Shown: positions 1 to 64,000 of the stretch, piece by piece
Numbering within the stretch: position 1 is the first letter of the stretch
How the letters are laid out: each line of letters begins with the position of its first letter
Source of the DNA: Bacillota bacterium
Lineage (GTDB): Bacteria > Bacillota > Clostridia > Oscillospirales > Oscillospiraceae
Assembly (NCBI GenBank): GCA_021770445.1
Contig: JAETQY010000015.1
Span: forward strand, 20,287-84,286
DNA length: 64,000 bases
Reading direction: 5' to 3'
Made by a program: the position numbers and the translations under genes
Notes under the pieces: generated by a model
The model's input: the letters and a program-made list of their open reading frames with translations, nothing else
Told to the model about the DNA's origin: nothing
The model's database searches: none

Positions 1-2
1 CA

Positions 3-1265
3 AACTCCGCCGCCACCTGTCTGGACGGCTACCCCATGGCCCATAAATACCATCAGCCCGGCCGGGCCATCTCCATTTCCACCACCGCTTCCACCTTCGG
101 CGGGCTGTTCTCCGCCATCATGCTCATGTGGACCTCCCCCATCCTGGCCAGCTTTGCGCTGAAGTTCAGCGCCCAGGAGAGCTTTGCTCTGGCCCTGTTT
201 GGCATCAGTGTGGTGGCCAGCGTCTCCAGCGGGAATGTGCTGAAGGGTATGATGGGCGCCTTCCTGGGCCTGCTGCTGGCGACCATCGGTGTGGATGTCA
301 CCACCGGCGCCTACCGCTTTACCTTTGGCACCGTCTACCTGACGGGCGGCATCTCCAACATTCCTGTGCTGATCGGCCTGTTCGCCTTCTCCCAGGGGCT
401 GATCAACGTGCAGGAAAACTTCGGGAAGGAGCGGGGCAAGGTGGCCCCCAAGCTGGAGCGTATTCTGCCCACTAGAGAGGACCTGAAGACAATATTCCCC
501 ACCCTGATCCGCTCCAGCGTAATTGGGACCGTGATCGGTGCCATTCCCGGGACCGGCGGTGATATTGCCGCCTGGGTGGGCTACAACGAGGCCAAGCGCT
601 GGTCCAAGCACCCCGAGAAATTCGGCGACGGCGCCCCCGACGGCATTGCCGCCCCCGAGGCTGCCAATAACGCCATCTCCGGCGGCGCGCTGATTCCCCT
701 TCTGGCCCTGAGTATCCCTGGTGACGCCTGCACTGCCATTATGCTGGGCGCGTTGATGATGCTGGGCATCACCCCTGGCCCCCTGCTGATGAGCGAGGCG
801 CCGGACAAGGTCTATATGATCATCATCGGCCTGTTTTTCGCCAATGTATTCATGGGCCTGTGCGGCTTTAGCGGGATCAAGCTCTTCGCCAAGATATCCT
901 CTGTGCCCAATATTATTTTGACCCCACTGATTTTTGTGTTCTGCTTTGTGGGTACCTATGCGGTGAACCACACGGTTCAGGATATCTACCTGATGATTAT
1001 CTGCGGAATTCTGGGCTTCTTTATAATCAAAGCCGGGTTCTCCATCCCGCCCATTATTCTGGGCCTGATCCTGGGCGGCATTCTGGAGAAGAACTTCCGC
1101 CGCTCTCTGGTGCTGTCCGCCGGTAACTGGACCACCTTCTTCACCCGCCCCATCTCCTGCACCTTCATCATCATCGCCTTCCTGTCCCTGTTCTCTCCCC
1201 TGATCTTCTCCGCATTGAAGAAGCGTAAAGCCCAAAAGGTAGAGGGGAGCGACGCCCATGAGTGA
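3..1265 (+). CDS. Tripartite tricarboxylate transporter permease, TctA family (5' truncated by window edge)
   Basis: Frame is open to the window edge (NSAATCLDGYPMAHKYHQPGRA...); polytopic protein with TctA-like GxIPGTGGDIAAWVGYNEAKR motif. Confidence 0.9.
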   Translation, partial: NSAATCLDGYPMAHKYHQPGRAISISTTASTFGGLFSAIMLMWTSPILASFALKFSAQESFALALFGISVVASVSSGNVLKGMMGAFLGLLLATIGVDVTTGAYRFTFGTVYLTGGISNIPVLIGLFAFSQGLINVQENFGKERGKVAPKLERILPTREDLKTIFPTLIRSSVIGTVIGAIPGTGGDIAAWVGYNEAKRWSKHPEKFGDGAPDGIAAPEAANNAISGGALIPLLALSIPGDACTAIMLGALMMLGITPGPLLMSEAPDKVYMIIIGLFFANVFMGLCGFSGIKLFAKISSVPNIILTPLIFVFCFVGTYAVNHTVQDIYLMIICGILGFFIIKAGFSIPPIILGLILGGILEKNFRRSLVLSAGNWTTFFTRPISCTFIIIAFLSLFSPLIFSALKKRKAQKVEGSDAHE

Positions 1266-1698
1266 GGTCTGTAAATTCTGTGGTGGCCCTGAGCTGCGCC
1301 CTGACATGGTGGAGGTAGGCCCGATGCCTGGCGGGACACTCTACCTCCACCGGGATCAAACCCATCCGGGCCGGCTGCTGATGGTCTCGGCGCGCCATGT
1401 GCGGAAGATTACCGACCTGTCCCCGGAGGAGTATGCCTCCCTTATGGACAGTGTCTATCGGGCAGCCCAGGCGGTAACAAGTATTTATCAGCCGGATAAA
1501 ATCAATTATTTGGTGTTTGGCGATACCAGTACCCACCTGCATATCCACATTGTCCCTAAATACCGCCAGGGAAAGGACTGGGGCAAGGTGTTCCTTACCG
1601 ACGAGCCCGATCCCGTCTATCTGACGCCGCAGGAGTATCAGGACGGGGTATCGGCGCTGCGCCGTCAGCTGGGACTAAAAGAAACGGAGGGTGTCTGA
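1258..1698 (+). CDS. HIT family (histidine triad) protein
   Basis: HLHIHIVPKY motif (HxHxHxx); start overlaps the upstream stop. Confidence 0.9.
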   Translation: MSEVCKFCGGPELRPDMVEVGPMPGGTLYLHRDQTHPGRLLMVSARHVRKITDLSPEEYASLMDSVYRAAQAVTSIYQPDKINYLVFGDTSTHLHIHIVPKYRQGKDWGKVFLTDEPDPVYLTPQEYQDGVSALRRQLGLKETEGV

Positions 1699-2657
1699 TG
1701 GGAAATATTCTGGTTACCGCCTCTCATTTCCAAACTCTGTGCCAGGATGCAATCAAGCTGCTGGAGCGCAATGGGCACCGGGTCATTCTGAACGACCACG
1801 ACATGCCCTATTACTCCTTTGATGAGCTGGCCGTCTGGGCACCCGAGATTGACGGGGCCATTATCGGCATGGACCAGTGGAACGAGGCAGTCTTTCAGCT
1901 TGCGCCAAAGCTGAAAATATTGGCCCGCTTTGGCGTGGGAGTGGATAATATCGACCTGGAGGCGGCCAAGCGCCACGGAGTACAGGTGGTCAACGCGGCG
2001 GGTATGAATGCCAATGCTGTGGCGGAGCTGGCCGTGGCCATGATCTTAAACTGCTTGCGCGGCATCCCTCAACTCTATCAGAGACTGACGGCAGGGGAGT
2101 GGGCGCGAGCTGTAGGCCGCGATATTCAGGGGAAAACCGTAGGTCTGCTGGGCTTTGGCGATATCGGCGGACGGGTCGCCCGGAAGCTGTCCGGTATGGA
2201 TGTCCGGCTGATGGCCTATGACCCTTACCCCAACCAGGAGAAAGCACAGTCCCTTGGAGTTGTGCTGGCGGATATGGATACCATTCTGTCTCAAAGCGAT
2301 ATCGTCAGCATCCACATGCCCAGTATCCCGGCTACTTATCATGTAATGAACCAGGAAGCCTTCCGCCGGATGAAGGCCGGCTCCTGGCTGATCAACACCG
2401 CCCGCGGGGCGCTGGTGGATACCGAGGCCCTGATTGATGCTGTTACCTGTGGGCATTTGGCCGGGGCCGCGCTGGATGTGTTTGAGCAGGAGCCCTTGCC
2501 CCTGGATGCGCCTGTCCTCCATACGCCGGGGATCCTGTGTACGCCCCACGCCGGCGCTGAGACGGTGGAGACCTATCAAAGTATTAGTATGATGACCGCT
2601 CAAGCGGTGATCGACAGCCTAAACGGGAAAACACCCCAAAACTGGCTGAATAAATAA
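1698..2657 (+). CDS. D-isomer-specific 2-hydroxyacid dehydrogenase / phosphoglycerate dehydrogenase-like
   Basis: GKTVGLLGFGDIGGRVARKL Rossmann motif, INTARGALVDTEAL, and the catalytic His region TPHAGAET. Confidence 0.9.
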   Translation: MGNILVTASHFQTLCQDAIKLLERNGHRVILNDHDMPYYSFDELAVWAPEIDGAIIGMDQWNEAVFQLAPKLKILARFGVGVDNIDLEAAKRHGVQVVNAAGMNANAVAELAVAMILNCLRGIPQLYQRLTAGEWARAVGRDIQGKTVGLLGFGDIGGRVARKLSGMDVRLMAYDPYPNQEKAQSLGVVLADMDTILSQSDIVSIHMPSIPATYHVMNQEAFRRMKAGSWLINTARGALVDTEALIDAVTCGHLAGAALDVFEQEPLPLDAPVLHTPGILCTPHAGAETVETYQSISMMTAQAVIDSLNGKTPQNWLNK

Positions 2658-2671
2658 GGAGTGAGCAAACA

Positions 2672-3562
2672 ATGAAGAAGATGAAAGGCGTTATCACTGC
2701 GATGACGACCCCCTTTGACGAGCACGATCAGGTGGATGTCAAGGCCCTGGAGGAGCAGGTGGATTTCCTGATCGAGAAGGGCGTAAACTGCCTGTATCCC
2801 TGCGGCACCACCGGTGAGATGTTCAACATGGCGCCGGAGGAGCGTGAACTGGTGGCCGAAACTGTATTTCGGCGGGCCGCTGGCCGGGTTACCGTATACA
2901 TCCACGTGGGGGCCATGACGCTGAAAGAGACCGTCCGGCTGGCACAGCATGCGGAAAAGCTGGGGGTGGACGGAATCGGCGTGGTGACGCCAGGCTTCTT
3001 TGGCATCAAGGACAAGGCCATGATCCGCTACTACCAGCAGGTTTCGGCCAGCGTGTCTCCCGATTTCCCCATCTATCTCTACGCGATCCCCCAGTGTGCC
3101 GCCAATGATTTGCAGCCTGAGGTGGTGGCGGAGCTGATCAAAACCTGCCCCAACATCATTGGAATCAAGTACAGCTATGCGGATATGATCCGGTTGAAGA
3201 ACTATCTGAACCTGAACGACGGCAATTTTTCTGTGCTCTTTGGCCCGGACCGGCTCTTCCTGCCCGCTATGGCTATGGGCTGCGACGGCACAGTATCTGG
3301 CTGCTCCGGCCCCATGCCGGAACATTTTGTCAACGTTTATCGGGCATATCTCGCCGGTGACATGGAAACCGCCCGCAAGGAACAGAAAATTGCCAACGAG
3401 ATCTGTGAGATCCTGCAGAGCGGTGCCGATATGGGGATCTTTAAGGCGGCGCTCCAGCTGCGAGGCCTGACCGGAGGCCATATGCGCGCCCCCCTCATTG
3501 ACCTTGATGAGGAGGAAAAACAGACGCTGTTCAAGCAGCTCAAACCTTATTTAAGCGTATGA
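2672..3562 (+). CDS. Dihydrodipicolinate synthase / N-acetylneuraminate lyase family protein
   Basis: GVITAMTTPFDEHDQVD..., YPCGTTGEM, GIKYSYAD Schiff-base Lys region. Confidence 0.9.
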   Translation: MKKMKGVITAMTTPFDEHDQVDVKALEEQVDFLIEKGVNCLYPCGTTGEMFNMAPEERELVAETVFRRAAGRVTVYIHVGAMTLKETVRLAQHAEKLGVDGIGVVTPGFFGIKDKAMIRYYQQVSASVSPDFPIYLYAIPQCAANDLQPEVVAELIKTCPNIIGIKYSYADMIRLKNYLNLNDGNFSVLFGPDRLFLPAMAMGCDGTVSGCSGPMPEHFVNVYRAYLAGDMETARKEQKIANEICEILQSGADMGIFKAALQLRGLTGGHMRAPLIDLDEEEKQTLFKQLKPYLSV

Positions 3563-4443
3563 GAGTGTTATGTTTCGGTTCTGTGAATCTGGACCATATC
3601 TATAATGTCCAGGAATTTGTTAAACCGGGCGAGACGTGTAAGGCGTTGTCTGTGGAGACACACTGCGGCGGTAAAGGGTTTAATCAGGCAGTGGCGGCCG
3701 CGAAAGCGGGACTGCCTGTCTCATTGGCCGGTTGTATCGGCGGAGATGGCAGGGAGTTTTTGAAAAACTGCCAGCAAGTCGGTATAGATACCTCCTATCT
3801 GCGCCAGGTAGAGGAGCCTACAGGCAGTGCGGTCATCCAGGTCAATCAGCGAGGAGAAAACTGCATCCTCCTGTATGGTGGAGCTAACCAGACGGTGACT
3901 AGAGCGCAGATAAATCAGACGCTGGATGCCTTTGAGCCCGGGGATGTCCTGATACTGCAAAACGAAATCTGCGAGCTGGCCTATTTGGTGGAGGAGGGAG
4001 CCCGCCGAGGCCTGCGCATTGCCCTGAACCCTTCTCCTATGAACGACCAGATCACGCGGACCATGCTGGAAAAGGTGACGTGGCTGTTTGTCAACGAGGT
4101 GGAGGCGGAGCAATTGTGCGGGGCCTCCGATCCCGAGGAATGCCTTTGCCGGTTGCAGCAGATGTGTCCAGAGGGTGCAATCGTCCTAACACTGGGCAGT
4201 GCCGGCTCCTGTTACTGCCGCTCGGGCACAGTCACCCGTCAATCGGCTTTTCGTGTCCAGGCGGTGGACACTACGGCGGCCGGAGATACCTTTACCGGGT
4301 ACTTTTTAGCGGTCATGCTGAAAACAGATGATCCCAAGAGGGCGCTCCAGACTGCGTCAAAGGCTGCTGCCATAGCAGTCACCCAAAAGGGAGCTTTTGA
4401 CTCGATCCCCTGGCTGGAAGAGGTAGAGGCTGCACAAATGTGA
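3559..4443 (+). CDS. PfkB family carbohydrate kinase (ribokinase-like)
   Basis: HCGGKGFNQAVAAAKAG and VDTTAAGDTFTGYF PfkB signatures; ATGA overlap with the upstream gene. Confidence 0.9.
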   Translation: MRVLCFGSVNLDHIYNVQEFVKPGETCKALSVETHCGGKGFNQAVAAAKAGLPVSLAGCIGGDGREFLKNCQQVGIDTSYLRQVEEPTGSAVIQVNQRGENCILLYGGANQTVTRAQINQTLDAFEPGDVLILQNEICELAYLVEEGARRGLRIALNPSPMNDQITRTMLEKVTWLFVNEVEAEQLCGASDPEECLCRLQQMCPEGAIVLTLGSAGSCYCRSGTVTRQSAFRVQAVDTTAAGDTFTGYFLAVMLKTDDPKRALQTASKAAAIAVTQKGAFDSIPWLEEVEAAQM

Positions 4444-6803
4444 CCTGCGGTGCAAGATTTTACAGACGGCAACGAGCGGAGCTTGTCGGTAAGCTGCCGT
4501 CCCTTGAAAATCACTTACAATTCGGCTTGGAAAATTGCTGGGCCGTAAGTCCCTGCTTGTGTGCTTTGCTCTCCATCCACCAAATGTCTACCAAAACCCC
4601 CGATCCCCTGTGCCGCAGGGAATCGGGGGTTTTCCATCGAGGCATTGGCCTTGCTCGCGGTGAGCCCACCCACGCGGCTGTCTCCCGCAACAACAAGGAC
4701 ACCGACAACCCCAAGGCCATCCCGGTGAGCGAGACCCCCCAGGTCAAGTGGTCGGGGGAGCTGGACGCCAACGGCTGCTTCAAGGCGGGGGTGGCGTACA
4801 CCGTTACCGTCACCGAGCGCATGGGCGACGCCCGCTGGTCCAAGGGCACGTACAAGTTCAAGACCGCGGGCGCCGTGATCAACCTTCACAAGGTCACGGA
4901 CGCCGTCCTGTCCGAGGACGGCCGGACGGTCACCGGGTCGTACACCTTCCCCGCCCTCAAGACCAGCGAGCAGATCGCCGAGGAGGAGGCCCAGAAGGAG
5001 GCGGAGAAGCAGGCCGCGCAGGACGCCAAGGACGAGAAGGAGCACGCCGCGGATCTGGCCCGCCGCTGGTCCCAGGCCGAGGCCAGCAAGGTGGAAAACT
5101 ATCCCCTGGGCAGCCCCATCACCCTGGTGGTCAACGAGGAGACGCTGAGGGAGTCAGATTATTTCGAAATGGATTTTGACGCACACCCATACCTCAGCAC
5201 CGGCACCAAAATTTATGCGCTGTATGTTGGTGCGGGCCCGAAATTCCACACGCTGGACGGGGAAACGATCAATACCAAGGGTATGGCCGATGTCGATGGA
5301 AAAGGCGGTCACGCCGCCTACCTGACCTGCCAGCACTACCGCATCAACCGGGTGGTCTACGACTGGTCTCGGGCGGACGATCCCTCGCTGGACAGGTTCC
5401 CCAACTGTACCGAGCTGTGGCTCAGCCCCAAGTGTGACATAGACGGCATCCTGAGAAGCCTTGCCAATGTCGAATCCTATAAGGACAGAATCGACTTCAT
5501 CCAGGAAAACTGCACGGTATTCATTCCCGACAGCCTCTATCCCAACGGGCCCACCTACGCCAACGGCAAGGCGCCCGGCTGCAAGGTGATGCTCTACTCC
5601 GGCAGCGACGTGTACGCCGCCGCCCGGGCGGGCAAGAGCGCCGCCCGGGACTGGTGCACCAGCCACAGCTACACCTATCGGTATATCAGTGATGACCGTC
5701 TTTGCACCCGTGCCACCTGCAGCACCGACGCTAAATTCTACTACTCCTGCTCCAAGTGCGGCAAGTGCGAGAGAAACCCCAACCACACCTTCTATCCCAC
5801 CGTCGGCTCCTTTGACAACGGGGAGGACGGCGGCAAGAACACCGCCCACAGCTTTGTCAATAAGGTAGTTACCGACGAGCACTTCCTGGGCTTAAACCCC
5901 AGCGGCGAGAGGGTGTACCTCTACGTCTGCGAGAACTGCGGAAAGGACAGACGTCAGGCCGCCTCCTCCAGTGAGAAGAAATTCTGGGCCACGGACGGCA
6001 CCGGCGCCTACTATAATTTCGCCCTGTCGAAGACTGTCGTGGGGAAGAGCAACGGCTACGACACCTACGCCATCTCCAAAGATACCTATATCGCGGCAAA
6101 GCAGCACTCCTGGGCCACCGGCGAGGTGCTGGCGGCCTCCGAGGCGGGCCTGATTGACAAGGCAATCATGGGCAGCGACTACACCGGCTCCATCAACCGC
6201 CTGCAGTTCTGCTCCGTCGCCGTGAAGCTGGCGGAGAAGATGGCGGGCAAGACCATCGCCCCCGCCCCCTCCGGCACCTTTACCGACACCGACAACGAGT
6301 ATGTCCGCAAGGCGTCGGCCGCCGGTATCACCAGCGGCGTAGGCGGCGGGCGCTTCGACCCCAACGGAACTCTGACCCGCCAGCAGATGGCCGCCTTTAT
6401 CTACCGGGCGCTCCAGTGGGTGAAGAACAACTCGGATACGGAATACACCGTCTATGAGTCCAAGCTGGGCAGCTACACCGATGCCGGCCAGCTGGCCAGC
6501 TGGGCCCAAGAGCCCATGGCCTTCATGAACGCCCTGGGGCTCATCAGCGGCACCGGCAAGACCACACTTTCCCCCAACGGCACCTGCACCATCGAGCAGG
6601 CCGTAGCGGTGGCCAGCCGAAGCCTGTACGCCGACAGGACCGGCTGGTACCAGAAGAACAGCTCAGGCAGCGATTGGTTGGTCTACGGTACCAGGGTGTG
6701 GGTATATTACAAAAACGGCCAGGCCTGTTACAGGGATCCCTACGGCTTCGAGCTAACAGGCGTCACCTTCAGCAAAGGCCTCCGCCCCATCAAGGACCGG
6801 TAA
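4440..6803 (+). CDS. SLH-domain surface protein ORF; 5' end probably not authentic (no signal peptide, ORF crosses a terminator)
   Basis: C-terminal SLH-like repeats (GITSGVGGGRFDPNGTLTRQQMAAFIYRAL); N-terminal ~80 residues span the 4593-4633 hairpin and look non-coding. Confidence 0.6.
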   Translation: MTCGARFYRRQRAELVGKLPSLENHLQFGLENCWAVSPCLCALLSIHQMSTKTPDPLCRRESGVFHRGIGLARGEPTHAAVSRNNKDTDNPKAIPVSETPQVKWSGELDANGCFKAGVAYTVTVTERMGDARWSKGTYKFKTAGAVINLHKVTDAVLSEDGRTVTGSYTFPALKTSEQIAEEEAQKEAEKQAAQDAKDEKEHAADLARRWSQAEASKVENYPLGSPITLVVNEETLRESDYFEMDFDAHPYLSTGTKIYALYVGAGPKFHTLDGETINTKGMADVDGKGGHAAYLTCQHYRINRVVYDWSRADDPSLDRFPNCTELWLSPKCDIDGILRSLANVESYKDRIDFIQENCTVFIPDSLYPNGPTYANGKAPGCKVMLYSGSDVYAAARAGKSAARDWCTSHSYTYRYISDDRLCTRATCSTDAKFYYSCSKCGKCERNPNHTFYPTVGSFDNGEDGGKNTAHSFVNKVVTDEHFLGLNPSGERVYLYVCENCGKDRRQAASSSEKKFWATDGTGAYYNFALSKTVVGKSNGYDTYAISKDTYIAAKQHSWATGEVLAASEAGLIDKAIMGSDYTGSINRLQFCSVAVKLAEKMAGKTIAPAPSGTFTDTDNEYVRKASAAGITSGVGGGRFDPNGTLTRQQMAAFIYRALQWVKNNSDTEYTVYESKLGSYTDAGQLASWAQEPMAFMNALGLISGTGKTTLSPNGTCTIEQAVAVASRSLYADRTGWYQKNSSGSDWLVYGTRVWVYYKNGQACYRDPYGFELTGVTFSKGLRPIKDR
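4593..4633 (+). terminator. Rho-independent terminator of the ribokinase operon
   Basis: AAAACCCCCGATCCCCTG-TGCCG-CAGGGAATCGGGGGTTTT, 17/18 paired. Confidence 0.8.
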
Positions 6804-6810
6804 AATATCT

Positions 6811-6840
6811 CCCGCCCCCGCCGGGGGCGGGTCCTTTTTT
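6811..6840 (+). terminator. Rho-independent terminator after the SLH ORF
   Basis: CCCGCCCCCGCCGGGGGCGGG followed by a T tract. Confidence 0.8.
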
Positions 6841-6878
6841 ATTTGCCGTCCGGAAGGAGAAATAAGGGGCTGTATTTC

Positions 6879-6907
6879 TTGACATCATAGCGAAAATGTA
6901 CTATTGT
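6879..6907 (+). promoter_or_regulatory. SigA-type promoter of the histidine kinase operon
   Basis: TTGACA - 17 nt - TATTGT. Confidence 0.6.
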
Positions 6908-6975
6908 TAATATGGTAAAGGCTGTCGCCCTTTTTTGCCCCGGCAAAATGAAAAGACATAGATTGGTGAGAGAGA

Positions 6976-9840
6976 ATGGTAAACTTCGTCATCGCACTGG
7001 AGTGCTTTGGAATATGCCTGACCTTTGTAGCCCTGATCCTCCTGCTCAACGGGGACGGAGCACGGGAACAGAAGCTGCTGATTTTTATTATGTGCGGTTC
7101 GCTGGTGCAGAACGTGGGCTATCTGCTGGAGCTGACCGCCCCCACGCTGGAGGCCGCCGTAACGGCGGTGACGGTGGAAAACGTGGGTTCCGCTTTCGCC
7201 CCGCTGTGCTACTGTTGGTTTACCTATACTTACTGCTACGCCCGTCCGCCCAAGAAGCTGCTGCGCGCCCTCGGCCTCATCAATTTTTTTGTGCTGCCCA
7301 CCGTGTTTTTTAACTGGAACGGCCTGTTCTACCGGGAATTTCAGTGGCTGACCGCCGCGGACGGATTCCACTATATCAGCATCACCTACGGCCCGCTATA
7401 CAGCCTGTTTATGATTACCCGCATCATCATCCCCTATGTTCTGTCCATACACACTCTGGCCCGGGCAGTGCGCCTGCGCTCAGACCAGCAGGTCAGCCGC
7501 CAGTACCAGACGATCCTGGTCATCTCCTCCCTTCCGGTGGTGGTGCTGGTCGCCTATGTGTTCAAGCTCGCCGCGGTGTTCGACCTTACCCCGGTGACCA
7601 TGGCCATCGCCATGTCCATGGTGGTCATTGTGGTGTGGAGCCGCCGCAACTACGATTTCCGCCACCTGGCGGCGGAGAAGGTGCTGGAGAGCCTGGGAGA
7701 CGGGGTCATCGCCCTGGATGATCACGACAGGCTCATCAGCTACAACCGGGCCGCCGCCCGCATTTTTACCAGTCTGCCCTCCCACAAGCTGGGGGAGAAC
7801 ATCCGGGTGGTGGAGGACTTCCGGGAGGAGATGCTCAACGAGAACATCCCCTGGAGCTTCTCCATCAGCACGCAGCACTACGAGTGCCACAGCAAGCAGA
7901 TCGTGGATGAAAACGGCAAAAAGCAGGGCTGTGTCATCCTGATTCTGGATATGACCGACATCAAGGCCTACATCAACGAGATCAAGCGGGTCCGCCAGCA
8001 GGCGGAGAAGGCCAACATCGCCAAAAGCGAGTTTTTGGCCAACATGTCCCACGAGATCCGCACCCCCATGAACGCCATCATCGGCCTGAACGACATCATC
8101 ATGGAGGAGTGCGGAGACCCCCGGATTTACGCCCACGCCAAGGATGTGCAGTCGGCGGCCAAAAACCTGCTGGCCATCATCAACGATATTCTGGACCTGT
8201 CCAAGGTGGAGGCGGGCAAGATGGAGCTGGTGTACACCGACTACCACCTGAAAACCGTGGTGGACGAGGTGGTGGGCATGATGGACATGGCCGCCTCCAA
8301 GCGGGGGCTGGTCCTGAAATACGAGTGTGACAACGCACTCCCGTGCCGCTACAACGGCGACGAGGGGAGAATCAAGCAGATCCTCATCAACATCCTCAAC
8401 AACGCCATCAAGTTCACCAAAGAGGGCTACGTGCGGGTCTATGTCACCGGTGAGCCAGGGACGGGGCCCGACGAGGAGCGCATCACCTTCCGGGTGGAGG
8501 ACACCGGCTGCGGCATCCGGCCGGAGGACCTGGAGAAGATTTTTGAGGATTTCCGCCAGGTGGACTCCAAGAAGAACCGGAGTGTAGAGGGCACCGGCCT
8601 GGGGCTGGCCATTGTCAAGCACCTGGTGGAGCTGATGGGGGGCACCATCGGCGTGGAGAGCGTCTACGGCGAGGGCACTGTCTTTACCATCACGATACTT
8701 CAGAAGATCGTGGACCGGCGCTCCATTGCAGAGGTGCCGGAGATCCCCCAGGGGGAGCTGGAGCAGATGGAGCTGTTTACCGCCCCCGGCGTGAAGGTGC
8801 TGGTGGTGGATGACAACGTCATCAACCGCAAGGTGGCCAGAGGCTTCTTGAAGAGCTACGACTTCGACCTGGACGAGGCCGAAAGCGGGCCGGAGGCCAT
8901 CGAGCTGGTGCGGAAAAACCGGTATGACATCATCTTCATGGATCATATGATGCCTATGATGGACGGCATCGAGGCCGCAGAGATCATCCGCAGGGACTGC
9001 GGCGAGAACGGGACTGCTCCGGCGATCATTGCCCTCACGGCCAACGCCATGGAGGGTATGCGGGAGAAGTTTTTGTCCAAGGGGTTTCAAGACTTTATCG
9101 CCAAACCTCTGGACCGGAGGGCACTGGGCCAGCTGCTGGCCCGCTGGGTCCCGGAGGAGCGCCGGCGGTCCAAAGACGGCGGGGGAGAAGAGGCTGCTGT
9201 CGGAACGGTGGACCTGAGCGCCTTCCAGATTGAGGGGATCGACACGGCGGCTGCGGCCCGGTACTATACCGGCGACGAGGCGGGCTTCGCCGATCTGCTG
9301 GAGCTATACTATATGGACGGCCAGCGCAAGGCGGCCCTTCTGCGCCAGCTCTCCGACACCGATATCTCCAGCTACTGCGTGGAGGTGCACGGCTTGAAGA
9401 GCGCCTCGGCTAACATCGGGGCCATGGAGGTGTCCGAAATGGCCCGGGCCCAAGAGAACGCCGCCAATCAGGGCGACAGGGCGTTTATCGCCCAACAGTT
9501 CCCTGCGCTGCTGGAGGCCTACGAGGCTTTGTTGACCAATATTGAGCTGTTTTTGGCGGCACGCCGCCAAGATGAGACCCCGGAGGAGAAGCTGCCCGCT
9601 CTGTCTGCCGACGAGCTGAAGGGGCAGGTGGGGGCGGCCCTGAGTGCACTGGAGAATTTCAGATCCCAGGAGTGCGCCGGTATAGTGGAGGCCCTCCTGC
9701 ACCACGAGCTGCCCCAGGCGGTGGCGGACGGCCTCAGAGAAATCCAGGGGCAGCTGCGGCTGTATGAGGACGACAATGCGGAGGGGCTGCTGAACCAGCT
9801 TCTGCGTGAACTTGAAAAGGAGGAAGGCGCAAATGATTAA
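6976..9840 (+). CDS. Hybrid sensor histidine kinase: 7TM N-terminus, PAS-like, HisKA/HATPase, REC, HPt
   Basis: FLANMSHEIRTPMNAIIG (H box), GTGLGLAIVKHLVELMGG (G box), VLVVDDNVINRKV + MDHMMPMMDGIE (REC), VEVHGLKSASANIGA (HPt). Confidence 0.93.
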   Translation: MVNFVIALECFGICLTFVALILLLNGDGAREQKLLIFIMCGSLVQNVGYLLELTAPTLEAAVTAVTVENVGSAFAPLCYCWFTYTYCYARPPKKLLRALGLINFFVLPTVFFNWNGLFYREFQWLTAADGFHYISITYGPLYSLFMITRIIIPYVLSIHTLARAVRLRSDQQVSRQYQTILVISSLPVVVLVAYVFKLAAVFDLTPVTMAIAMSMVVIVVWSRRNYDFRHLAAEKVLESLGDGVIALDDHDRLISYNRAAARIFTSLPSHKLGENIRVVEDFREEMLNENIPWSFSISTQHYECHSKQIVDENGKKQGCVILILDMTDIKAYINEIKRVRQQAEKANIAKSEFLANMSHEIRTPMNAIIGLNDIIMEECGDPRIYAHAKDVQSAAKNLLAIINDILDLSKVEAGKMELVYTDYHLKTVVDEVVGMMDMAASKRGLVLKYECDNALPCRYNGDEGRIKQILINILNNAIKFTKEGYVRVYVTGEPGTGPDEERITFRVEDTGCGIRPEDLEKIFEDFRQVDSKKNRSVEGTGLGLAIVKHLVELMGGTIGVESVYGEGTVFTITILQKIVDRRSIAEVPEIPQGELEQMELFTAPGVKVLVVDDNVINRKVARGFLKSYDFDLDEAESGPEAIELVRKNRYDIIFMDHMMPMMDGIEAAEIIRRDCGENGTAPAIIALTANAMEGMREKFLSKGFQDFIAKPLDRRALGQLLARWVPEERRRSKDGGGEEAAVGTVDLSAFQIEGIDTAAAARYYTGDEAGFADLLELYYMDGQRKAALLRQLSDTDISSYCVEVHGLKSASANIGAMEVSEMARAQENAANQGDRAFIAQQFPALLEAYEALLTNIELFLAARRQDETPEEKLPALSADELKGQVGAALSALENFRSQECAGIVEALLHHELPQAVADGLREIQGQLRLYEDDNAEGLLNQLLRELEKEEGAND

Positions 9841-10261
9841 GCCGGAGAAGGGAACCGTGAAAAAGCGCATTCTGGCGGTAGATGACGCGGTGATCATCTT
9901 GCGGAGGATCACCGATGCCCTGGAGGAGTACTACGATGTGGTCACGGTGAATTCCGGGGCGCGGGCTTTGAGATATCTGGAGAAGGAAAAGCCTGACCTG
10001 ATCCTGCTGGACATCCGTATGATGCCCAAGGACGGCCTGGAGACCCTGAAAGAAATTCGGGACATGGAGGACCGGGCCGATATCCCAGTGATTATGCTCA
10101 CCGGTGTGGAGGACAAGAAGTCCGTTATGGAGGGCATTAAGCTGGGTATCTGCGACTATATTCTAAAGCCCTTTTTCCCCGAGGACCTGCTGGAGCGGAT
10201 CCAGCGGGCGCTGGAGTTCAGCGAGGGGAACCGGGCGGACCCGGCCGAAGGGGAGGGCTGA
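9833..10261 (+). CDS. Stand-alone response regulator receiver protein
   Basis: ILAVDD...LILLDIRMMPKDGL...KPF; ATG at 9833 with AAGGAGGA upstream, overlapping the HK stop. Confidence 0.88.
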   Translation: MIKPEKGTVKKRILAVDDAVIILRRITDALEEYYDVVTVNSGARALRYLEKEKPDLILLDIRMMPKDGLETLKEIRDMEDRADIPVIMLTGVEDKKSVMEGIKLGICDYILKPFFPEDLLERIQRALEFSEGNRADPAEGEG

Positions 10262-10264
10262 TTG

Positions 10265-10768
10265 ATGGGCACTGCCATGACGAGGGATACCCTTGCTCAA
10301 ATTTTGGACCAGGCGCTCCAGGATGTGACAGAGCGGACCGCTGGTGTGCGCCTGAATCAGGGGGAGCATATCCTGGGGGACGACCTGTGCACCGTCCATA
10401 TCACCTTTGACCAGGGCTTCGATACCAGCCTCACCCTGTGCGCCGATACCAGCCTGCTGGCCCGCATGGCCCGTAACTCCTTCCACGAGGAGGCGGTGAC
10501 GCCGGAGGACGTGGAGGAATTCAGCAAGGAGTATCTCAATGTGCTGTGCGGCAAGGTGACGGGGGCCATCTACCGGGCCACCCAGTCCGACGTCCATTTC
10601 GGGGCGCCCGTGTTTTATCACGGCCGCTATGAGCCGGAGGGACAGGAGGCCCAGTTTGTGCTCACCTATACCGACGAGCACAGCGAAGGCGCACAGCTGA
10701 TCCACCATCAGGTGCCCTCCGGCGAAGGAAAGGCGGACGGGACTGACAGAAGGGAGCAAATCAGATGA
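10265..10768 (+). CDS. CheX-like chemotaxis phosphatase domain protein
   Basis: Size, alpha/beta pattern and position between receiver genes; EEFSKEYLNVLCGKVTGAIY resembles the CheX/CheC active-site helix. Confidence 0.6.
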   Translation: MGTAMTRDTLAQILDQALQDVTERTAGVRLNQGEHILGDDLCTVHITFDQGFDTSLTLCADTSLLARMARNSFHEEAVTPEDVEEFSKEYLNVLCGKVTGAIYRATQSDVHFGAPVFYHGRYEPEGQEAQFVLTYTDEHSEGAQLIHHQVPSGEGKADGTDRREQIR

Positions 10769-11127
10769 GCAAGAGAATTATGGCAGTGGACGACTCCCGG
10801 CTGGTCAGGGTCCAGCTGGAGGACACCCTGAAGGGGACCGACTACGAGATCGTGGCGTACTGCCGCAGCGGCGAGGACGCCATTGAGCAGTATCCCGTGG
10901 TGCGGCCCGACCTGGTGACCATGGATATTATCATGCAGGGGATGGACGGCCTGGACGCCGCAGAGACCATTTTGAAGAATGATCCGGACGCGCGGATCGT
11001 CATGGTCTCCTCTCTGGCCTACGACGGCACTTTTGAGCGGGCCAAGGCCATCGGGGCCAGGGGCTTTGTAGATAAGCCCTTCCACCAGGAGCAGCTGCTG
11101 AAGGTGTTTGGGGAGGCGCTGTCATAA
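10765..11127 (+). CDS. CheY-like response regulator
   Basis: RIMAVDDSRLVRVQLEDTL, DLVTMDIIMQGMDGLDA, MVSS, DKPF. Confidence 0.9.
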   Translation: MSKRIMAVDDSRLVRVQLEDTLKGTDYEIVAYCRSGEDAIEQYPVVRPDLVTMDIIMQGMDGLDAAETILKNDPDARIVMVSSLAYDGTFERAKAIGARGFVDKPFHQEQLLKVFGEALS

Positions 11128-11212
11128 TGCCGCCAGACCAGGAGAGCGGGTCCTGCGAAAGGCCTGGCGATGGCTGGGTACGCACCTGAGTGCGCTCAAA
11201 ACAACAGATAAA

Positions 11213-11262
11213 GCCCTCCCACCACGTCACAGTGATGTGTGACGCGGTGGGAGGACTTTTTT
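11213..11262. terminator. Convergent terminator between cheY-like gene and beta-galactosidase
   Basis: CCTCCCACCACGTCAC-AGTGATGT-GTGACGCGGTGGGAGG then a T tract. Confidence 0.8.
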
Positions 11263-11302
11263 GATCCCGGGAGAAAAGAGAGGCAATTTTTGCGGGATTT
11301 GG

Positions 11303-13252
11303 TCAAATCAGATCGACCCTGCACTGGAAGGGCTCCAGTGTTACGTCGCCCGCCTTTGCCTGGTGAGCATTGTGGTTGAGATACATTCGGACCCGCTGCT
11401 CCGCGCCGCCTCGGACCACCACCTCCACGCCGTCGTCAGAGGGGATGGTCTCGATGCCGCTGTCCGCCATGATCTGGTCCATCAGCCCGGCGGTAAGGGC
11501 CTCGTCCATGCCGCAGCCCAAGTAGTAGACCGTGCCGTCCCCCTCCTTCCGCCGGGTGACGGCGGCGTACTCCCGATAGAAGGGGTCGTCGTAGCGGTAG
11601 AGGATCTGGGCATCCCGGACGGTGAGCATATCCCGAAAAATGCCGCCCCGGCCTGCGGTGCCGGCGAAGGGACCCTCGCCCACCAGGGGGAAGGCGTCCA
11701 GCGCCTGGAGGCTCTCAGTCTCGGTGACGCTTACCCCGGTCAGGCCGGTGAGACCCACGGGGATCGCCTGGCCAAAGGGGATGTTGTTGTCGGGGGCCTT
11801 GACGGCGCTGCGGTAGGTGAGCACCAGCGTCCCCCCACCCCGGACGAATGCCTCCATCCGAGTCCGGAGCTGCGGCCCGACGACCAACATCTGGGGCGTC
11901 AGGACCACCTTATAGCTGGAGAAATCCCGGCTGCTGGGAATCACATCCACAGGCACATTGGCGTCGAAGAAGGGCTTGTACAGCTTCTTCATCTCATTTT
12001 GACAGTCCAGCAAGACACTCTGGCGCTGGATGCGGAAGGAGGCCAGAGAGTCGTAGTCGTACACGATGGCCACGCAGCTGGAGATGGGGGTCTCCATGGC
12101 CCGGGCATATGGACGGATAGCTTGGAAAAAGCTCTGGACCTCGTAAAACTTCCGGCCCCTGACATTGTCTGCGTCGATAATCCCGTAGCAGAACTGCTCC
12201 GCTCCCTTGGTGGCCCCCCGGTAGCGAAAGTACATCATAGAGGTGCAGCCGTGGGCCATGCCCTGATAGGACCACATTTTGGCCTGGTTGGGTCGGGGCA
12301 GGAAGCCGGTGATATCGTGGCCCTGGGCCCCCATGATGGCCTCGGTGATCCAAAAGTTTTCCCCCTTCAGGCCCCGGATGTAGTCCAGCCCGAAGGCAAT
12401 CTCGTGGGGGGCGAGAGGCTCCTTCTGCCCGCCCCAGACGGGGTAGTTGTTATACGCCACAACGTCCAGGCTCCTCGCTACCCGGGAGTAGTCCACATGC
12501 TTGTCTAACCCGCCTCCGGGGAAGTCGTGGATCACCACGGCCGACCCGTCCAGCTCCTTGATGAGCCGGGCCTGGAAGTCTACAAAGTCCTGGATGCTCT
12601 TGCTGCGAAACCGCTCCCAGTCCAGGCGCAGGGCGGGATTGTGGGCGGCAAGGGTGGCGGCGGGCAGGGGAATCTCGTGGAAGCTGTTGTATTCCTGGGA
12701 CCAGAAGGCGGTGCCGTAGGTATCGTTGAGGCTTGCGATATCTCCGTGGAATTTCTCCTCCAGATACCGCTGGAAGGCCCTTTGACACTGTGGACACCAG
12801 CACAGGTCGCTGCCCTCGTGGCCGATCTCGTTGTCGATCTGCCAGGCTATAATCTGCTTCTCACCCCTGTAGTGGCCCACCAAGGCCCGGACGATCCTCT
12901 CGGTGTACTCGTACATCTCTGGGCTGTTGAAGCAGTAGAGCCGGCGACCCCCAAAGGCCCGTCTCTGCCCATTCTCAGACTGGGAGAGGATGGAGGGGTG
13001 CGCTTTTGCCAGCCAGGCCGGGATGGCCGCAGTGGGGGTGCCCATGATGACATACAGCCCCCGCTCCTTGGCCTTGGCGATGACATTGTCGAAGAAGGAG
13101 AAGTCATACTGTCCCTCCGTTTTCTCCATCAGGTGCCAGGAGAATTCGGCGATTCGGATCACATTGCTCCCCATCTCGCGGATGGTGTCCATATCGGCCT
13201 CCATCAGGGCCGGGTCCCACTGCTCAGGGTAGTAGTCAACGCCTAGCCACAT
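11303..13252 (-). CDS. Beta-galactosidase, GH42
   Basis: MWLGVDYYPEQWDPALMEADMDTIREMG..., IIAWQIDNEIG, ENFWITEAIMG; start chosen at 13252 (GAGGAG upstream). Confidence 0.92.
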   Translation of the reverse strand: MWLGVDYYPEQWDPALMEADMDTIREMGSNVIRIAEFSWHLMEKTEGQYDFSFFDNVIAKAKERGLYVIMGTPTAAIPAWLAKAHPSILSQSENGQRRAFGGRRLYCFNSPEMYEYTERIVRALVGHYRGEKQIIAWQIDNEIGHEGSDLCWCPQCQRAFQRYLEEKFHGDIASLNDTYGTAFWSQEYNSFHEIPLPAATLAAHNPALRLDWERFRSKSIQDFVDFQARLIKELDGSAVVIHDFPGGGLDKHVDYSRVARSLDVVAYNNYPVWGGQKEPLAPHEIAFGLDYIRGLKGENFWITEAIMGAQGHDITGFLPRPNQAKMWSYQGMAHGCTSMMYFRYRGATKGAEQFCYGIIDADNVRGRKFYEVQSFFQAIRPYARAMETPISSCVAIVYDYDSLASFRIQRQSVLLDCQNEMKKLYKPFFDANVPVDVIPSSRDFSSYKVVLTPQMLVVGPQLRTRMEAFVRGGGTLVLTYRSAVKAPDNNIPFGQAIPVGLTGLTGVSVTETESLQALDAFPLVGEGPFAGTAGRGGIFRDMLTVRDAQILYRYDDPFYREYAAVTRRKEGDGTVYYLGCGMDEALTAGLMDQIMADSGIETIPSDDGVEVVVRGGAEQRVRMYLNHNAHQAKAGDVTLEPFQCRVDLI

Positions 13253-13404
13253 AGCTTGCAGCTCCTCTCTGGCCCGCGGGCCGGTAATAGGATATCCTAG
13301 ATAGGGAGAAAAATCAAGCCCCACAGGGGCAGCCTTGAGCCGATCCAGAGGGGCACCTTCGCTACAGTGCCCAGACTTTGTCCGCGTTTCTATCTGGCGG
13401 CGCC

Positions 13405-13433
13405 TTGAAGTCCGTCAGGTGCTGTGATAAAAT
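13405..13433 (+). promoter_or_regulatory. SigA-type promoter of the SWIM/MoxR/vWA operon
   Basis: TTGAAG - 17 nt - TAAAAT upstream of an AAAGGAG-bearing ATG at 13473. Confidence 0.6.
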
Positions 13434-13472
13434 GGCTCCATCTCATACGGTCTATAAAGGAGTGTGTGATTT

Positions 13473-14915
13473 ATGACATTGACGGAACAGATGATCTTGC
13501 TCCAGGCCCCCAACCCCGCGGCGTCGGAGAACGGCCGGAAGCTGTCAAAAAAGGGGAGCTTTTCCGCCCTGCGCCGGACGGAGGACGGCACTCTGTACTG
13601 GGCAGAATGTGCCGGCAGTGGCAAGACCCCCTACCGGGTGTCCGTCGACTGGACCGACCCGGATGCCCCGGTGTGTCGATGCTCCTGCCCCAGCCGGCAG
13701 TTCCCCTGCAAGCACGCCCTGGGGCTGATGTTTGAGCAGCTGTCAGGGAAAGAATTTGAGCCGGCGGACATCCCCCAGGATATCGCCGAAAAGCGGGCCA
13801 AGCAGGCGGCTCGGGCAGCCAAAAAGGAGGCGGCGGGGGACGAGCCGCCCAAGCCCAAAAAGCCAAACGCCGCCGCCCGGAAGAAAAAGCTGGCCAGGCA
13901 GCTGGAGGGGCTGGATATGGCGGAAAAGATGGTGGACGACCTGCTCACCTCCGGCCTGGGGGCGCTGGCCGGGTCCTCCGCCCAGACCTTTGACAAGCTG
14001 GCCAAGGACCTGGGCAGCTGCTACCTCACCGGCCCCCAGACCGCCTTCACCCGCATCGCCCTGGCGGTGCGCACCGTCCAGCAGCACCCGGAGCAGGCGG
14101 AGGGGGCCTACGACCAGGCCCTGCGCATTTTGGTGGCCCTGCGCTCTACCATCAAGAAGTCCCGGGTGTTCCTCCAGGGCAAGCTGGAGGCGGGCGACTT
14201 CTCCCCGGAGGACTCCGCCCTCTTCGAGGCCCTGGGCGGGGTGTGGAAGCTGGAGGACCTGCGGGCCATCGGCTCCTTCAAAGAGAACGCCCGGCTGGTC
14301 CAGCTGTCCTTCGATGTCTCCTTCGACGAGGCCAAGAAGGAGTATGTGGAGCGGGGCTGGTGGATGGACCTGGACAGCGGGGATATCTTCCAGACCTTGA
14401 ATCTGCGCCCGGCCAAGGCGCTGAAATATGTCAAGGGGGAGGACAGTCGCTTCGGCGGGCTGGAGGTCCCCGTCCTGTACATCTACCCCGGCGAGGGAGA
14501 CCGGCGGGTGCGGTGGGAGAGTGCCTCCTCCCGGCCCCTCACAGCGGAGGAGCAGGCGGCCCTGCCCGGTCTGGCCCAGCCCAACCTGGCCACGGCGGTG
14601 AAGCGGACCAAGGGGGCCATCAAAAACACCCTGGCCCCCAAATTCCTGGCGGTGCTGGTCCCTGTGGGGAAGCTGGGCAAGGTGGGGGAGGACTTCGTGC
14701 TGGAGGACTCCGCCGGGGACCGGATCGTCCTGCGGGACCGGCCCCAGGAGGGCCCAGACCACACCTGTACCGCCCGGCTGGCCATGCTCCCTGGAGAGCT
14801 TCCGGCGGGCAGCGCCCTGTTTGGGCTGATGTTCTACGACGAGAGGGACCGCTCCCTCTGTCTGCACCCCTACAGCGTGGTCACGCCGGAGCAAGTCGTC
14901 CGGTTACTGTATTGA
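13473..14915 (+). CDS. SWIM zinc finger protein
   Basis: CRCSCPSRQFPCKHALGLMFE matches the CxCx(n)CxH SWIM motif. Confidence 0.88.
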   Translation: MTLTEQMILLQAPNPAASENGRKLSKKGSFSALRRTEDGTLYWAECAGSGKTPYRVSVDWTDPDAPVCRCSCPSRQFPCKHALGLMFEQLSGKEFEPADIPQDIAEKRAKQAARAAKKEAAGDEPPKPKKPNAAARKKKLARQLEGLDMAEKMVDDLLTSGLGALAGSSAQTFDKLAKDLGSCYLTGPQTAFTRIALAVRTVQQHPEQAEGAYDQALRILVALRSTIKKSRVFLQGKLEAGDFSPEDSALFEALGGVWKLEDLRAIGSFKENARLVQLSFDVSFDEAKKEYVERGWWMDLDSGDIFQTLNLRPAKALKYVKGEDSRFGGLEVPVLYIYPGEGDRRVRWESASSRPLTAEEQAALPGLAQPNLATAVKRTKGAIKNTLAPKFLAVLVPVGKLGKVGEDFVLEDSAGDRIVLRDRPQEGPDHTCTARLAMLPGELPAGSALFGLMFYDERDRSLCLHPYSVVTPEQVVRLLY

Positions 14916-14928
14916 GGAGGTGGCTTTT

Positions 14929-16860
14929 GTGAATTTACAGCCTCTTTATGACGTGAAGGAGCGGCTGGAACAGGCCGCTATCGCCGGCACCGGCCTGCTG
15001 GGGGAGGACTTCCGCCTGACCCGGGCGGCGGAGGCCCTGAAGCCCCTGGCCGGGGCCAGCCCGGTGTTTGGAAAGATCGACGCGGGGCTGGACAAGCTGC
15101 TGGCCGCCCCGGCGGAGGCCCGGTCCGGCTTGCTGCTGGACCTGCTGGCCCTGGTAGACGCGGTGGTCTACACCCAGGCCAAAACCGGGGCAGAGGGGGA
15201 GCTGACCCCTTTACCCGCCGGAAGCGGACAGTATCAGGAGCTGTCCTACGGCCAGCTCCAGCCCCTCCTCGCCGCCCTCACCACCACCGGGGGTGGACGG
15301 ATGGAGACCATCCAGTCCGCCTGGGAGAACCACCCAGAAATTTTCAGCGACTTCCGGGTGCTGCCCGCCCTGGTGGCCGGCCTGGGGGACAGCTACGGGG
15401 AGATCGCCGACCAGAACGGGAAAATTCTGCGGCAATCCGGCCCCGCCGCCGTCCCTCTGCTGAAGGAGGGCTTCGACCCCGCCGGGAAGAAGGAGATGGC
15501 CCGGCGGGTCCAGGTGATGGAGGAGATCGCCGGAGCGTCGGAGAACGCCTGGTATCTGGAGCAGCCTCCCCTGGCGAAAAAGCCGGTGCGGCAGGCGCTG
15601 ATCCTGGCGCTCCGGCACGACCCTGCCAACGTACAGACCCTGATCGGGCTGTGCCAGACGGAGAAAAAAGAATGTCAGGAGGCCGCCCGGTTTGCCCTGG
15701 CGCGGATGGAGACCGAGGAGTCCCGGACCTACTGGGAAACCCTGGCCCAAAAGGACATGTATGGGGCGGTGGCGGCCATGCGGCTCTCCCCCGCCCGGAC
15801 GGCCACCGACCTGACCGCCAGGTGGTTCCTCCAGATGATGGAGCAGGTCAAAAAAGACCCGGTTATGCCCCTGAACGAGGAAATCTTCGGCCTGCTGGGC
15901 CGTCTGCGCACCGCCATCGAGTGTAAGACCGGGCCCAAGGTCTGTGAGGCCTTCCGGGCCGCCGCCGGCCTGGGTACCGCCCTGGACCGGGACTACACCT
16001 ATACGGAAAACGGCAAGACAAAGACCGGGCCCATGCGGTTTTATTGCAGGGGGGCCACCACCGACCCGAATTCCCAGCGGTATTTCAGCGCCGCTGTGCC
16101 CTTCACCCTGATGCGCTCCATCCAATTTACCCGGGACAGCGGCCTGTGCGCCTTAGCCTGGGAGTTGGCCAAGACTTACGGCGGCGGGTGGATTGCCCCC
16201 GCCCTGTGCGCCTCGCTGCTCACCGGGGACAGCGAGACGGCGGGGCAGAGGGCGAAGGAGCTGCTGCGGCCCAAATTCAAGCTGTTCGGCAGAAAGGACA
16301 CCGACACCAGGATCATTCTCCAGGACGTGCTGTGGAGCCTGTGCTGGCACGACGGGCGTTATGTATACATGGTCTACGCCAATGATCCCGTCAACGATGT
16401 CAGAGCGTTCTTTGATCCCGGCGAATACCCCGTGCTCCCCCAGGAGCTGAACCCGGCGTGGTTCGAGCTGCTGCTGGAGATGGGCGGAATGGACGCGCAG
16501 ATTATGAATCTGGTCCGGCCTATGAACCACCCGGTCATGGACAAGGTGGGCAAGTACCTCTATACCCGAATCACGCGGGGCAAAAATCCGGGCAGCTATC
16601 ACCAGTATGTCCACGCGCTGGTTCGGTGCGGCTGGAAGGACTGGGACGGCTTTTTTGTCAAATATGTCCAGGCCCAGGGGGAGGCGCCGTACTACTCCGT
16701 GCAGGGGATGCTGAACGTCCTGCCTATCTCCGGCAGGGAGAAGGCCACCCAGCTGCGGGAGGTCGCCGGCCTGATCAAGGCCAGAAAGCTCAGAGCCCAG
16801 CGGGGCACATGGCCCGATGCCCTGGTTCAGGACTTGATCAACAAGTGGGAAAACGAGTAG
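14929..16860 (+). CDS. Hypothetical alpha-helical (HEAT-like) protein of the SWIM/MoxR/vWA operon
   Basis: Long ORF tightly packed in the operon, helical repeat-like composition; GTG start at 14929 after GAGGAGG. Confidence 0.75.
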   Translation: MNLQPLYDVKERLEQAAIAGTGLLGEDFRLTRAAEALKPLAGASPVFGKIDAGLDKLLAAPAEARSGLLLDLLALVDAVVYTQAKTGAEGELTPLPAGSGQYQELSYGQLQPLLAALTTTGGGRMETIQSAWENHPEIFSDFRVLPALVAGLGDSYGEIADQNGKILRQSGPAAVPLLKEGFDPAGKKEMARRVQVMEEIAGASENAWYLEQPPLAKKPVRQALILALRHDPANVQTLIGLCQTEKKECQEAARFALARMETEESRTYWETLAQKDMYGAVAAMRLSPARTATDLTARWFLQMMEQVKKDPVMPLNEEIFGLLGRLRTAIECKTGPKVCEAFRAAAGLGTALDRDYTYTENGKTKTGPMRFYCRGATTDPNSQRYFSAAVPFTLMRSIQFTRDSGLCALAWELAKTYGGGWIAPALCASLLTGDSETAGQRAKELLRPKFKLFGRKDTDTRIILQDVLWSLCWHDGRYVYMVYANDPVNDVRAFFDPGEYPVLPQELNPAWFELLLEMGGMDAQIMNLVRPMNHPVMDKVGKYLYTRITRGKNPGSYHQYVHALVRCGWKDWDGFFVKYVQAQGEAPYYSVQGMLNVLPISGREKATQLREVAGLIKARKLRAQRGTWPDALVQDLINKWENE

Positions 16861-16873
16861 AGGAGGGAAAAGC

Positions 16874-17968
16874 ATGTCTGACAAAAACGTACAGCGCCTC
16901 CCGGCGGAGGAGCTTTTCCAGCGTGAGCTGGACGCCCTGATTGCGGCGGAGACCGACCCTATCCCCACCGGCTGGCGGATGTCCCCCAAGTCGGTGCTGA
17001 CCTACATCCAGGGCAACACCCGGGTCAAGGGGGTGGACATCACCCCCAAGTACATGGGCAACAGGCGGCTGGTGGAGATCGCCATCGCCACCCTGGTCAC
17101 CGACCGGGCCCTGCTGCTCATCGGCGAGCCGGGCACCGCCAAGAGCTGGCTCAGCGAGCATCTGGCCGCCGCCGTCAACGGCGACTCCACCAAGGTGGTT
17201 CAGGGGACGGCGGGCACCACCGAGGAGCAGATTCGCTACTCCTGGAACTACGCCATGCTCATCGCCAAGGGCCCCTGCCCCGAGGCCATGGTGAAAAGCC
17301 CGGTTTACCGGGCCATGGAGACGGGCTCCATCGCCCGCATTGAGGAGATCTCCCGCTGTGCCAGCGAGGTGCAGGACGCCCTCATTTCCATCCTGTCGGA
17401 AAAGCGGCTGTCCGTCCCCGAGCTGGGACTGGAAGTCTCAGCACAGAAGGGCTTCTCCGTCATCGCCACCGCCAACACCCGGGACAAGGGGGTCAACGAC
17501 ATGTCCGCCGCCCTGAAGCGGCGCTTCAACATCGTTGTCCTGCCCACTCCGTCGGATATGGCGACCGAGATCGAAATTGTCTCCACCCGAGTGGCCCAGC
17601 TGTCTGCCGGCCTGGATCTCAACGCCCGCCAGCCCGACGGGGACACGGTGGAGCAGGTGGTCACCATCTTCCGGGAGCTGCGAAGCGGCGCCACCCTGGA
17701 CGGCAAGCAGAAGCTGAAGCCCACCTCCGGGGTGCTGTCCACCGCCGAGGCCATCTCCCTGCTGGCCAACTCCATGGCTCTGGCCGGCAGCTTCGGGAAC
17801 GGCTCCATCGGGGCCGAGGATCTGGCCGCCGCCCTCCAGGGAGCGGTGGTCAAGGACGAGGACAAGGACAAGGTGAGCTGGAAAGAATATTTGGAGAACG
17901 TGATGAAGAAGCGGGGCTCCGCCTGGCTGCCCCTCTACCGGGCCTGCCGGGAGCTGAACGGGAAATGA
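16874..17968 (+). CDS. MoxR-type AAA+ ATPase
   Basis: Walker A LLLIGEPGTAKSWLSEH; IARIEEISRCASEVQDALISILSEKRL Walker B/sensor region; SVIATANTRDKGVNDMSAALKRRFN. Confidence 0.92.
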   Translation: MSDKNVQRLPAEELFQRELDALIAAETDPIPTGWRMSPKSVLTYIQGNTRVKGVDITPKYMGNRRLVEIAIATLVTDRALLLIGEPGTAKSWLSEHLAAAVNGDSTKVVQGTAGTTEEQIRYSWNYAMLIAKGPCPEAMVKSPVYRAMETGSIARIEEISRCASEVQDALISILSEKRLSVPELGLEVSAQKGFSVIATANTRDKGVNDMSAALKRRFNIVVLPTPSDMATEIEIVSTRVAQLSAGLDLNARQPDGDTVEQVVTIFRELRSGATLDGKQKLKPTSGVLSTAEAISLLANSMALAGSFGNGSIGAEDLAAALQGAVVKDEDKDKVSWKEYLENVMKKRGSAWLPLYRACRELNGK

Positions 17969-20235
17969 ATAAACCGACATTTTTCGGCGTGCGCCACCTG
18001 TCCCCGACGGCGGCGTACCACCTGCGCCGGGCGCTGGACGAGGCACAGCCCCGGCTGGTGCTGGTGGAGGGCCCCAGCGACTTAAACGGCCAGATGGAGT
18101 GGCTGTGCCACCCCGAGACCCAATTCCCCGCCGCCATCCTGGCCTACACCCGGACGCCCCCGGTGCGCACCATCCTGTGGCCCTTCGCCATCTACTCCCC
18201 GGAGATCCAGGCCATCCTCTGGGCCCATGAGCACCAGGTGGAGTGCCGGTTTATGGATCTGCCCTCCTCGGTGTTCCTGGCCTTCCGGGAGGCGGAGGAG
18301 GCCCGGGCCGCGGAGGAGGACGCCGGCCCGCCGGAGGAGCGGCAGGAGACCACCGAGTCTGTCTACAGACGGCTGGAGACCCTCACCGGCGAGGAGCACG
18401 ACACCTTCTGGGAGCGGCACTTTGAGCAGACAGAGGACTATCGATCCGCCGCCAACGCGTTCGGCCGTGAGCTCCGGGCGGCGTCGGAGGACAGCCGGCT
18501 GGACAGGGCGGAGAACATCGTCCGGGAGGCCTATATGAAGCGGGTCATTCAGGAGGCCGTCGACGCCGGCGTGACCGCGGAGAAGATCTTCTGTGTCTGC
18601 GGGGCCTTCCATGTGGCGGGACTGGAGGAGAACGCCCCCATGACGGACGAGGAAGAGGCGTCCCTCCCTCGGGCGGAGGCCTGCGCCACCCTGATGCCCT
18701 ACTCCTACTACCGGCTGTCCTCCCGCTCGGGCTACGGGGCGGGGAACAGGGCCCCGGCCTACTTTGGACTGCTGTGGGACGCTCTCAACGGGGAAGGCTT
18801 GAAACAGGCCCCCTATCTCTATCTGACACGCCTGGCCGCCGCCCACCGGAAGGCGGGCAACCTGGTCTCCTCCGCCGAGGTCATCGAGGCGGTGCGGCTG
18901 GCCGATACCCTGGCCGGGATGCGGGGGAGCAGGTATCCCACCCTGGCCGACCTGCGGGACGCCTCGGTGACAACCATGGGCCACGGGCAGTTTTCCGAGC
19001 TGGCTCTGGCGGCGGCGGACACCGAAATCGGCAAAAAGATCGGCTTTCTCCCCGAGGGGGTGGCCCGCACCAGCGTACAGGAGGACTTCTACCGCCAGCT
19101 CAAGGAGCTGCGGCTGGAGAAATTCCGTACCGCGGAGCTCCAGCGGCTGGATCTGGACTTGCGGGAGAAGCTGAATGTGAAGTCGGAGACGGCCGCCCTG
19201 GCCGACCTGCGGCGTTCCTTCTTCCTCCACCGGCTGCGGGTGCTGGGAATCCACTTCGCCGCGCTGCTTCCTTCCCGGCAGGAGGGGGCCAACTGGGGGG
19301 AGTACTGGGAGCTGCGCTGGACCCCCGAGGCGGAGATTGAGATTGTGGAATCCGCCCTTATGGGGGACACCGTCCAGGGGGCGGCAGCCTACGCCCTGAA
19401 GGAGCGGGCGGACAACAGTACCTCCATCAGCCAGGCGGCCGCCATCTTCCAGGACGCCTTCCTGTGCGGGATGCCTGCTGCCGCCCAGCACGCCCTGTCG
19501 GTACTCCAGGGGCTAGGGGTGGACGCGGCCGCCATTGCCGAGGTGGCCGAGACGGCCTCCCGGCTCAGTCTGGTGGTGCGCTACGGCGACCTGCGCCGGT
19601 TCGACCCCGCGCCAGTGGAGCCCCTGGTCCAGCAGCTCTACCTCCGGGCCTGCCTGACATTAGCAGACGCCTGTATCTGCGACGCCCAGGCCGCTCCGGC
19701 GGTGACCAAGGCCATGGATCAGCTCAATACGCTACAGCTCAGCCACGACTTTCTGGAGCAGGACCGGTGGATCGCACTGCTGGAAGAGATTTCTGACCGG
19801 GACGACCTAAATACCCGCTGCTCCGGCTTCGCCATGGCCATCCTGCTGGAGCGGGGAGAGGCGGACGAGGACCTGCTCTCCCGGGAGGTGGCCCGGCGGC
19901 TGTCCCCCGGCGTGCCCGCCGACCTGGGCGCGGGGTGGTTCGAGGGGCTGGCGGGGAAGAACCGCTACGCCCTCATTGCCCGGCTGTCTCTGTGGCGGCA
20001 GCTGGACGACTACCTCAGTACCCTGGATGATGAGACCTTCCGCCGGGCGCTGGTGTTCCTCCGCCGGGCCTTCGCTGACTTCTCCCCCAAGGAGAAGAAC
20101 GACATCGCCGAAAACCTGGGGGAAATCTGGGGGGTAAACCCCCAGCAGGCGGCGGAGCTGCTGATGAACGAGACGACACAGGCCGAACAGGCGGTGCTGG
20201 ACAGCCTGTCCGACTTCGACTTTGACGATATTTAG
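17965..20235 (+). CDS. DUF5682-like protein (possible TraB/Tiki/EreA/ChaN-type fold in N-terminal part)
   Basis: FFGVRHLSPTAAYHLRRALDEAQPRLVLVEGPSDL and VCGAFHVAGLE motifs; 4-bp overlap with the MoxR gene. Confidence 0.8.
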   Translation: MNKPTFFGVRHLSPTAAYHLRRALDEAQPRLVLVEGPSDLNGQMEWLCHPETQFPAAILAYTRTPPVRTILWPFAIYSPEIQAILWAHEHQVECRFMDLPSSVFLAFREAEEARAAEEDAGPPEERQETTESVYRRLETLTGEEHDTFWERHFEQTEDYRSAANAFGRELRAASEDSRLDRAENIVREAYMKRVIQEAVDAGVTAEKIFCVCGAFHVAGLEENAPMTDEEEASLPRAEACATLMPYSYYRLSSRSGYGAGNRAPAYFGLLWDALNGEGLKQAPYLYLTRLAAAHRKAGNLVSSAEVIEAVRLADTLAGMRGSRYPTLADLRDASVTTMGHGQFSELALAAADTEIGKKIGFLPEGVARTSVQEDFYRQLKELRLEKFRTAELQRLDLDLREKLNVKSETAALADLRRSFFLHRLRVLGIHFAALLPSRQEGANWGEYWELRWTPEAEIEIVESALMGDTVQGAAAYALKERADNSTSISQAAAIFQDAFLCGMPAAAQHALSVLQGLGVDAAAIAEVAETASRLSLVVRYGDLRRFDPAPVEPLVQQLYLRACLTLADACICDAQAAPAVTKAMDQLNTLQLSHDFLEQDRWIALLEEISDRDDLNTRCSGFAMAILLERGEADEDLLSREVARRLSPGVPADLGAGWFEGLAGKNRYALIARLSLWRQLDDYLSTLDDETFRRALVFLRRAFADFSPKEKNDIAENLGEIWGVNPQQAAELLMNETTQAEQAVLDSLSDFDFDDI

Positions 20236-20246
20236 GGGGTGTGCCT

Positions 20247-21386
20247 ATGTCACAGACGGAACAGCTCTCCCGCTGGCGGCTGATCTTGGGCTCTGAGACG
20301 GAGGAGTCCTTCTCTGGGATGGGGGGCAGCCCCCTGTCCCAGGAGGAGCTGCTCATGGACTCCGCCCTAGGGGCCATCTACGGCGGGCCGGGGGAGTCCT
20401 TCGGCGGCGGGTCCGGCGGGGGTGCGGGGAAGGGTCCCTCCTCCCCCCACATCTCCAAGTGGTTGGGTGACCTGCGCTCCCTCTTCGATCCGGAGATCGT
20501 GGCGGTGGTGCAGAACGACGCCATCGAACGCAAGGGTCTGAAGCAGCTCCTCCTGGAGCCTGAGCTGCTGGACACCCTGGAGCCCGACCTGAATTTGGCC
20601 TCCACCCTGCTGATGCTCAAGGACCAGATCCCCAAGAAGTCCAAGGAGTCGGCCCGGGCTTTTATCCGCAAGATCGTGGAGGAGATCAACAAGCTGCTGG
20701 AGAACGACGTGCGCCGGGCGGTGACGGCGGCCCTGAACCGCCGGGCCCACTCGCCCCTGCCCTCGGCGTCGGCGCTGGATTTCCCCTATACGATTCGGAG
20801 AAATTTGAAGAATTATAACAAAGAGTTGGACTCTATCATCCCGGAGCGGGTGTGGTTCTTCGACCGGGCCAGTCGGGTCAACCGATGGCACGTCATTCTG
20901 GACATCGACCAGAGCGGTTCCATGGGCCAATCCATCCTCTACTCCTCGGTGATGGCCTGCGTGCTGGCCTCCATGTCCGCCGTCCGCACCAGTGTGGTGG
21001 CCTTCGATACCCAGATTATGGACCTGACCCCCCTGTGCGCCGATCCGGTGGACCTGCTCTTCGGCTTTCAGATGGGGGGTGGCACCGACATCGCCAAGTC
21101 CATCGCCTACTGCCAGGAGCTGGTGGAGACCCCGGCCAGGACGCTGTTTTTCCTCATCTCCGACCTGGACGAGGGGGGCAACCGTGCGGGCCTGCTCCGC
21201 CGGCTGGAGGAGCTAAAGACCTCCGGTGTGACAGTGGTGGTCCTGCTGGCCATCGCCGACGGGGGCAAGCCCTACTACGACGCCCAGACCGCCCAGCGGG
21301 TGGCCGCTATGGACATCCCCTGCTTTGCCTGTGCCCCGGAGAAGCTGCCCGAGCTGCTGGAGCGGGCCCTGACCGGGAGACTATAG
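20247..21386 (+). CDS. vWA domain protein (CoxE-like)
   Basis: MIDAS-like LDIDQSGSMGQS, GGGTDIAKS, ISDLDEGG; last gene of the operon. Confidence 0.88.
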   Translation: MSQTEQLSRWRLILGSETEESFSGMGGSPLSQEELLMDSALGAIYGGPGESFGGGSGGGAGKGPSSPHISKWLGDLRSLFDPEIVAVVQNDAIERKGLKQLLLEPELLDTLEPDLNLASTLLMLKDQIPKKSKESARAFIRKIVEEINKLLENDVRRAVTAALNRRAHSPLPSASALDFPYTIRRNLKNYNKELDSIIPERVWFFDRASRVNRWHVILDIDQSGSMGQSILYSSVMACVLASMSAVRTSVVAFDTQIMDLTPLCADPVDLLFGFQMGGGTDIAKSIAYCQELVETPARTLFFLISDLDEGGNRAGLLRRLEELKTSGVTVVVLLAIADGGKPYYDAQTAQRVAAMDIPCFACAPEKLPELLERALTGRL

Positions 21387-21405
21387 AGGCCGATCCGGAG
21401 ACGTA

Positions 21406-21435
21406 AAAGCTCCCGCCTGAGAAGGCGGGAGCTTT
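21406..21435. terminator. Rho-independent terminator after the vWA gene
   Basis: AAAGCTCCCGCC-TGAGAA-GGCGGGAGCTTT. Confidence 0.8.
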
Positions 21436-21439
21436 GCGG

Positions 21440-21667
21440 TATCTGCGGGCCTTTTGGGCAGACCCCATTTTGGGACCGCTACAATAATCCGGATGTGTCC
21501 GCCGGCGGAACAGCCCGGGCTGTCCAGACTGACCGAGGTGAGCCGCCTGACGCTGGTAGTGCCGGCCAATGGCGTGGGTGGCCGCGCCGTTTACCGCCAG
21601 CATGGCCACCAGCGCCACCAGCACGGATATAGTGTTGTAAAAAAAGAGGTGCCGTCTGATTCTCACA
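21440..21667 (-). pseudogene. 5' remnant of a membrane protein gene, possibly sensor histidine kinase-like
   Basis: AGGAGGGG SD then GTG and VRIRRHLFFYNTISVLVALVAMLAVNGAATHAIGRHYQRQ (N-terminal TM segment), after which the frame loses protein-like character and hits a terminator. Confidence 0.4.
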
Positions 21668-21776
21668 AGGTTCCCCTCCTGATGATTCAAATGCACCTCT
21701 ATTGTAATCTTTAATTGTAAATAAATCAGCGTCCGATTATAAACATTTCAGAAATTTTATTCTATCCAGGGCAGGT

Positions 21777-23612
21777 TTAATCTCTCAGCAGCCAGGCGAA
21801 GCCGTTGGGCCACAGCTCAAGGGAGCGGATGCTGTCGTAATGGGTGTCGTACATCAGCTCGGTATAGGCGCCCTCCCGGTCCGCGCCGGACCAGACAAAC
21901 TGGTTGCTGAAATTGAACAGGCACACCAGCTCCCGCTCCCCCTTCCGGCGGCACAGGGCCAACACCCGGCTGTCTCCGCTGTCCTCCACCCATACGTCGG
22001 CATCGGCGTCGAAGCAGGGCTCCCCGGCCCGGAGCTTCTCCAGACGGCGCAGACCGTGGAACAGCTTGCCCTGGTAAGTGTTCGGGTTGTTCCGAAGTTG
22101 GGCCAGGTCCCACTGGAAGGCCCCCCGGTGGAGATACCGGCTGTCCTCCCGCTTGTCCGGGTCGTCGTGGTAGGTGTAGTCGTTGAAGCGACCCACCTCG
22201 TCCCCGCTGTAGATGACGGGGATGCCGCTCTGGGACAACATCCAGGCGTGGAGAGTCAGATCGCAGGAGACGGCCCGCTCCAGCTTGAAGGGGTCCCCCT
22301 CGAAGTCGGCGGCCTCCACCCCACACAGGGAGGCGGTGGTGCCGCACAGCCGGGCGTCCCCCAGGCGGGGGTCGTCGTTGTACAGCTCACCCCGGGCGGG
22401 GCTGCCTGGCCAGCGGCTGGTAAACCAGTCGTTGAGGTACTTCTTATGGGCCACCTCAAAGATATGGAACCGATCCTGGAGCCAGGGGTAGTCCAGCCCC
22501 CAGCCGATGTCGTCGTGACAGCGCAGGTAATTGAGGAACAGGAACTCCTTGGGCAGGGCGCACAGGGCCTCCATCTGATGCCGGAGCAGGGAGGCGTCCC
22601 CGACGGCCAGGGTGTGCCAGGTGGTGGCCATGGTGGTCACGTTGTAGAGCATGTGGCACTCGGGCTTCTCGGTGGTGCCGAAATAGGGGGCTACCTTGGC
22701 CGGCTCCATCACCACCTCTCCCAGCAGCAGAACGCCAGGACAGACGATCTGGCACACCATGCGCAGCATCCGGGCCAGGTTGTGGACCTGGGGTAGGTTG
22801 CGACAGCTGGTGCCCAGCTCCTTCCAGATGTAGGGGATGGCGTCCAGGCGGATGACATTGATCCCTCGGTTGGCCAGGAAAAGGAGGTTCTCCGTCATAT
22901 CGTGAAAGACCACCGGGTTGGCGTAGTTCAGGTCCCACTGGTAGGGGTAGAAGCTGGTCATTACGATCTGCCCATTGTCCAGCTGGGTAAAGCTGCCTGG
23001 GGCGGTGGTGGGGAATACCTGGGGGACGGTCTTTTCAAACTCCCGGGGGATGTCCCAGCTGTCGTAGAAGAAGTACCGCTCCCGGTAGCCCGGCTCGCCG
23101 GCCCGGGCCTTTTTCGCCCACGCATGGTCCTCGCTGGTGTGGTTCATGACAAAATCCAGGCACAGGTTGATCCCCTGTCTTCGGCAGGCGTCAGCCAGGG
23201 CCTCCAGGTCAGCCATGGTGCCCAGGTCGGGCCGGACGGAGCGGAAGTCAGAGACGGCGTAGCCTCCGTCGCTGCGGCCCCTGGGCGTATCCAGCAGGGG
23301 CATCAGGTGGAGGTAATTCACCCCGCACTCCTGAATATAGTCCAGCTTTTCCCTTACCCCCGCCAGGGTCCCGGCGAAGGCGTCCACGTAGAGCATCATC
23401 CCCAGGAGATCCCGGCGGCGGTACCACTCCAGATCGGCCTCCCGGCGGGCGTCCTGGTCCCGGAGGGGGCGTTTGCGCTCCTTCCAGCTGCGCTCCAGCA
23501 TGGCCAGGAAGCGGTCAAAGGCCGCCTCGTCGCGGTACAGCTCCATATAGAGCCATTTGAGTTCGTCGTAATGCTGTGAAAGACGCTGGTCAAATTTGGC
23601 CTGCTTCATCAT
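21777..23612 (-). CDS. GH13 alpha-amylase family, amylosucrase-like
   Basis: LDFVMNHTSEDHAWA, NVIRLDAIPYIWKELGT, LLLGEVVMEP, LRCHDDIGW GH13 motifs. Confidence 0.9.
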   Translation of the reverse strand: MMKQAKFDQRLSQHYDELKWLYMELYRDEAAFDRFLAMLERSWKERKRPLRDQDARREADLEWYRRRDLLGMMLYVDAFAGTLAGVREKLDYIQECGVNYLHLMPLLDTPRGRSDGGYAVSDFRSVRPDLGTMADLEALADACRRQGINLCLDFVMNHTSEDHAWAKKARAGEPGYRERYFFYDSWDIPREFEKTVPQVFPTTAPGSFTQLDNGQIVMTSFYPYQWDLNYANPVVFHDMTENLLFLANRGINVIRLDAIPYIWKELGTSCRNLPQVHNLARMLRMVCQIVCPGVLLLGEVVMEPAKVAPYFGTTEKPECHMLYNVTTMATTWHTLAVGDASLLRHQMEALCALPKEFLFLNYLRCHDDIGWGLDYPWLQDRFHIFEVAHKKYLNDWFTSRWPGSPARGELYNDDPRLGDARLCGTTASLCGVEAADFEGDPFKLERAVSCDLTLHAWMLSQSGIPVIYSGDEVGRFNDYTYHDDPDKREDSRYLHRGAFQWDLAQLRNNPNTYQGKLFHGLRRLEKLRAGEPCFDADADVWVEDSGDSRVLALCRRKGERELVCLFNFSNQFVWSGADREGAYTELMYDTHYDSIRSLELWPNGFAWLLRD

Positions 23613-23721
23613 AACACCCCTCCTGCTCATCTCTACCCCTATCCTATCAGACTTGAACCGTCTTGTCCAGTATCTTGCGGCAAGATCTGGGGGGCAGGAC
23701 GGGGAGGAGCGGGAGAGGACA

Positions 23722-23760
23722 AAAAACAGCGGGAACCGGCCACCGGTTCCCGCTGTTTTT
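23722..23760. terminator. Rho-independent terminator (18-bp perfect stem)
   Basis: AAAAACAGCGGGAACCGG-CCA-CCGGTTCCCGCTGTTTTT. Confidence 0.85.
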
Positions 23761-23782
23761 TTGCGTGGAATTATGTCTGCTG

Positions 23783-24217
23783 TCAGTCCGCCTTGCAGCG
23801 CTTTTGCAGGGCAGCAAACAGCTTGTTCTGGACGGGGAGACGGCGGCGGCGGGGGTAGGTGCTCCCGTAGGCGCGGCACAGGGGCTCGGCCTGGGCGGCG
23901 TCCAGCAGCCCGATCAGCTCCAGGGTGAGGCCGTGGACCGCCATCAGCATCCAGTCCACCGCGGGCTCCGCCTGGAATCGGGCGGGCGCCGTGAAATAGA
24001 TGTAGTTTAGCACCTGGCCCACCTCCTCCGGAGAGGGGGACTGGCCGACGAAATCTCGGAGCAGCTGCTCCAGGTCCTGAGCAAATTTGTCGTGACAGGG
24101 GTAGCTCTGGGGGCCACCCCCCAGGCCAAAGGCCCCCTCCAGGGGCTTGCGGCCCTGTTCCAGGCGGCGAAACTCGCTCAGATATCCCTCATAGAGTGCC
24201 TCAAGTTTGTCCAGCAT
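23783..24217 (-). CDS. Hypothetical 144-aa protein
   Basis: ORF immediately downstream of the sugar isomerase, stop/start adjacent. Confidence 0.65.
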   Translation of the reverse strand: MLDKLEALYEGYLSEFRRLEQGRKPLEGAFGLGGGPQSYPCHDKFAQDLEQLLRDFVGQSPSPEEVGQVLNYIYFTAPARFQAEPAVDWMLMAVHGLTLELIGLLDAAQAEPLCRAYGSTYPRRRRLPVQNKLFAALQKRCKAD

Positions 24218-25704
24218 CAGGCGAAGGGGTTCTCGGTGGGATAGGGCAGAGCCTTGGGCTGGTTGTAGGCGATATCCTGGATCCCCAGGAACTTGAACAC
24301 CTCAAACAGGGCCTTGCCGTAGTGGCCGAAGGCCACCGCCCCGTGGTGGGGATAGCGCTTCTGGATGAGGACGTGGCGGTAGAACCGGCCCATCTCGGGG
24401 ATAGCGAACACGCCGATACCGCCGAAGGAGCGGGTTTTCACCGGCAGCACCTCGCCCTGGGCGATGTAGGCCCGGAGAACCCCCTCGCTGTCGCACTGGA
24501 GGCGGTAGAAGGTGATGTCGCTGGGGGCGATGTCCCCCTCCAGGGTGCCCCGGGTGAAGTCGGGCTCGGAGTCCTTGGGCTCCAGCAGCCGGTGCTGGAT
24601 GAGCTGGTACTTCACGGCCCGGTCGGCGCACAGCTTGCAGGAGGGGGTGTTGCCGCAGTGGAAGCCCATGAAGGTGTCGGTGAGCTGGTAGTCGAACTTG
24701 CCCTTGATGTCCTCCTCGTAGAGGGAGGCGGGGACGGAGTTGTTGATGTCCAGCAGGGTGACGGTGTCGCCGGAGACGCACATGCCGATGTACTCGCTCA
24801 AAGCGCCGTAGATATCCACCTCGCAGGAGACGGGGATGCCCCGGCTCACCAGGCGGGAGTTGACGTAGCAGGGCTCGAAGCCGAAGGCCTCGGGGAAGGC
24901 GGGCCAGCACTTGTCGGCGAAGGCCACATACTGCCGGGCGCCCTTGTGGGCCTCGGCCCAGTCCAGCAGGGTGAGCTCCAGCTGAGCCATCCGCTCGTTC
25001 ATCTCGGGGTAGTAGCAGCCCTCGCCCATCTCCTTGGCCATGTCTGCGCACACCTCGGGGATGCGGGGGTCGTTGGCGTGGGCCTTGTAGGCCACCAGCA
25101 GGTCCAGCTCGGAGTTCTCCTCCACCTCCACGCCGATCTCATACAGGCCCTTGATGGGAGCGTTGCAGGCGAAGAAGTCCTGGGGCCGGGGGCCGAAGGT
25201 GATGATCTTCAGCTGGCTGAGGCCGATGAGGGCGCAGGCGATGGGCTTGAACTCGCCGATCATTTTGGCGATGTCGGCGGCGGTGCCCACGGGGTACTCG
25301 GGGATAAAGGCCTTGAGGTGGCGCATCCCTAAGTTGTAGGAGCAGTTGAGCATCCCGCAGTAGGCGTCACCCCGGCCGTTGATCAGGTCGCCGTCCCCCT
25401 CGGCGGCGGCCACGTACATGCAGGGGCCGTCGAAGTTCTTGGCGATGAGGGTCTCGGGGGTCTCAGGGCCGAAGTTGCCCAGGAAGACCACCAGGGCGTT
25501 GCAGCCGGCGGTTTTTACTTCCTCGACGGCCTTGAGCATGTCCTTCTCGTTCTCCACGGTGGTCCTGCACTCGTAGACGTCCAGTCCGTTCTTGCCGCAC
25601 TCGGAGACGATGGCGGAGCGGCGGCGCTCAGACAGGTCGATGATGAAGCAGTCACGGGAGACGGCGATGATGCCCAGTTTTACTTCGGGGATGTTGGAAA
25701 GCAT
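24217..25704 (-). CDS. L-fucose/L-arabinose isomerase family protein
   Basis: Length, VVFLGNFGPETPETL and overall isomerase-like sequence, clustered with xylulokinase and a sugar ABC transporter; start at 25704 with AGGAGG upstream. Confidence 0.8.
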   Translation of the reverse strand: MLSNIPEVKLGIIAVSRDCFIIDLSERRRSAIVSECGKNGLDVYECRTTVENEKDMLKAVEEVKTAGCNALVVFLGNFGPETPETLIAKNFDGPCMYVAAAEGDGDLINGRGDAYCGMLNCSYNLGMRHLKAFIPEYPVGTAADIAKMIGEFKPIACALIGLSQLKIITFGPRPQDFFACNAPIKGLYEIGVEVEENSELDLLVAYKAHANDPRIPEVCADMAKEMGEGCYYPEMNERMAQLELTLLDWAEAHKGARQYVAFADKCWPAFPEAFGFEPCYVNSRLVSRGIPVSCEVDIYGALSEYIGMCVSGDTVTLLDINNSVPASLYEEDIKGKFDYQLTDTFMGFHCGNTPSCKLCADRAVKYQLIQHRLLEPKDSEPDFTRGTLEGDIAPSDITFYRLQCDSEGVLRAYIAQGEVLPVKTRSFGGIGVFAIPEMGRFYRHVLIQKRYPHHGAVAFGHYGKALFEVFKFLGIQDIAYNQPKALPYPTENPFA

Positions 25705-25738
25705 AAATACTCCTCCTTGTTTTGGTAATTGTATTGTC

Positions 25739-26374
25739 TCAAATTTCGCCGGCAATGTCAATATTGACCCCCCGGAGACCGATGTGGGCCCCTTGCGCGG
25801 CCTCGGTGGACTCGGGGTGGGCCAGCAGCCACTTGTTCCGGGCGGTGAGCCACTTGTCCTCCTCGTTCAGGGGCGCGGCGCCGGGGGCGGCGGTGTTAGT
25901 GCCCCGGGGCAGGACCACGGCCACCCGGAAGCCTTCCCCCTCGTCCACGTGGCAGGGGGCGTAGTGCAGGGTAGTGGCGTAGACCTCCACCGCCACACCG
26001 GCGGGGACCCGGAAGGCCTTCACCCTGGCGGTGTCCAGCACGCCGTCCACAATTTCGTCCTGGCGTGCCAGCAGGAGGATAAAATCACCAGTGCCGATGT
26101 TCACCTCGCTGTCCCGGTGGTACTCCAGGCAGTTGAGCTTGGTGTTGCGGCCCCAGCACATGCCCAGCTGGACGGGCATCCCGCCGTAGGCGTTGTTCTG
26201 GAGCTGGCCGTAGGTGCAGGTGGCCTCCAGCACGGGGATGCTGGGCTCGTAGGCCACCCCCGCCTGGGGCAGGGGGATGGTCTCCATGGCGTTCAGCAGG
26301 CAGGAGACATCGTAGCCCTCTAGCACCTTGCCGTAAGGGATAAACTCGGGGTCGCGGATGGAATAGATTTTCAT
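25739..26374 (-). CDS. DUF4867-like protein (cupin-like)
   Basis: MKIYSIRDPEFIPYGKVLEGYD...YGGMPVQLGMCWGRNTKLNCLEYHRDSEVNIG. Confidence 0.7.
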   Translation of the reverse strand: MKIYSIRDPEFIPYGKVLEGYDVSCLLNAMETIPLPQAGVAYEPSIPVLEATCTYGQLQNNAYGGMPVQLGMCWGRNTKLNCLEYHRDSEVNIGTGDFILLLARQDEIVDGVLDTARVKAFRVPAGVAVEVYATTLHYAPCHVDEGEGFRVAVVLPRGTNTAAPGAAPLNEEDKWLTARNKWLLAHPESTEAAQGAHIGLRGVNIDIAGEI

Positions 26375-27033
26375 GGTGTGTCACCTCTTATTTTGTTCAG
26401 GCAGAAATCGCACAGCCTTCCACTGAGGGGGAGAAAGACCTGGGCGCAGGGGCCCACCAGCCCGGCGCACACCAGGGTACCCAGCCCCACCACGCCCCCC
26501 AGCAGCCAGCCGGACAGGGCGAAAAGGACGTCCACCGCCACCCGGACGGGGCCGAAGGGCTTTCCCGTCCTGTCGCTGAGCACCACCGCCACCAGGTCGT
26601 TGGGGCCGGTGCCCGCCTCGGAGCGGATGACCACCGTCATGCCGAAGGCCAGGATGACGCACCCGGCCACCAGGGCCAGCAGCCGCCAAGGGAGGGCCAG
26701 GTCGTCGGGGAACAGGGGGGAGAGAGGGATGGTCCACAGGTCGATGATGGGGCCGCCCAGGGCCATGCACAGCAGCGTCCCGATGCGGACGTAGCTACGG
26801 GCCACAGCCAGCAGCACCAGCACGATGAGCAGGCACACCAGCAGATGGACCCGGCCGTGGGTCATCCACCCGGGCCAGGGAAGGGAGCGGTAAAGCCCCT
26901 GGACCAGCACGTTGAAGGGGTCGGAGCCCAGGTCAGACTCCAGGAACAGGGTGACCCCCAGGTGGGCGACGGTGAGCCCGGCCAGCAGCAGGACCACCCG
27001 GACGGCCAGCTCAGGCCAGCGTGTCTGTCTCAT
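26371..27033 (-). CDS. YczE/YitT-like membrane protein
   Basis: Hydrophobic, ESDLGSDPFNVLVQGLYR and RSEAGTGPNDLVAVVLS motifs. Confidence 0.75.
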   Translation of the reverse strand: MRQTRWPELAVRVVLLLAGLTVAHLGVTLFLESDLGSDPFNVLVQGLYRSLPWPGWMTHGRVHLLVCLLIVLVLLAVARSYVRIGTLLCMALGGPIIDLWTIPLSPLFPDDLALPWRLLALVAGCVILAFGMTVVIRSEAGTGPNDLVAVVLSDRTGKPFGPVRVAVDVLFALSGWLLGGVVGLGTLVCAGLVGPCAQVFLPLSGRLCDFCLNKIRGDTP

Positions 27034-27332
27034 GGCCCCTCCTCCTGCTCCCGACGCAGCTCTTCCTCCTCCTCGGGGGTGAGCTCTGCCGCCCTCCGGT
27101 CGGACAGGTACTGCCTCCAGGTATAGAACCCGAAGGCCAGGGCGGCCGCCGCAAAGAGGCCGCCGGCCAAATAGCCCAGGACAGGGGAGAAAGTGGGGTC
27201 GTGGCCGGCGCCAGTAATCAGCTTCCAGCCCAGATAGAGCAGGTAGGCCGACACAAGGCCGCGCAACAGTGCCCGGGTGTCCGCCCGGTTCTTCCGGACT
27301 ACATGGTAGTGCTTTTTCTCCATGGAGCTCAC
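27030..27332 (-). CDS. Small membrane protein, unknown function
   Basis: 100-aa ORF with two TM segments, overlapping neighbours by 4 bp. Confidence 0.65.
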   Translation of the reverse strand: MSSMEKKHYHVVRKNRADTRALLRGLVSAYLLYLGWKLITGAGHDPTFSPVLGYLAGGLFAAAALAFGFYTWRQYLSDRRAAELTPEEEEELRREQEEGP

Positions 27333-28807
27333 CGGTTCAGCTGGGCAAACAGCTCCCGCATGGCGGGGTAGATCTTCCGGAACTGCTGATAGCGCGCCTC
27401 ATACCGGGCGGCCAGCTCGGGGTCGGGGGAGACGGTTTCGGCGGTATGGACCAGCTTGGCGCAGGCGTCCGCCACAGAGGGGTACAGCCCACAGGCCACC
27501 ATGGCCAGCATCGCCCCACCCATGCCGGGGCCCTGCTCCGACTCGGGGATCTCCAGCTGTATGTTCAGCACATTGGCCATCATGGCCTTCCACAGGGGGC
27601 TCTTGGCTCCGCCGCCGCAGATCTTACTGCGTTCAATGTGGATGCCCAGGGCCTTGGCTACCTCGAAGCTGTCCCGGATGGCAAAGGCCACCCCCTCCAG
27701 CACCGCCTGGGTCAGGTCGGACCGGCTGGTGTCCATGGTCAGGCCGGTGAAGGTGCCCCGGGCGTCGGTGTCGTTGATGGGGGAGCGCTCCCCCATGAGG
27801 TAGGGCAGGAAGTAGACGTGGTTGTTCCCCAGCTTGTCGGGGGTGATGTCCTTCTGTTCCCCAGCGTAGTCGGCGGTCTTGAAGATGTCCTCCATCAGCC
27901 ACTTGTTGCAGCTGGCGGCGGAGAGCATGCAGCCCATGAGATGGTAGTGGCCGTCGGCGTGGGCGAAGGCGTGGAGGGCGTTGTGGGGGTCCACCCCGAA
28001 TCGCTCGCTGGAGATGAACACGGTGCCCGAGGTGCCCAGGGAGATGTTGCAGGCCCCCTCGCCCACGGTTCCGGTGCCCACGGCGGCTGCGGCGTTGTCC
28101 CCCGCCCCGGCGCAGACGACGACACTCTCGGGCAGGCCCAGCTCCTTGGCAATTTCGGGCCTGAGGGTGCCTACCTTCTCGTAGCTCTCAAAGAGCCTGG
28201 GCATCTGCTCCTCCGTAATGCCGCAGATGTCCAGCATCTCCTTGGACCAGCACTTGTGCTCCACGTCCAGCAGCAGCATCCCGGAGGCATCGGAGTAGTC
28301 GGTGCAGTGGACGCCGGTGAGGATGTAGTTGATATAGTCCTTGGGGAGCATGATCTTTGCAATTCTGGCGAAGAGGTCAGGCTCGTTTTCCCGCATCCAC
28401 AAAATCTTGGGGGCGGTGAAGCCGGCGAAGGCGATGTTGGCGGTGAGCTTGGACAACTTCTCCTTGCCCACCACGCCATTGAGGTAGTCCACCTGCCTGG
28501 CGGTGCGGCCGTCGTTCCACAGGATGGCGGGGCGGATGACGTTGTCGTCCCTGTCCAGTACCACCAGCCCGTGCATCTGGCCTCCGGCGCCGATGCCCGC
28601 CACTTGGGAGGCGTCGAAGCCGCGCAGCAGCTCCGGGACGCCCTCCAGGACCGCCTTTTTCCAGTCCTCCGGGGCCTGCTGGCTCCAGCCGGGCTGGGGG
28701 AACTCCAGGGGGTACTCCCTGGAGACAATATTTTGGATGGCCCCCTCCCCGTCCATCAGCAGCAGCTTGACGGCGGAGGTGCCCAGGTCGATTCCGATAT
28801 ATAACAT
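27329..28807 (-). CDS. xylB: Xylulokinase (FGGY family)
   Basis: MLYIGIDLGTSAVKLLLMDGEG, GWSQQAPEDWKKA, ACNISLGTSGTVF, ICGGGAKSPLWKAM; start at 28807. Confidence 0.9.
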   Translation of the reverse strand: MLYIGIDLGTSAVKLLLMDGEGAIQNIVSREYPLEFPQPGWSQQAPEDWKKAVLEGVPELLRGFDASQVAGIGAGGQMHGLVVLDRDDNVIRPAILWNDGRTARQVDYLNGVVGKEKLSKLTANIAFAGFTAPKILWMRENEPDLFARIAKIMLPKDYINYILTGVHCTDYSDASGMLLLDVEHKCWSKEMLDICGITEEQMPRLFESYEKVGTLRPEIAKELGLPESVVVCAGAGDNAAAAVGTGTVGEGACNISLGTSGTVFISSERFGVDPHNALHAFAHADGHYHLMGCMLSAASCNKWLMEDIFKTADYAGEQKDITPDKLGNNHVYFLPYLMGERSPINDTDARGTFTGLTMDTSRSDLTQAVLEGVAFAIRDSFEVAKALGIHIERSKICGGGAKSPLWKAMMANVLNIQLEIPESEQGPGMGGAMLAMVACGLYPSVADACAKLVHTAETVSPDPELAARYEARYQQFRKIYPAMRELFAQLNR

Positions 28808-28818
28808 AGGCCTACCTC

Positions 28819-30000
28819 TTATTTCGCTCCGGACTTCCGGCTGGTGACCACGTCGAAGATGACGGCCAGCAGCAGGACGCCGCCCTTGATGACGTACTGC
28901 CAGGCGTCGCCCAGGCCCATGATGGACATGCCCATGTTGATGACGCCCAGCAGCAGAGCGCCGATGACCACACCGCCCACGGTGCCGCTGCCGCCGTAGG
29001 CGGAGGCGCCGCCGATGAAGCAGGAGCCGATGGCGTCCATCTCGAAGGAGGTGCCGGTGGAGCCGTTGACGGAGCCCACACGGGAGGCGCACAGCAGGCC
29101 GCACAGGCCGGCCAGCAGGCCCATATTGGCGTAGGCGATGAAGTAAATCTTGTCGGTGTTGATGCCGGAGAGCTTGGTGGCCTTCTCGTTGCCGCCCACG
29201 GCGTAGAAGTAGCGGCCGAAGGCGGTCTTGGCGGTGATGAAGTTATAGATGAGGCAGATGGCCAGCACCCACACCAGCATGACAGAGATGCCCCGGTACT
29301 GGCTGAGCTGCCAGCAGTACCAGAGAATCAGGGCGGCGATGAGGCCGGCCTTGACAAAGTCGCCCAGGGCGCTGTTCTGGCGGTAGCCCTTCCTGGCCCG
29401 GTCCCGGCGGTTCTTCACGGTGCTGAGGATTACCCAGGCCGCGGCGGCCACGCCCACAATGATGGGGGAGAGCTTGATCTTACCGTCGTCCAGGCCGGGG
29501 ATCTTGATGTAAGCAGTGAAGATGTTCAGGAAGGTGGGGTCCTGGATGGCCACGGTCTTGCTGTTCAGGACCAGACGGCCGATGCCGCGGAAGATGAACA
29601 TGCCGCCCAGTGTGGTGATGAAGGGGGGGATGCGGACATAGCCGATCCAGTAGCCCTGCCACACGCCCACCAGCAGGCCTACCAACAGGCACAGCAGGAT
29701 GACGGGGATGGCGGGCAGGTGCATGTTGGAGATCATGACGGCGGCCAGGCCGCCCACCACGCAGACCACGGAGCCTACAGACAGGTCGATGTTGCCGCCG
29801 GTGAGGATACACAGCAACATGCCGCAGGCCATGACCAGCACGTAGCCGTTTTGGAGCATCAGGTTGGTCATGTTCTGGGGAGACAGCAGGGTTCTATTGG
29901 TCAGCGCCGCGAACAGGATGAAGACTACCGCCAGGGCGATCACCATGGCATATTTGGTCAAAAATTTTACCAGATTAAATTTTTGTTTCGTTTCGGTCAT
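28819..30000 (-). CDS. Monosaccharide ABC transporter permease (XylH/MmsB-like)
   Basis: CILTGGNIDLSVGSVV, GGNEKATKLSGI, GGASAYGGSGTVGG. Confidence 0.9.
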   Translation of the reverse strand: MTETKQKFNLVKFLTKYAMVIALAVVFILFAALTNRTLLSPQNMTNLMLQNGYVLVMACGMLLCILTGGNIDLSVGSVVCVVGGLAAVMISNMHLPAIPVILLCLLVGLLVGVWQGYWIGYVRIPPFITTLGGMFIFRGIGRLVLNSKTVAIQDPTFLNIFTAYIKIPGLDDGKIKLSPIIVGVAAAAWVILSTVKNRRDRARKGYRQNSALGDFVKAGLIAALILWYCWQLSQYRGISVMLVWVLAICLIYNFITAKTAFGRYFYAVGGNEKATKLSGINTDKIYFIAYANMGLLAGLCGLLCASRVGSVNGSTGTSFEMDAIGSCFIGGASAYGGSGTVGGVVIGALLLGVINMGMSIMGLGDAWQYVIKGGVLLLAVIFDVVTSRKSGAK

Positions 30001-30017
30001 TATTTATACCTCCCTTA

Positions 30018-31559
<1,542 letters not shown>

Positions 31560-31596
31560 GCGGTGTTCCTCCTCTCTGTGGTTCTCCTAAAAATAA

Positions 31597-31624
31597 GGTG
31601 GGCGGGGCGTCTGCCCCGCCCACC
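31597..31624 (-). terminator. Partial terminator/attenuator between the binding-protein gene and the ATPase gene
   Basis: 12-bp perfect stem GGTGGGCGGGGC-GTCT-GCCCCGCCCACC; T-rich 3' side on the minus strand (TTATTTTTAGG). Confidence 0.65.
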
Positions 31625-31653
31625 GGTGCTCATTTCATTGGGGGGTTGTGGAA

Positions 31654-32853
31654 TTAGCCGTTGGTGGCCTCCAGATAGCCGTCGGCGCCCACTACATAGT
31701 AGCCGGGGGTGACCAGCTTCTCTTCCATGTTGTCGGCGGTGACAACGTCAGGCACCAGCAGGAAGGAGGGGCACTTGTGGCCGGGGGTGGTCTCATAGGA
31801 GGTGGTGTCATAGGCGCAGTCGAAGCTCCAGCCGGAGGCGGAGATCAGGGAGCCGTCGATGGTGCCGCCGTCCAGGATGGCCTTGGCCAGGTCCAGGGTG
31901 ACAACGGCCTCGTTGGCCACGGCCTTGTACACGGTCATGGACTGCTTGCCGTCCTTGATGTTGCGCAGGTTGGCCACGTCGCCGTCCTGGCCGGTGATGA
32001 TGACGGCGTTGCCGCCGGCGTAGTCCTGGGTGACAGCCTGGGTCACACCCAGGGAGGTGGAGTCATTGGAGCACAGCCAGGCGTCCAGCTTGGTGCCGTC
32101 GGAGTAGAAGGAGGCCAGCACGTTCTGAGCGCGGTCCAGAGCCACGTCGGTCTGCCACTGGTCGGTGGCCACGGCGTCAAAGGCGGTCTGGCCGGAGGGA
32201 ACAACGATCTTGCCGCTGTCGATGTAGGGCTTCAGCACGTCGAAGGCGCCGTTGAAGAAGTAGCCGGCATTGTTATCGGCGGGGTCACCGGCGGTGAACT
32301 CCATGTTGAAGGGGCCAGCGGCGTTATCCAGGTCCAGAGCGTCCCGGACGTACTCGCCCTGGAGCTTGCCTACGGTGTAGTTGTCGAAGGAGACGTAGTA
32401 GCTGCTGTTGTCGTTCATGATCAGACGGTCATAGGCGATGACGGGCACGCCCGCAGCGCCGGCGTCGTTCATCACGGTGTTCAGGCCGTTGCCGTCGATG
32501 GCGGCGATGATCAGCAGATCCACGCCCTTGGACAGCATGTTCTGGATGTCGTTCACCTGCTGGTCGTTCTTGTTGTCGGAGTAGGTGACGATGGTGTTGT
32601 AGCCGGCGGCCTTGAACTGCTCGTCCAGATAGGCGCCGTCACGGTTCCACCGCTCCAGGGACTGGGTGGGCATCGCGATACCCACGGTCTTAGCCTCGCT
32701 GCCGCCGGTGGAGGGCTGCTGGCTGCCAGCCTGGCTGGTGCCGGCGTTGCTGCCGCCAGCAGGAGGCGTATTGCTCTTGTCACCGCCGCCACCGCAGGCG
32801 ACAAGGGACAGAGACATGCAAGCTGCAAGGATCAACGCAAGTGTCTTTTTCAT
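31654..32853 (-). CDS. Sugar ABC transporter substrate-binding lipoprotein (XylF/ChvE-like)
   Basis: Lipoprotein signal MKKTLALILAACMSLSLVACGGGG; VGIAMPTQSLERWNRDGAYL periplasmic-binding family. Confidence 0.9.
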   Translation of the reverse strand: MKKTLALILAACMSLSLVACGGGGDKSNTPPAGGSNAGTSQAGSQQPSTGGSEAKTVGIAMPTQSLERWNRDGAYLDEQFKAAGYNTIVTYSDNKNDQQVNDIQNMLSKGVDLLIIAAIDGNGLNTVMNDAGAAGVPVIAYDRLIMNDNSSYYVSFDNYTVGKLQGEYVRDALDLDNAAGPFNMEFTAGDPADNNAGYFFNGAFDVLKPYIDSGKIVVPSGQTAFDAVATDQWQTDVALDRAQNVLASFYSDGTKLDAWLCSNDSTSLGVTQAVTQDYAGGNAVIITGQDGDVANLRNIKDGKQSMTVYKAVANEAVVTLDLAKAILDGGTIDGSLISASGWSFDCAYDTTSYETTPGHKCPSFLLVPDVVTADNMEEKLVTPGYYVVGADGYLEATNG

Positions 32854-32883
32854 GTTCATTTCCTCCTGATTTATTCTGGATTC

Positions 32884-32929
32884 GTCTTTCCCGAGCTTCG
32901 GGAAAGACACAGAAGCGGCCGCTTCTGTG
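32884..32929 (-). promoter_or_regulatory. Two tandem hairpins in the 5' region of the binding-protein gene
   Basis: GTCTTTCCC-GAGCTTC-GGGAAAGAC and the 22-bp palindrome CACAGAAGCGGCCGCTTCTGTG. Confidence 0.5.
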
Positions 32930-33178
32930 ATCCTAATTCTATAAAGTTATTTTACCAATGTCAATATTTTTTTGCGCAAAAACGAATATTTGTCCATATT
33001 ATACGGATTAGACCCGGCTGTTTTGGCGAAAATAACGGAGCAAATTGCCTTGTTTTATAAAGTGACTTTTGTTATTATGGTAGTATATAAATTCCTATTC
33101 CGGCGAGAAAGACAGAAAACCGCCGGAAAAGGTACTAGAATCAGCAATTGAGGGCACAGGAAGGGACGGAGTGTAAAG

Positions 33179-34315
33179 ATGGGATATGACGTGGGGACAA
33201 ACGGCCGGCGGTCCGCTGCCAGCGGGATCTACCGCTATCTGTATCATGCCAAGGGCTTCTGTTCCCGGCAGAGCCTGGCCCGGGAGCTGAATCTCAGCCT
33301 GCCCACCGTGTATCAGAACCTGTCCCGGCTGATGGAGGCGGGGCTGATCCGGGACTCCGGTGAACAGCAGTCCACCGGTGGGCGGAAGGCCAGCGGGCTG
33401 TCTATCGTCCCCGACGCCCGGGTGGCGGTGGGGATCTCGGTGACGGAGCACCACCTGCGCCTGGCCGCGGTGGACCTGCTGCTCAACGAGCTGGCCTATC
33501 AGGAGGCGGACAATGTCCCCATTGTCCGCTTCGCCGACATGGGCGGGCTGCTCTCCCGAACGCTGGAGAACTTTCTGGACGAGTTTTCCATCGACCGGGA
33601 GCGGCTGCTGGGGGTGGGGATCGCCCTGCCCGCCGTCATGGCCCCGGACAGCCGCTACATCACTGCCGCCCCCACCCTGCGGCTGAAGGACACCTCCTTA
33701 GAGGGGCTCACCGAGTCCATCCCCTACCCCACCTATGTGGAGAACGACGCCACCAGCGGTGGACACGCCGAGCTCTTTGTCCGGGAGAGCGTCCGGAACA
33801 TGGCCTATCTCTCGCTGGAGAACGGCGTGGGCGGGGCTATCCTCTTCGGCGGGGCCCCCTACCTGGGGGACAGTCGGCGCAGCGGCGAGTTCGGACACAT
33901 GTGCGTGGAACCAGGCGGGCTGCCCTGTACCTGTGGGGCCCAGGGCTGTTTGGAGGCCTACTGCTCCCCCCGCCGTATCCTCAACGCCTTCGGGGTGTCG
34001 CTGGAGGAGTTTTTCTCCGTTTTGGAGCGCCGAGGTCCCCGGTATGAGGAGTATGAGGCCCTGTGGGACAACATGCTGCGCCACCTGGCCATCGGGATCA
34101 ACAACATCCACATGGCCTTGGACTGCGACGTGGTGCTGGGCGGCATCCTCAGCGAGTTCCTGGGCCCCTATCTGCCCCGTCTGCGGGAGTATGCGGCCGG
34201 AATTAACTATGTGGTGCCAGACGCCGGCTACCTCCAGCTCAGCACCCTGCGGCGGCACACTGTCCCCCTGGGAGTGGCCCTCCATTTTATCGTGGATTTT
34301 TTGGAGCACATTTAA
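33179..34315 (+). CDS. ROK family transcriptional regulator (HTH + ROK)
   Basis: N-terminal HTH (LARELNLSLPTVYQNLSRLMEAGLI), ROK zinc motif CTCGAQGCLEAYCS. Confidence 0.9.
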   Translation: MGYDVGTNGRRSAASGIYRYLYHAKGFCSRQSLARELNLSLPTVYQNLSRLMEAGLIRDSGEQQSTGGRKASGLSIVPDARVAVGISVTEHHLRLAAVDLLLNELAYQEADNVPIVRFADMGGLLSRTLENFLDEFSIDRERLLGVGIALPAVMAPDSRYITAAPTLRLKDTSLEGLTESIPYPTYVENDATSGGHAELFVRESVRNMAYLSLENGVGGAILFGGAPYLGDSRRSGEFGHMCVEPGGLPCTCGAQGCLEAYCSPRRILNAFGVSLEEFFSVLERRGPRYEEYEALWDNMLRHLAIGINNIHMALDCDVVLGGILSEFLGPYLPRLREYAAGINYVVPDAGYLQLSTLRRHTVPLGVALHFIVDFLEHI

Positions 34316-34336
34316 TATAAGCTGTATACAGTCAGG

Positions 34337-34378
34337 GCGCGGGGCCCCCATGGGGGAGCGCGCCCCCGCGGTTTTTCT
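34337..34378. terminator. Convergent terminator between the ROK and TetR genes
   Basis: CGCGGGG-CCCCCATGGGGG...CCCCGCG then GTTTTTCTTT. Confidence 0.65.
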
Positions 34379-34448
34379 TTTTTGTGTGGGAGTGAAGCCC
34401 GTTGCCAGTGGGCGGCGGTTTTTAACCAAAAGAACAGGCCGGCCACAA

Positions 34449-35051
34449 TTAGCAGGGCAGACCCCCCCGTAATAAAAGGTCCGTTTCCTGGTTGTTGGGA
34501 AGCACTCCCTCTACCACATATTTCGCGTACATTACAGTGCTGGTAAGCACGTGCAGCCACAACAGGTCCTGGTTGATTTGGCGCAGGCGGGGGAAGGTGT
34601 GCATAAACAGGCGGACCATGTCAGTAAAGGCGGAGAAGTAGCTGATATCGCGGATTTTGTCGTATCTTGGGAAGGCGGCGCTGTCTCGGAAGCGATGGTA
34701 AAAAATCGTTTCATCTGGGTGGCCCACCCAAAAGCGGAAGTAGGGCAGCCACAAGCGCCTCACCGCGTCCGTGGGATCTGTGAGCATGGCCTGCGGGTCA
34801 AGCTGTAGGTGCTCGAAAATCGCCGCGGCCTGCCGGTCCACATGGGTAAAGCACGCGATCATAAGATCGTCTTTACCGTCAAAATAGCGGTAGAGAGCCC
34901 CTGGGGAGAGTCCTGCCAATTCGCTGATATTCTGGATGCGTGTTCCCTCCAGGCCATACTGTCGTACAGCCTTCATTGTGGCGGAGAGAATCCTTGTTTT
35001 GGTATCATCCAAAGCGACCACCTCCCAAAGCCTGATATGAGGCTCTGACAT
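34449..35051 (-). CDS. TetR/AcrR family transcriptional regulator
   Basis: RILSATMKAVRQYGLEGTRIQNISELAGLSPGALYRYFDGKDDL. Confidence 0.9.
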   Translation of the reverse strand: MSEPHIRLWEVVALDDTKTRILSATMKAVRQYGLEGTRIQNISELAGLSPGALYRYFDGKDDLMIACFTHVDRQAAAIFEHLQLDPQAMLTDPTDAVRRLWLPYFRFWVGHPDETIFYHRFRDSAAFPRYDKIRDISYFSAFTDMVRLFMHTFPRLRQINQDLLWLHVLTSTVMYAKYVVEGVLPNNQETDLLLRGGLPC

Positions 35052-35241
35052 ACTAAGTAATATACACCATTTTGAATATTATGGCAATGCTTTTTTCGAG
35101 GACATTCGGAGTTTTGCCACCCAGTGCGGACGCTCTGTCCTCTGCGTCGGAATCGATTTGGACAGAGCGGACTGCTGCCGTGCTAAAATACGACACAATA
35201 CAGGCATATCCATTGAAAATAACCATTTAGGAGGGAATTTT

Positions 35242-35844
35242 ATGGAGATTAAGACCACTATGGCCACCTGCCCCAATGGCCACCACTACGACGGGGCTAA
35301 ACATGCCAGCTGCCCCTTCTGCGGCGCCGTCCCCGGCACGGAGAACCTTGGGGGCGGCTTCAGTGCCACCGAGCCACTGACCGGCGGCGGGTATTCCCCC
35401 AACTTCGGCTCCACTGCGCCCCCGGTGGGAGGGGTCAATCCCTTCAGCGTGGAGACCATGATCGGCGGCGACCAGGGGAGCCCCGGTCAGGCCGAGCCCG
35501 TGGTGGGCTGGTTGGTGTGTGTGGAGGGGCCGGTACGGGGGAGTGACTACCGTGTCCACGCCGGCTACAACTACATCGGCCGGGAGTCGGGGGACATCCA
35601 GATCCGGGGGGACCAGCAGATCTCCCGTCAAAACCACGCCATGATTGCCTTCGATAGCAGCGAGCTGACCTACTTCGTTGGCCCTGCCGCCGGCCGCAAC
35701 CTGATTAAGGTCAACGGCAAGACGGTGCTCAACGCAGTAGAGATCAACAGCTACGATATCATCTCCATTGGCACCACCAAGCTGATTTTTGTGGCCCTAT
35801 GCGGTGAGCGGTTCAACTGGCAGCAGGAGGGCGGCAATGGCTGA
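35242..35844 (+). CDS. Zinc-ribbon + FHA domain protein
   Basis: CPNGHHYDGAKHASCPFCG ribbon; NYIGRESGDIQIRGDQQISRQNHAMIAFD FHA core. Confidence 0.85.
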   Translation: MEIKTTMATCPNGHHYDGAKHASCPFCGAVPGTENLGGGFSATEPLTGGGYSPNFGSTAPPVGGVNPFSVETMIGGDQGSPGQAEPVVGWLVCVEGPVRGSDYRVHAGYNYIGRESGDIQIRGDQQISRQNHAMIAFDSSELTYFVGPAAGRNLIKVNGKTVLNAVEINSYDIISIGTTKLIFVALCGERFNWQQEGGNG

Positions 35845-36670
35845 GCCAGGGAAGGGCATCACCGGGATGTGGGCCAGGCTGTTCCGGCGGGAGCCCGAGC
35901 CCGCCGCCAACAGCGGATGGATTGCCATTGAGAAGCTCCATGAGCAGGGCCAACGTAAGAGCCAGCAGGACAGCTTCTTCGTCTCCCCCGAGGAGGACGC
36001 CTTCCCCCGGGAGCGGATTGAGCAGGGCCCCGGTGTGCTGGCCGTGGTGGGGGACGGTATGGGCGGCCTGAGCAACGGCGACCAGGTGAGCCAGACGGCG
36101 GTGACCGCCATTGCCAACAGCTTCGCCACCCTCCAGGGCCCGCCGGAGGAGGTGCTGCTCACCCTTCTGACCCGGGCCAATCTGGCCGTCAACGACATGC
36201 TGGGCCCCGACGGGCTGTACAGCGGCGGCTCCACCCTGGTGATGGCGCTGCTCCGGGAGGGACGGTTCCACTGTCTGTCGGTGGGGGACAGCCGCATCTG
36301 CCTGTGCCGGGACGGCGCCCTGTTTCAGCTCAACCGGGAGCATGTCTTTCGGGATGAGCTGTATCTCCGGGCGGTAAACGGCGAGACCTCTGTGGCGGAG
36401 GCCATGAGCCACCCCCAGGGCGCCGGTCTGACCAGCTTTCTGGGCATGGGACAGCTGAAATACGCCGACCTGCCCGCCCAGTCCCTCCTGATCCGCCCCG
36501 GTGACGTGTTTATCCTCATGAGCGACGGGGTATACAACGCCCTCCCCGAGGAGGAGCTGACCGGGCTCCTGGCCCGGGGGCCGGGGGCGGCGGAGGCCAT
36601 CCGGGCGGCCATACAGGAAAAAGACTACTCCAATCAGGACAACTATACCGCCGTGATCCTGCGCTGCTGA
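35837..36670 (+). CDS. PP2C family Ser/Thr phosphatase
   Basis: VVGDGMGGLSNGDQVS, SVGDSRICL, MSDGVYNAL, NQDNYTAVIL. Confidence 0.9.
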   Translation: MAEPGKGITGMWARLFRREPEPAANSGWIAIEKLHEQGQRKSQQDSFFVSPEEDAFPRERIEQGPGVLAVVGDGMGGLSNGDQVSQTAVTAIANSFATLQGPPEEVLLTLLTRANLAVNDMLGPDGLYSGGSTLVMALLREGRFHCLSVGDSRICLCRDGALFQLNREHVFRDELYLRAVNGETSVAEAMSHPQGAGLTSFLGMGQLKYADLPAQSLLIRPGDVFILMSDGVYNALPEEELTGLLARGPGAAEAIRAAIQEKDYSNQDNYTAVILRC

Positions 36671-36705
36671 AGCGCCGGACGGCACAACGACCGGGAGGCG
36701 ATACC

Positions 36706-37422
36706 ATGTTCCAGATCGCAAGCTATTCAGAGACAGGGGGCCGTCCCCACAACGAGGACACCGTCCGCAGCGTCCTCCGGGGGGAGGACCGGCTGTGCCT
36801 GGTGGTGGCCGACGGGCTGGGGGGCCACGGCGGCGGAGAGGAGGCCTCGGCGGCCGCCGCGGAGGTGATCTGCCAGGGCTGGGGAGGAGAGGCGAACCCA
36901 GAGGAGCTGGAGCACCTGATCCAGGAGGGGCACCGCAGGGTGCTCTCCCTCCAGACCCGCCAGTGTGCCATGAAAACCACCGTGACGGCGCTGGCCCTGG
37001 AGCCAGGGAGAGCGGTGATGGCCCACGTGGGGGACAGCCGCATCTACTACTTCCGGGACGGCGGGTTGACCTTTCAGACCAGGGACCACAGCGCCGCCCA
37101 GATCGGTGTGATGCTGGGGGAGATCACCCCCGACCAGATCCGCTTCCACGAGGACCGCAGCCGAGTGCTCCGGGCCCTGGGCCAGGACGGGGAGCTGAAG
37201 GTGGATATCCGCGAGGAAAGGCTGTCCCCTGGGAGGCACGCCTTCCTGCTGTGCAGCGACGGCTTCTGGGAGTATGTGCTGGAGCAGGAGATGGTGGACG
37301 ACCTGGCCGCCGCCGCCAGCCCGGAGGAGTGGCTGGACAAGATGCGGGCTCGACTCATTGCCCGGGCCCCGGAGGACAACGACAACAACACTGCCGCCGC
37401 CGTATGGGCGGAGGAAGAATAA
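36706..37422 (+). CDS. PP2C family Ser/Thr phosphatase
   Basis: VVADGLGGHGGGEEAS, HVGDSRIYYF, LCSDGFWEYV, EDNDNNTAAAVW. Confidence 0.9.
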   Translation: MFQIASYSETGGRPHNEDTVRSVLRGEDRLCLVVADGLGGHGGGEEASAAAAEVICQGWGGEANPEELEHLIQEGHRRVLSLQTRQCAMKTTVTALALEPGRAVMAHVGDSRIYYFRDGGLTFQTRDHSAAQIGVMLGEITPDQIRFHEDRSRVLRALGQDGELKVDIREERLSPGRHAFLLCSDGFWEYVLEQEMVDDLAAAASPEEWLDKMRARLIARAPEDNDNNTAAAVWAEEE

Positions 37423-37437
37423 AGTGGAGGAATTTTC

Positions 37438-38811
37438 ATGAAAAAACGGATGATTGCCCTGGCGGCGGCCGCACTGCTGCTGGTGGGACTGATGCCAGCC
37501 GCCTCAGCGGACTTTGACGTGAGCACCCGGGAGAGCGTGGTGGTAGTGGCCACCTATCTGGATACGCAGAACTATGGAGAGGCCGGCTTTGGCTGGGGGA
37601 CCGGATTCTTTGTGGGGAAACAGGGAGAGGACCCCTCCTACCTGGTGACCAATTACCATGTCATCGAGGATTATGTGGAGTTTGGCAGCGGAGAGCTGAT
37701 CGAAGTGGCCCTGAGCGATACGGTCACGGACACCGCACGCTGCAAGGTCAGGGCGTATTACGACTCCAACACCTACGACGAGGCCTATATCGTGGAGTAT
37801 AACGCATCCATGGACGTGGCCATCCTGCGGCTGGATAATCCCACCTCCCAGCGCAAGCCTATCGCCCTGTGCAGCCCCACCGACTCCATGGTGGGCTCCA
37901 CCGTCTACGCCGTGGGCTACCCCGGGCTTTCAGAAAACATGTTTGCAGAATCCACCTCCAAATGGGGACTGTCCGATATGACCGTCACCAGCGGGTCGGT
38001 GAGCCGGCTGCTGACCACCTCGGGCACCGGCCAGCGGAACATCCAGATCGACTGCGATATCAAGCACGGCAACTCGGGCGGCCCCCTGGTCAACGCCGAC
38101 GGCGCGGCCATCGGTATCACCACCTGGAGTGTGACCAACTCCGGGAACCAGGAGTCGGTGAACTACGCGGTGAACATCGACGAGGCTATCACGCTGCTCA
38201 ACCGCAACGGCGTGGCCTATGAGACCGCAGGAGCGGCCGCCCAGCCCTCGGAGGACCCAGGGGCCACCCCGCCGGATAAGAGCGAGGCGCCGACCACTAC
38301 GCCTGAGCCGGCCACCCCTCCTGCCGCAGAGCCTGAGGCCAAAAGCAACACCCTTCTGATCGCGGGCGGCGCGGCGGCGGTGGTTGTAGTGCTTGCGGCG
38401 GTGGTGCTCCTCGGCAAAAAGAAAAAGTCTGCTCCTATCTCTCAGCCCATCAGCCCCACCGGGCCCGCCGTCCCCGCCATAGGGGTGTCCGGAGGTCTGC
38501 GCCTCCAGTGCCTGAGCGGAAACTTCGCCGGCCGGCGTTTCCCCATTGAGAAGCAGGTGCGCATCGGCCGGGACCCGGCCCGGAACGACCTGGTCTACCC
38601 GGCCAACGCCCCCGGCGTCAGCGGCGTCCACTGTGTGGTGAAGGTGGAGGGAGGCCAGCTCTGGTTGACCGACCTGGGCTCTAGCCACGGCACCTACCTC
38701 AACGGCAGGAAGCTGACGGCCAACCAGGCCTCGCCCCTGAACCCGGGGGACCGCTTCTACCTGGGCTCGGAGAACGAGATGTTCCAGATCACTGTCAAGG
38801 GAGGGGCCTAA
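37438..38811 (+). CDS. Membrane-anchored trypsin-like serine protease with C-terminal FHA domain
   Basis: Signal peptide; VTNYHVIEDY, CDIKHGNSGGPLVN; TM LIAGGAAAVVVVLAAVVLL; RIGRDPARNDLVYPANAPGVSGVHCVV...SSHGTYLNG FHA. Confidence 0.9.
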   Translation: MKKRMIALAAAALLLVGLMPAASADFDVSTRESVVVVATYLDTQNYGEAGFGWGTGFFVGKQGEDPSYLVTNYHVIEDYVEFGSGELIEVALSDTVTDTARCKVRAYYDSNTYDEAYIVEYNASMDVAILRLDNPTSQRKPIALCSPTDSMVGSTVYAVGYPGLSENMFAESTSKWGLSDMTVTSGSVSRLLTTSGTGQRNIQIDCDIKHGNSGGPLVNADGAAIGITTWSVTNSGNQESVNYAVNIDEAITLLNRNGVAYETAGAAAQPSEDPGATPPDKSEAPTTTPEPATPPAAEPEAKSNTLLIAGGAAAVVVVLAAVVLLGKKKKSAPISQPISPTGPAVPAIGVSGGLRLQCLSGNFAGRRFPIEKQVRIGRDPARNDLVYPANAPGVSGVHCVVKVEGGQLWLTDLGSSHGTYLNGRKLTANQASPLNPGDRFYLGSENEMFQITVKGGA

Positions 38812-38812
38812 T

Positions 38813-39811
38813 ATGGAGCTCTGTCCCCACTGCATGAGGCCCGCGGAGGAGGGCAGTCTCTGTCCCCACTGCGGCAAGAGCCTTCGAGACGGCAACCCGG
38901 AGCACCTCCTCCCGGTGGGGACGGTGCTCAGGGGGAACCAGAACCGCTACCGCCTGGGGGCCCACCTGGGCCAGGGGGGCTTCGGTGTCACCTACATCGC
39001 CCTGGAGGAGGAGACCGGCCGCCGGGCGGCGGTGAAGGAGTACTTTCCCACCCGCTGCTCCCGCCGGGCCCCGGACGGACAGGTGGAGGCCCTCCCCGGC
39101 CAGGAGGGGGTCTATGAGGGCGGGCGCTACCACTTTGTGGAGGAGGCCCGGATGCTGGCATCCCTGGAGGGGATGCCGGCGGTGGTCCAGGGCATCGACT
39201 ACATCGAGACCAACAACACCGCCTATCTGGTGATGGAGTATCTGGACGGCACCCCCCTGTACCGCATCGTCAACGAGAGGGGCCGCATCCCCGCCGGGGA
39301 GCTGCTGCCCCGCCTGCGGCCCCTGATGGAGGACATCGGCAAGCTCCACGCCGCGGGGGTCATCCACCGGGACATCAGCCCGGACAACGTGATGTGGATG
39401 AAGACGGGCAATCTGAAGCTGCTGGACTTCGGCTGCGCCCGGTCCATGGAGGACGGCAAGTCCATGACGGTGCTGCTCAAGCATGGCTTCGCCCCGGTGG
39501 AGCAGTACCAGACCCACGGCCAGGGGCCCTGGACCGACGTGTACGCCCTGGCGGCCACGGTGTACCACAGCCTCACCGGGGTGGTTCCCCCCACCTCCAC
39601 GGAGCGGCTGCTGGACGACGCCCTCCAGCGGCCCACCGCCCTGGGGGCGGAGCTAAGTCCCGCCCAGGAGGAGGCCCTGCTGTGGGCCTTGAAGGTACCG
39701 CCTAAGGAGCGCCCCGCTGACATGGGGGCCTTCTGCGCCCGGCTCTTCCCTGAGTCGGCGGCGCCCCTCACCCTCTGGGAGAGGGTGAAGCGGCTGTTCC
39801 GGAGGTTGTGA
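38813..39811 (+). CDS. Zinc-ribbon Ser/Thr protein kinase
   Basis: CPHCMRPAEEGSLCPHCG; GQGGFGVTYIA, AAVKEYFP, VIHRDISPDNVMW, LLDFGCAR. Confidence 0.92.
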   Translation: MELCPHCMRPAEEGSLCPHCGKSLRDGNPEHLLPVGTVLRGNQNRYRLGAHLGQGGFGVTYIALEEETGRRAAVKEYFPTRCSRRAPDGQVEALPGQEGVYEGGRYHFVEEARMLASLEGMPAVVQGIDYIETNNTAYLVMEYLDGTPLYRIVNERGRIPAGELLPRLRPLMEDIGKLHAAGVIHRDISPDNVMWMKTGNLKLLDFGCARSMEDGKSMTVLLKHGFAPVEQYQTHGQGPWTDVYALAATVYHSLTGVVPPTSTERLLDDALQRPTALGAELSPAQEEALLWALKVPPKERPADMGAFCARLFPESAAPLTLWERVKRLFRRL

Positions 39812-39834
39812 ATGAAGTGAGCATGATGTATAAT
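39806..39834 (+). promoter_or_regulatory. Internal SigA-type promoter for the second kinase gene
   Basis: TTGTGA - 17 nt - TATAAT. Confidence 0.5.
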
Positions 39835-39872
39835 AGTCCGTATCAGTATGGGCCAGAGAGGAGGTGAGGCGC

Positions 39873-42800
39873 GTGGACCGGCATTTCTGTCCCTACTGCA
39901 TGTCCCCGGTGGAGCCGGACGCGCCCTGTCCGGTCTGCGGCCTCACCGAGGGCAGCTATACCCCCTCCCACCACCACCTGCCCCCGGGCACCGTCCTCCG
40001 GGACCGCTATCTGGTGGGCCGGGCCCTGGGAGAGGGGGGCTTCGGCATTACCTACATCGGCTGCGACCTGCGGCTGGAGCTGAAGGTGGCCATTAAGGAG
40101 TATTTCCCCACCGACCGGGCCAGCCGGATGAGCTCCCTGTCTCTGGACGTGACCAGCTACGCCGGGGCGGCGGGCAGCCGCTATGAGAGCGGCAAGGAGC
40201 GCTTCCTCCAGGAGGCCCGGACCATGGCCCGGATGGAGAAGCTGTCCACCATCGTCAGCGTCCGGGACTTCTTCGAGGTGAACAACACCGCCTACATCGT
40301 CATGGAGTATGTGGACGGCACTACCTTTAAGGAGCTGGTGGAGCAGAGAGGGGGCCGCATCTCCGCCGGAGAGCTGCTCCACACCATCGAGCCCCTCTTC
40401 TCCGCCCTGAGCGCCATGCACGCCCTGGGCCTCATCCACCGGGACATCAGCCCGGAGAACCTGATGCTGGAGAAGGGGGAGGTCCGCCTGCTGGACTTCG
40501 GCTGCGCCCGGGAGACCGCCGGCGGCGAGGCCACCCTGACCATCGCCCTGAAGCACGGCTACGCCCCGGTGGAGCAGTACCAGAGCAAGGGCCAGGGCCC
40601 CTGGACCGACGTATACGCCCTGTCCTGCACCATCTACTACTGCCTCACCGGCCGCAAGCCGCCCCAGGCCATGGACCGGCTGGTGGAGGACGAGCTGATC
40701 CCGCCCCGGAAGCTGGGGGCGGAGCTGACCGAAAAGCAGGAGCAGGCCCTTCTGCGGGGGATGGCCCCCACCCCCCGGCGGCGCTTCCAGTCGGTCCAGG
40801 AGCTGCACACCGCCCTCTATGAGGGTGTGGTGAGCTTCCAGGAGCCCGAGATGGAACCTGCGGCGCCCCCTGTTCCGCCCACCCCGGAGCCGGAGAGAGA
40901 GGCGGACACAGCACTAGAGCCCGAGACCGCCTTGGAGGCGGCCCCCGGCCCCCTGGGCAGGTGGAGCAAAAAGCAGATGGGGATTTTCGCCGGCTGCGCG
41001 GCGGCTTTTCTCCTGGTGGTGGGGCTGCTGGTCTGGCGGCCCTGGCTGAAGCCAGAGGGGCCGGGCGGCACGCCCCAGAACCCCGGAGGGCAGATGTCGG
41101 TGTCCGTCTTCCAGGATGCGGCGGCCCTCACCGAGGGCGACGAGGCCGGCCTGCGGGCCCTTCTGGCCGACGAGACTGTGGCCGCCGTCACTTTGTCGGG
41201 CTGTAACATCATCGTGACCCAGCCGCTGGAGCTCGGCAAGCCCCTCCGGGTGGAGGAAGGCGCCCGGCTGGATACGGTCCAGTATGTCACCGTGGGAGCG
41301 GGAGGCTCCCTCCGGGTGGAGGGTGAGGCGAATATTAACGGTTTACTGCGGACCGAGGGCGGCGGGACCGTCTCAGTGGCCCCCCAGGGGACGCTGAACG
41401 GGATCAACCTGCTGTGGACGGAACAGGAGGCCGACCTCTCCGTGGAGGAGGGCGGGACCGTCCTGCTCCACAGCAGCCAGCCCATGGACGGCAATCACCG
41501 CCTGGTCCTGCCCGAGGAGGAGGCCTTCTCCCGGGCCGTCCATGTAAGCTCCGCTAAGCAGTTTATGGCCGCGCTGGATGAGAACAGCCGACCGGTGGTC
41601 ATCGACAGCGATATCACCCTGGAGATCGGGGACGGCTTCGCCCAGTCCTGTGCCGTCCTGGTCCCCCAGGGGGTCACTGTTACCCTGAGCGAGGGGACCG
41701 CCTGGTGCGTCAGCGGCTCCAAGCTGGTCAACCGGGGGACCATCCAGGGGGGCAATGTACAGGAGGGCCAGTGGGACACGCAAAGTCCCTCCTGGATCGT
41801 CAACTACGGCCTTATCGACGCCGGCGGGCATTTTGACGACGTCGGCGGTATCATCAACCTGGGGGAGATACGCCTCCACCAGTGCCAGATCAAGCCCGGG
41901 ATCAACGTCTGCAACCTGGGTACCCTGGCCAGCTGCGGCGTGAAGGATTCCTCCGCCCAGCGCGGCCATGACCCCAACAACGATTTCTACCTGGACATCG
42001 CCTGCGAGAGCCTGTTCAACTACGGCACCCTCCTGGCGGAGGGGGACGGCCCCGGCGAGACGGAAAGGGGCCGTATCTACCTGGCCTGCGGCCTGCGGGC
42101 CTACAACGCCGGGGAAATTCGGGTAGGGGCCTACGGCGGGCTGGACAACGACACCCACCTGGAGAACAACGGCGGCGTCCTCCGGGTGACAGAGGACACC
42201 GGACGGCTGTACAACGGCGGCACCATGGAGTATTCCGGGACCCCCGGCTCCCTGGTGATCCCGGAGGGCAGCGACAGCCGGAACAGCGGCCTGATCCTGG
42301 CCGGCCGGGAGGATATCGACGCCCTGCCCGAGCGGATGACCCTGGAGACCAACGGCCGGTGTATCCCCTTCGCCTGGGACGCCCTGGGGAATGTGAGAAG
42401 GGTGTCCAACGGACCCCAGCTCCGGGAGGCCATGGCGGACGAGTCCTGCGGCGTCGTTGTGGTGGAGCGGGGGGCGGAGATCGTCCTGGAGTCGGAGCTC
42501 ACCGTCACCAAGACGCTGGCCCTGGAGGGGAACGGCCGCCTGACCCTCTCCAGCGGCGATCTGACCGTCGCCGGGCCGGAGGGCTTCCTGCTGGGCAATA
42601 ACGTGGACCTGCGGGGCGGCGCCCTGCGGGTGGAGGACAACGGCGCGGCCTTTGTGCGGGGCCTGACAGACTGCGGAGGCCTCTATCTGTCCGGGGAGCG
42701 CAGCCTGCTGTCCATCGACTGCCCGCCTGACCCCGACGCCCCGGTGGAGGTGGAGGGCGGCACCCTGCTGTCCACCCGCGGGCTGGAGTTCAACGGCTCC

Positions 42801-43226
42801 TCCATACGGATCAACGGGAGCACCGCCCGATTCACCGGCGGCCTGTCCCTGCGGAACTGTAGGGTGGAGGTAGGCCCCGCGGGCTGGCTGTATGCCCGGA
42901 GCTGTTCTGTCCTGCTGGACGGCACTACCACCCTGGAGAGCCAGGGAGATGTGGAGCTGTTCGGCTGGGAGTGGCAGCCGGTGGAGCTGGCCGGGACGGT
43001 GGAAAACCGGGGCCGGCTCATTCTGCCTGGGCACACCGCCCTCAGCGGGACGCTGACCAACTATGAGTACCTGTCCATCCAGGACAGTGGAACGGTTCCC
43101 TTCCAGGTGAGCGGCACCCTGGACGACCGGGGCGTGATCGTGACCAGCGAGAGGTGGGACGCGGGCATCCGGCTCCTGGAGGGAGGCTCTGCCCCCGGTG
43201 TGCCGGAGGAACTGCTTGAACAATGA
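39873..43226 (+). CDS. Zinc-ribbon Ser/Thr protein kinase with TM and large repetitive (beta-solenoid-like) C-terminal region
   Basis: CPYCMSPVEPDAPCPVCG; GEGGFGITYIG, HRDISPENLMLE, LLDFGCAR; TM IFAGCAAAFLLVVGLLVW; short repetitive beta motifs (LRVEEGARL..VGAGGSLRVEGEA..). Confidence 0.9.
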   Translation: MDRHFCPYCMSPVEPDAPCPVCGLTEGSYTPSHHHLPPGTVLRDRYLVGRALGEGGFGITYIGCDLRLELKVAIKEYFPTDRASRMSSLSLDVTSYAGAAGSRYESGKERFLQEARTMARMEKLSTIVSVRDFFEVNNTAYIVMEYVDGTTFKELVEQRGGRISAGELLHTIEPLFSALSAMHALGLIHRDISPENLMLEKGEVRLLDFGCARETAGGEATLTIALKHGYAPVEQYQSKGQGPWTDVYALSCTIYYCLTGRKPPQAMDRLVEDELIPPRKLGAELTEKQEQALLRGMAPTPRRRFQSVQELHTALYEGVVSFQEPEMEPAAPPVPPTPEPEREADTALEPETALEAAPGPLGRWSKKQMGIFAGCAAAFLLVVGLLVWRPWLKPEGPGGTPQNPGGQMSVSVFQDAAALTEGDEAGLRALLADETVAAVTLSGCNIIVTQPLELGKPLRVEEGARLDTVQYVTVGAGGSLRVEGEANINGLLRTEGGGTVSVAPQGTLNGINLLWTEQEADLSVEEGGTVLLHSSQPMDGNHRLVLPEEEAFSRAVHVSSAKQFMAALDENSRPVVIDSDITLEIGDGFAQSCAVLVPQGVTVTLSEGTAWCVSGSKLVNRGTIQGGNVQEGQWDTQSPSWIVNYGLIDAGGHFDDVGGIINLGEIRLHQCQIKPGINVCNLGTLASCGVKDSSAQRGHDPNNDFYLDIACESLFNYGTLLAEGDGPGETERGRIYLACGLRAYNAGEIRVGAYGGLDNDTHLENNGGVLRVTEDTGRLYNGGTMEYSGTPGSLVIPEGSDSRNSGLILAGREDIDALPERMTLETNGRCIPFAWDALGNVRRVSNGPQLREAMADESCGVVVVERGAEIVLESELTVTKTLALEGNGRLTLSSGDLTVAGPEGFLLGNNVDLRGGALRVEDNGAAFVRGLTDCGGLYLSGERSLLSIDCPPDPDAPVEVEGGTLLSTRGLEFNGSSIRINGSTARFTGGLSLRNCRVEVGPAGWLYARSCSVLLDGTTTLESQGDVELFGWEWQPVELAGTVENRGRLILPGHTALSGTLTNYEYLSIQDSGTVPFQVSGTLDDRGVIVTSERWDAGIRLLEGGSAPGVPEELLEQ

Positions 43227-43229
43227 CCA

Positions 43230-43262
43230 AAGGACCCCGCGCCCTCAGGGCGCGGGGTCCTT
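43230..43262. terminator. Convergent terminator between the kinase and the minus-strand gene
   Basis: AAGGACCCCGCGCCC-TCA-GGGCGCGGGGTCCTT perfect 15-bp stem. Confidence 0.85.
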
Positions 43263-44366
43263 CTCTGTCACATCGGAGAACATCAGCTCGATGACCTGTT
43301 CCATCCGCTGGCTCATGGGCTCGTCCACGGCGGTGACGGCGTAGAGCACCAGCCAGTCGGCGGCGTTCCGGGGGTCCAGCAGGGGCATCCCGCAGTCGGA
43401 CAGGATGGCGTTCAGGCTCCACCAGTGGTCCTCCAGCCGGTCCTGGATGGTGAGGTACTCCTCGTCCAGCTCGCTGTAGCCGTCGTCCAGGCCGTTCTCG
43501 GTGATGACATAGAGCAGCAGGAGCAGCTTCCGGGGCACGTCCTCCCGGTGCAGGCGGATATTTTTCAAAAGGGTGGCGTTGGGCCAGTTGTGCTTGATGA
43601 GCTTCTGCACCACCGAGTAGTTCCGGCGGCTGCGGCCGGAGGGTATGTGGAGGGACAGGTACTGGTCCATCACCGCCTCGATGGAGTAGTCGGGCTCCCG
43701 CTCCTCCCCCCAGCTGGAGGAGGGGCGGATGAGTAGGTTCAGGTACTTTTCAAAGTAGGAATGGGCCCGCACGTGGAGGGCGCCCAGCTGTTCCAGGTTG
43801 GCCAGATAGCAGGCCCGGAGGTCCGGAAGGGAATGGACCCGCTGAAAATCGGCCTGCAGCTCCTGGGTGACGTGGGTGTGCAGGTTGGGTGGGATGTCCT
43901 CCGGGCGGGGGACCGGGGGCAGGGTCTCGAAAAAACTCCGGGCCTCCAGATAGCTTCGGCCGTTGCGCAGGAACCAGGCGTAGACTACCTCCCGGCCGTC
44001 CCGGTAATGGACGCCGTAGCCGGTGCACAGGCCCAGCAGTGTGCTGGCCCCCGCCTCAGACAGCTCCAGGGCAAAGGCGATCTGGAAGATATCCTCCCGG
44101 CTGGCCGGCGTGCTCTGGCCGGACAGCCAGTTGCGCAGCTTCCGGGCGGTGGACTCGGGATTGGCCTCGGGACAGCTGGCCAGAAAGGCCTCCTGAAGCC
44201 TGATCTGGAGGTCGGGCAGGGGGTAGAGCTCCCGCAGTACCTCGGCGAAGCCCCGGGGAATAATGCGGCCCTCCCGCAGATACTCCGCCGCCATGGACGG
44301 CGTCATCTGTCCGGAGCGCAGCAGGTCATATTCCGCGGCGGAGCGCGCCGTCAGATCCACATGCAA
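43245..44366 (-). CDS. Hypothetical 373-aa protein, possible regulator of the kinase island
   Basis: Long ORF convergent with the kinase cluster; helical N-terminus (RKLRNWLSGQSTPASREDIFQIAFALELS) resembles HTH-type sequence. Confidence 0.7.
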   Translation of the reverse strand: MHVDLTARSAAEYDLLRSGQMTPSMAAEYLREGRIIPRGFAEVLRELYPLPDLQIRLQEAFLASCPEANPESTARKLRNWLSGQSTPASREDIFQIAFALELSEAGASTLLGLCTGYGVHYRDGREVVYAWFLRNGRSYLEARSFFETLPPVPRPEDIPPNLHTHVTQELQADFQRVHSLPDLRACYLANLEQLGALHVRAHSYFEKYLNLLIRPSSSWGEEREPDYSIEAVMDQYLSLHIPSGRSRRNYSVVQKLIKHNWPNATLLKNIRLHREDVPRKLLLLLYVITENGLDDGYSELDEEYLTIQDRLEDHWWSLNAILSDCGMPLLDPRNAADWLVLYAVTAVDEPMSQRMEQVIELMFSDVTEKDPAP

Positions 44367-44438
44367 TCATGATCCCTCCTGAGTGGGGTAATGGCCCCAT
44401 TATACACACTTTTCCTGCCGAAGGCAAGGCTGGAAGGC

Positions 44439-45782
44439 TCAGGGGCGGCGCTTCCGTCCGGCCTGGTCGGGGATGTTCATCTCCCCACGGTACTTGGCCA
44501 CCGTGCGCCGGGATACGGGGCAGCCGGCCTGGGCCAGGAGGTCGGCCAGCTTCTGGTCGGACAGGGGCTTGTCCTCCTGGTCGATGAGCTGCTTCAGCAT
44601 GAGCCTGGCGGCCACTCCGCCCACCCCCGGCTTTCCGGCGGCGGCACTGCGGGAGAAGAAGTAGCTCATGGGGTACACGCCCTGGGTGCACTGGATGTAC
44701 TTTTCCCGCACCGCCCGGCTGACGGTGGACTCGTGGAGCTCCAGCTTTTCCGCCACATCGGCCAGGCGCATGGGCAGCAGGGCCTGGGGGCCCCGGCGGA
44801 AGAACTGGGTCTGGCCGTCCACAATGGCCTGGGCGCACCGCAGGAGGGTGCTCTCCCGCTGGTCCACCGCCCGCAGGACCCCCTCGGCCTGCTGGAGCTT
44901 CTCCTTCAGGTACTCTTTGACCTGCGGGTCCTGGGACTGGGACAGCAGCCTACGGTAGTAGCCGTTGATCTGGAAGGGGGGACGGCCCGGCTTTCTGGCC
45001 CGGGCGGTGTAATGCCCGTCCTCCTCGTCCACAAAGATATCGGGCAGGATATAGGGGATCTGCTCGGCGCGCTCAAAGACGGCGCCGGGCCGGGGGTCCA
45101 GTTCCCGGATAATGGCCTCAGCCTGCTTCACCTGGTCCACGGAGATATTCATTTTTGACGCGATAGAGGCATAGTGCCGCTTGGCCAGCAGAGCCAGGTG
45201 GCTGTGCACGATGGTCAGGGCGGGGCCCTCCTCCCGGATGCGGAGCAGCTGCAGCTCCAGGCACTGGGACAGGTTTTCCGCCCCCACCCCGGCGGGCTCC
45301 AGCCCCCGGAGGATCTCCAGCGCCCGCTCCAGCCGGGGGAGGGGGAGGCTGCTGCTCCGGGCCAGCTCGGGCAGAGGGGCGGCGAGGTAGCCCCGCTCGT
45401 CCAGGCTGGAGGCCAGATAGCGCACCGCGTCGGCCAGGTCCTCCTCCAGGTCCATGGTGTAGAGCTGGCGGGACAGGAAGCGGAACAGGGTCTCCTCCAG
45501 GCCGCCCTCCGTTCCCACCCGGGACAGGGGGTCCAGCTCCTCCTCACTCATCTGGGAGTAGTAGAGGTTCTGGTGGTCGTTCTCCTCCAGCCACCGCAGA
45601 TAGCTGAGTAGGCCGTCATCCTCCTCCCGGGCGGAGGACTCCGGCTCCAGGTCGACCATGGGATTTTCCTGGGCCAGCTCCCGCAGGTACTGCTCCAGCT
45701 CCAGGGAGCCCATCTGAAGCAGCTTGAGCCCCTGCATCTGCTGATAATTAAGCTGTTGAGATTGTGTTTGCAGCAATTCCAT
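44439..45782 (-). CDS. rpoN: RNA polymerase sigma-54 factor
   Basis: N-terminal Q-rich QSQQLNYQQMQGLKLLQM; C-terminal RRTVAKYRGEMNIP (RpoN box). Confidence 0.93.
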   Translation of the reverse strand: MELLQTQSQQLNYQQMQGLKLLQMGSLELEQYLRELAQENPMVDLEPESSAREEDDGLLSYLRWLEENDHQNLYYSQMSEEELDPLSRVGTEGGLEETLFRFLSRQLYTMDLEEDLADAVRYLASSLDERGYLAAPLPELARSSSLPLPRLERALEILRGLEPAGVGAENLSQCLELQLLRIREEGPALTIVHSHLALLAKRHYASIASKMNISVDQVKQAEAIIRELDPRPGAVFERAEQIPYILPDIFVDEEDGHYTARARKPGRPPFQINGYYRRLLSQSQDPQVKEYLKEKLQQAEGVLRAVDQRESTLLRCAQAIVDGQTQFFRRGPQALLPMRLADVAEKLELHESTVSRAVREKYIQCTQGVYPMSYFFSRSAAAGKPGVGGVAARLMLKQLIDQEDKPLSDQKLADLLAQAGCPVSRRTVAKYRGEMNIPDQAGRKRRP

Positions 45783-45876
45783 GGCATTTCATCTCCTGAC
45801 CCCCTATTTTAATACAATTTTCCCGCCCCCGCAAGTGGGGGATGGAGGGAATGTCCTGCGAGACCGCAAAAATAAG

Positions 45877-45905
45877 GCCCGGAGCGGAAGTGTCCCGCTC
45901 CGGGC
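45877..45905 (-). terminator. Terminator after the M23 peptidase gene
   Basis: GCCCGGAGCGG-AAGTGTC-CCGCTCCGGGC with a T tract on the minus strand. Confidence 0.75.
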
Positions 45906-45917
45906 TGTGCGCTTGCG

Positions 45918-46682
45918 CTATTTCAGATAGTCTCTGGGGTCCACCGGCCGGCCGTCCAGGGTGGTCTCCAGGTGGACATGGGAATCCACGCCCACCTCGG
46001 CGATGGCGGAGGAGCCCACGGTGCCCAGCTCACCGCCGATGTCCACCTTGTCCCCGGCCTGGACGGTGACGTCCTCGGCCAGGTTGCAGTACCAGGACTT
46101 CAGGCCGCCGCCGTGGTCCACCACCACGGTGGTGCCCATCATGGCGTCAGTGTAGACCTGCTCCACGGTGCCCGCGCTGATGGACAGCACCTTCACGCCC
46201 TGGGCGGCGGCGATGTCCAGCCCGCCGTGGGTGCGCCAGTCCCCCATAGTGGGGTCCAGGGACAGGGCCTCCACGCTGTAGTCCCGGAGGATAGCCCCCT
46301 GTACCGGCCAGGTAAAGACCTTGGAGACGGTCTTGCCGCTCTCCTGGGTGTCCGGCTCAGGAGTGGTGTCCTTCACTGGCTCCGGGTCGTCCGGCTGGAC
46401 GGCGGGCGTGGGGTCCGGCTTGGTCTGGGGGCGGAGGTCAACGGCGGGGGAGTCCTCATCCGACCCGGGGACGGGAACAGAGGGCCGGCCGACGCTCTGG
46501 TCGGGGATGGTGACGGAGGCGCCGCCCCCCGCCGGCTCGGTGGGATGGGTGCCCTTTACAACGGTCTGGAGCAGATAATAGCCCGAAATTCCTATGGTGG
46601 CGACACACAGGAACAGGACTATGTAAAAGCCCTTTCCCATGGCGAAGTCGCCCAGTTTTCTCCAAAAGCTCTGGTTTTTCAA
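45918..46682 (-). CDS. M23 family metallopeptidase
   Basis: THGGLDIAAAQGVKVLSISAGTVEQV and DSHVHLETTLDGRPVDP (LytM HxH). Confidence 0.9.
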   Translation of the reverse strand: MKNQSFWRKLGDFAMGKGFYIVLFLCVATIGISGYYLLQTVVKGTHPTEPAGGGASVTIPDQSVGRPSVPVPGSDEDSPAVDLRPQTKPDPTPAVQPDDPEPVKDTTPEPDTQESGKTVSKVFTWPVQGAILRDYSVEALSLDPTMGDWRTHGGLDIAAAQGVKVLSISAGTVEQVYTDAMMGTTVVVDHGGGLKSWYCNLAEDVTVQAGDKVDIGGELGTVGSSAIAEVGVDSHVHLETTLDGRPVDPRDYLK

Positions 46683-46757
46683 AAAACCACCTCCGAAGCC
46701 TATTTTGGACAGCCCTGGGGATGGTTATACATGGAGAGCAAAAATTTTCCCGCCCCT

Positions 46758-46786
46758 TGCAAAAAGGTGGAGAATGGATTACAATG
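46758..46786 (+). promoter_or_regulatory. SigA-type promoter of rpiB
   Basis: TTGCAA - 17 nt - TACAAT. Confidence 0.6.
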
Positions 46787-46810
46787 GGGAAAAAACAGGA
46801 GGAATTGCTT

Positions 46811-47248
46811 ATGATCGCTATTGCGTCTGACCATGGAGGTTATTTGCTGAAGGAACACATCAAGGCCTATCTGGCCGCCAAGGGCATTACCTGCGAGGAC
46901 TTCGGCACCGAGAGCACCGAGAGCTGTGATTACCCCATCTTCGGGGCCGCCGCCGCCCGGGCGGTGGCAGAGGGCCGGTGCGAGCGGGGCATCGTCATCT
47001 GTACCACCGGCATCGGCATCTCCATCACGGCCAACAAGGTACACGGCATCCGCTGCGCCCTGTGCGGCGATGTGGTGTCCGCCGAGCTTACCCGCCGCCA
47101 CAACGACGCCAATATGCTGGCCCTGGGGGCGGGCGTCACCGGCGTGATGACCGCCGAACGCATCGTGGACGCCTTCCTCAACACCGAGTTCGAGGGCGGC
47201 CGCCACGAGCGCCGGGTGGGCCTGATGATGGACATTGAAAAAGAGTGA
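46811..47248 (+). CDS. rpiB: Ribose 5-phosphate isomerase B
   Basis: MIAIASDHGGYLLKEHIKAYL, CTTGIGISITANKVHGIRCAL, RRHNDANMLALGAG. Confidence 0.93.
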   Translation: MIAIASDHGGYLLKEHIKAYLAAKGITCEDFGTESTESCDYPIFGAAAARAVAEGRCERGIVICTTGIGISITANKVHGIRCALCGDVVSAELTRRHNDANMLALGAGVTGVMTAERIVDAFLNTEFEGGRHERRVGLMMDIEKE

Positions 47249-47256
47249 AATTTGCT

Positions 47257-47281
47257 CTTGTATCTTTCGTCGAACTGTGCT
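47257..47281 (+). repeat. 25-nt direct repeat, copy 1
   Basis: CTTGTATCTTTCGTCGAACTGTGCT; 24/25 identical to 47566-47590. Confidence 0.85.
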
Positions 47282-47392
47282 GAAATAAATTCGGCAATAT
47301 GGCCTGTTCTGCTTTACAAGCACAAGTCTTTACGATATAATATTTTTATACCAAAACACACAAGATATAATATGATAAGAGGAGGTATCACA

Positions 47393-47527
47393 ATGAACAT
47401 GCAGGAGAACGCCCGGCTGATCCTGGGCCTCCGCTCTGCTGGGTGGAGTGAGAAGAAGATCAACGACTTTATCCTCTTTATTGAATCCGGAGAGGAGCAG
47501 TACCGTCCAAAAGCCACAGAGGAGTAA
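47393..47527 (+). CDS. Small 44-aa protein, unknown function
   Basis: AGGAGGT RBS; MNMQENARLILGLRSAGWSEKKINDFILFIESGEEQYRPKATEE. Confidence 0.7.
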   Translation: MNMQENARLILGLRSAGWSEKKINDFILFIESGEEQYRPKATEE

Positions 47528-47531
47528 GAAA

Positions 47532-47556
47532 AGGGCCGCCTTTGTTGGGCGGCCCT
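47532..47556. terminator. GC-rich hairpin after the small ORF
   Basis: AGGGCCGCC-TTTGTTG-GGCGGCCCT; weak T tract. Confidence 0.5.
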
Positions 47557-47565
47557 AAAAATTTC

Positions 47566-47596
47566 CTTGTATCTTCCGTCGAACTGTGCTATAGTA
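47566..47596 (+). promoter_or_regulatory. 25-nt direct repeat, copy 2, reading as a promoter for the WG-repeat gene
   Basis: CTTGTATCTTCCGTCGAACTGTGCT; TTGTAT - 17 nt - TATAGT. Confidence 0.6.
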
Positions 47597-47898
47597 GGGC
47601 TACGAGGCAAATAAAGGCAGGACGTGGGGTGTTGCGACCACCCCGCGCCCCTATGCGGGAGCGTGTCCTCCCACACAACAGCATTGCTGCGCCAGCCCTC
47701 ATTATACCGGAAAGACCGCCCTTTTACAAGGGGCGGTTTGAGGGTTTGTGTCTGGATAAATGCGGTGTGGGGTCATTGATCCTGCGCCGCTTTTGTTTGT
47801 CTCGGCGGAAAACGCCCCGGAGGGCCGCGATTTCCCGCCCTCCGAGGGTATGTGCCGCTGAGATCATCCCCAAAAACAAAATGAGAGGAAGGAATTTT

Positions 47899-49815
47899 AT
47901 GAAAAAGAAAGCCCTGTCCCTCGCGCTGGCCCTGGTGATGTGCTTGGGGCTGGCCGTTCCGGCCTTCGCGGAGTATACTGTGACCGAGGTCATTCCCTGC
48001 AAGTATAACGCTGCGTATGACTTTTCCGAGGGCCTGGCGGTGGTGTGGGAAGGTGACAAGAAGGGTTACATCGACAAGACAGGCAGGATGGTCCTTTCCT
48101 GCGACGAGTATCGTTCGATAGAGAATTTCTCCGAGGGATTGGCGCGGGTGCGGCGGGATGGCAAGTGGGGTTACATTGATAAAACGGGCCAGGAGGTCAT
48201 CCCCTGCAAGTATGCCTATGCGAAGGATTTTTCCCATGGTGCGGCGCAGGTGCATATTGAGAACGGCAATTATGGTTTCATCGACAAGACGGGCCGGGAG
48301 GTGACGCCTATCAAGTATACCGGTTCGGCTGTAATGTTTATGGGGGATCTTGAAATAAGCGGAGGCCCGGATACTTTCCACGAGGGCCTGGGGGCGGTGC
48401 ATGTTGGAGGAGACGACGACCGCAAATATGGTTTCGTTGATGAGGCAGGCCGGGAGGTGGTGCCTTGCAAGTATGATAATGTAGGATATTTCTCCGAGGG
48501 CCTGGCGGCGGTGTGGCAAGGCGACAAGATGGGTTTCATCGACAAGACGGGCCGGGAGGTTATTCCTTGCAAGTATGAATATAAAGAAGTATACGATTTC
48601 CATGGGGGCCTGGCGCAAGTGTCTCTGGACCTGGACAAATGTGGTCTCATCGACAAGACGGGCCGAGTGGTCCTTCCCCTCAAATATGATCTCAGAGGGG
48701 AGTTCTCCGAGGGCTTGGTGTGGATGTATCAGGGCGGCAAGTATAGCTGCATCGACCAGACGGGCCGTGAGGTCATTCCCCCCATAAAATATGACTTCGC
48801 GAGAGAATTCTCCGAGGGCATGGCGGTGGTGGGCTTTGGAGATATCTTCAAATCCATCCCCTACAAATATGGTTACATCGACAAGACGGGCCGGGAGATC
48901 GTGCCCTGCAAGTATGATGAGGCGAGAGCTTTCCACGACGGCATGGCGATAGTGAGCGTTGGAGCATACGACACCAGAAAATTTGGTTTCATCGATAAGA
49001 CGGGCCGGGAGGTCGTGCCCCCCAAATATGATTCCGTACGGGATTTCTCTGATGGCCTGGCGCAGGTGAGACTGAACGGCAAGTATGGTTATATTGACAA
49101 GACAGGCCGGGAAGTCGTGCCCCTCATATATGATTCCGTGAGTCCTGTAGATGATTTTTCCGATGGCGTGATGAAAGTGGGTGTTGGGGAATACAACGTC
49201 AACAGAAAATGTGGTTATATTGACAAGACGGGCCGGGAAGTCGTGCCCTGCGCGTATGACGACGTAGGCAAGCTCTCTGAGGGCATGGTGTGGGTGAGAC
49301 AGAACTACAAATACGGCTTTATTTCCGTCAGCGGAATCCCCGTCGAGCCGGACCCAGAGCCCACTACCCCCGTCCAGCCCCAGCAGCCCGCCGCTGAGAC
49401 AATCGCCAACCCCACCAACGACAAGCTGGAGGTAAACGGCGCGGCGCAGAATCCCACCGTGTACAAGATCGGCGGCAGCAACTATTTTAAGATTCGCGAC
49501 GTGGCGGCGGTGCTCAACGGCACCGGGAAGCAGTTTGCCGTGGGCTACAGCGGCGGCAAGGTGACGGTCACCTCCGGCCAGCCCTACGAGGCCACCGGCA
49601 AGGAGCTGGCCGGCGCCCCGGCGGCGGCCAAGGAGGCCTCCCCCTCCAACGACGCCATCGTCATCGACGGCGTGGAGACCAGCCTGACCGTCTACAAGAT
49701 CGGCGGCAGCAACTACTTCAAGCTCCGGGACCTGGGCAAGGCCCTGAACTTCTATGTGGGCTGGGAAGCCGGCCAGGGCGTGTACATCGAGACCGACAAG
49801 CCCTACAGCAAATAA
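47899..49815 (+). CDS. Secreted WG-repeat protein with C-terminal stalk (copper amine oxidase N-like) modules
   Basis: Signal peptide MKKKALSLALALVMCLGLAVPAFA; repeated YGYIDKTGREVVPCKYD units; two NPTNDKLEVNG../YKIGGSNYFKIRD modules. Confidence 0.9.
   Translation: MKKKALSLALALVMCLGLAVPAFAEYTVTEVIPCKYNAAYDFSEGLAVVWEGDKKGYIDKTGRMVLSCDEYRSIENFSEGLARVRRDGKWGYIDKTGQEVIPCKYAYAKDFSHGAAQVHIENGNYGFIDKTGREVTPIKYTGSAVMFMGDLEISGGPDTFHEGLGAVHVGGDDDRKYGFVDEAGREVVPCKYDNVGYFSEGLAAVWQGDKMGFIDKTGREVIPCKYEYKEVYDFHGGLAQVSLDLDKCGLIDKTGRVVLPLKYDLRGEFSEGLVWMYQGGKYSCIDQTGREVIPPIKYDFAREFSEGMAVVGFGDIFKSIPYKYGYIDKTGREIVPCKYDEARAFHDGMAIVSVGAYDTRKFGFIDKTGREVVPPKYDSVRDFSDGLAQVRLNGKYGYIDKTGREVVPLIYDSVSPVDDFSDGVMKVGVGEYNVNRKCGYIDKTGREVVPCAYDDVGKLSEGMVWVRQNYKYGFISVSGIPVEPDPEPTTPVQPQQPAAETIANPTNDKLEVNGAAQNPTVYKIGGSNYFKIRDVAAVLNGTGKQFAVGYSGGKVTVTSGQPYEATGKELAGAPAAAKEASPSNDAIVIDGVETSLTVYKIGGSNYFKLRDLGKALNFYVGWEAGQGVYIETDKPYSK
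47980..49350 (+). repeat. WG/KWG-type coding repeats (about 11 plus a degenerate last unit)
   Basis: Repeated (G)YIDKTGREVxPxKYD...FSEGLA units spaced by ~40-60 aa. Confidence 0.9.
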
Positions 49816-49828
49816 ATTGGACAATTGG

Positions 49829-49860
49829 ACGGCTCGCCCCCAGTGGGGCGGGCCGTTTTT
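49829..49860 (+). terminator. Rho-independent terminator after the WG-repeat gene
   Basis: ACGGCTCGCCCC-CAGT-GGGGCGGGCCGTTTTTT. Confidence 0.8.
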
Positions 49861-49899
49861 TGCCTTTGCGCCAAAAGGAGAAATTTTTCAAAAAAACTC

Positions 49900-49928
49900 T
49901 TGACACACACGGCTGAGTGTTGTATGAT
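49900..49928 (+). promoter_or_regulatory. SigA-type promoter of the S10 operon
   Basis: TTGACA - 17 nt - TATGAT. Confidence 0.8.
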
Positions 49929-50062
49929 AACGGGGCGTCTGTGAGGACGCAGTCTGCGATGATGCGGGAGATTGCGGCGAAAGCCGGTAACTTCCGCGGA
50001 GTATGTCCGACGATCGGGCGGCTGAGCGAGTGCTGTACACGGCGTATATCGCCGGGTACGGT

Positions 50063-50093
50063 AAAAACCGGCCTGTCACTGTGCCGGTTTTTT
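50063..50093 (+). terminator. Intrinsic terminator within the rpsJ 5' leader (possible attenuator)
   Basis: AAAAACCGGC-CTGTCACTGT-GCCGGTTTTTT located between promoter and rpsJ. Confidence 0.75.
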
Positions 50094-50200
50094 CGTGGCC
50101 TGGAGTGATACGCACGAAAGCGTGTAACAAAAACGCTCACCGTACGAAGGACGAGCAAGACCCGAAAACTCAACTTCGTATTTAAGGAGGAAACACCCAC

Positions 50201-50512
50201 ATGGCTCAGAAAGAAATGATCCGCATCCGCCTCAAGGCCTATGACCACCAGCTCATCGACCAGAGCGCCGAGAAGATCGTGGAGACCGCCAAGCGTACCG
50301 GCTCCAGCGTCTCCGGTCCCATCCCCCTGCCCACCAAGAAAGAGGTGGTCACCATCCTGCGGGCCGTCCACAAGTATAAGGACAGCCGCGAGCAGTTCGA
50401 GCGCCGCATCCACAAGCGCCTGATCGACGTTGTGAAGCCCTCCCCCAAGACCGTGGAGGCCCTGATGTCCCTGGAGCTGCCGGCCGGCGTGGAGATCGAA
50501 ATTAAGCTGTAA
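50201..50512 (+). CDS. rpsJ: 30S ribosomal protein S10
   Basis: [28 protein letters not shown]. Confidence 0.97.
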
Positions 50513-50585
50513 GGCCCCGGCGCATAACCCTGTTGTACCCGCGGTCCGCCGCGTTTTGAGGCGGACGGGTCAAGTCGGCAATAAG

Positions 50586-50696
50586 CCAAATGCGAGCCCA
50601 GCGAAGCGGGTCGCATTTGGAGAGGAGGAGCAAGGGAGCGAGCGCAGTTTTCGCCGTCAGGCGGAAACGGAGTTGAGCGGACTTTGCGACGACGAG
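50586..50696 (+). repeat. Structured ~110-nt intergenic repeat, copy A
   Basis: CCAAATGCGA...TCGCATTTGG stem, GGAGAGGAGGAGC, second hairpin 50648-50667, terminal GCGACGACGAG. Confidence 0.8.
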
Positions 50697-50731
50697 CCGA
50701 CCAATAACCTTTATTAGGAGGAAAATCCGAA

Positions 50732-51460
50732 ATGGAGAAAGCGATCATCGGCAAAAAGATCGGCATGACCCAGATCTTCGATGAAGCCGGCCGGGTGGTG
50801 CCCGTCACCCTGATCCAGGCTGGCCCCTGCACCGTGGTGCAGAAGAAGACCGCCGAGAAGGATGGCTACGAGGCCATCCAGCTGGGCTACCAGGAGACCC
50901 CCGAGCGCAAGCTCACCAAGCCTGAGATCGGCCACCAGAAGAAGGCCGGCCTCACCGAGTACAAGAAGGTCCTCAAGGAGTTCGCTTTGAAGGACTGCTC
51001 CAAGTACGAGGTGGGCGACGTGCTTACCGCCAACGTCTTCGCCGCCGGCGACTACGTGGACGTGACCGGCACCAGCAAGGGCCACGGCTTCCAGGGCGTT
51101 GTCAAGCGCCACGGCGCGGCCGTCAAGCGCAACACCCACGGCGGCGGCCCTGTCCACCGCCATCAGGGCTCTCTGGGCCCCGGCACCACCCCCGGCCACA
51201 TCGCCAAGGGGCGTGACGGCGCCGGCCAGATGGGCAATGTTCAGGTCACCGTTCAGAAGCTGGACGTGGTCCAGGTGGACGAGGAGCTGGGCCTGATCGC
51301 AGTCCGGGGCGCTGTTCCCGGCCCCAAGGGCGGCATCGTCTATCTGAAGAACACCGTCAAGACCATTATTGAGAAGCACGCCACCGAAGGCGGCCGTGTC
51401 AACCCGCAGAAGCAGTCCGCTCGTGTCAACCCGCAGAAGGCTTCCGCCCGCAACAAGTAA
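50732..51460 (+). CDS. rplC: 50S ribosomal protein L3
   Basis: IGKKIGMTQIFDEAGRVVPVT; RHQGSLGPGTTPGHIAKG. Confidence 0.96.
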   Translation: MEKAIIGKKIGMTQIFDEAGRVVPVTLIQAGPCTVVQKKTAEKDGYEAIQLGYQETPERKLTKPEIGHQKKAGLTEYKKVLKEFALKDCSKYEVGDVLTANVFAAGDYVDVTGTSKGHGFQGVVKRHGAAVKRNTHGGGPVHRHQGSLGPGTTPGHIAKGRDGAGQMGNVQVTVQKLDVVQVDEELGLIAVRGAVPGPKGGIVYLKNTVKTIIEKHATEGGRVNPQKQSARVNPQKASARNK

Positions 51461-51479
51461 GGAAAGGAGAGATTGAGTT

Positions 51480-52100
51480 ATGCCTAAAGCGAACCTTTAT
51501 GATATGGCTGGTAAGCAGATCGGCGAGATCGAGCTCTCCGAGGCCATCTTCGGCATCGAGCCCAACCAGGCCGTGGTCCATGAGGCCGTCAAGAGCCACC
51601 TGGGCAACTGCCGTCAGGGCACCCAGAGCGCTCTGACCCGTGCGGAAGTCTCCGGCGGCGGCAAGAAGCCCTGGCGTCAGAAGGGCACCGGCCACGCCCG
51701 TCAGGGCTCCACCCGGGCCCCCCAGTGGACCCACGGCGGCATTGTGTTTGCCCCCAAGCCCCGCAGCTACCGCACCAGCCTGAACAAGAAGGCCCGCCGT
51801 TTAGCCCTCAAGTCCGCCCTGTCCGCCAAGGCCGCCGCCGGCAACGTGCTGGTGGTGGACGGCCTGAAGCTGGACGAGGTCAAGACCAAGGCCATGCAGA
51901 CCTTCCTCAACGCCATCGAGGCCGGTAAGCCCGTGGTGATTACCCCCGAGGTGGACAAGAACGTGGTGCTCTCCAGCCGGAACATCCCCGGCGTGGTCAC
52001 CACCACCGCCAAGGTCCTCAGCGTCTACGACATCGTCAACGCCAAGCAGCTGGTCATCGACAAGGCTGCCCTGGCCATCATCGAGGAGGTGTATGCGTAA
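51480..52100 (+). CDS. rplD: 50S ribosomal protein L4
   Basis: [22 protein letters not shown]. Confidence 0.96.
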
Positions 52101-52396
52101 TGGCTACCGCCTATGATATCATCAAGCGCCCCATCATCACTGAGCAGTCTATGGAGCAGACCGAGATGAAGCGCTACACCTTTGAGGTTGCCAAGACCGC
52201 CAATAAGATCGAGATCGCCAAGGCGGTGGAGGAGATCTTCGGCGTGAAGGTGGCCAAGGTGAACACCCTGAACATGCAGGGGAAGGAGAAGCGGATGGGT
52301 GCCCGTCCCGCCGGCCGTCGGCCCAGCTGGAAGAAGGCCATGGTCACCCTGACCGCTGACTCCAAGTCCATCGAGTTCTTCGAGGGTATGGTGTAA
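52100..52396 (+). CDS. rplW: 50S ribosomal protein L23
   Basis: [14 protein letters not shown]; position in operon. Confidence 0.95.
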
Positions 52397-52410
52397 GGAG
52401 GAATTGAGAA

Positions 52411-53244
52411 ATGGCTATTAAGACTTATAAGCCCACAACCCCCTCCCGCCGTCACATGACTGTGTCCGCCTTCGAGGGGATCGACAAGAAGGCCAAGCCC
52501 GAGCGCGCCCTCACCGAGGTGCTGAAAAAGCACGCGGGCCGCAACAGCTACGGCCGCATCACCGTCCGCCACCACGGCGGCGGCAACAAGCAGAAGTACC
52601 GCATCATCGACTTCAAGCGGGACAAAGAGGGCAAGGCCACCGTGCTGAATCTCCAGTACGACCCCAACCGCTCCGCCAACATCGCCCTTATCCAGTATGA
52701 GGACGGGGAGAAGCGCTATATCCTGGCCCCCAACGGCCTGAAGGCCGGCCACGTCATCATGACCGGCCCCGACGCCGATATCCTGCCCGGCAACTGCCTG
52801 CCCATCGCCAACATCCCCGTGGGCGAGACCATCCACTGCATTGAGCTCTACCCCGGCAAGGGGGCCCAGCTGGTCCGGGCCGCCGGTGTGGCCGCCCAGC
52901 TGATGGCCAAGGAGAACGGCATGGCTCAGGTCCGTCTGCCCTCCGGGGAGGTCCGCCTCGTCCGTGAGAACTGCAAGGCCACCATCGGCCAGGTGGGCAA
53001 CACCGACTGGGCCAACATCCAGATCGGCAAGGCCGGCCGCAAGCGCCACATGGGTTGGCGGCCCACCGTCCGCGGCTCCGTCATGAACCCCTGCGACCAC
53101 CCCCACGGCGGCGGCGAGGGCAAGAGCCCGGTTGGCCGTCCCGGCCCCGTCACCCCCTGGGGCAAGCCGGCCCTGGGCTACAAGACCCGCAAGACCAAGA
53201 ACCGCACTGACAAGTTCATTGTCAAGCGCCGCAACAGCAAGTAA
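52411..53244 (+). CDS. rplB: 50S ribosomal protein L2
   Basis: [40 protein letters not shown]. Confidence 0.97.
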
Positions 53245-53260
53245 GGAGGGAGTGTAGAAG

Positions 53261-53533
53261 ATGAGCAGAAGTATCAAGAAAGGCCCCTTTTGCGCCCCTG
53301 AGCTGCTGAAGCGGGTCGACGAGCTGAACAAAAAGAACGAGAAGAAGGTTCTGAAGACCTGGAGCCGCGCCTCCACCATCTTCCCCTCCTTCGTGGGACA
53401 CACCTTTGCTGTGCACGATGGCCGCAAGCACGTGCCCGTCTATGTCACCGAGGACATGGTGGGCCACAAGCTGGGCGAGTTCGTGCCCACCCGCACCTTC
53501 CGGGGTCACGCGGGCAGCAAGACCGGTAAGTAA
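53261..53533 (+). CDS. rpsS: 30S ribosomal protein S19
   Basis: [38 protein letters not shown]. Confidence 0.97.
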
Positions 53534-53547
53534 GGAGGAGAGACGAG

Positions 53548-53880
53548 ATGGAAGCAAAAGCCAACCTGAAATATCTGCGGATCTCTCCCCGTAAGGTGAA
53601 GATCGTCCTGGACCTGATCCGGGGCAAGGACGTGGCCACCGCCACCGCCATCCTGATGCAGACCCCCAAGGCCGCCTCTGAGCCCGTGCTCAAGCTGCTG
53701 AAGAGCGCCGCCGCCAACGCGGAGAACAACCACCAGATGGACCCTGAGAAGCTGTACGTGTCCGCCTGCTACGCCAACCCCGGCCCCATCATCAAGCGCA
53801 TCATGCCCCGGGCCCAGGGCCGTGCTTACCGGATCAACAAGCGTACCTCTCACGTCACCATCGCCGTGAGCGAGCGCTAA
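53548..53880 (+). CDS. rplV: 50S ribosomal protein L22
   Basis: [21 protein letters not shown]. Confidence 0.96.
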
Positions 53881-53895
53881 GGGAGGAGGAACGAT

Positions 53896-54783
53896 ATGGG
53901 ACAGAAAGTTAATCCCCACGGCCTGCGTGTGGGCGTCATCAAGGATTGGGACTCCCGCTGGTATGCCCGCAACGAGAAGGTGGGCGACCTGCTGGTGGAG
54001 GACAAGAAGATCCGCGACTATCTGAAGAAGAGCCTCTACGGCGCCGGTATCCCCAAGATTGAGATCGAGCGGGACAACGCCAAGGTCCGCATCTACCTGC
54101 ACTGCGCCCGCCCCGGCGTGGTCATCGGCAAGGGCGGCGAGGACATCAAGAAGATCGAGGCCCAGCTGGTCAAGCTGGTCAACAAGCCCGTCGACCTGAA
54201 GATCGTTGAGGTCCGGGACGTGGACACCAACGCCCAGCTGGTGGCAGAGAACATCGCCCAGCAGCTGGAGAAGCGCATCGGCTTCCGCCGGGCCATGAAG
54301 AACGCCATGGGCCGCGCCATGCGCATGGGCGCTAAGGGCATCAAGACCTCCTGCTCCGGCCGTCTGGGCGGCGCTGAGATCGCCCGCACCGAGCACTATC
54401 ACGACGGCACCATCCCCCTGCAGACTCTCCGGGCCGACATCGACTACGGCTTTGCTGAGGCTGCCACCACCTACGGCCGCATCGGCGTGAAGGTGTGGAT
54501 CTACAAGGGCGAGGTGCTCACCCAGGCCCTGCGCACCACCCCCCGCACCCTGGATACCAGCAAGCCCTATCAGGAGCGCCGTGACCGTCCCCGCCGGGAC
54601 CGTCGGGACGGCGACCGCCGGGGCGGCGGCTTTAACCGGGACCGGGGTCCCCGTCCTGCTGGACAGGGCCAGGGCGGCGGCTTTAACCGCGGCCCCCGTC
54701 CCGCCGGCCAGGGCAACTTTAACAACAACCGTGGCCCCCGTCCCGCCGGGGACAACACTCCGAAGGAAGGAGGCGCTCAGTAA
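53896..54783 (+). CDS. rpsC: 30S ribosomal protein S3 with Arg/Gly/Pro-rich C-terminal extension
   Basis: [22 protein letters not shown]; tail [44 protein letters not shown]. Confidence 0.96.
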
Positions 54784-55214
54784 TGCTGCTCCCTAAGCGT
54801 GTAAAATACCGCCGCGTCCACCGCGGACGGATGAAGGGCAAGGCCAGCCGGGGCAACTTCGTCAGCTACGGCGATTACGGCCTCCAGGCCACTGAGCCCG
54901 CCTGGATCACCAGCAACCAGATCGAGGCGGCCCGTATCGCCATGACCCGCTATACCAAGCGTGGCGGCAAGGTCTGGATCAAGATTTTCCCCGACAAGCC
55001 TGTTACCGAGAAGCCCGCTGAGACCCGTATGGGTTCCGGTAAGGGCTCCCCCGAGTACTGGGTGGCCGTGGTCAAGCCCGGCCGGGTTATGTTTGAGATC
55101 GCCGGCGTCTCCGATGAGACCGCCAAGGAGGCTCTGCGCCTGGCCAGCCACAAGCTGCCCGTCAAGTGCAAGATCGTCAAGCGCGAGGAGACTGAGAAGG
55201 GTGGTGAGGCGTAA
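54783..55214 (+). CDS. rplP: 50S ribosomal protein L16
   Basis: [21 protein letters not shown]. Confidence 0.97.
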
Positions 55215-55411
55215 TGAAGGCCAATGAAGTTCGCAAGCTGTCCGCCGAGGAGCTCCAGACCAAGCTGATGGACCTGAAGAAGGACCTGTTTAACCTCCGT
55301 CTTCAGCACGCCACCAACCAGCTGGACAATCCCCTTCGCATTGCCGAAGTGAAGAAGGACATCGCCCGGGTCAAGACCATCATCCGCGAGCAGCAGCTCG
55401 CAGGCCGCTAA
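55214..55411 (+). CDS. rpmC: 50S ribosomal protein L29
   Basis: Size, [28 protein letters not shown]. Confidence 0.95.
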
Positions 55412-55426
55412 GAGGAGGAATAGAAG

Positions 55427-55687
55427 ATGGAAAACAGAACTTCTTCCCGCAAGACCAGAGTCGGCCTGGTGGTTTCGGACAAGATGGACAAGACCGTTGT
55501 GGTCGCCATCGCCGACCGCGTGGCCCATCCTCTGTACAAGAAGATCGTTAAGAGAACCTATAAGCTGAAGGCTCATGATGAGAACAACCAGTGCGGCGTG
55601 GGTGACCGCGTCAAGGTCATGGAGACCCGCCCCCTGTCCAAGGACAAGCGGTGGCGCGTGGTTGAGATCATCGAGAAGGCGAAATAA
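55427..55687 (+). CDS. rpsQ: 30S ribosomal protein S17
   Basis: [36 protein letters not shown]. Confidence 0.96.
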
Positions 55688-55702
55688 GGAGGTGTCGGCA
55701 GC

Positions 55703-55909
55703 ATGATTCAGCAGGAAACTTATTTGAAGGTGGCCGACAACACCGGCGCCAAGGAGATCAAGACCATCCTGGTGCTTGACGACAACGCCGCTGTCCTCAT
55801 CCGTGATGACAAGAACCCCCGCGGCACCCGTATCTTTGGCCCAGTGGCCCGCGAGCTGCGCGACAAGGACTATATGAAGATCCTGTCCCTGGCTCCCGAA
55901 GTGCTGTAA
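55703..55909 (+). CDS. rplN: 50S ribosomal protein L14, internally deleted in frame (68 aa)
   Basis: N-terminus [25 protein letters not shown] joined directly to the C-terminal [43 protein letters not shown]; normal L14 is about 122 aa. Confidence 0.9.
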
Positions 55910-55924
55910 GGGAGGGCGTCTAAG

Positions 55925-56242
55925 ATGAACAAATTGAGTATCAAGAGCGGCGACACCGTCGTGGTCCTGTCCGGCAAGGACAAGGGCAAGCAGGGCAAGG
56001 TCATGTCCGTGGACCCCAAGGCCGGCAAGGTGGTCGTGGAGAAGGTCAACATGGTCTCCCGCCACACCAAGCCCCGCCAGCAGGGCGAGCAGGGCGGCAT
56101 CCTCCAGAAGGAGGCCCCCATCTACGCCTGCAAGGTTCAGCGCGTCTGCCCCAAGTGCAACAAGCCTACCCGGCCCGCCCACAAGCTGCTGGCCGACGGT
56201 AAGAAGGTCCGCGTCTGCAAGAAGTGCGGCGCCGAGATTTAA
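55925..56242 (+). CDS. rplX: 50S ribosomal protein L24
   Basis: [23 protein letters not shown]. Confidence 0.96.
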
Positions 56243-56262
56243 GAGAGGAGGAGTAGATCGAA

Positions 56263-56823
56263 ATGGCAGAGGAAAAGAAAGTGCCTAACCTGAAGAAGCT
56301 GTACCAGGACGAGGTCGCTCCTGCTCTGATGCAGAAGTTCGGCTACAAGTCCACCATGCAGATCCCCCGCCTGGAGAAGATCGTGGTCAACGTGGGCTGC
56401 AGCGAGGCCCGTGAGAACGCCAAGGTGCTGGACGCCGTGGTCAACGATCTGACCACCATCACTGGCCAGAAGGCCGTCATCACCAAGGCCAAGAAGTCCG
56501 TGGCTAACTTTAAGCTGCGTGAGGGTATGCCCATCGGCGCCAAGGTCACCCTGCGGGGCAACAAGATGTGGGAGTTCCTGGACCGCCTGTTCAACGTGGC
56601 CCTCCCCCGCGTCCGTGACTTCCGGGGCATCTCCGCCGACGCCTTCGACGGCCGGGGCAACTACGCCCTGGGCGTGAAGGAGCAGCTGATCTTCCCCGAG
56701 ATCGAGTATGACAAGATCGACAAGATCCGCGGCATGGACATCGTGGTGTGCACCACCGCCCAGACCGATGAAGAGGCCCGTGAGCTGCTGAAGCTGGTGG
56801 GCGCTCCCTTCGCTGGCCGCTAA
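56263..56823 (+). CDS. rplE: 50S ribosomal protein L5
   Basis: [37 protein letters not shown]. Confidence 0.96.
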
Positions 56824-56838
56824 GGAGGAGGAAGAGTT

Positions 56839-57024
56839 ATGGCTAAAAAGTCTATGATCCTGAAGCAGCAGCGGGAGCCCAAGTTCTCCAGCCGCCGCTA
56901 CAACCGCTGCAAGATCTGCGGCCGTCCCCACGCCTACCTCCGGGACTACGGCATCTGCCGTATCTGCTTCCGTGAGCTGGCCTATAAGGGACAGATCCCC
57001 GGAGTGCGGAAAGCCTCCTGGTAA
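56839..57024 (+). CDS. rpsZ: 30S ribosomal protein S14, zinc-binding type Z
   Basis: [38 protein letters not shown]. Confidence 0.96.
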
Positions 57025-57031
57025 GAAGCGT

Positions 57032-57074
57032 AAAATGTCCGGAACGGAGCCAAAGGTTCTGTTCCGGACATTTT
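57032..57074 (+). terminator. Strong terminator hairpin between rpsZ and rpsH
   Basis: AAAATGTCCGGAACGGAGCC-AAA-GGTTCTGTTCCGGACATTTT, about 20 bp stem with wobbles. Confidence 0.85.
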
Positions 57075-57110
57075 CTTATCCACACATTCGTGTGTTCGCG
57101 CAAAAAATCC

Positions 57111-57139
57111 TTGCAAAACTATTTTTTTAGGAGTATAAT
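57111..57139 (+). promoter_or_regulatory. SigA-type promoter of the spc block
   Basis: TTGCAA - 17 nt - TATAAT. Confidence 0.8.
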
Positions 57140-57145
57140 CAGTCG

Positions 57146-57507
57146 CTGTGTCCAGGCAGCACGGCCAAATCGCTCCACACGCAGCCGTGCGTTTCCACCC
57201 GCGCCCAATGAAAACTCCGAATTTTTTCGGAAAGTGTCATAGCCGCGGGGTTTCGGTCTGTTTGGACCACAAGACCCTCCCAAGGAGGGACAAACCCTTT
57301 GGTCAAATCCGCCTGTGCGGTTTTGATAGGAAGCACCGGGAGGGCCCAACGTGTACAGGCCTTGACGGACTCCCGAGAATGCGCCTGCCCCAACCAGGCG
57401 CGAGGCGGTCAACAGGTCGCAGGAACGACCTAACCTGCGATACCTTGCCGTCTATACCGGGAAGCGCTTTGCCGTTTCCGGTAATCTGTAATAGGAGGTA
57501 AACACGC
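57146..57507 (+). promoter_or_regulatory. Structured 5' leader upstream of rpsH
   Basis: About 360 nt non-coding; hairpins TCCGAATTTTTTCGGA, CCCTCCCAAGGAGGG, TCAAATCCGCCTGTGCGGTTTTGA, GCGCCTGCCCCAACCAGGCGC, ACCGGGAA...TTTCCGGT. Confidence 0.6.
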
Positions 57508-57906
57508 ATGCAAATCACCGACCCTATCGCGGATATGCTGACCCGTATCCGCAACGCGAACAACGCCAAGCATGACACCGTGGATGTGCCCGCGTCCAAC
57601 ATGAAAAAGTCCATCGCGCAGATCCTGCTGGACGAGGGGTATATCAAGAACTTCCAGCTCATCGACGACGGCACTCAGGGGGTCATCCGCATCGCCCTGA
57701 AGTACAACGCCGGCAAGGAGCAGGTCATCTCCGGCCTGAAGCGGGTTTCCAAGCCCGGCCTTCGGGTGTACGCCGGTGCTGACGAGCTGCCCAAGGTCCT
57801 GCGGGGCCTGGGTATCGCCATTGTCTCTACGTCCAAGGGCGTCATGACCGACAAGAAGGCCCGGGAGGCCCATGTCGGCGGCGAAGTCCTGGCATTTGTC
57901 TGGTAA
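57508..57906 (+). CDS. rpsH: 30S ribosomal protein S8
   Basis: [40 protein letters not shown]. Confidence 0.97.
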
Positions 57907-57919
57907 GGAGGGTGTAGGA

Positions 57920-58465
57920 ATGTCTAGAATTGGTAGAGCTCCTATCGCCATTCCCGCCGGAGTGGAGATTAAGGTAGAGGACAACAACGTTGTCACCGTC
58001 AAGGGCCCCAAGGGCACCCTGACACAGCAGTTTAACCCCAACATGGCCATCAGCATGGATGCCGGCGTGCTCCATGTGGCCCGTCCCAACGACGCCAAGG
58101 AGAACCGCGCGCTCCACGGCCTGACCCGCACCCTCATCCACAACATGGTGGTGGGTGTGACCGAGGGCTTTAAGAAGGAGCTGGACGTCAACGGCGTGGG
58201 CTACCGTGTGGCCAAGGAGGGCAACAAGCTGGTGATGAACCTGGGCTATTCTCACCAGGTCACCGTTGATGAGGTCCCCGGGATCACCATCGAGGTCCCC
58301 GGCCCCAACAAGATCATCATTCACGGCTGCGACAAGCAGCAGGTGGGCCAGTTTGCCGCCGAAGTGAGAGAGAAGCGTCCCCCCGAGCCTTACAAGGGCA
58401 AGGGCATCAAGTATACTGACGAGGTCATCCGCCGCAAGGCTGGTAAGACCGGCGCCAAGAAGTAA
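57920..58465 (+). CDS. rplF: 50S ribosomal protein L6
   Basis: [32 protein letters not shown]. Confidence 0.97.
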
Positions 58466-58482
58466 AAGGAGGTGTGCCACTT

Positions 58483-58842
58483 ATGATCAACAGACCCGAT
58501 ACCCGCTCCCAGCGCATCAAGCGCCACAAGCGCGTGCGTGCTAAGATTTCCGGCACGCCCGAGCGTCCCCGTCTGTGCGTGTTCCGCAGTGAGACCAACA
58601 TCTACGCCCAGGTCATCGACGACGTGAACGGCGTCACCCTGGTCTCCGCTTCTTCCCTGGAGAAGGACTTTAAGGTGGACGGCACCAAGTCCGACGCCGC
58701 CAAGCAGGTAGGCGTAAACGTGGCTGAGCGCGCCAAGGCCAAGGGCATCGACACCGTGGTCTTCGACCGCGGCGGCTATGTCTACCACGGCCGCGTGAAG
58801 GCTCTGGCCGAGGGCGCCCGCGAGGGCGGCCTGCAGTTCTAA
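58483..58842 (+). CDS. rplR: 50S ribosomal protein L18
   Basis: [34 protein letters not shown] at 58483. Confidence 0.96.
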
Positions 58843-58859
58843 GGGAGGAGGAAAAAACT

Positions 58860-59360
58860 ATGGCTAGATTTGAGAGAGAGCCCAGCGAGTTCGTTGAGAA
58901 GCTGGTCTATCTGAACCGCGTATCCAAGACCGTCAAGGGCGGCCGTGTGGCCAAGTTCTCCGCCCTCATGGTCGTGGGCGACGAGAAGGGCCGCGTGGGC
59001 TTTGGCCTGGGTAAGGCCGCCGAGGTCCCCGAGGCCATCCGCAAGGGCATCGAGGACGCCAAGAAGAATATGATCAATGTGTCCCTGTCCGGCACCACTA
59101 TCCCCCACGAGGTGATCGGCGAGTTCGGCGCCGGCCGCGTGCTGATGAAGCCCGCCGCTCCCGGTACCGGCGTTATCGCCGGCGGCCCGGTGCGTGCCGT
59201 GATGGAAGCCATCGGCATCAAGGACATCCGTACCAAGTGCCTGCGCTCCAACAATCCGCAGAACGTGGTCTCCGCCACCTTCGAGGGGCTGAAGTCCCTT
59301 CGCACCCCCGAGGAAGTGGCCCGCGTCCGCGGCAAGAGCGTGGAAGAGATCTTGGGTTAA
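58860..59360 (+). CDS. rpsE: 30S ribosomal protein S5
   Basis: [39 protein letters not shown]. Confidence 0.97.
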
Positions 59361-59372
59361 GGAGGGTCAAAA

Positions 59373-59555
59373 ATGGCTAATCTGAACATTAAGCTGGTCA
59401 AGAGCCTCAACGGCCGTATCGCCAAGCACAAGGCGACCGCCGAGGCCCTGGGCCTCCGCAAGATCGGCGACAGCACCGTGCAGCCCGACAACGAGGCCAC
59501 CCGGGGCAAGATCGCCCACATCGGCTACCTGCTCCAGGTGACCGAGGAAAACTAA
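59373..59555 (+). CDS. rpmD: 50S ribosomal protein L30
   Basis: [30 protein letters not shown]. Confidence 0.95.
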
Positions 59556-59571
59556 CGAGGAGGCGCACGAC

Positions 59572-60012
59572 ATGAATCTGCATGAACTTTCCCCCGCCCC
59601 CGGCTCCAACACCAAGGCCTACCGCAAGGGCCGGGGCGCCGGTTCCGGCAACGGCAAGACCGCCGGCCGGGGCCACAAGGGCCAGTGGGCCCGTTCCGGC
59701 GGCGGCGTCCGCGTGGGCTTCGAGGGCGGCCAGATGCCTCTGGCCCGCCGCCTGCCCAAGCGGGGCTTCCACAACATCTTTGCCAAGCCCCTGGAGGCCA
59801 TCAACGTCTCCGCCCTGGAGAAGTTTGAGGACGGCGCTGTGGTGGACGCCCAGGCTATGCTGGACGCCGGCGTTCTGTCCAAGTGCCAGTACGGCGTGAA
59901 GATCCTGGGCAACGGCGAGATTTCCAAGAAACTGATTGTAAAGGCCTCCGCTTTCTCCGCCTCCGCCAAGGAAAAAATTGTGGCTGCCGGCGGTAAGTGG
60001 GAGGTGGTCTGA
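59572..60012 (+). CDS. rplO: 50S ribosomal protein L15
   Basis: [38 protein letters not shown]. Confidence 0.97.
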
Positions 60013-60014
60013 TT

Positions 60015-61406
60015 ATGATTCAGACCATCCGCAACGCCTGGAAGGTGCCTGAGCTGAAAAAGAAGATCCTGTTCACCATTATGGCGCTGCTGATCTTCCG
60101 CCTGGGCTCCGCCATCCCCGTGCCCTATATCGACGGCAACGCCCTGGACCAGTATCTCCGCAGCCAGAGCGGCACCATTCTGGGCCTGATGAACGCCATG
60201 AGCGGCTCCGCCTTCAACTACGCGACGGTATTCGCCCTGTCCATCCAGCCCTATATCAACAGCTCCATCATCATCCAGCTGCTCACCGTGGCCATCCCCG
60301 CTCTGGAGCGGCTGGCCAAGGAGGGCGGCGAGGAGGGCCGGAAGAAGATCGCCTCCATCACCCGGTACACCACTGTGGCCATCGCGCTGCTCCAGGGCTT
60401 CGGCTACTACTCCCTGGTCAACAGCTACGGCCTGGTCAACAGCGGTTCTCTGCCCGGCTTCTGGGTGGGCCTGGTTATCGTGATCTCCTTCACCGCCGGC
60501 TCCGCCTTCCTGATGTGGCTGGGTGAACAGATCACCGAGTTCGGCATCGGCAACGGCATCTCCATCATCCTGTTCGCCGGCATCGTGTCCCGGTTCCCCC
60601 GGATGGTCATGGACGGCATCAGCGGCTTCCAGACCTGGCTCGCCATCAGCGGCGGCACCGCCGGCGTGATTGCCAAGAATCCGTCTATGGATGAGGCGAC
60701 TGCCCAGGCCTATATCGACGCCCTGAAGCCCGGAGCACTGGCTCCCTGGACCCTGGCCCTCATTGTCATCGGCATGCTGGCCCTGGTGGTCTTCATCGTC
60801 TATATCAACAACGCCGAGCGCCGCATCCCCGTGCAGTACGCCAAGCGCGTGGTGGGCCGGAAGATGTACGGCGGCCAGTCCACCCACATCCCCATGAAGG
60901 TGAGCATGTCCGGCGTTATGCCCATCATCTTCGCCCAGTCCATCGCCTCCCTGCCCGCCACAGTGTGCGCCTTTATGGGCATCACCAAGGAGAGCGAGGG
61001 CTTCGGCGGCGGCCTGATGCGGGTGTTCGACACGGGCAAGCCCTTCTACAGCATCATCTATTTCCTGCTCATCGTGGGCTTCAGCTATTTCTACTCCACC
61101 ATGGCCTTTAACCCCATTGAGGTGGCCAACAACCTGAAGAAGAACGGCGGCTTTATTCCCGGCATGCGTCCCGGCAAGCCTACCGCCGACTTCCTCACCA
61201 AGGTGCTGAGCAAGATCACCATGTTCGGGGCCCTGTACCTGTCCGTGATCGCCATTGCCCCCATCATCACCGGCAATCTGGTGGGCTACCAGTCCCTGGC
61301 CATCGGCGGCACCTCGGTTATCATCGTGGTTGGCGTCGCGCTGGAGACGGTCAAGCAGATGGAGGCTCAGATGCTCATGCGGCACTACAAGGGCTTCCTG
61401 GAGTAA
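60015..61406 (+). CDS. secY: Protein translocase subunit SecY
   Basis: MIQTIRNAWKVPELKKKILFT; FNPIEVANNLKKNGGFIPGMRPGKPTADFL. Confidence 0.97.
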   Translation: MIQTIRNAWKVPELKKKILFTIMALLIFRLGSAIPVPYIDGNALDQYLRSQSGTILGLMNAMSGSAFNYATVFALSIQPYINSSIIIQLLTVAIPALERLAKEGGEEGRKKIASITRYTTVAIALLQGFGYYSLVNSYGLVNSGSLPGFWVGLVIVISFTAGSAFLMWLGEQITEFGIGNGISIILFAGIVSRFPRMVMDGISGFQTWLAISGGTAGVIAKNPSMDEATAQAYIDALKPGALAPWTLALIVIGMLALVVFIVYINNAERRIPVQYAKRVVGRKMYGGQSTHIPMKVSMSGVMPIIFAQSIASLPATVCAFMGITKESEGFGGGLMRVFDTGKPFYSIIYFLLIVGFSYFYSTMAFNPIEVANNLKKNGGFIPGMRPGKPTADFLTKVLSKITMFGALYLSVIAIAPIITGNLVGYQSLAIGGTSVIIVVGVALETVKQMEAQMLMRHYKGFLE

Positions 61407-61418
61407 GGAGAGACGGCT

Positions 61419-62051
61419 ATGAAATTGATCCTTTTGGGCGCCCCTGGCGCCGGAAAAGGCACGCAGGCCGAAATCCTCAGTGCCAAGCTGAGTATCCCCA
61501 CGATTTCCACCGGCAACATCCTCCGCGCGGCCATCAAGGAGGGAACCCCCACCGGGCTGGAGGCCAAGCGCTATATGGACGAGGGCAAGCTGGTACCCGA
61601 TTCCGTCATTATCGGGATCGTGGCCGAGCGCCTGGCCCAGCCTGACTGCGCCAAGGGCTTCATTTTGGACGGGGTGCCCCGCACCATCGGCCAGGCCCAG
61701 GCGCTGGACGCCGCCGGCGTCACCTTCGACAAGGTGCTGTCCATCGAGATCTCCGACGGAGAGATCGAGGAGCGCATGTCGGGGCGCCGGGTGTGCCAGA
61801 GCTGCGGCGCGCCCTACCATGTGAAGGCCAAGCCCCCCAAGCAGGAGGGCGTGTGCGACTCCTGCGGCGGACAGCTTGTCCAGCGGGAGGACGACAGGGC
61901 CGAGACCGTCCGGAAGCGCCTGGAGGTCTACCACGCCGAGACAGAGCCCCTGAAGGGCTTCTATGAGGGCAAGGGAATTTTGGTCCCGGTGGCCAATCAG
62001 GACACCATCGAAGGGACCAGCAAGGCGATCATGGAGGCGCTGGAACTCTGA
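61419..62051 (+). CDS. adk: Adenylate kinase (zinc-binding lid)
   Basis: [54 protein letters not shown]. Confidence 0.97.
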
Positions 62052-62827
62052 TGGCGCTGGAAATGATTTCGCTGAAATCCCAACGGGAGATCGAGGCCAT
62101 GCGCCGGGCCGGACGGATTACCGCCCAGGCCCGGGCTCTGGCCGGCTCTATGGTCCGCCCGGGCGTTACCACCCACGAGATCGACAGGGCGGTGCGCCGC
62201 TTTATCGAGAGCCACGGGGCTAAGCCCTCCTTCCTGGGCTACGGAGGCTTTCCTGCCTCCGCCTGCGTCTCGGTGAATGAGGAAGTCATCCACGGCATTC
62301 CCGGTCCCCGGAAGCTGAAGGAGGGCGACGTGGTCAGCATTGACGTGGGCGCCTTCATCGGCGGCTTCCACGGGGACTGCGCCGCCACCTACCCCTGCGG
62401 CCAGGTGAGCGAGGAGGCGGCCAGACTGATTGAGGTCACCCAGCGCAGCTTCTGGGAGGGCATCAAAAACGCCCGAAAGGGCTGCCGGGTGAGTGACATC
62501 GGCCACGCAGTCCAGGAGTATGTGGAGTCCTTTGGGTTCTCCGTGGTCCGGGACTTTGTGGGCCACGGTGTGGGCAGCAAAATGCACGAGCCCCCCGAGG
62601 TGCGCAACTTCGGCCCCGCGGGCCACGGCCCCCGGCTTCAGCCGGGTATGACCATCGCCGTGGAGCCCATGGTGTGCGCCGGGGACTGGCATGTGCGGGT
62701 GCTGCCCGACAAGTGGACCACCGTGTCCCAGGACGGCTCCCTCACCGCCCACTACGAGAACACCATCCTCATCACCGACGGGGAGGCGGAGGTCCTCACC
62801 GTCACAGAGGACGGGGCCTATGTTTGA
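62051..62827 (+). CDS. map: Type I methionyl aminopeptidase
   Basis: MISLKSQREIEAMRRAGRITAQ; FVGHGVGSKMHEPPEV. Confidence 0.96.
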   Translation: MALEMISLKSQREIEAMRRAGRITAQARALAGSMVRPGVTTHEIDRAVRRFIESHGAKPSFLGYGGFPASACVSVNEEVIHGIPGPRKLKEGDVVSIDVGAFIGGFHGDCAATYPCGQVSEEAARLIEVTQRSFWEGIKNARKGCRVSDIGHAVQEYVESFGFSVVRDFVGHGVGSKMHEPPEVRNFGPAGHGPRLQPGMTIAVEPMVCAGDWHVRVLPDKWTTVSQDGSLTAHYENTILITDGEAEVLTVTEDGAYV

Positions 62828-63113
62828 TTACACAGGCTGGATCGTCCGGGCGACGGCCGGACGGGACCGGGACGGAATTTTCTGCGTAGTGGGTGTGGAT
62901 CAGGAGCGGACCATGCTTCTGCTGGCCGACGGAAAGCGGCGCAAGGCCGCCTCCCCCAAGGCCAAAAAGCTGGGGCATGTCCTGTGCCTGACCGACAGCC
63001 AACACAGCTTCGACCACCCTGTGGTCCACAGCCTGCAAGAGGGAAAACCGGTCTCCGACCGGGCATTGAGACGGGCGCTGGCCGCCTTCAAGGAGGGAAC
63101 CACCCTTGGCTAA
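62820..63113 (+). CDS. KOW/L14e-like RNA-binding protein
   Basis: ORF between map and inf[50 protein letters not shown]. Confidence 0.8.
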
Positions 63114-63324
63114 AGACGATATGATCGAATTGGAGGGCGTCGTCACCGAGGCCCTGCCCAATACCACGTTCCATGTGGACATCGGAAACGGCCACATCAT
63201 TCTGGCACATATTTCCGGAAAGCTGCGGATGAACTTCATCCGCATCCTGCCCGGCGACAAGGTGACCATTCAGATGTCACCCTACGACCTCACCCGAGGC
63301 CGTATTACCTGGAGATCTAAGTAA
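63106..63324 (+). CDS. infA: Translation initiation factor IF-1
   Basis: [57 protein letters not shown] start. Confidence 0.96.
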
Positions 63325-63393
63325 CTATAAACGACCGAGTTGTCAAGGGTTCCCCGGGAGCCTTGCCTCCGGGGAGGCGGCCGCAGGCCGCCC

Positions 63394-63647
<254 letters not shown>

Positions 63648-63665
63648 TTGGAGGTGCTGTAAAAA

Positions 63666-64000
63666 ATGGCTCGTATTGCCGGTATTGACCTGCCGAGAGA
63701 GAAGAGAATCGAGATCGGCCTCACTTATATCTACGGCATTGGGCGCACCAGCGCCAACAAGATCCTGGCCAAGGCCGGGGTAAACCCTGACACCCGCGTG
63801 AAGGACCTCACCGAGGAGGACGAGGCCAAGCTGCGTGAGGTCATCCACGACTACACCGTGGAGGGCGACCTGCGCCGCAACGTGGCGATGGACATCAAGC
63901 GGCTCACCGAGATCGGCTGCTACCGGGGCATCCGCCACCGCAAGGGGCTGCCCGTCCGGGGCCAGCGGTCCAAGACCAACGCCCGTACCCGCAAGGGTCC
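63666..64000 (+). CDS. rpsM: 30S ribosomal protein S13 (3' truncated by window edge)
   Basis: [34 protein letters not shown]...; open at window end. Confidence 0.96.

Follow-up and report, generated by a model that had tools for sequence, protein, structure and literature searches.

The window, by which we mean the whole 64,000-nucleotide stretch of DNA that was analyzed, carries five co-directional ORFs on the + strand between positions 13473 and 21386. A preliminary description of this DNA had listed five tightly packed same-strand ORFs with one 4-bp overlap, a promoter-like sequence at 13405, and a terminator at 21406. All five ORFs were confirmed: they are separated by gaps of at most 13 bp, and the 4-bp overlap (ATGA, between the MoxR and DUF5682 genes) is real. 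Third-position GC is 0.85-0.90 in every one of them, as in the neighboring genes, and all five are therefore real genes. The features of the operon are:

13405..13433, + strand: promoter-like site TTGAAG-17-TAAAAT with extended TG; consensus scan, 9/12, a consensus match alone
13473..14915, + strand: SWIM zinc-finger protein, 480 aa; ATG start with AAGGAG before it; PF04434, 1.5e-6
14929..16860, + strand: HEAT-repeat protein, 643 aa; GTG start; HEAT_2 matches among its homologs
16874..17968, + strand: MoxR AAA+ ATPase of the YehL type, 364 aa; AAA_5 PF07728, 1.8e-39
17965..20235, + strand: DUF5682 protein, 756 aa, homolog of E. coli YehM; PF18934, 2.2e-152, full match
17965..18750, + strand: N-terminal domain of DUF5682, residues 1-262, predicted hydrolase domain of the TIKI/TraB/Ere superfamily; hhalign, Foldseek, and invariant residues
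20247..21386, + strand: vWA (CoxE-like) protein, 379 aa; VWA_CoxE PF05762, 4.6e-45
21406..21435, + strand: terminator-like hairpin AAAGCTCCCGCC-TGAGAA-GGCGGGAGCTTT; RNA fold -37.5 kcal/mol, z -5.7

The promoter-like sequence was thus recovered, and the label "DUF5682-like" given to the fourth protein proved too cautious in view of its full match to the family. For the terminator, the strong hairpin stands; its stem is followed on the 3' side by three T only, and because of this short tract the consensus terminator scanner did not report it; intrinsic termination is no more than likely. An alternative in-frame GTG start of the HEAT gene is possible at 14920. By eye, we noted two other gene runs in the window. 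One (6976-11127), immediately ahead of a GH42 gene, encodes a large sensor-like protein and after it a response regulator, a CheX-like protein, and another CheY-like protein. The other (35158-43226) seems to encode zinc-ribbon proteins, a phosphatase of the PP2C type, and two Ser/Thr-kinase-like proteins that carry zinc ribbons at their N termini.

Conservation and distribution of the operon

The MoxR-DUF5682-vWA core is already known: its homolog is yehL-yehM-yehP-yehQ of E. coli K-12 (b2119-b2122), which the preliminary description had missed, together with the named YehL subfamily of MoxR ATPases. To follow the arrangement we used 80 loci chosen by the MoxR gene alone, from Bacillota, Spirochaetota, Bacteroidota, Verrucomicrobiota, Planctomycetota, Chloroflexota, Actinomycetota, and Pseudomonadota. 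Against the possibility, raised in the preliminary description, that the genes rarely co-occur in other genomes, DUF5682 adjoins MoxR in 78 of these 80 loci; apart from a few loci and those where the contig breaks off, vWA comes next, and the upstream SWIM-HEAT pair and vWA usually follow the order seen in the window. Loci selected by DUF5682, in turn, carry MoxR and vWA. When both selections are pooled with the E. coli locus (101 loci), the number of loci with each component is 100 for MoxR, 99 for DUF5682, 90 for vWA, 83 for SWIM, and 67 for HEAT; these counts are not independent events, since the loci are related to one another. By this conservation, the five-gene arrangement is far beyond chance, and the operon is a real and widely conserved one of the YehL kind, in its SWIM-HEAT variant.

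Two gene orders were found. One is that of the window, SWIM-HEAT-MoxR-DUF5682-vWA; in the other, seen in E. coli and some Paenibacillaceae, a SWIM gene lies downstream of MoxR-DUF5682-vWA, which has a DUF4132 gene as a neighbor. DUF4132 proteins (PF13569) recur next to the E. coli-like form (L001, 4280-7912; L045, 13094-16762), and one is also found in a locus of the SWIM-DUF5691 type (L125, 13601-16555), where its chain also contains HEAT repeats.

DUF5682 is present in 22 of the 64 genomes of the window's genus, in 18 of 295 in a sample of the order, and in 8 of 399 in a sample of the phylum above the cut-off; among Paenibacillaceae it is found in 159 of 300. The window's flanking genes are shared by none of 12 congeneric loci, so the operon occupies different sites in different species. 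In E. coli, yehP is present in 5298 of 5426 complete genomes (98%). Some large plasmids carry the operon. The viral contigs searched yielded AAA matches of ∼24% identity only, and the operon is practically absent from phages. A 14-kb unannotated fecal contig filed as phage (MT835988.1) encodes at 10569-12770 a DUF5682 protein 52% identical to the window's; it may be misfiled host DNA.

The MoxR-vWA pair and the HEAT and SWIM proteins

In the alignment, the MoxR protein conserves the Walker A motif GEPGTAK (with G-x-PGTAK invariant), an EE Walker B, and the RR arginine residues. The MIDAS site of the vWA protein is complete (D221-x-S223-x-S225, T280, and D306), and its residues are invariant in 17 of 17 aligned sequences. 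Judged by these ATPase and MIDAS motifs, the MoxR-vWA pair is intact. In known pairs of this type, the ATPase ring restructures a partner while the vWA protein grips a peptide (PMC7159879), and their established roles are maturation and metal insertion (PMC3893208; PMC7159879).

The HEAT protein of the window, taken alone, matches HEAT_2 below threshold (0.099), and 21 of its 33 homologs match this model, the best at 5.4e-13. It is the fastest-evolving member of the operon: at MoxR identity of at least 85%, median identity is 50% for HEAT, 69% for SWIM, 76% for DUF5682, 83% for vWA, and 89% for MoxR. Moreover, its gene is tandemly duplicated in at least six loci, with up to four copies that are 25%-60% identical. 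Two such loci (L226, 11584-18999; L189, 11998-19500) each hold four tandem HEAT-family ORFs, with copies 25%-52% identical, and a single MoxR-DUF5682-vWA core. Because it evolves fastest and forms tandem arrays, the HEAT protein is the likeliest receptor. The preliminary description had cast the SWIM protein as target recognizer, a part for which it is the HEAT protein that behaves as the variable candidate and the SWIM protein not demonstrably so. The fast divergence of HEAT would fit a receptor under pressure to change.

The HEAT slot is filled by DUF5691 in the two Bacteroidota loci tested, and DUF5691 relatives take this position in 13 loci. Homology between the HEAT gene and DUF5691 was considered and rejected, hhalign giving only 5%; the equivalence is one of position only. 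As for the SWIM protein, its zinc ligands C-x-C...C-x-H (C70, C72, C79, and H81) are invariant in 33 aligned sequences.

The N-terminal domain of DUF5682

The AlphaFold2 model of the whole DUF5682 protein (pLDDT 89.8) shows an alpha/beta domain at the N terminus and helical repeats after it. The N-terminal domain has a beta-sheet core (strands E5-9, E31-37, E93-98, and E208-213 in the model) and contains the motif set G8-x-x-H11 (G-x-R-H), E35, R187 (R-E), and G213-x-x-H216. It was the order of these motifs, noticed ahead of the structural searches, that pointed to the TIKI/TraB/Ere/ChaN superfamily. Residues H11, E35, R187, and H216, as well as both glycines of the G-x-x-H motifs, are identical in 44 of 44 DUF5682 homologs and are kept in E. 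coli YehM. We compared a profile of the domain (44 sequences) with a TraB-family profile built from unrelated loci; hhalign gave a probability of 92.2% (E 5.9e-7, 196 columns) with all four motifs paired in the alignment, versus 0.1%-0.6% in three control comparisons. Sequence searches with DUF5682 reached no solved structure. In Foldseek searches against the PDB, the model of the N-terminal domain (pLDDT 90.1) ranked the erythromycin esterase EreC (6xcq) first, a weak match (E 0.024, probability 0.69, TM-score 0.36). The domain was searched alone since the whole chain had returned uninformative matches, to alpha-solenoids only and at E > 0.03.

A TIKI endopeptidase described earlier cannot do without its catalytic His and Glu or a conserved Arg, and its Arg-4001 and His-4030 lie 29 residues apart (PMC6254334). 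The same His/Glu/Arg/His order is found in H11, E35, R187, and H216 of the window's protein, with an identical spacing of 29 residues between R187 and H216. The ExH glutamate of the 2His/2Glu motif of RRSP is absent from DUF5682, which has a TraB-like GxxH in its place. Thus, DUF5682 resembles the TIKI/TraB/PrgY/Ere superfamily in the order of its fold and in the motif set G-x-x-H ... E ... R ... G-x-x-H. It differs in being only ∼13% identical, below detection by the Pfam TraB and Ere models, and in that the domain is joined to a long helical-repeat part and genetically coupled to a MoxR-vWA motor. Taken together, the profile-profile comparison, the motif order, and the weak but top-ranking structural match make it very probable that DUF5682 has a TIKI-type N-terminal domain. 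The assignment to this superfamily, which includes Tiki proteases and erythromycin esterases, is new here.

We predict that DUF5682 is an active hydrolase. The TIKI superfamily also has non-hydrolytic members, such as the heme-binding ChaN; as it comprises all three kinds, the chemistry of DUF5682 may be that of a protease, of an esterase, or of binding. Two genomes encode DUF5682 and vWA as a fusion in a single frame (L044, 1049 aa; L092, 1187 aa), and these natural fusions indicate that the two proteins are physically coupled. Open frames of ∼1200 aa had seemed to represent many more such fusions; the regions checked held separate genes, and only these two were therefore kept.

Proposed function, alternatives, and known systems

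We suggest that the products of all five genes form a single cytoplasmic AAA+ machine, which is of the YehL type. The ATP-driven MoxR ring would pull on or remodel the vWA co-chaperone, whose MIDAS site would grip a peptide or partner. The vWA protein would be physically coupled to DUF5682, in which the TIKI/TraB/Ere-type hydrolase domain would sit on a helical-repeat scaffold, and ATP hydrolysis would load substrate into this hydrolase or switch it on; in the simplest reading, the partner restructured by the motor would be DUF5682 itself. The fast-diverging HEAT protein would select which substrate is acted on and the SWIM protein, which binds zinc, would serve as an adaptor, the two together bringing the substrate. 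The ATP step could load substrate, open the enzyme, or mature it with a metal. What we infer here is the complex itself, the activity of DUF5682 as a hydrolase and its substrate, and the parts played by HEAT and SWIM. The preliminary description had also regarded the five proteins as one machine, a view favored by the gene order conserved across phyla, the two DUF5682-vWA fusions, and the intact MoxR-vWA pair; its suggestion of DUF5682 as possible effector now appears likely, with a predicted enzymatic fold. On balance we lean toward a TIKI-type hydrolase served by a MoxR-vWA motor, which would load or regulate it, the whole being an ATP-regulated hydrolase machine. Only tentatively would we go further, to a motor dedicated to the TIKI hydrolase and forming an ATP-regulated protease or esterase unlike Clp, Lon, FtsH, and the proteasome, with a rapidly diversifying HEAT receptor and conserved in organisms as far apart as E. 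coli, clostridia, and Bacteroidota.

Some neighbors of the operon point to RNA repair. In a clostridial MAG (L077, 3499-9491), the vWA gene is surrounded by inserted genes for RtcB, an ankyrin protein, and a pair of paralogs of 466 and 475 aa; the RtcB gene stands within the operon and separates DUF5682 from vWA. RtcB is also found 84 bp (L184) and 161 bp (L186) upstream of the SWIM gene, and within ∼12 kb of the operon in L185, L187, and L188. Pnkp-, Hen1-, KptA-, NAMPT-, Nudix-, and ADP-ribosylglycohydrolase-like genes adjoin the operon in L085/L186 and L095. In Cohnella endophytica (L186, 1176-19365, on the same contig as L085), the operon stands within an apparent run of RNA-repair and NAD-salvage genes, most of them named by eye: nucleotidyltransferase, Hen1-like, Pnkp-like, and RtcB on one side, and PRPP synthetase-, NAMPT-, Nudix-, and ADP-ribosylglycohydrolase-like on the other. 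The machine could accordingly be an accessory that helps or regulates the healing of cleaved RNA with RtcB, Pnkp/Hen1, KptA, and NAD-salvage enzymes. Across 80 Paenibacillaceae genomes, six RtcB genes lie within 12 kb of the operon versus 0.52 expected, which is significant by gene count; however, the six cases come from two genera, and counted as two events they give P ∼0.10. Among 23 carriers examined, the window's genome and a further 13 lack RtcB altogether, so the operon cannot depend on the RNA ligase as a partner. With neighbors limited to certain lineages and no RtcB in the window's genome, we rejected RNA repair as the main function, and even an accessory role of this kind appears very improbable.

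The operon could instead encode a maturation machine like CoxD-CoxE, NorQ-NorD, and the chelatases, in which MoxR-vWA inserts or activates a cofactor and DUF5682, as a TIKI-fold metal or heme protein, is the client. The CoxE-like family of the vWA protein, the binding of metal or heme by some TIKI members, and the DUF4132 gene adjoining the core in the E. coli-like order all agree with such a machine. We also count in its favor that the DUF4132 locus was once tied to molybdate metabolism (molR). Maturation and metal insertion are, as noted, the known roles of MoxR-vWA pairs (PMC3893208; PMC7159879). Nevertheless, the neighborhoods examined contain no recurrent metalloenzyme or cofactor gene, and the diversifying HEAT gene would be left without explanation; we consider maturation unlikely. 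The same HEAT gene, which diversifies and duplicates, would have a place in an anti-phage or conflict system where HEAT (and SWIM) sense an invader and MoxR-vWA releases DUF5682 as a toxic effector. Predicted conflict systems do have MoxR-vWA cores (PMC7159879), and both the patchy occurrence in genus (22/64) and order (18/295) and the differing flanks at all 12 congeneric loci are in keeping with one. Yet PADLOC matched no system, returning only weak domain-level matches of which the best (7.7e-5) falls on residues 1-90 of the SWIM protein; the near-universal presence of yehP in E. coli is unlike typical accessory defense; phages and viral contigs all but lack the operon; DUF5682 is of one constant type rather than a variable effector; and in the window the operon is flanked by carbohydrate genes, outside any defense island. 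The conflict-system reading of the preliminary description is thus not established, its third component being fixed and its E. coli version belonging to the species core, and we hold it to be quite improbable.

The ATP-regulated hydrolase machine that we favor gives a testable idea of what the YehL-type MoxR motor drives, and one that can be tested in K-12. The assignment of DUF5682 (YehM) provides the first concrete and mutable predicted active site, namely H11, E35, R187, and H216 in the numbering of the window's protein. The cluster is widespread and present in nearly every E. coli genome; if the proposal is true, it would extend by an enzyme class the range of outputs under the control of AAA+ motors.

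Seven MoxR subfamilies are distinguished, YehL among them (PMC3893208). We found no published function for the yeh operon (yehL/yehM/yehP/yehQ) and no mention of DUF5682, in a literature search that covered few subscription papers. The window shares with yehLMPQ the core order MoxR-DUF5682-vWA, with identities of 40% to YehL (full length), 26% to YehM, and 33% to YehP (both near full length), and a SWIM zinc-finger gene in the operon. In E. coli, however, the SWIM gene (yehQ) comes last, the slot of the HEAT gene is without one, and a DUF4132 gene (yehI) lies upstream. PF04434 is found in both SWIM proteins, and BLASTP detected no full-length similarity between the window's and YehQ. RavA is from a different MoxR subfamily than the window's MoxR, and RavA-ViaA is not known to have DUF5682, HEAT, or SWIM partners. 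What RavA-ViaA has in common with the operon is a chaperone-like MoxR-vWA pair (PMC3893208). The ternary conflict systems built on MoxR-vWA (VMAP, iSTAND, FtsH, and beta-propeller), in whose main description neither Yeh nor SWIM proteins are named (PMC7159879), are similar in combining MoxR, a MIDAS-bearing vWA protein, and a third component. None of their four third components was among the Pfam matches of the five proteins, and the window's MoxR reaches the model of the beta-propeller-system MoxR barely at its cut-off (27.7 versus 27 bits). The third component of the window's operon differs from theirs in being fixed: it is DUF5682, a predicted TIKI-type enzyme.

Follow-up and report, generated by a model that had tools for sequence, protein, structure and literature searches.

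The window analysed here, a stretch of 64,000 nucleotides from an Oscillospiraceae genome, holds two versions of a structured repeat in the gaps rpsJ-rplC and infA-rpmJ. The question raised by this locus is what such a repeat is, and how it came to stand between ribosomal-protein genes. A first-pass annotation had proposed selection for structure, acting either on a REP/MITE-like mobile repeat or on a structured RNA family. This proposal is supported by the number of copies, by a negative Rfam search and by empty sites in relatives. Between its two readings, the evidence leans towards a mobile element that folds as single-stranded DNA, with an RNA role also possible.

Two copies in the window

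Copy A extends from 50586 to 50696 on the plus strand, as delimited by sequence comparison, covariance-model match and fold alignment, and lies between rpsJ (50201–50512) and rplC (50732–51460). Its 3' end, GACGA, is a fixed junction, of which the last base (50696) may be target-derived. Copy B, located in the infA-rpmJ gap by repeat-family and covariance-model matches (63394–63501), is also on the plus strand, in agreement with the annotation; its junction is filled in five other genomes as well.

Hairpin 1 of copy A (50586–50620, plus strand; predicted fold, helix 1 of the alignment) reads CCAAATGCGA-G-CCC-A-GC(GAA)GC-GGG-TCGCATTTGG. The claim that the stems CCAAATGCGA/TCGCATTTGG of copy A and CCAAATCGAA/TTCGATTTGG of copy B pair around the core GCCCAGCGAAGCGGG was confirmed. 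The second hairpins likewise pair as described, with a wobble at the identical position that holds across the family (T.G in 83 of the 105 sequences with letters in columns 74/113). Fold and alignment place the apical hairpin 2 of copy A, GTTTTCGCC(GTCA)GGCGGAAAC, at 50647–50668, and the outer helix 2 at 50622–50635 (5' strand GAGGAGGAGCAAGG, with tandem G.A steps) and 50682–50694 (3' strand CTTTGCGACGACG), all on the plus strand. The shared blocks GAGGAGGAGC and GCGACGACG, described as borders, do bound the element; beyond this they pair with each other as the opposite strands of a single outer helix. Folded as RNA, the sense strand gave z-scores of -4.2 for copy A and -3.3 for copy B; the complementary strand of copy A reached only -1.1.

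A dispersed family with a conserved fold

The genome containing the window (2.64 Mb in 79 contigs, 94.5% complete) yielded 23 BLAST matches (E no higher than 1.2e-8 for 18) and 28 matches to a covariance model, R1, built from 16 of its own copies; the similarity between copies A and B is thus not due to chance. The genome-wide covariance search suggested by the annotation returned hundreds of copies across the order. The element was found in 22 of 24 genomes of the same genus, with 2–57 copies each, and order-wide sampling gave matches at E 1e-5 or better in 44 of 149 genomes (27 of 87 genera), which were weaker outside the taxonomic family.

When 112 copies were aligned to R1, 97.3% of 3603 cells were standard pairs; the alignment is fitted to R1 and hence biased towards its fold, but slid versions still drop to 35–40% paired. 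Both sides had changed at 32 of 34 pairs (14 of 15 in helix 1), with 898 double-sided changes in total. The covariation score of 0.674 compares with 0.062–0.108 for slid controls and was reached by none of 500 shuffles. Selection for pairing is strong, and one strand of the element adopts a fold of two hairpins. The outer helix GAGGAGGAGC/GCGACGACG consists of tandem G.A/A.G steps flanked by G-C pairs. Its middle pair is standard in 210 of 214 copies (G-C in 178, C-G in 30), and the inner G.A tandem is exchanged for Watson-Crick steps in many copies (GA/TC in 32, AA/TT in 6, CC/GG in 5). Above this helix, GGA/GGA-type internal loops alternate with two pairs.

An Rfam search had also been suggested, with a match to a known family as the outcome that would count against the proposal; the element matched none at the gathering score, either in the window or in a sample of other element loci. 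No paper on the element or its sequence blocks was found in the literature. A plasmid search gave no match, a phage search gave matches in two unannotated faecal contigs, and 19 matching stretches in viral contigs may be host flanks. In complete genomes, no replication-strand bias was obvious by eye. With its fold and dispersal established, the element appears to represent a previously uncatalogued family in Clostridia, about 110 nt long, non-coding, non-autonomous and interspersed, in which shape rather than sequence is conserved. It would add a large set of folded repeats for a group missing from the REP survey (PMC3733652).

Insertion between rpsJ and rplC

The empty-site comparison proposed by the annotation covered 30 rpsJ-rplC gaps. 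The element is present only in the genome of the window, and 29 of 29 relatives are without it; copy A is, on this comparison, a lineage-specific insertion. In the relatives, the gap contains a conserved leader with an AAGTYGG...CCRACC hairpin, and copy A occupies the loop of this hairpin. Comparison of the relatives' gaps places the left arm AAGTCGG at 50572–50578 and the right arm CCGACC at 50697–50702, directly 3' of copy A, both on the plus strand. As the AAGTCGG/CCGACC stem around it is intact, copy A need not disturb the operon.

The leader itself (50534–50721 in the window, and loci L279–L307) has the form GTACCCGCGGTCC...GGACGGGTCAAGTYGG...CCRACCAATAACC...AGGAGG, with covarying stems in all 30 relatives examined. 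It had no Rfam match at the gathering score and is a candidate for a new ribosomal-protein leader. A further repeat family, GGA-rich and distinct from the element, GAGCCGTTGTGAGCAGCGCGGATGGACCGGAGCGAGGGATA...GAGTCGGAGGGAAGCC...GGCGAGGCGTGACAA, is found in the rpsJ-rplC gap of several genomes (L280, L289, L291–L293, L296, L300 and L304), and also downstream of tpiA (L253 and L269).

Placement at gene ends and a possible role as RNA

Insertions cluster at gene 3' ends and at tRNA and tmRNA ends. Only 7 of 243 copies are inside open reading frames, and only one divergent gap holds the element. The upstream gene is co-directed with the element in 94 cases and opposed in 30. In the genome of the window, several copies adjoin tRNA 3' ends in antisense orientation. 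At the tpiA end, the element occupies one junction in five genomes (G010, G008, G019, G072 and G060) and is missing from more than 20 others, very close relatives included; occupancy of the ilvC end is similarly patchy. The element offers a tractable case in which to study how such small sequences can enter essential gene ends harmlessly. In three genomes (L035, L064 and L217), a TnpB-like gene also has a copy at its 3' end.

The co-direction with the upstream gene would also be expected of a structured RNA that acts in cis within 3' untranslated or intercistronic mRNA, selected by the host for processing, stability or partial termination; dispersal would then be old, and the duplications that flank many copies (see below) would be by-products of recombination. 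The strong folding of the sense strand as RNA is consistent with this, as are the copies that share one junction in six genomes at infA-rpmJ and in eight at the ssrA 5' end, where stems differ but are compensated. Against it stand the 29 relatives without the element between rpsJ and rplC, the patchy tpiA and ilvC ends, and the reversed orientation of copies such as those at tRNA ends. The loops depart from the GNRA rule of RNA, and there is little wobble pairing. As a full account of the family, a host RNA of this kind is rather unlikely. The two readings are not exclusive, and a host RNA function alongside mobility is possible: the orthologous copies at infA-rpmJ and ssrA, which keep their pairing in several species, could reflect a host function and would then speak against a purely mobile element.

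DNA or RNA as the folded form

Stable RNA loops favour a purine at the third position. Among the GNNA tetraloops of both hairpins together, GNRA (49) and GNYA (67) sequences show no such preference, which points to DNA. Of 240 copies, 134 end hairpin 1 in a triloop of the c(GNA)g type. In copies A and B the tip is d(GCGAAGC), a solved DNA hairpin (PDB 1KR8 and 1PQT; PMC5430850). Outside the one conserved wobble column, G.U was found in about 77 of roughly 3400 paired cells of the 112-copy alignment. The loop types and the scarcity of wobble are indirect signs, rather than proof, that favour single-stranded DNA as the folded form. The family provides a tractable case in which to ask whether selection has favoured folded single-stranded DNA, with GNA mini-hairpins and tandem G.A helices, as a form for recognition.

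Duplicated gene ends

About 25 copies are located between two versions of the 3' end of the upstream gene, mostly 25–107 nt long. Often an intact gene end precedes the element, and the second version starts directly at the element 3' end, a precise junction. The genes concerned, named from their translations, include tpiA, smc, pgk, ilvC, ffh, xthA and that of formate-tetrahydrofolate ligase. At 24 loci, the two versions differ by 70 synonymous and 20 non-synonymous changes (p = 3e-27 against neutrality), 13 of the latter falling in two loci. Since the differences are mainly synonymous, the downstream version is not an old decaying relic. For the same reason, a simple target-site duplication as the sole cause of the flanking repeats was ruled out. 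Most probably, an element-bearing allele from another strain brought the upstream version with it, or both ends have been used. A decayed case is seen at tpiA in G017, where the downstream copy is gone.

Related arrangements were encountered at two loci. Four tandem 230-bp units follow a flagellin-like gene (L148, G017:C1:324150-324948), each composed of a gene end, a terminator and the element. In G015 (L354, G015:C28), two versions of the uvrB 3' end enclose a structured insert of another kind, immediately upstream of a RAYT gene, which suggests that gene-end duplications are not confined to this element family.

Candidate enzyme and mechanism

Mobility of the element is well supported by the above. 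An even chance is given to the explanation that it is non-autonomous and REP-like and travels as folded single-stranded DNA, with RAYT-type transposases acting in trans. One strand would fold into two hairpins as single-stranded DNA, a Y1/HUH transposase of the RAYT type would cut and join this form in trans, and insertions would persist since they leave the host gene with an intact end.

The part of RAYT as the moving enzyme is inferred from the genomes. Seven members of the genus encode diverged RAYT-like proteins; the three tested against NF047646 gave E-values of about 1e-19 to 1e-20, with scores 6–11 bits short of the NCBIfam cut-off. In G011, the start of the RAYT gene lies four bases beyond the duplicated smc end that adjoins an element copy, and in G008 two copies lie about 0.7–1.1 kb upstream of the RAYT gene. 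By a rough estimate, the chance of two of seven RAYT genes being this close to copies is about 0.006. The five other RAYT genes are not near element copies; the one in G015 follows the duplicated uvrB end, with the different insert between. In the genome of the window, no Y1/RAYT protein was found with the Pfam model, nor with a RAYT profile in the approximately 1.0 Mb searched. The Pfam model found no Y1 transposases in G000 or G010; the genome of the window and G010 are both copy-rich. Clustering of the open reading frames around 243 copies gave no recurrent neighbour gene, hence no neighbouring transposase, the large clusters being the element itself or shared housekeeping loci. A reverse transcriptase acting in trans was rejected, as RVT_1 is absent from G000, G010 and G020, which contain 27–32 copies each.

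Insertion of the IS200 type makes no target duplication; the gene-end duplications therefore need another cause. In 11 of 23 duplicated copies, the linker before hairpin 1 contains an antisense stretch of about 12 nt that could pair with the junction region, against 6% in mismatched controls (score of 9 or more). It is mostly centred on the junction and lies 5–11 nt before hairpin 1. This segment could serve as a guide, form an RNA stem or have arisen by fold-back. As a guide, it would pair across the target junction and direct the joining of the 3' end of the folded scaffold there, carrying the recoded gene end along by an RNA- or single-stranded DNA-based route. Such guided homing is consistent with the frequency of the segment, with the use of the same junction of the same gene in several species and with the mainly synonymous differences between the two gene ends. 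It is nonetheless improbable: about half of the duplicated copies are without the segment, reverse transcriptase is absent from the copy-rich genomes, and the segment could be a fold-back product or inherited with the allele. At tpiA it accompanies the element, and G042 has it too, with no element. Slightly more doubtful still is the fuller proposal of a guided homing cassette that moves as one unit, made of a rescuing recoded gene end, a junction-spanning antisense guide and a conserved folded scaffold recognised in trans by some enzyme. If true, it would be a natural targeted insertion that leaves the target gene intact. Target choice is open to direct testing in the gene-end duplications that carry a junction-spanning antisense segment.

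A further reading is a site-specific recombination site, attC-like or of another kind, on which a tyrosine or serine recombinase would act in its folded DNA form. The one-strand fold with extrahelical bases, the placement after genes and the cargo gene duplicated with the ilvC end in G044, where that end is duplicated again, would fit this reading. It is nonetheless very improbable, as there are as a rule no cassette arrays and serine recombinase genes near five of 243 copies are not telling. No RYYYAAC/GTTRRRY attC core is apparent in the conserved columns.

Comparison with known repeats

The RAYT-driven movement preferred here invites comparison with REP and REPIN sequences, whose transposase is RAYT (TnpA_REP). 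REPs are defined as palindromic hairpins of 20–40 nt, associated with RAYT and tagged by GTAG or CGTC (PMC3733652). Like them, the element is short, non-coding, dispersed, hairpin-forming and mostly between genes, in high copy number (2–57 per genome; 7 of 243 inside open reading frames), and has a RAYT gene beside copies in two relatives (G011 and G008). Its end GACGA contains CGTC when read on the other strand, which recalls the CGTC-tagged REPs, though some of it takes part in outer-helix pairing. Unlike a REP, it is about 110 nt long with two different tandem hairpins in place of a 20–40 nt palindrome, has no conserved GTAG and comes from a genome in which no RAYT was found. The element thus fails the REP definition on size and on the GTAG tag.

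The RU elements of enterobacteria are an example of small mobile repeats or MITEs (PMC2229807, PMC2759123). The element resembles such repeats in its size class (about 100–170 bp) and in being non-coding, intergenic and non-autonomous; it differs in having neither terminal inverted repeats that frame the whole nor a short fixed target duplication, its duplications being 25–107 nt long with mainly synonymous differences.

With the S10-Clostridia leader (RF03136) the element shares a covarying fold in a ribosomal-protein operon, but it is dispersed and matches no Rfam family. That leader is itself present in the window, upstream of rpsJ (49951–50013) and separate from the element. Further upstream, a long open reading frame (47542–49815) encodes, as read from its translation, many repeats of about 30 residues (GYIDKTGREVVPCKYD...), WG-repeat-like, followed by repeats around YKIGGSNYFK.
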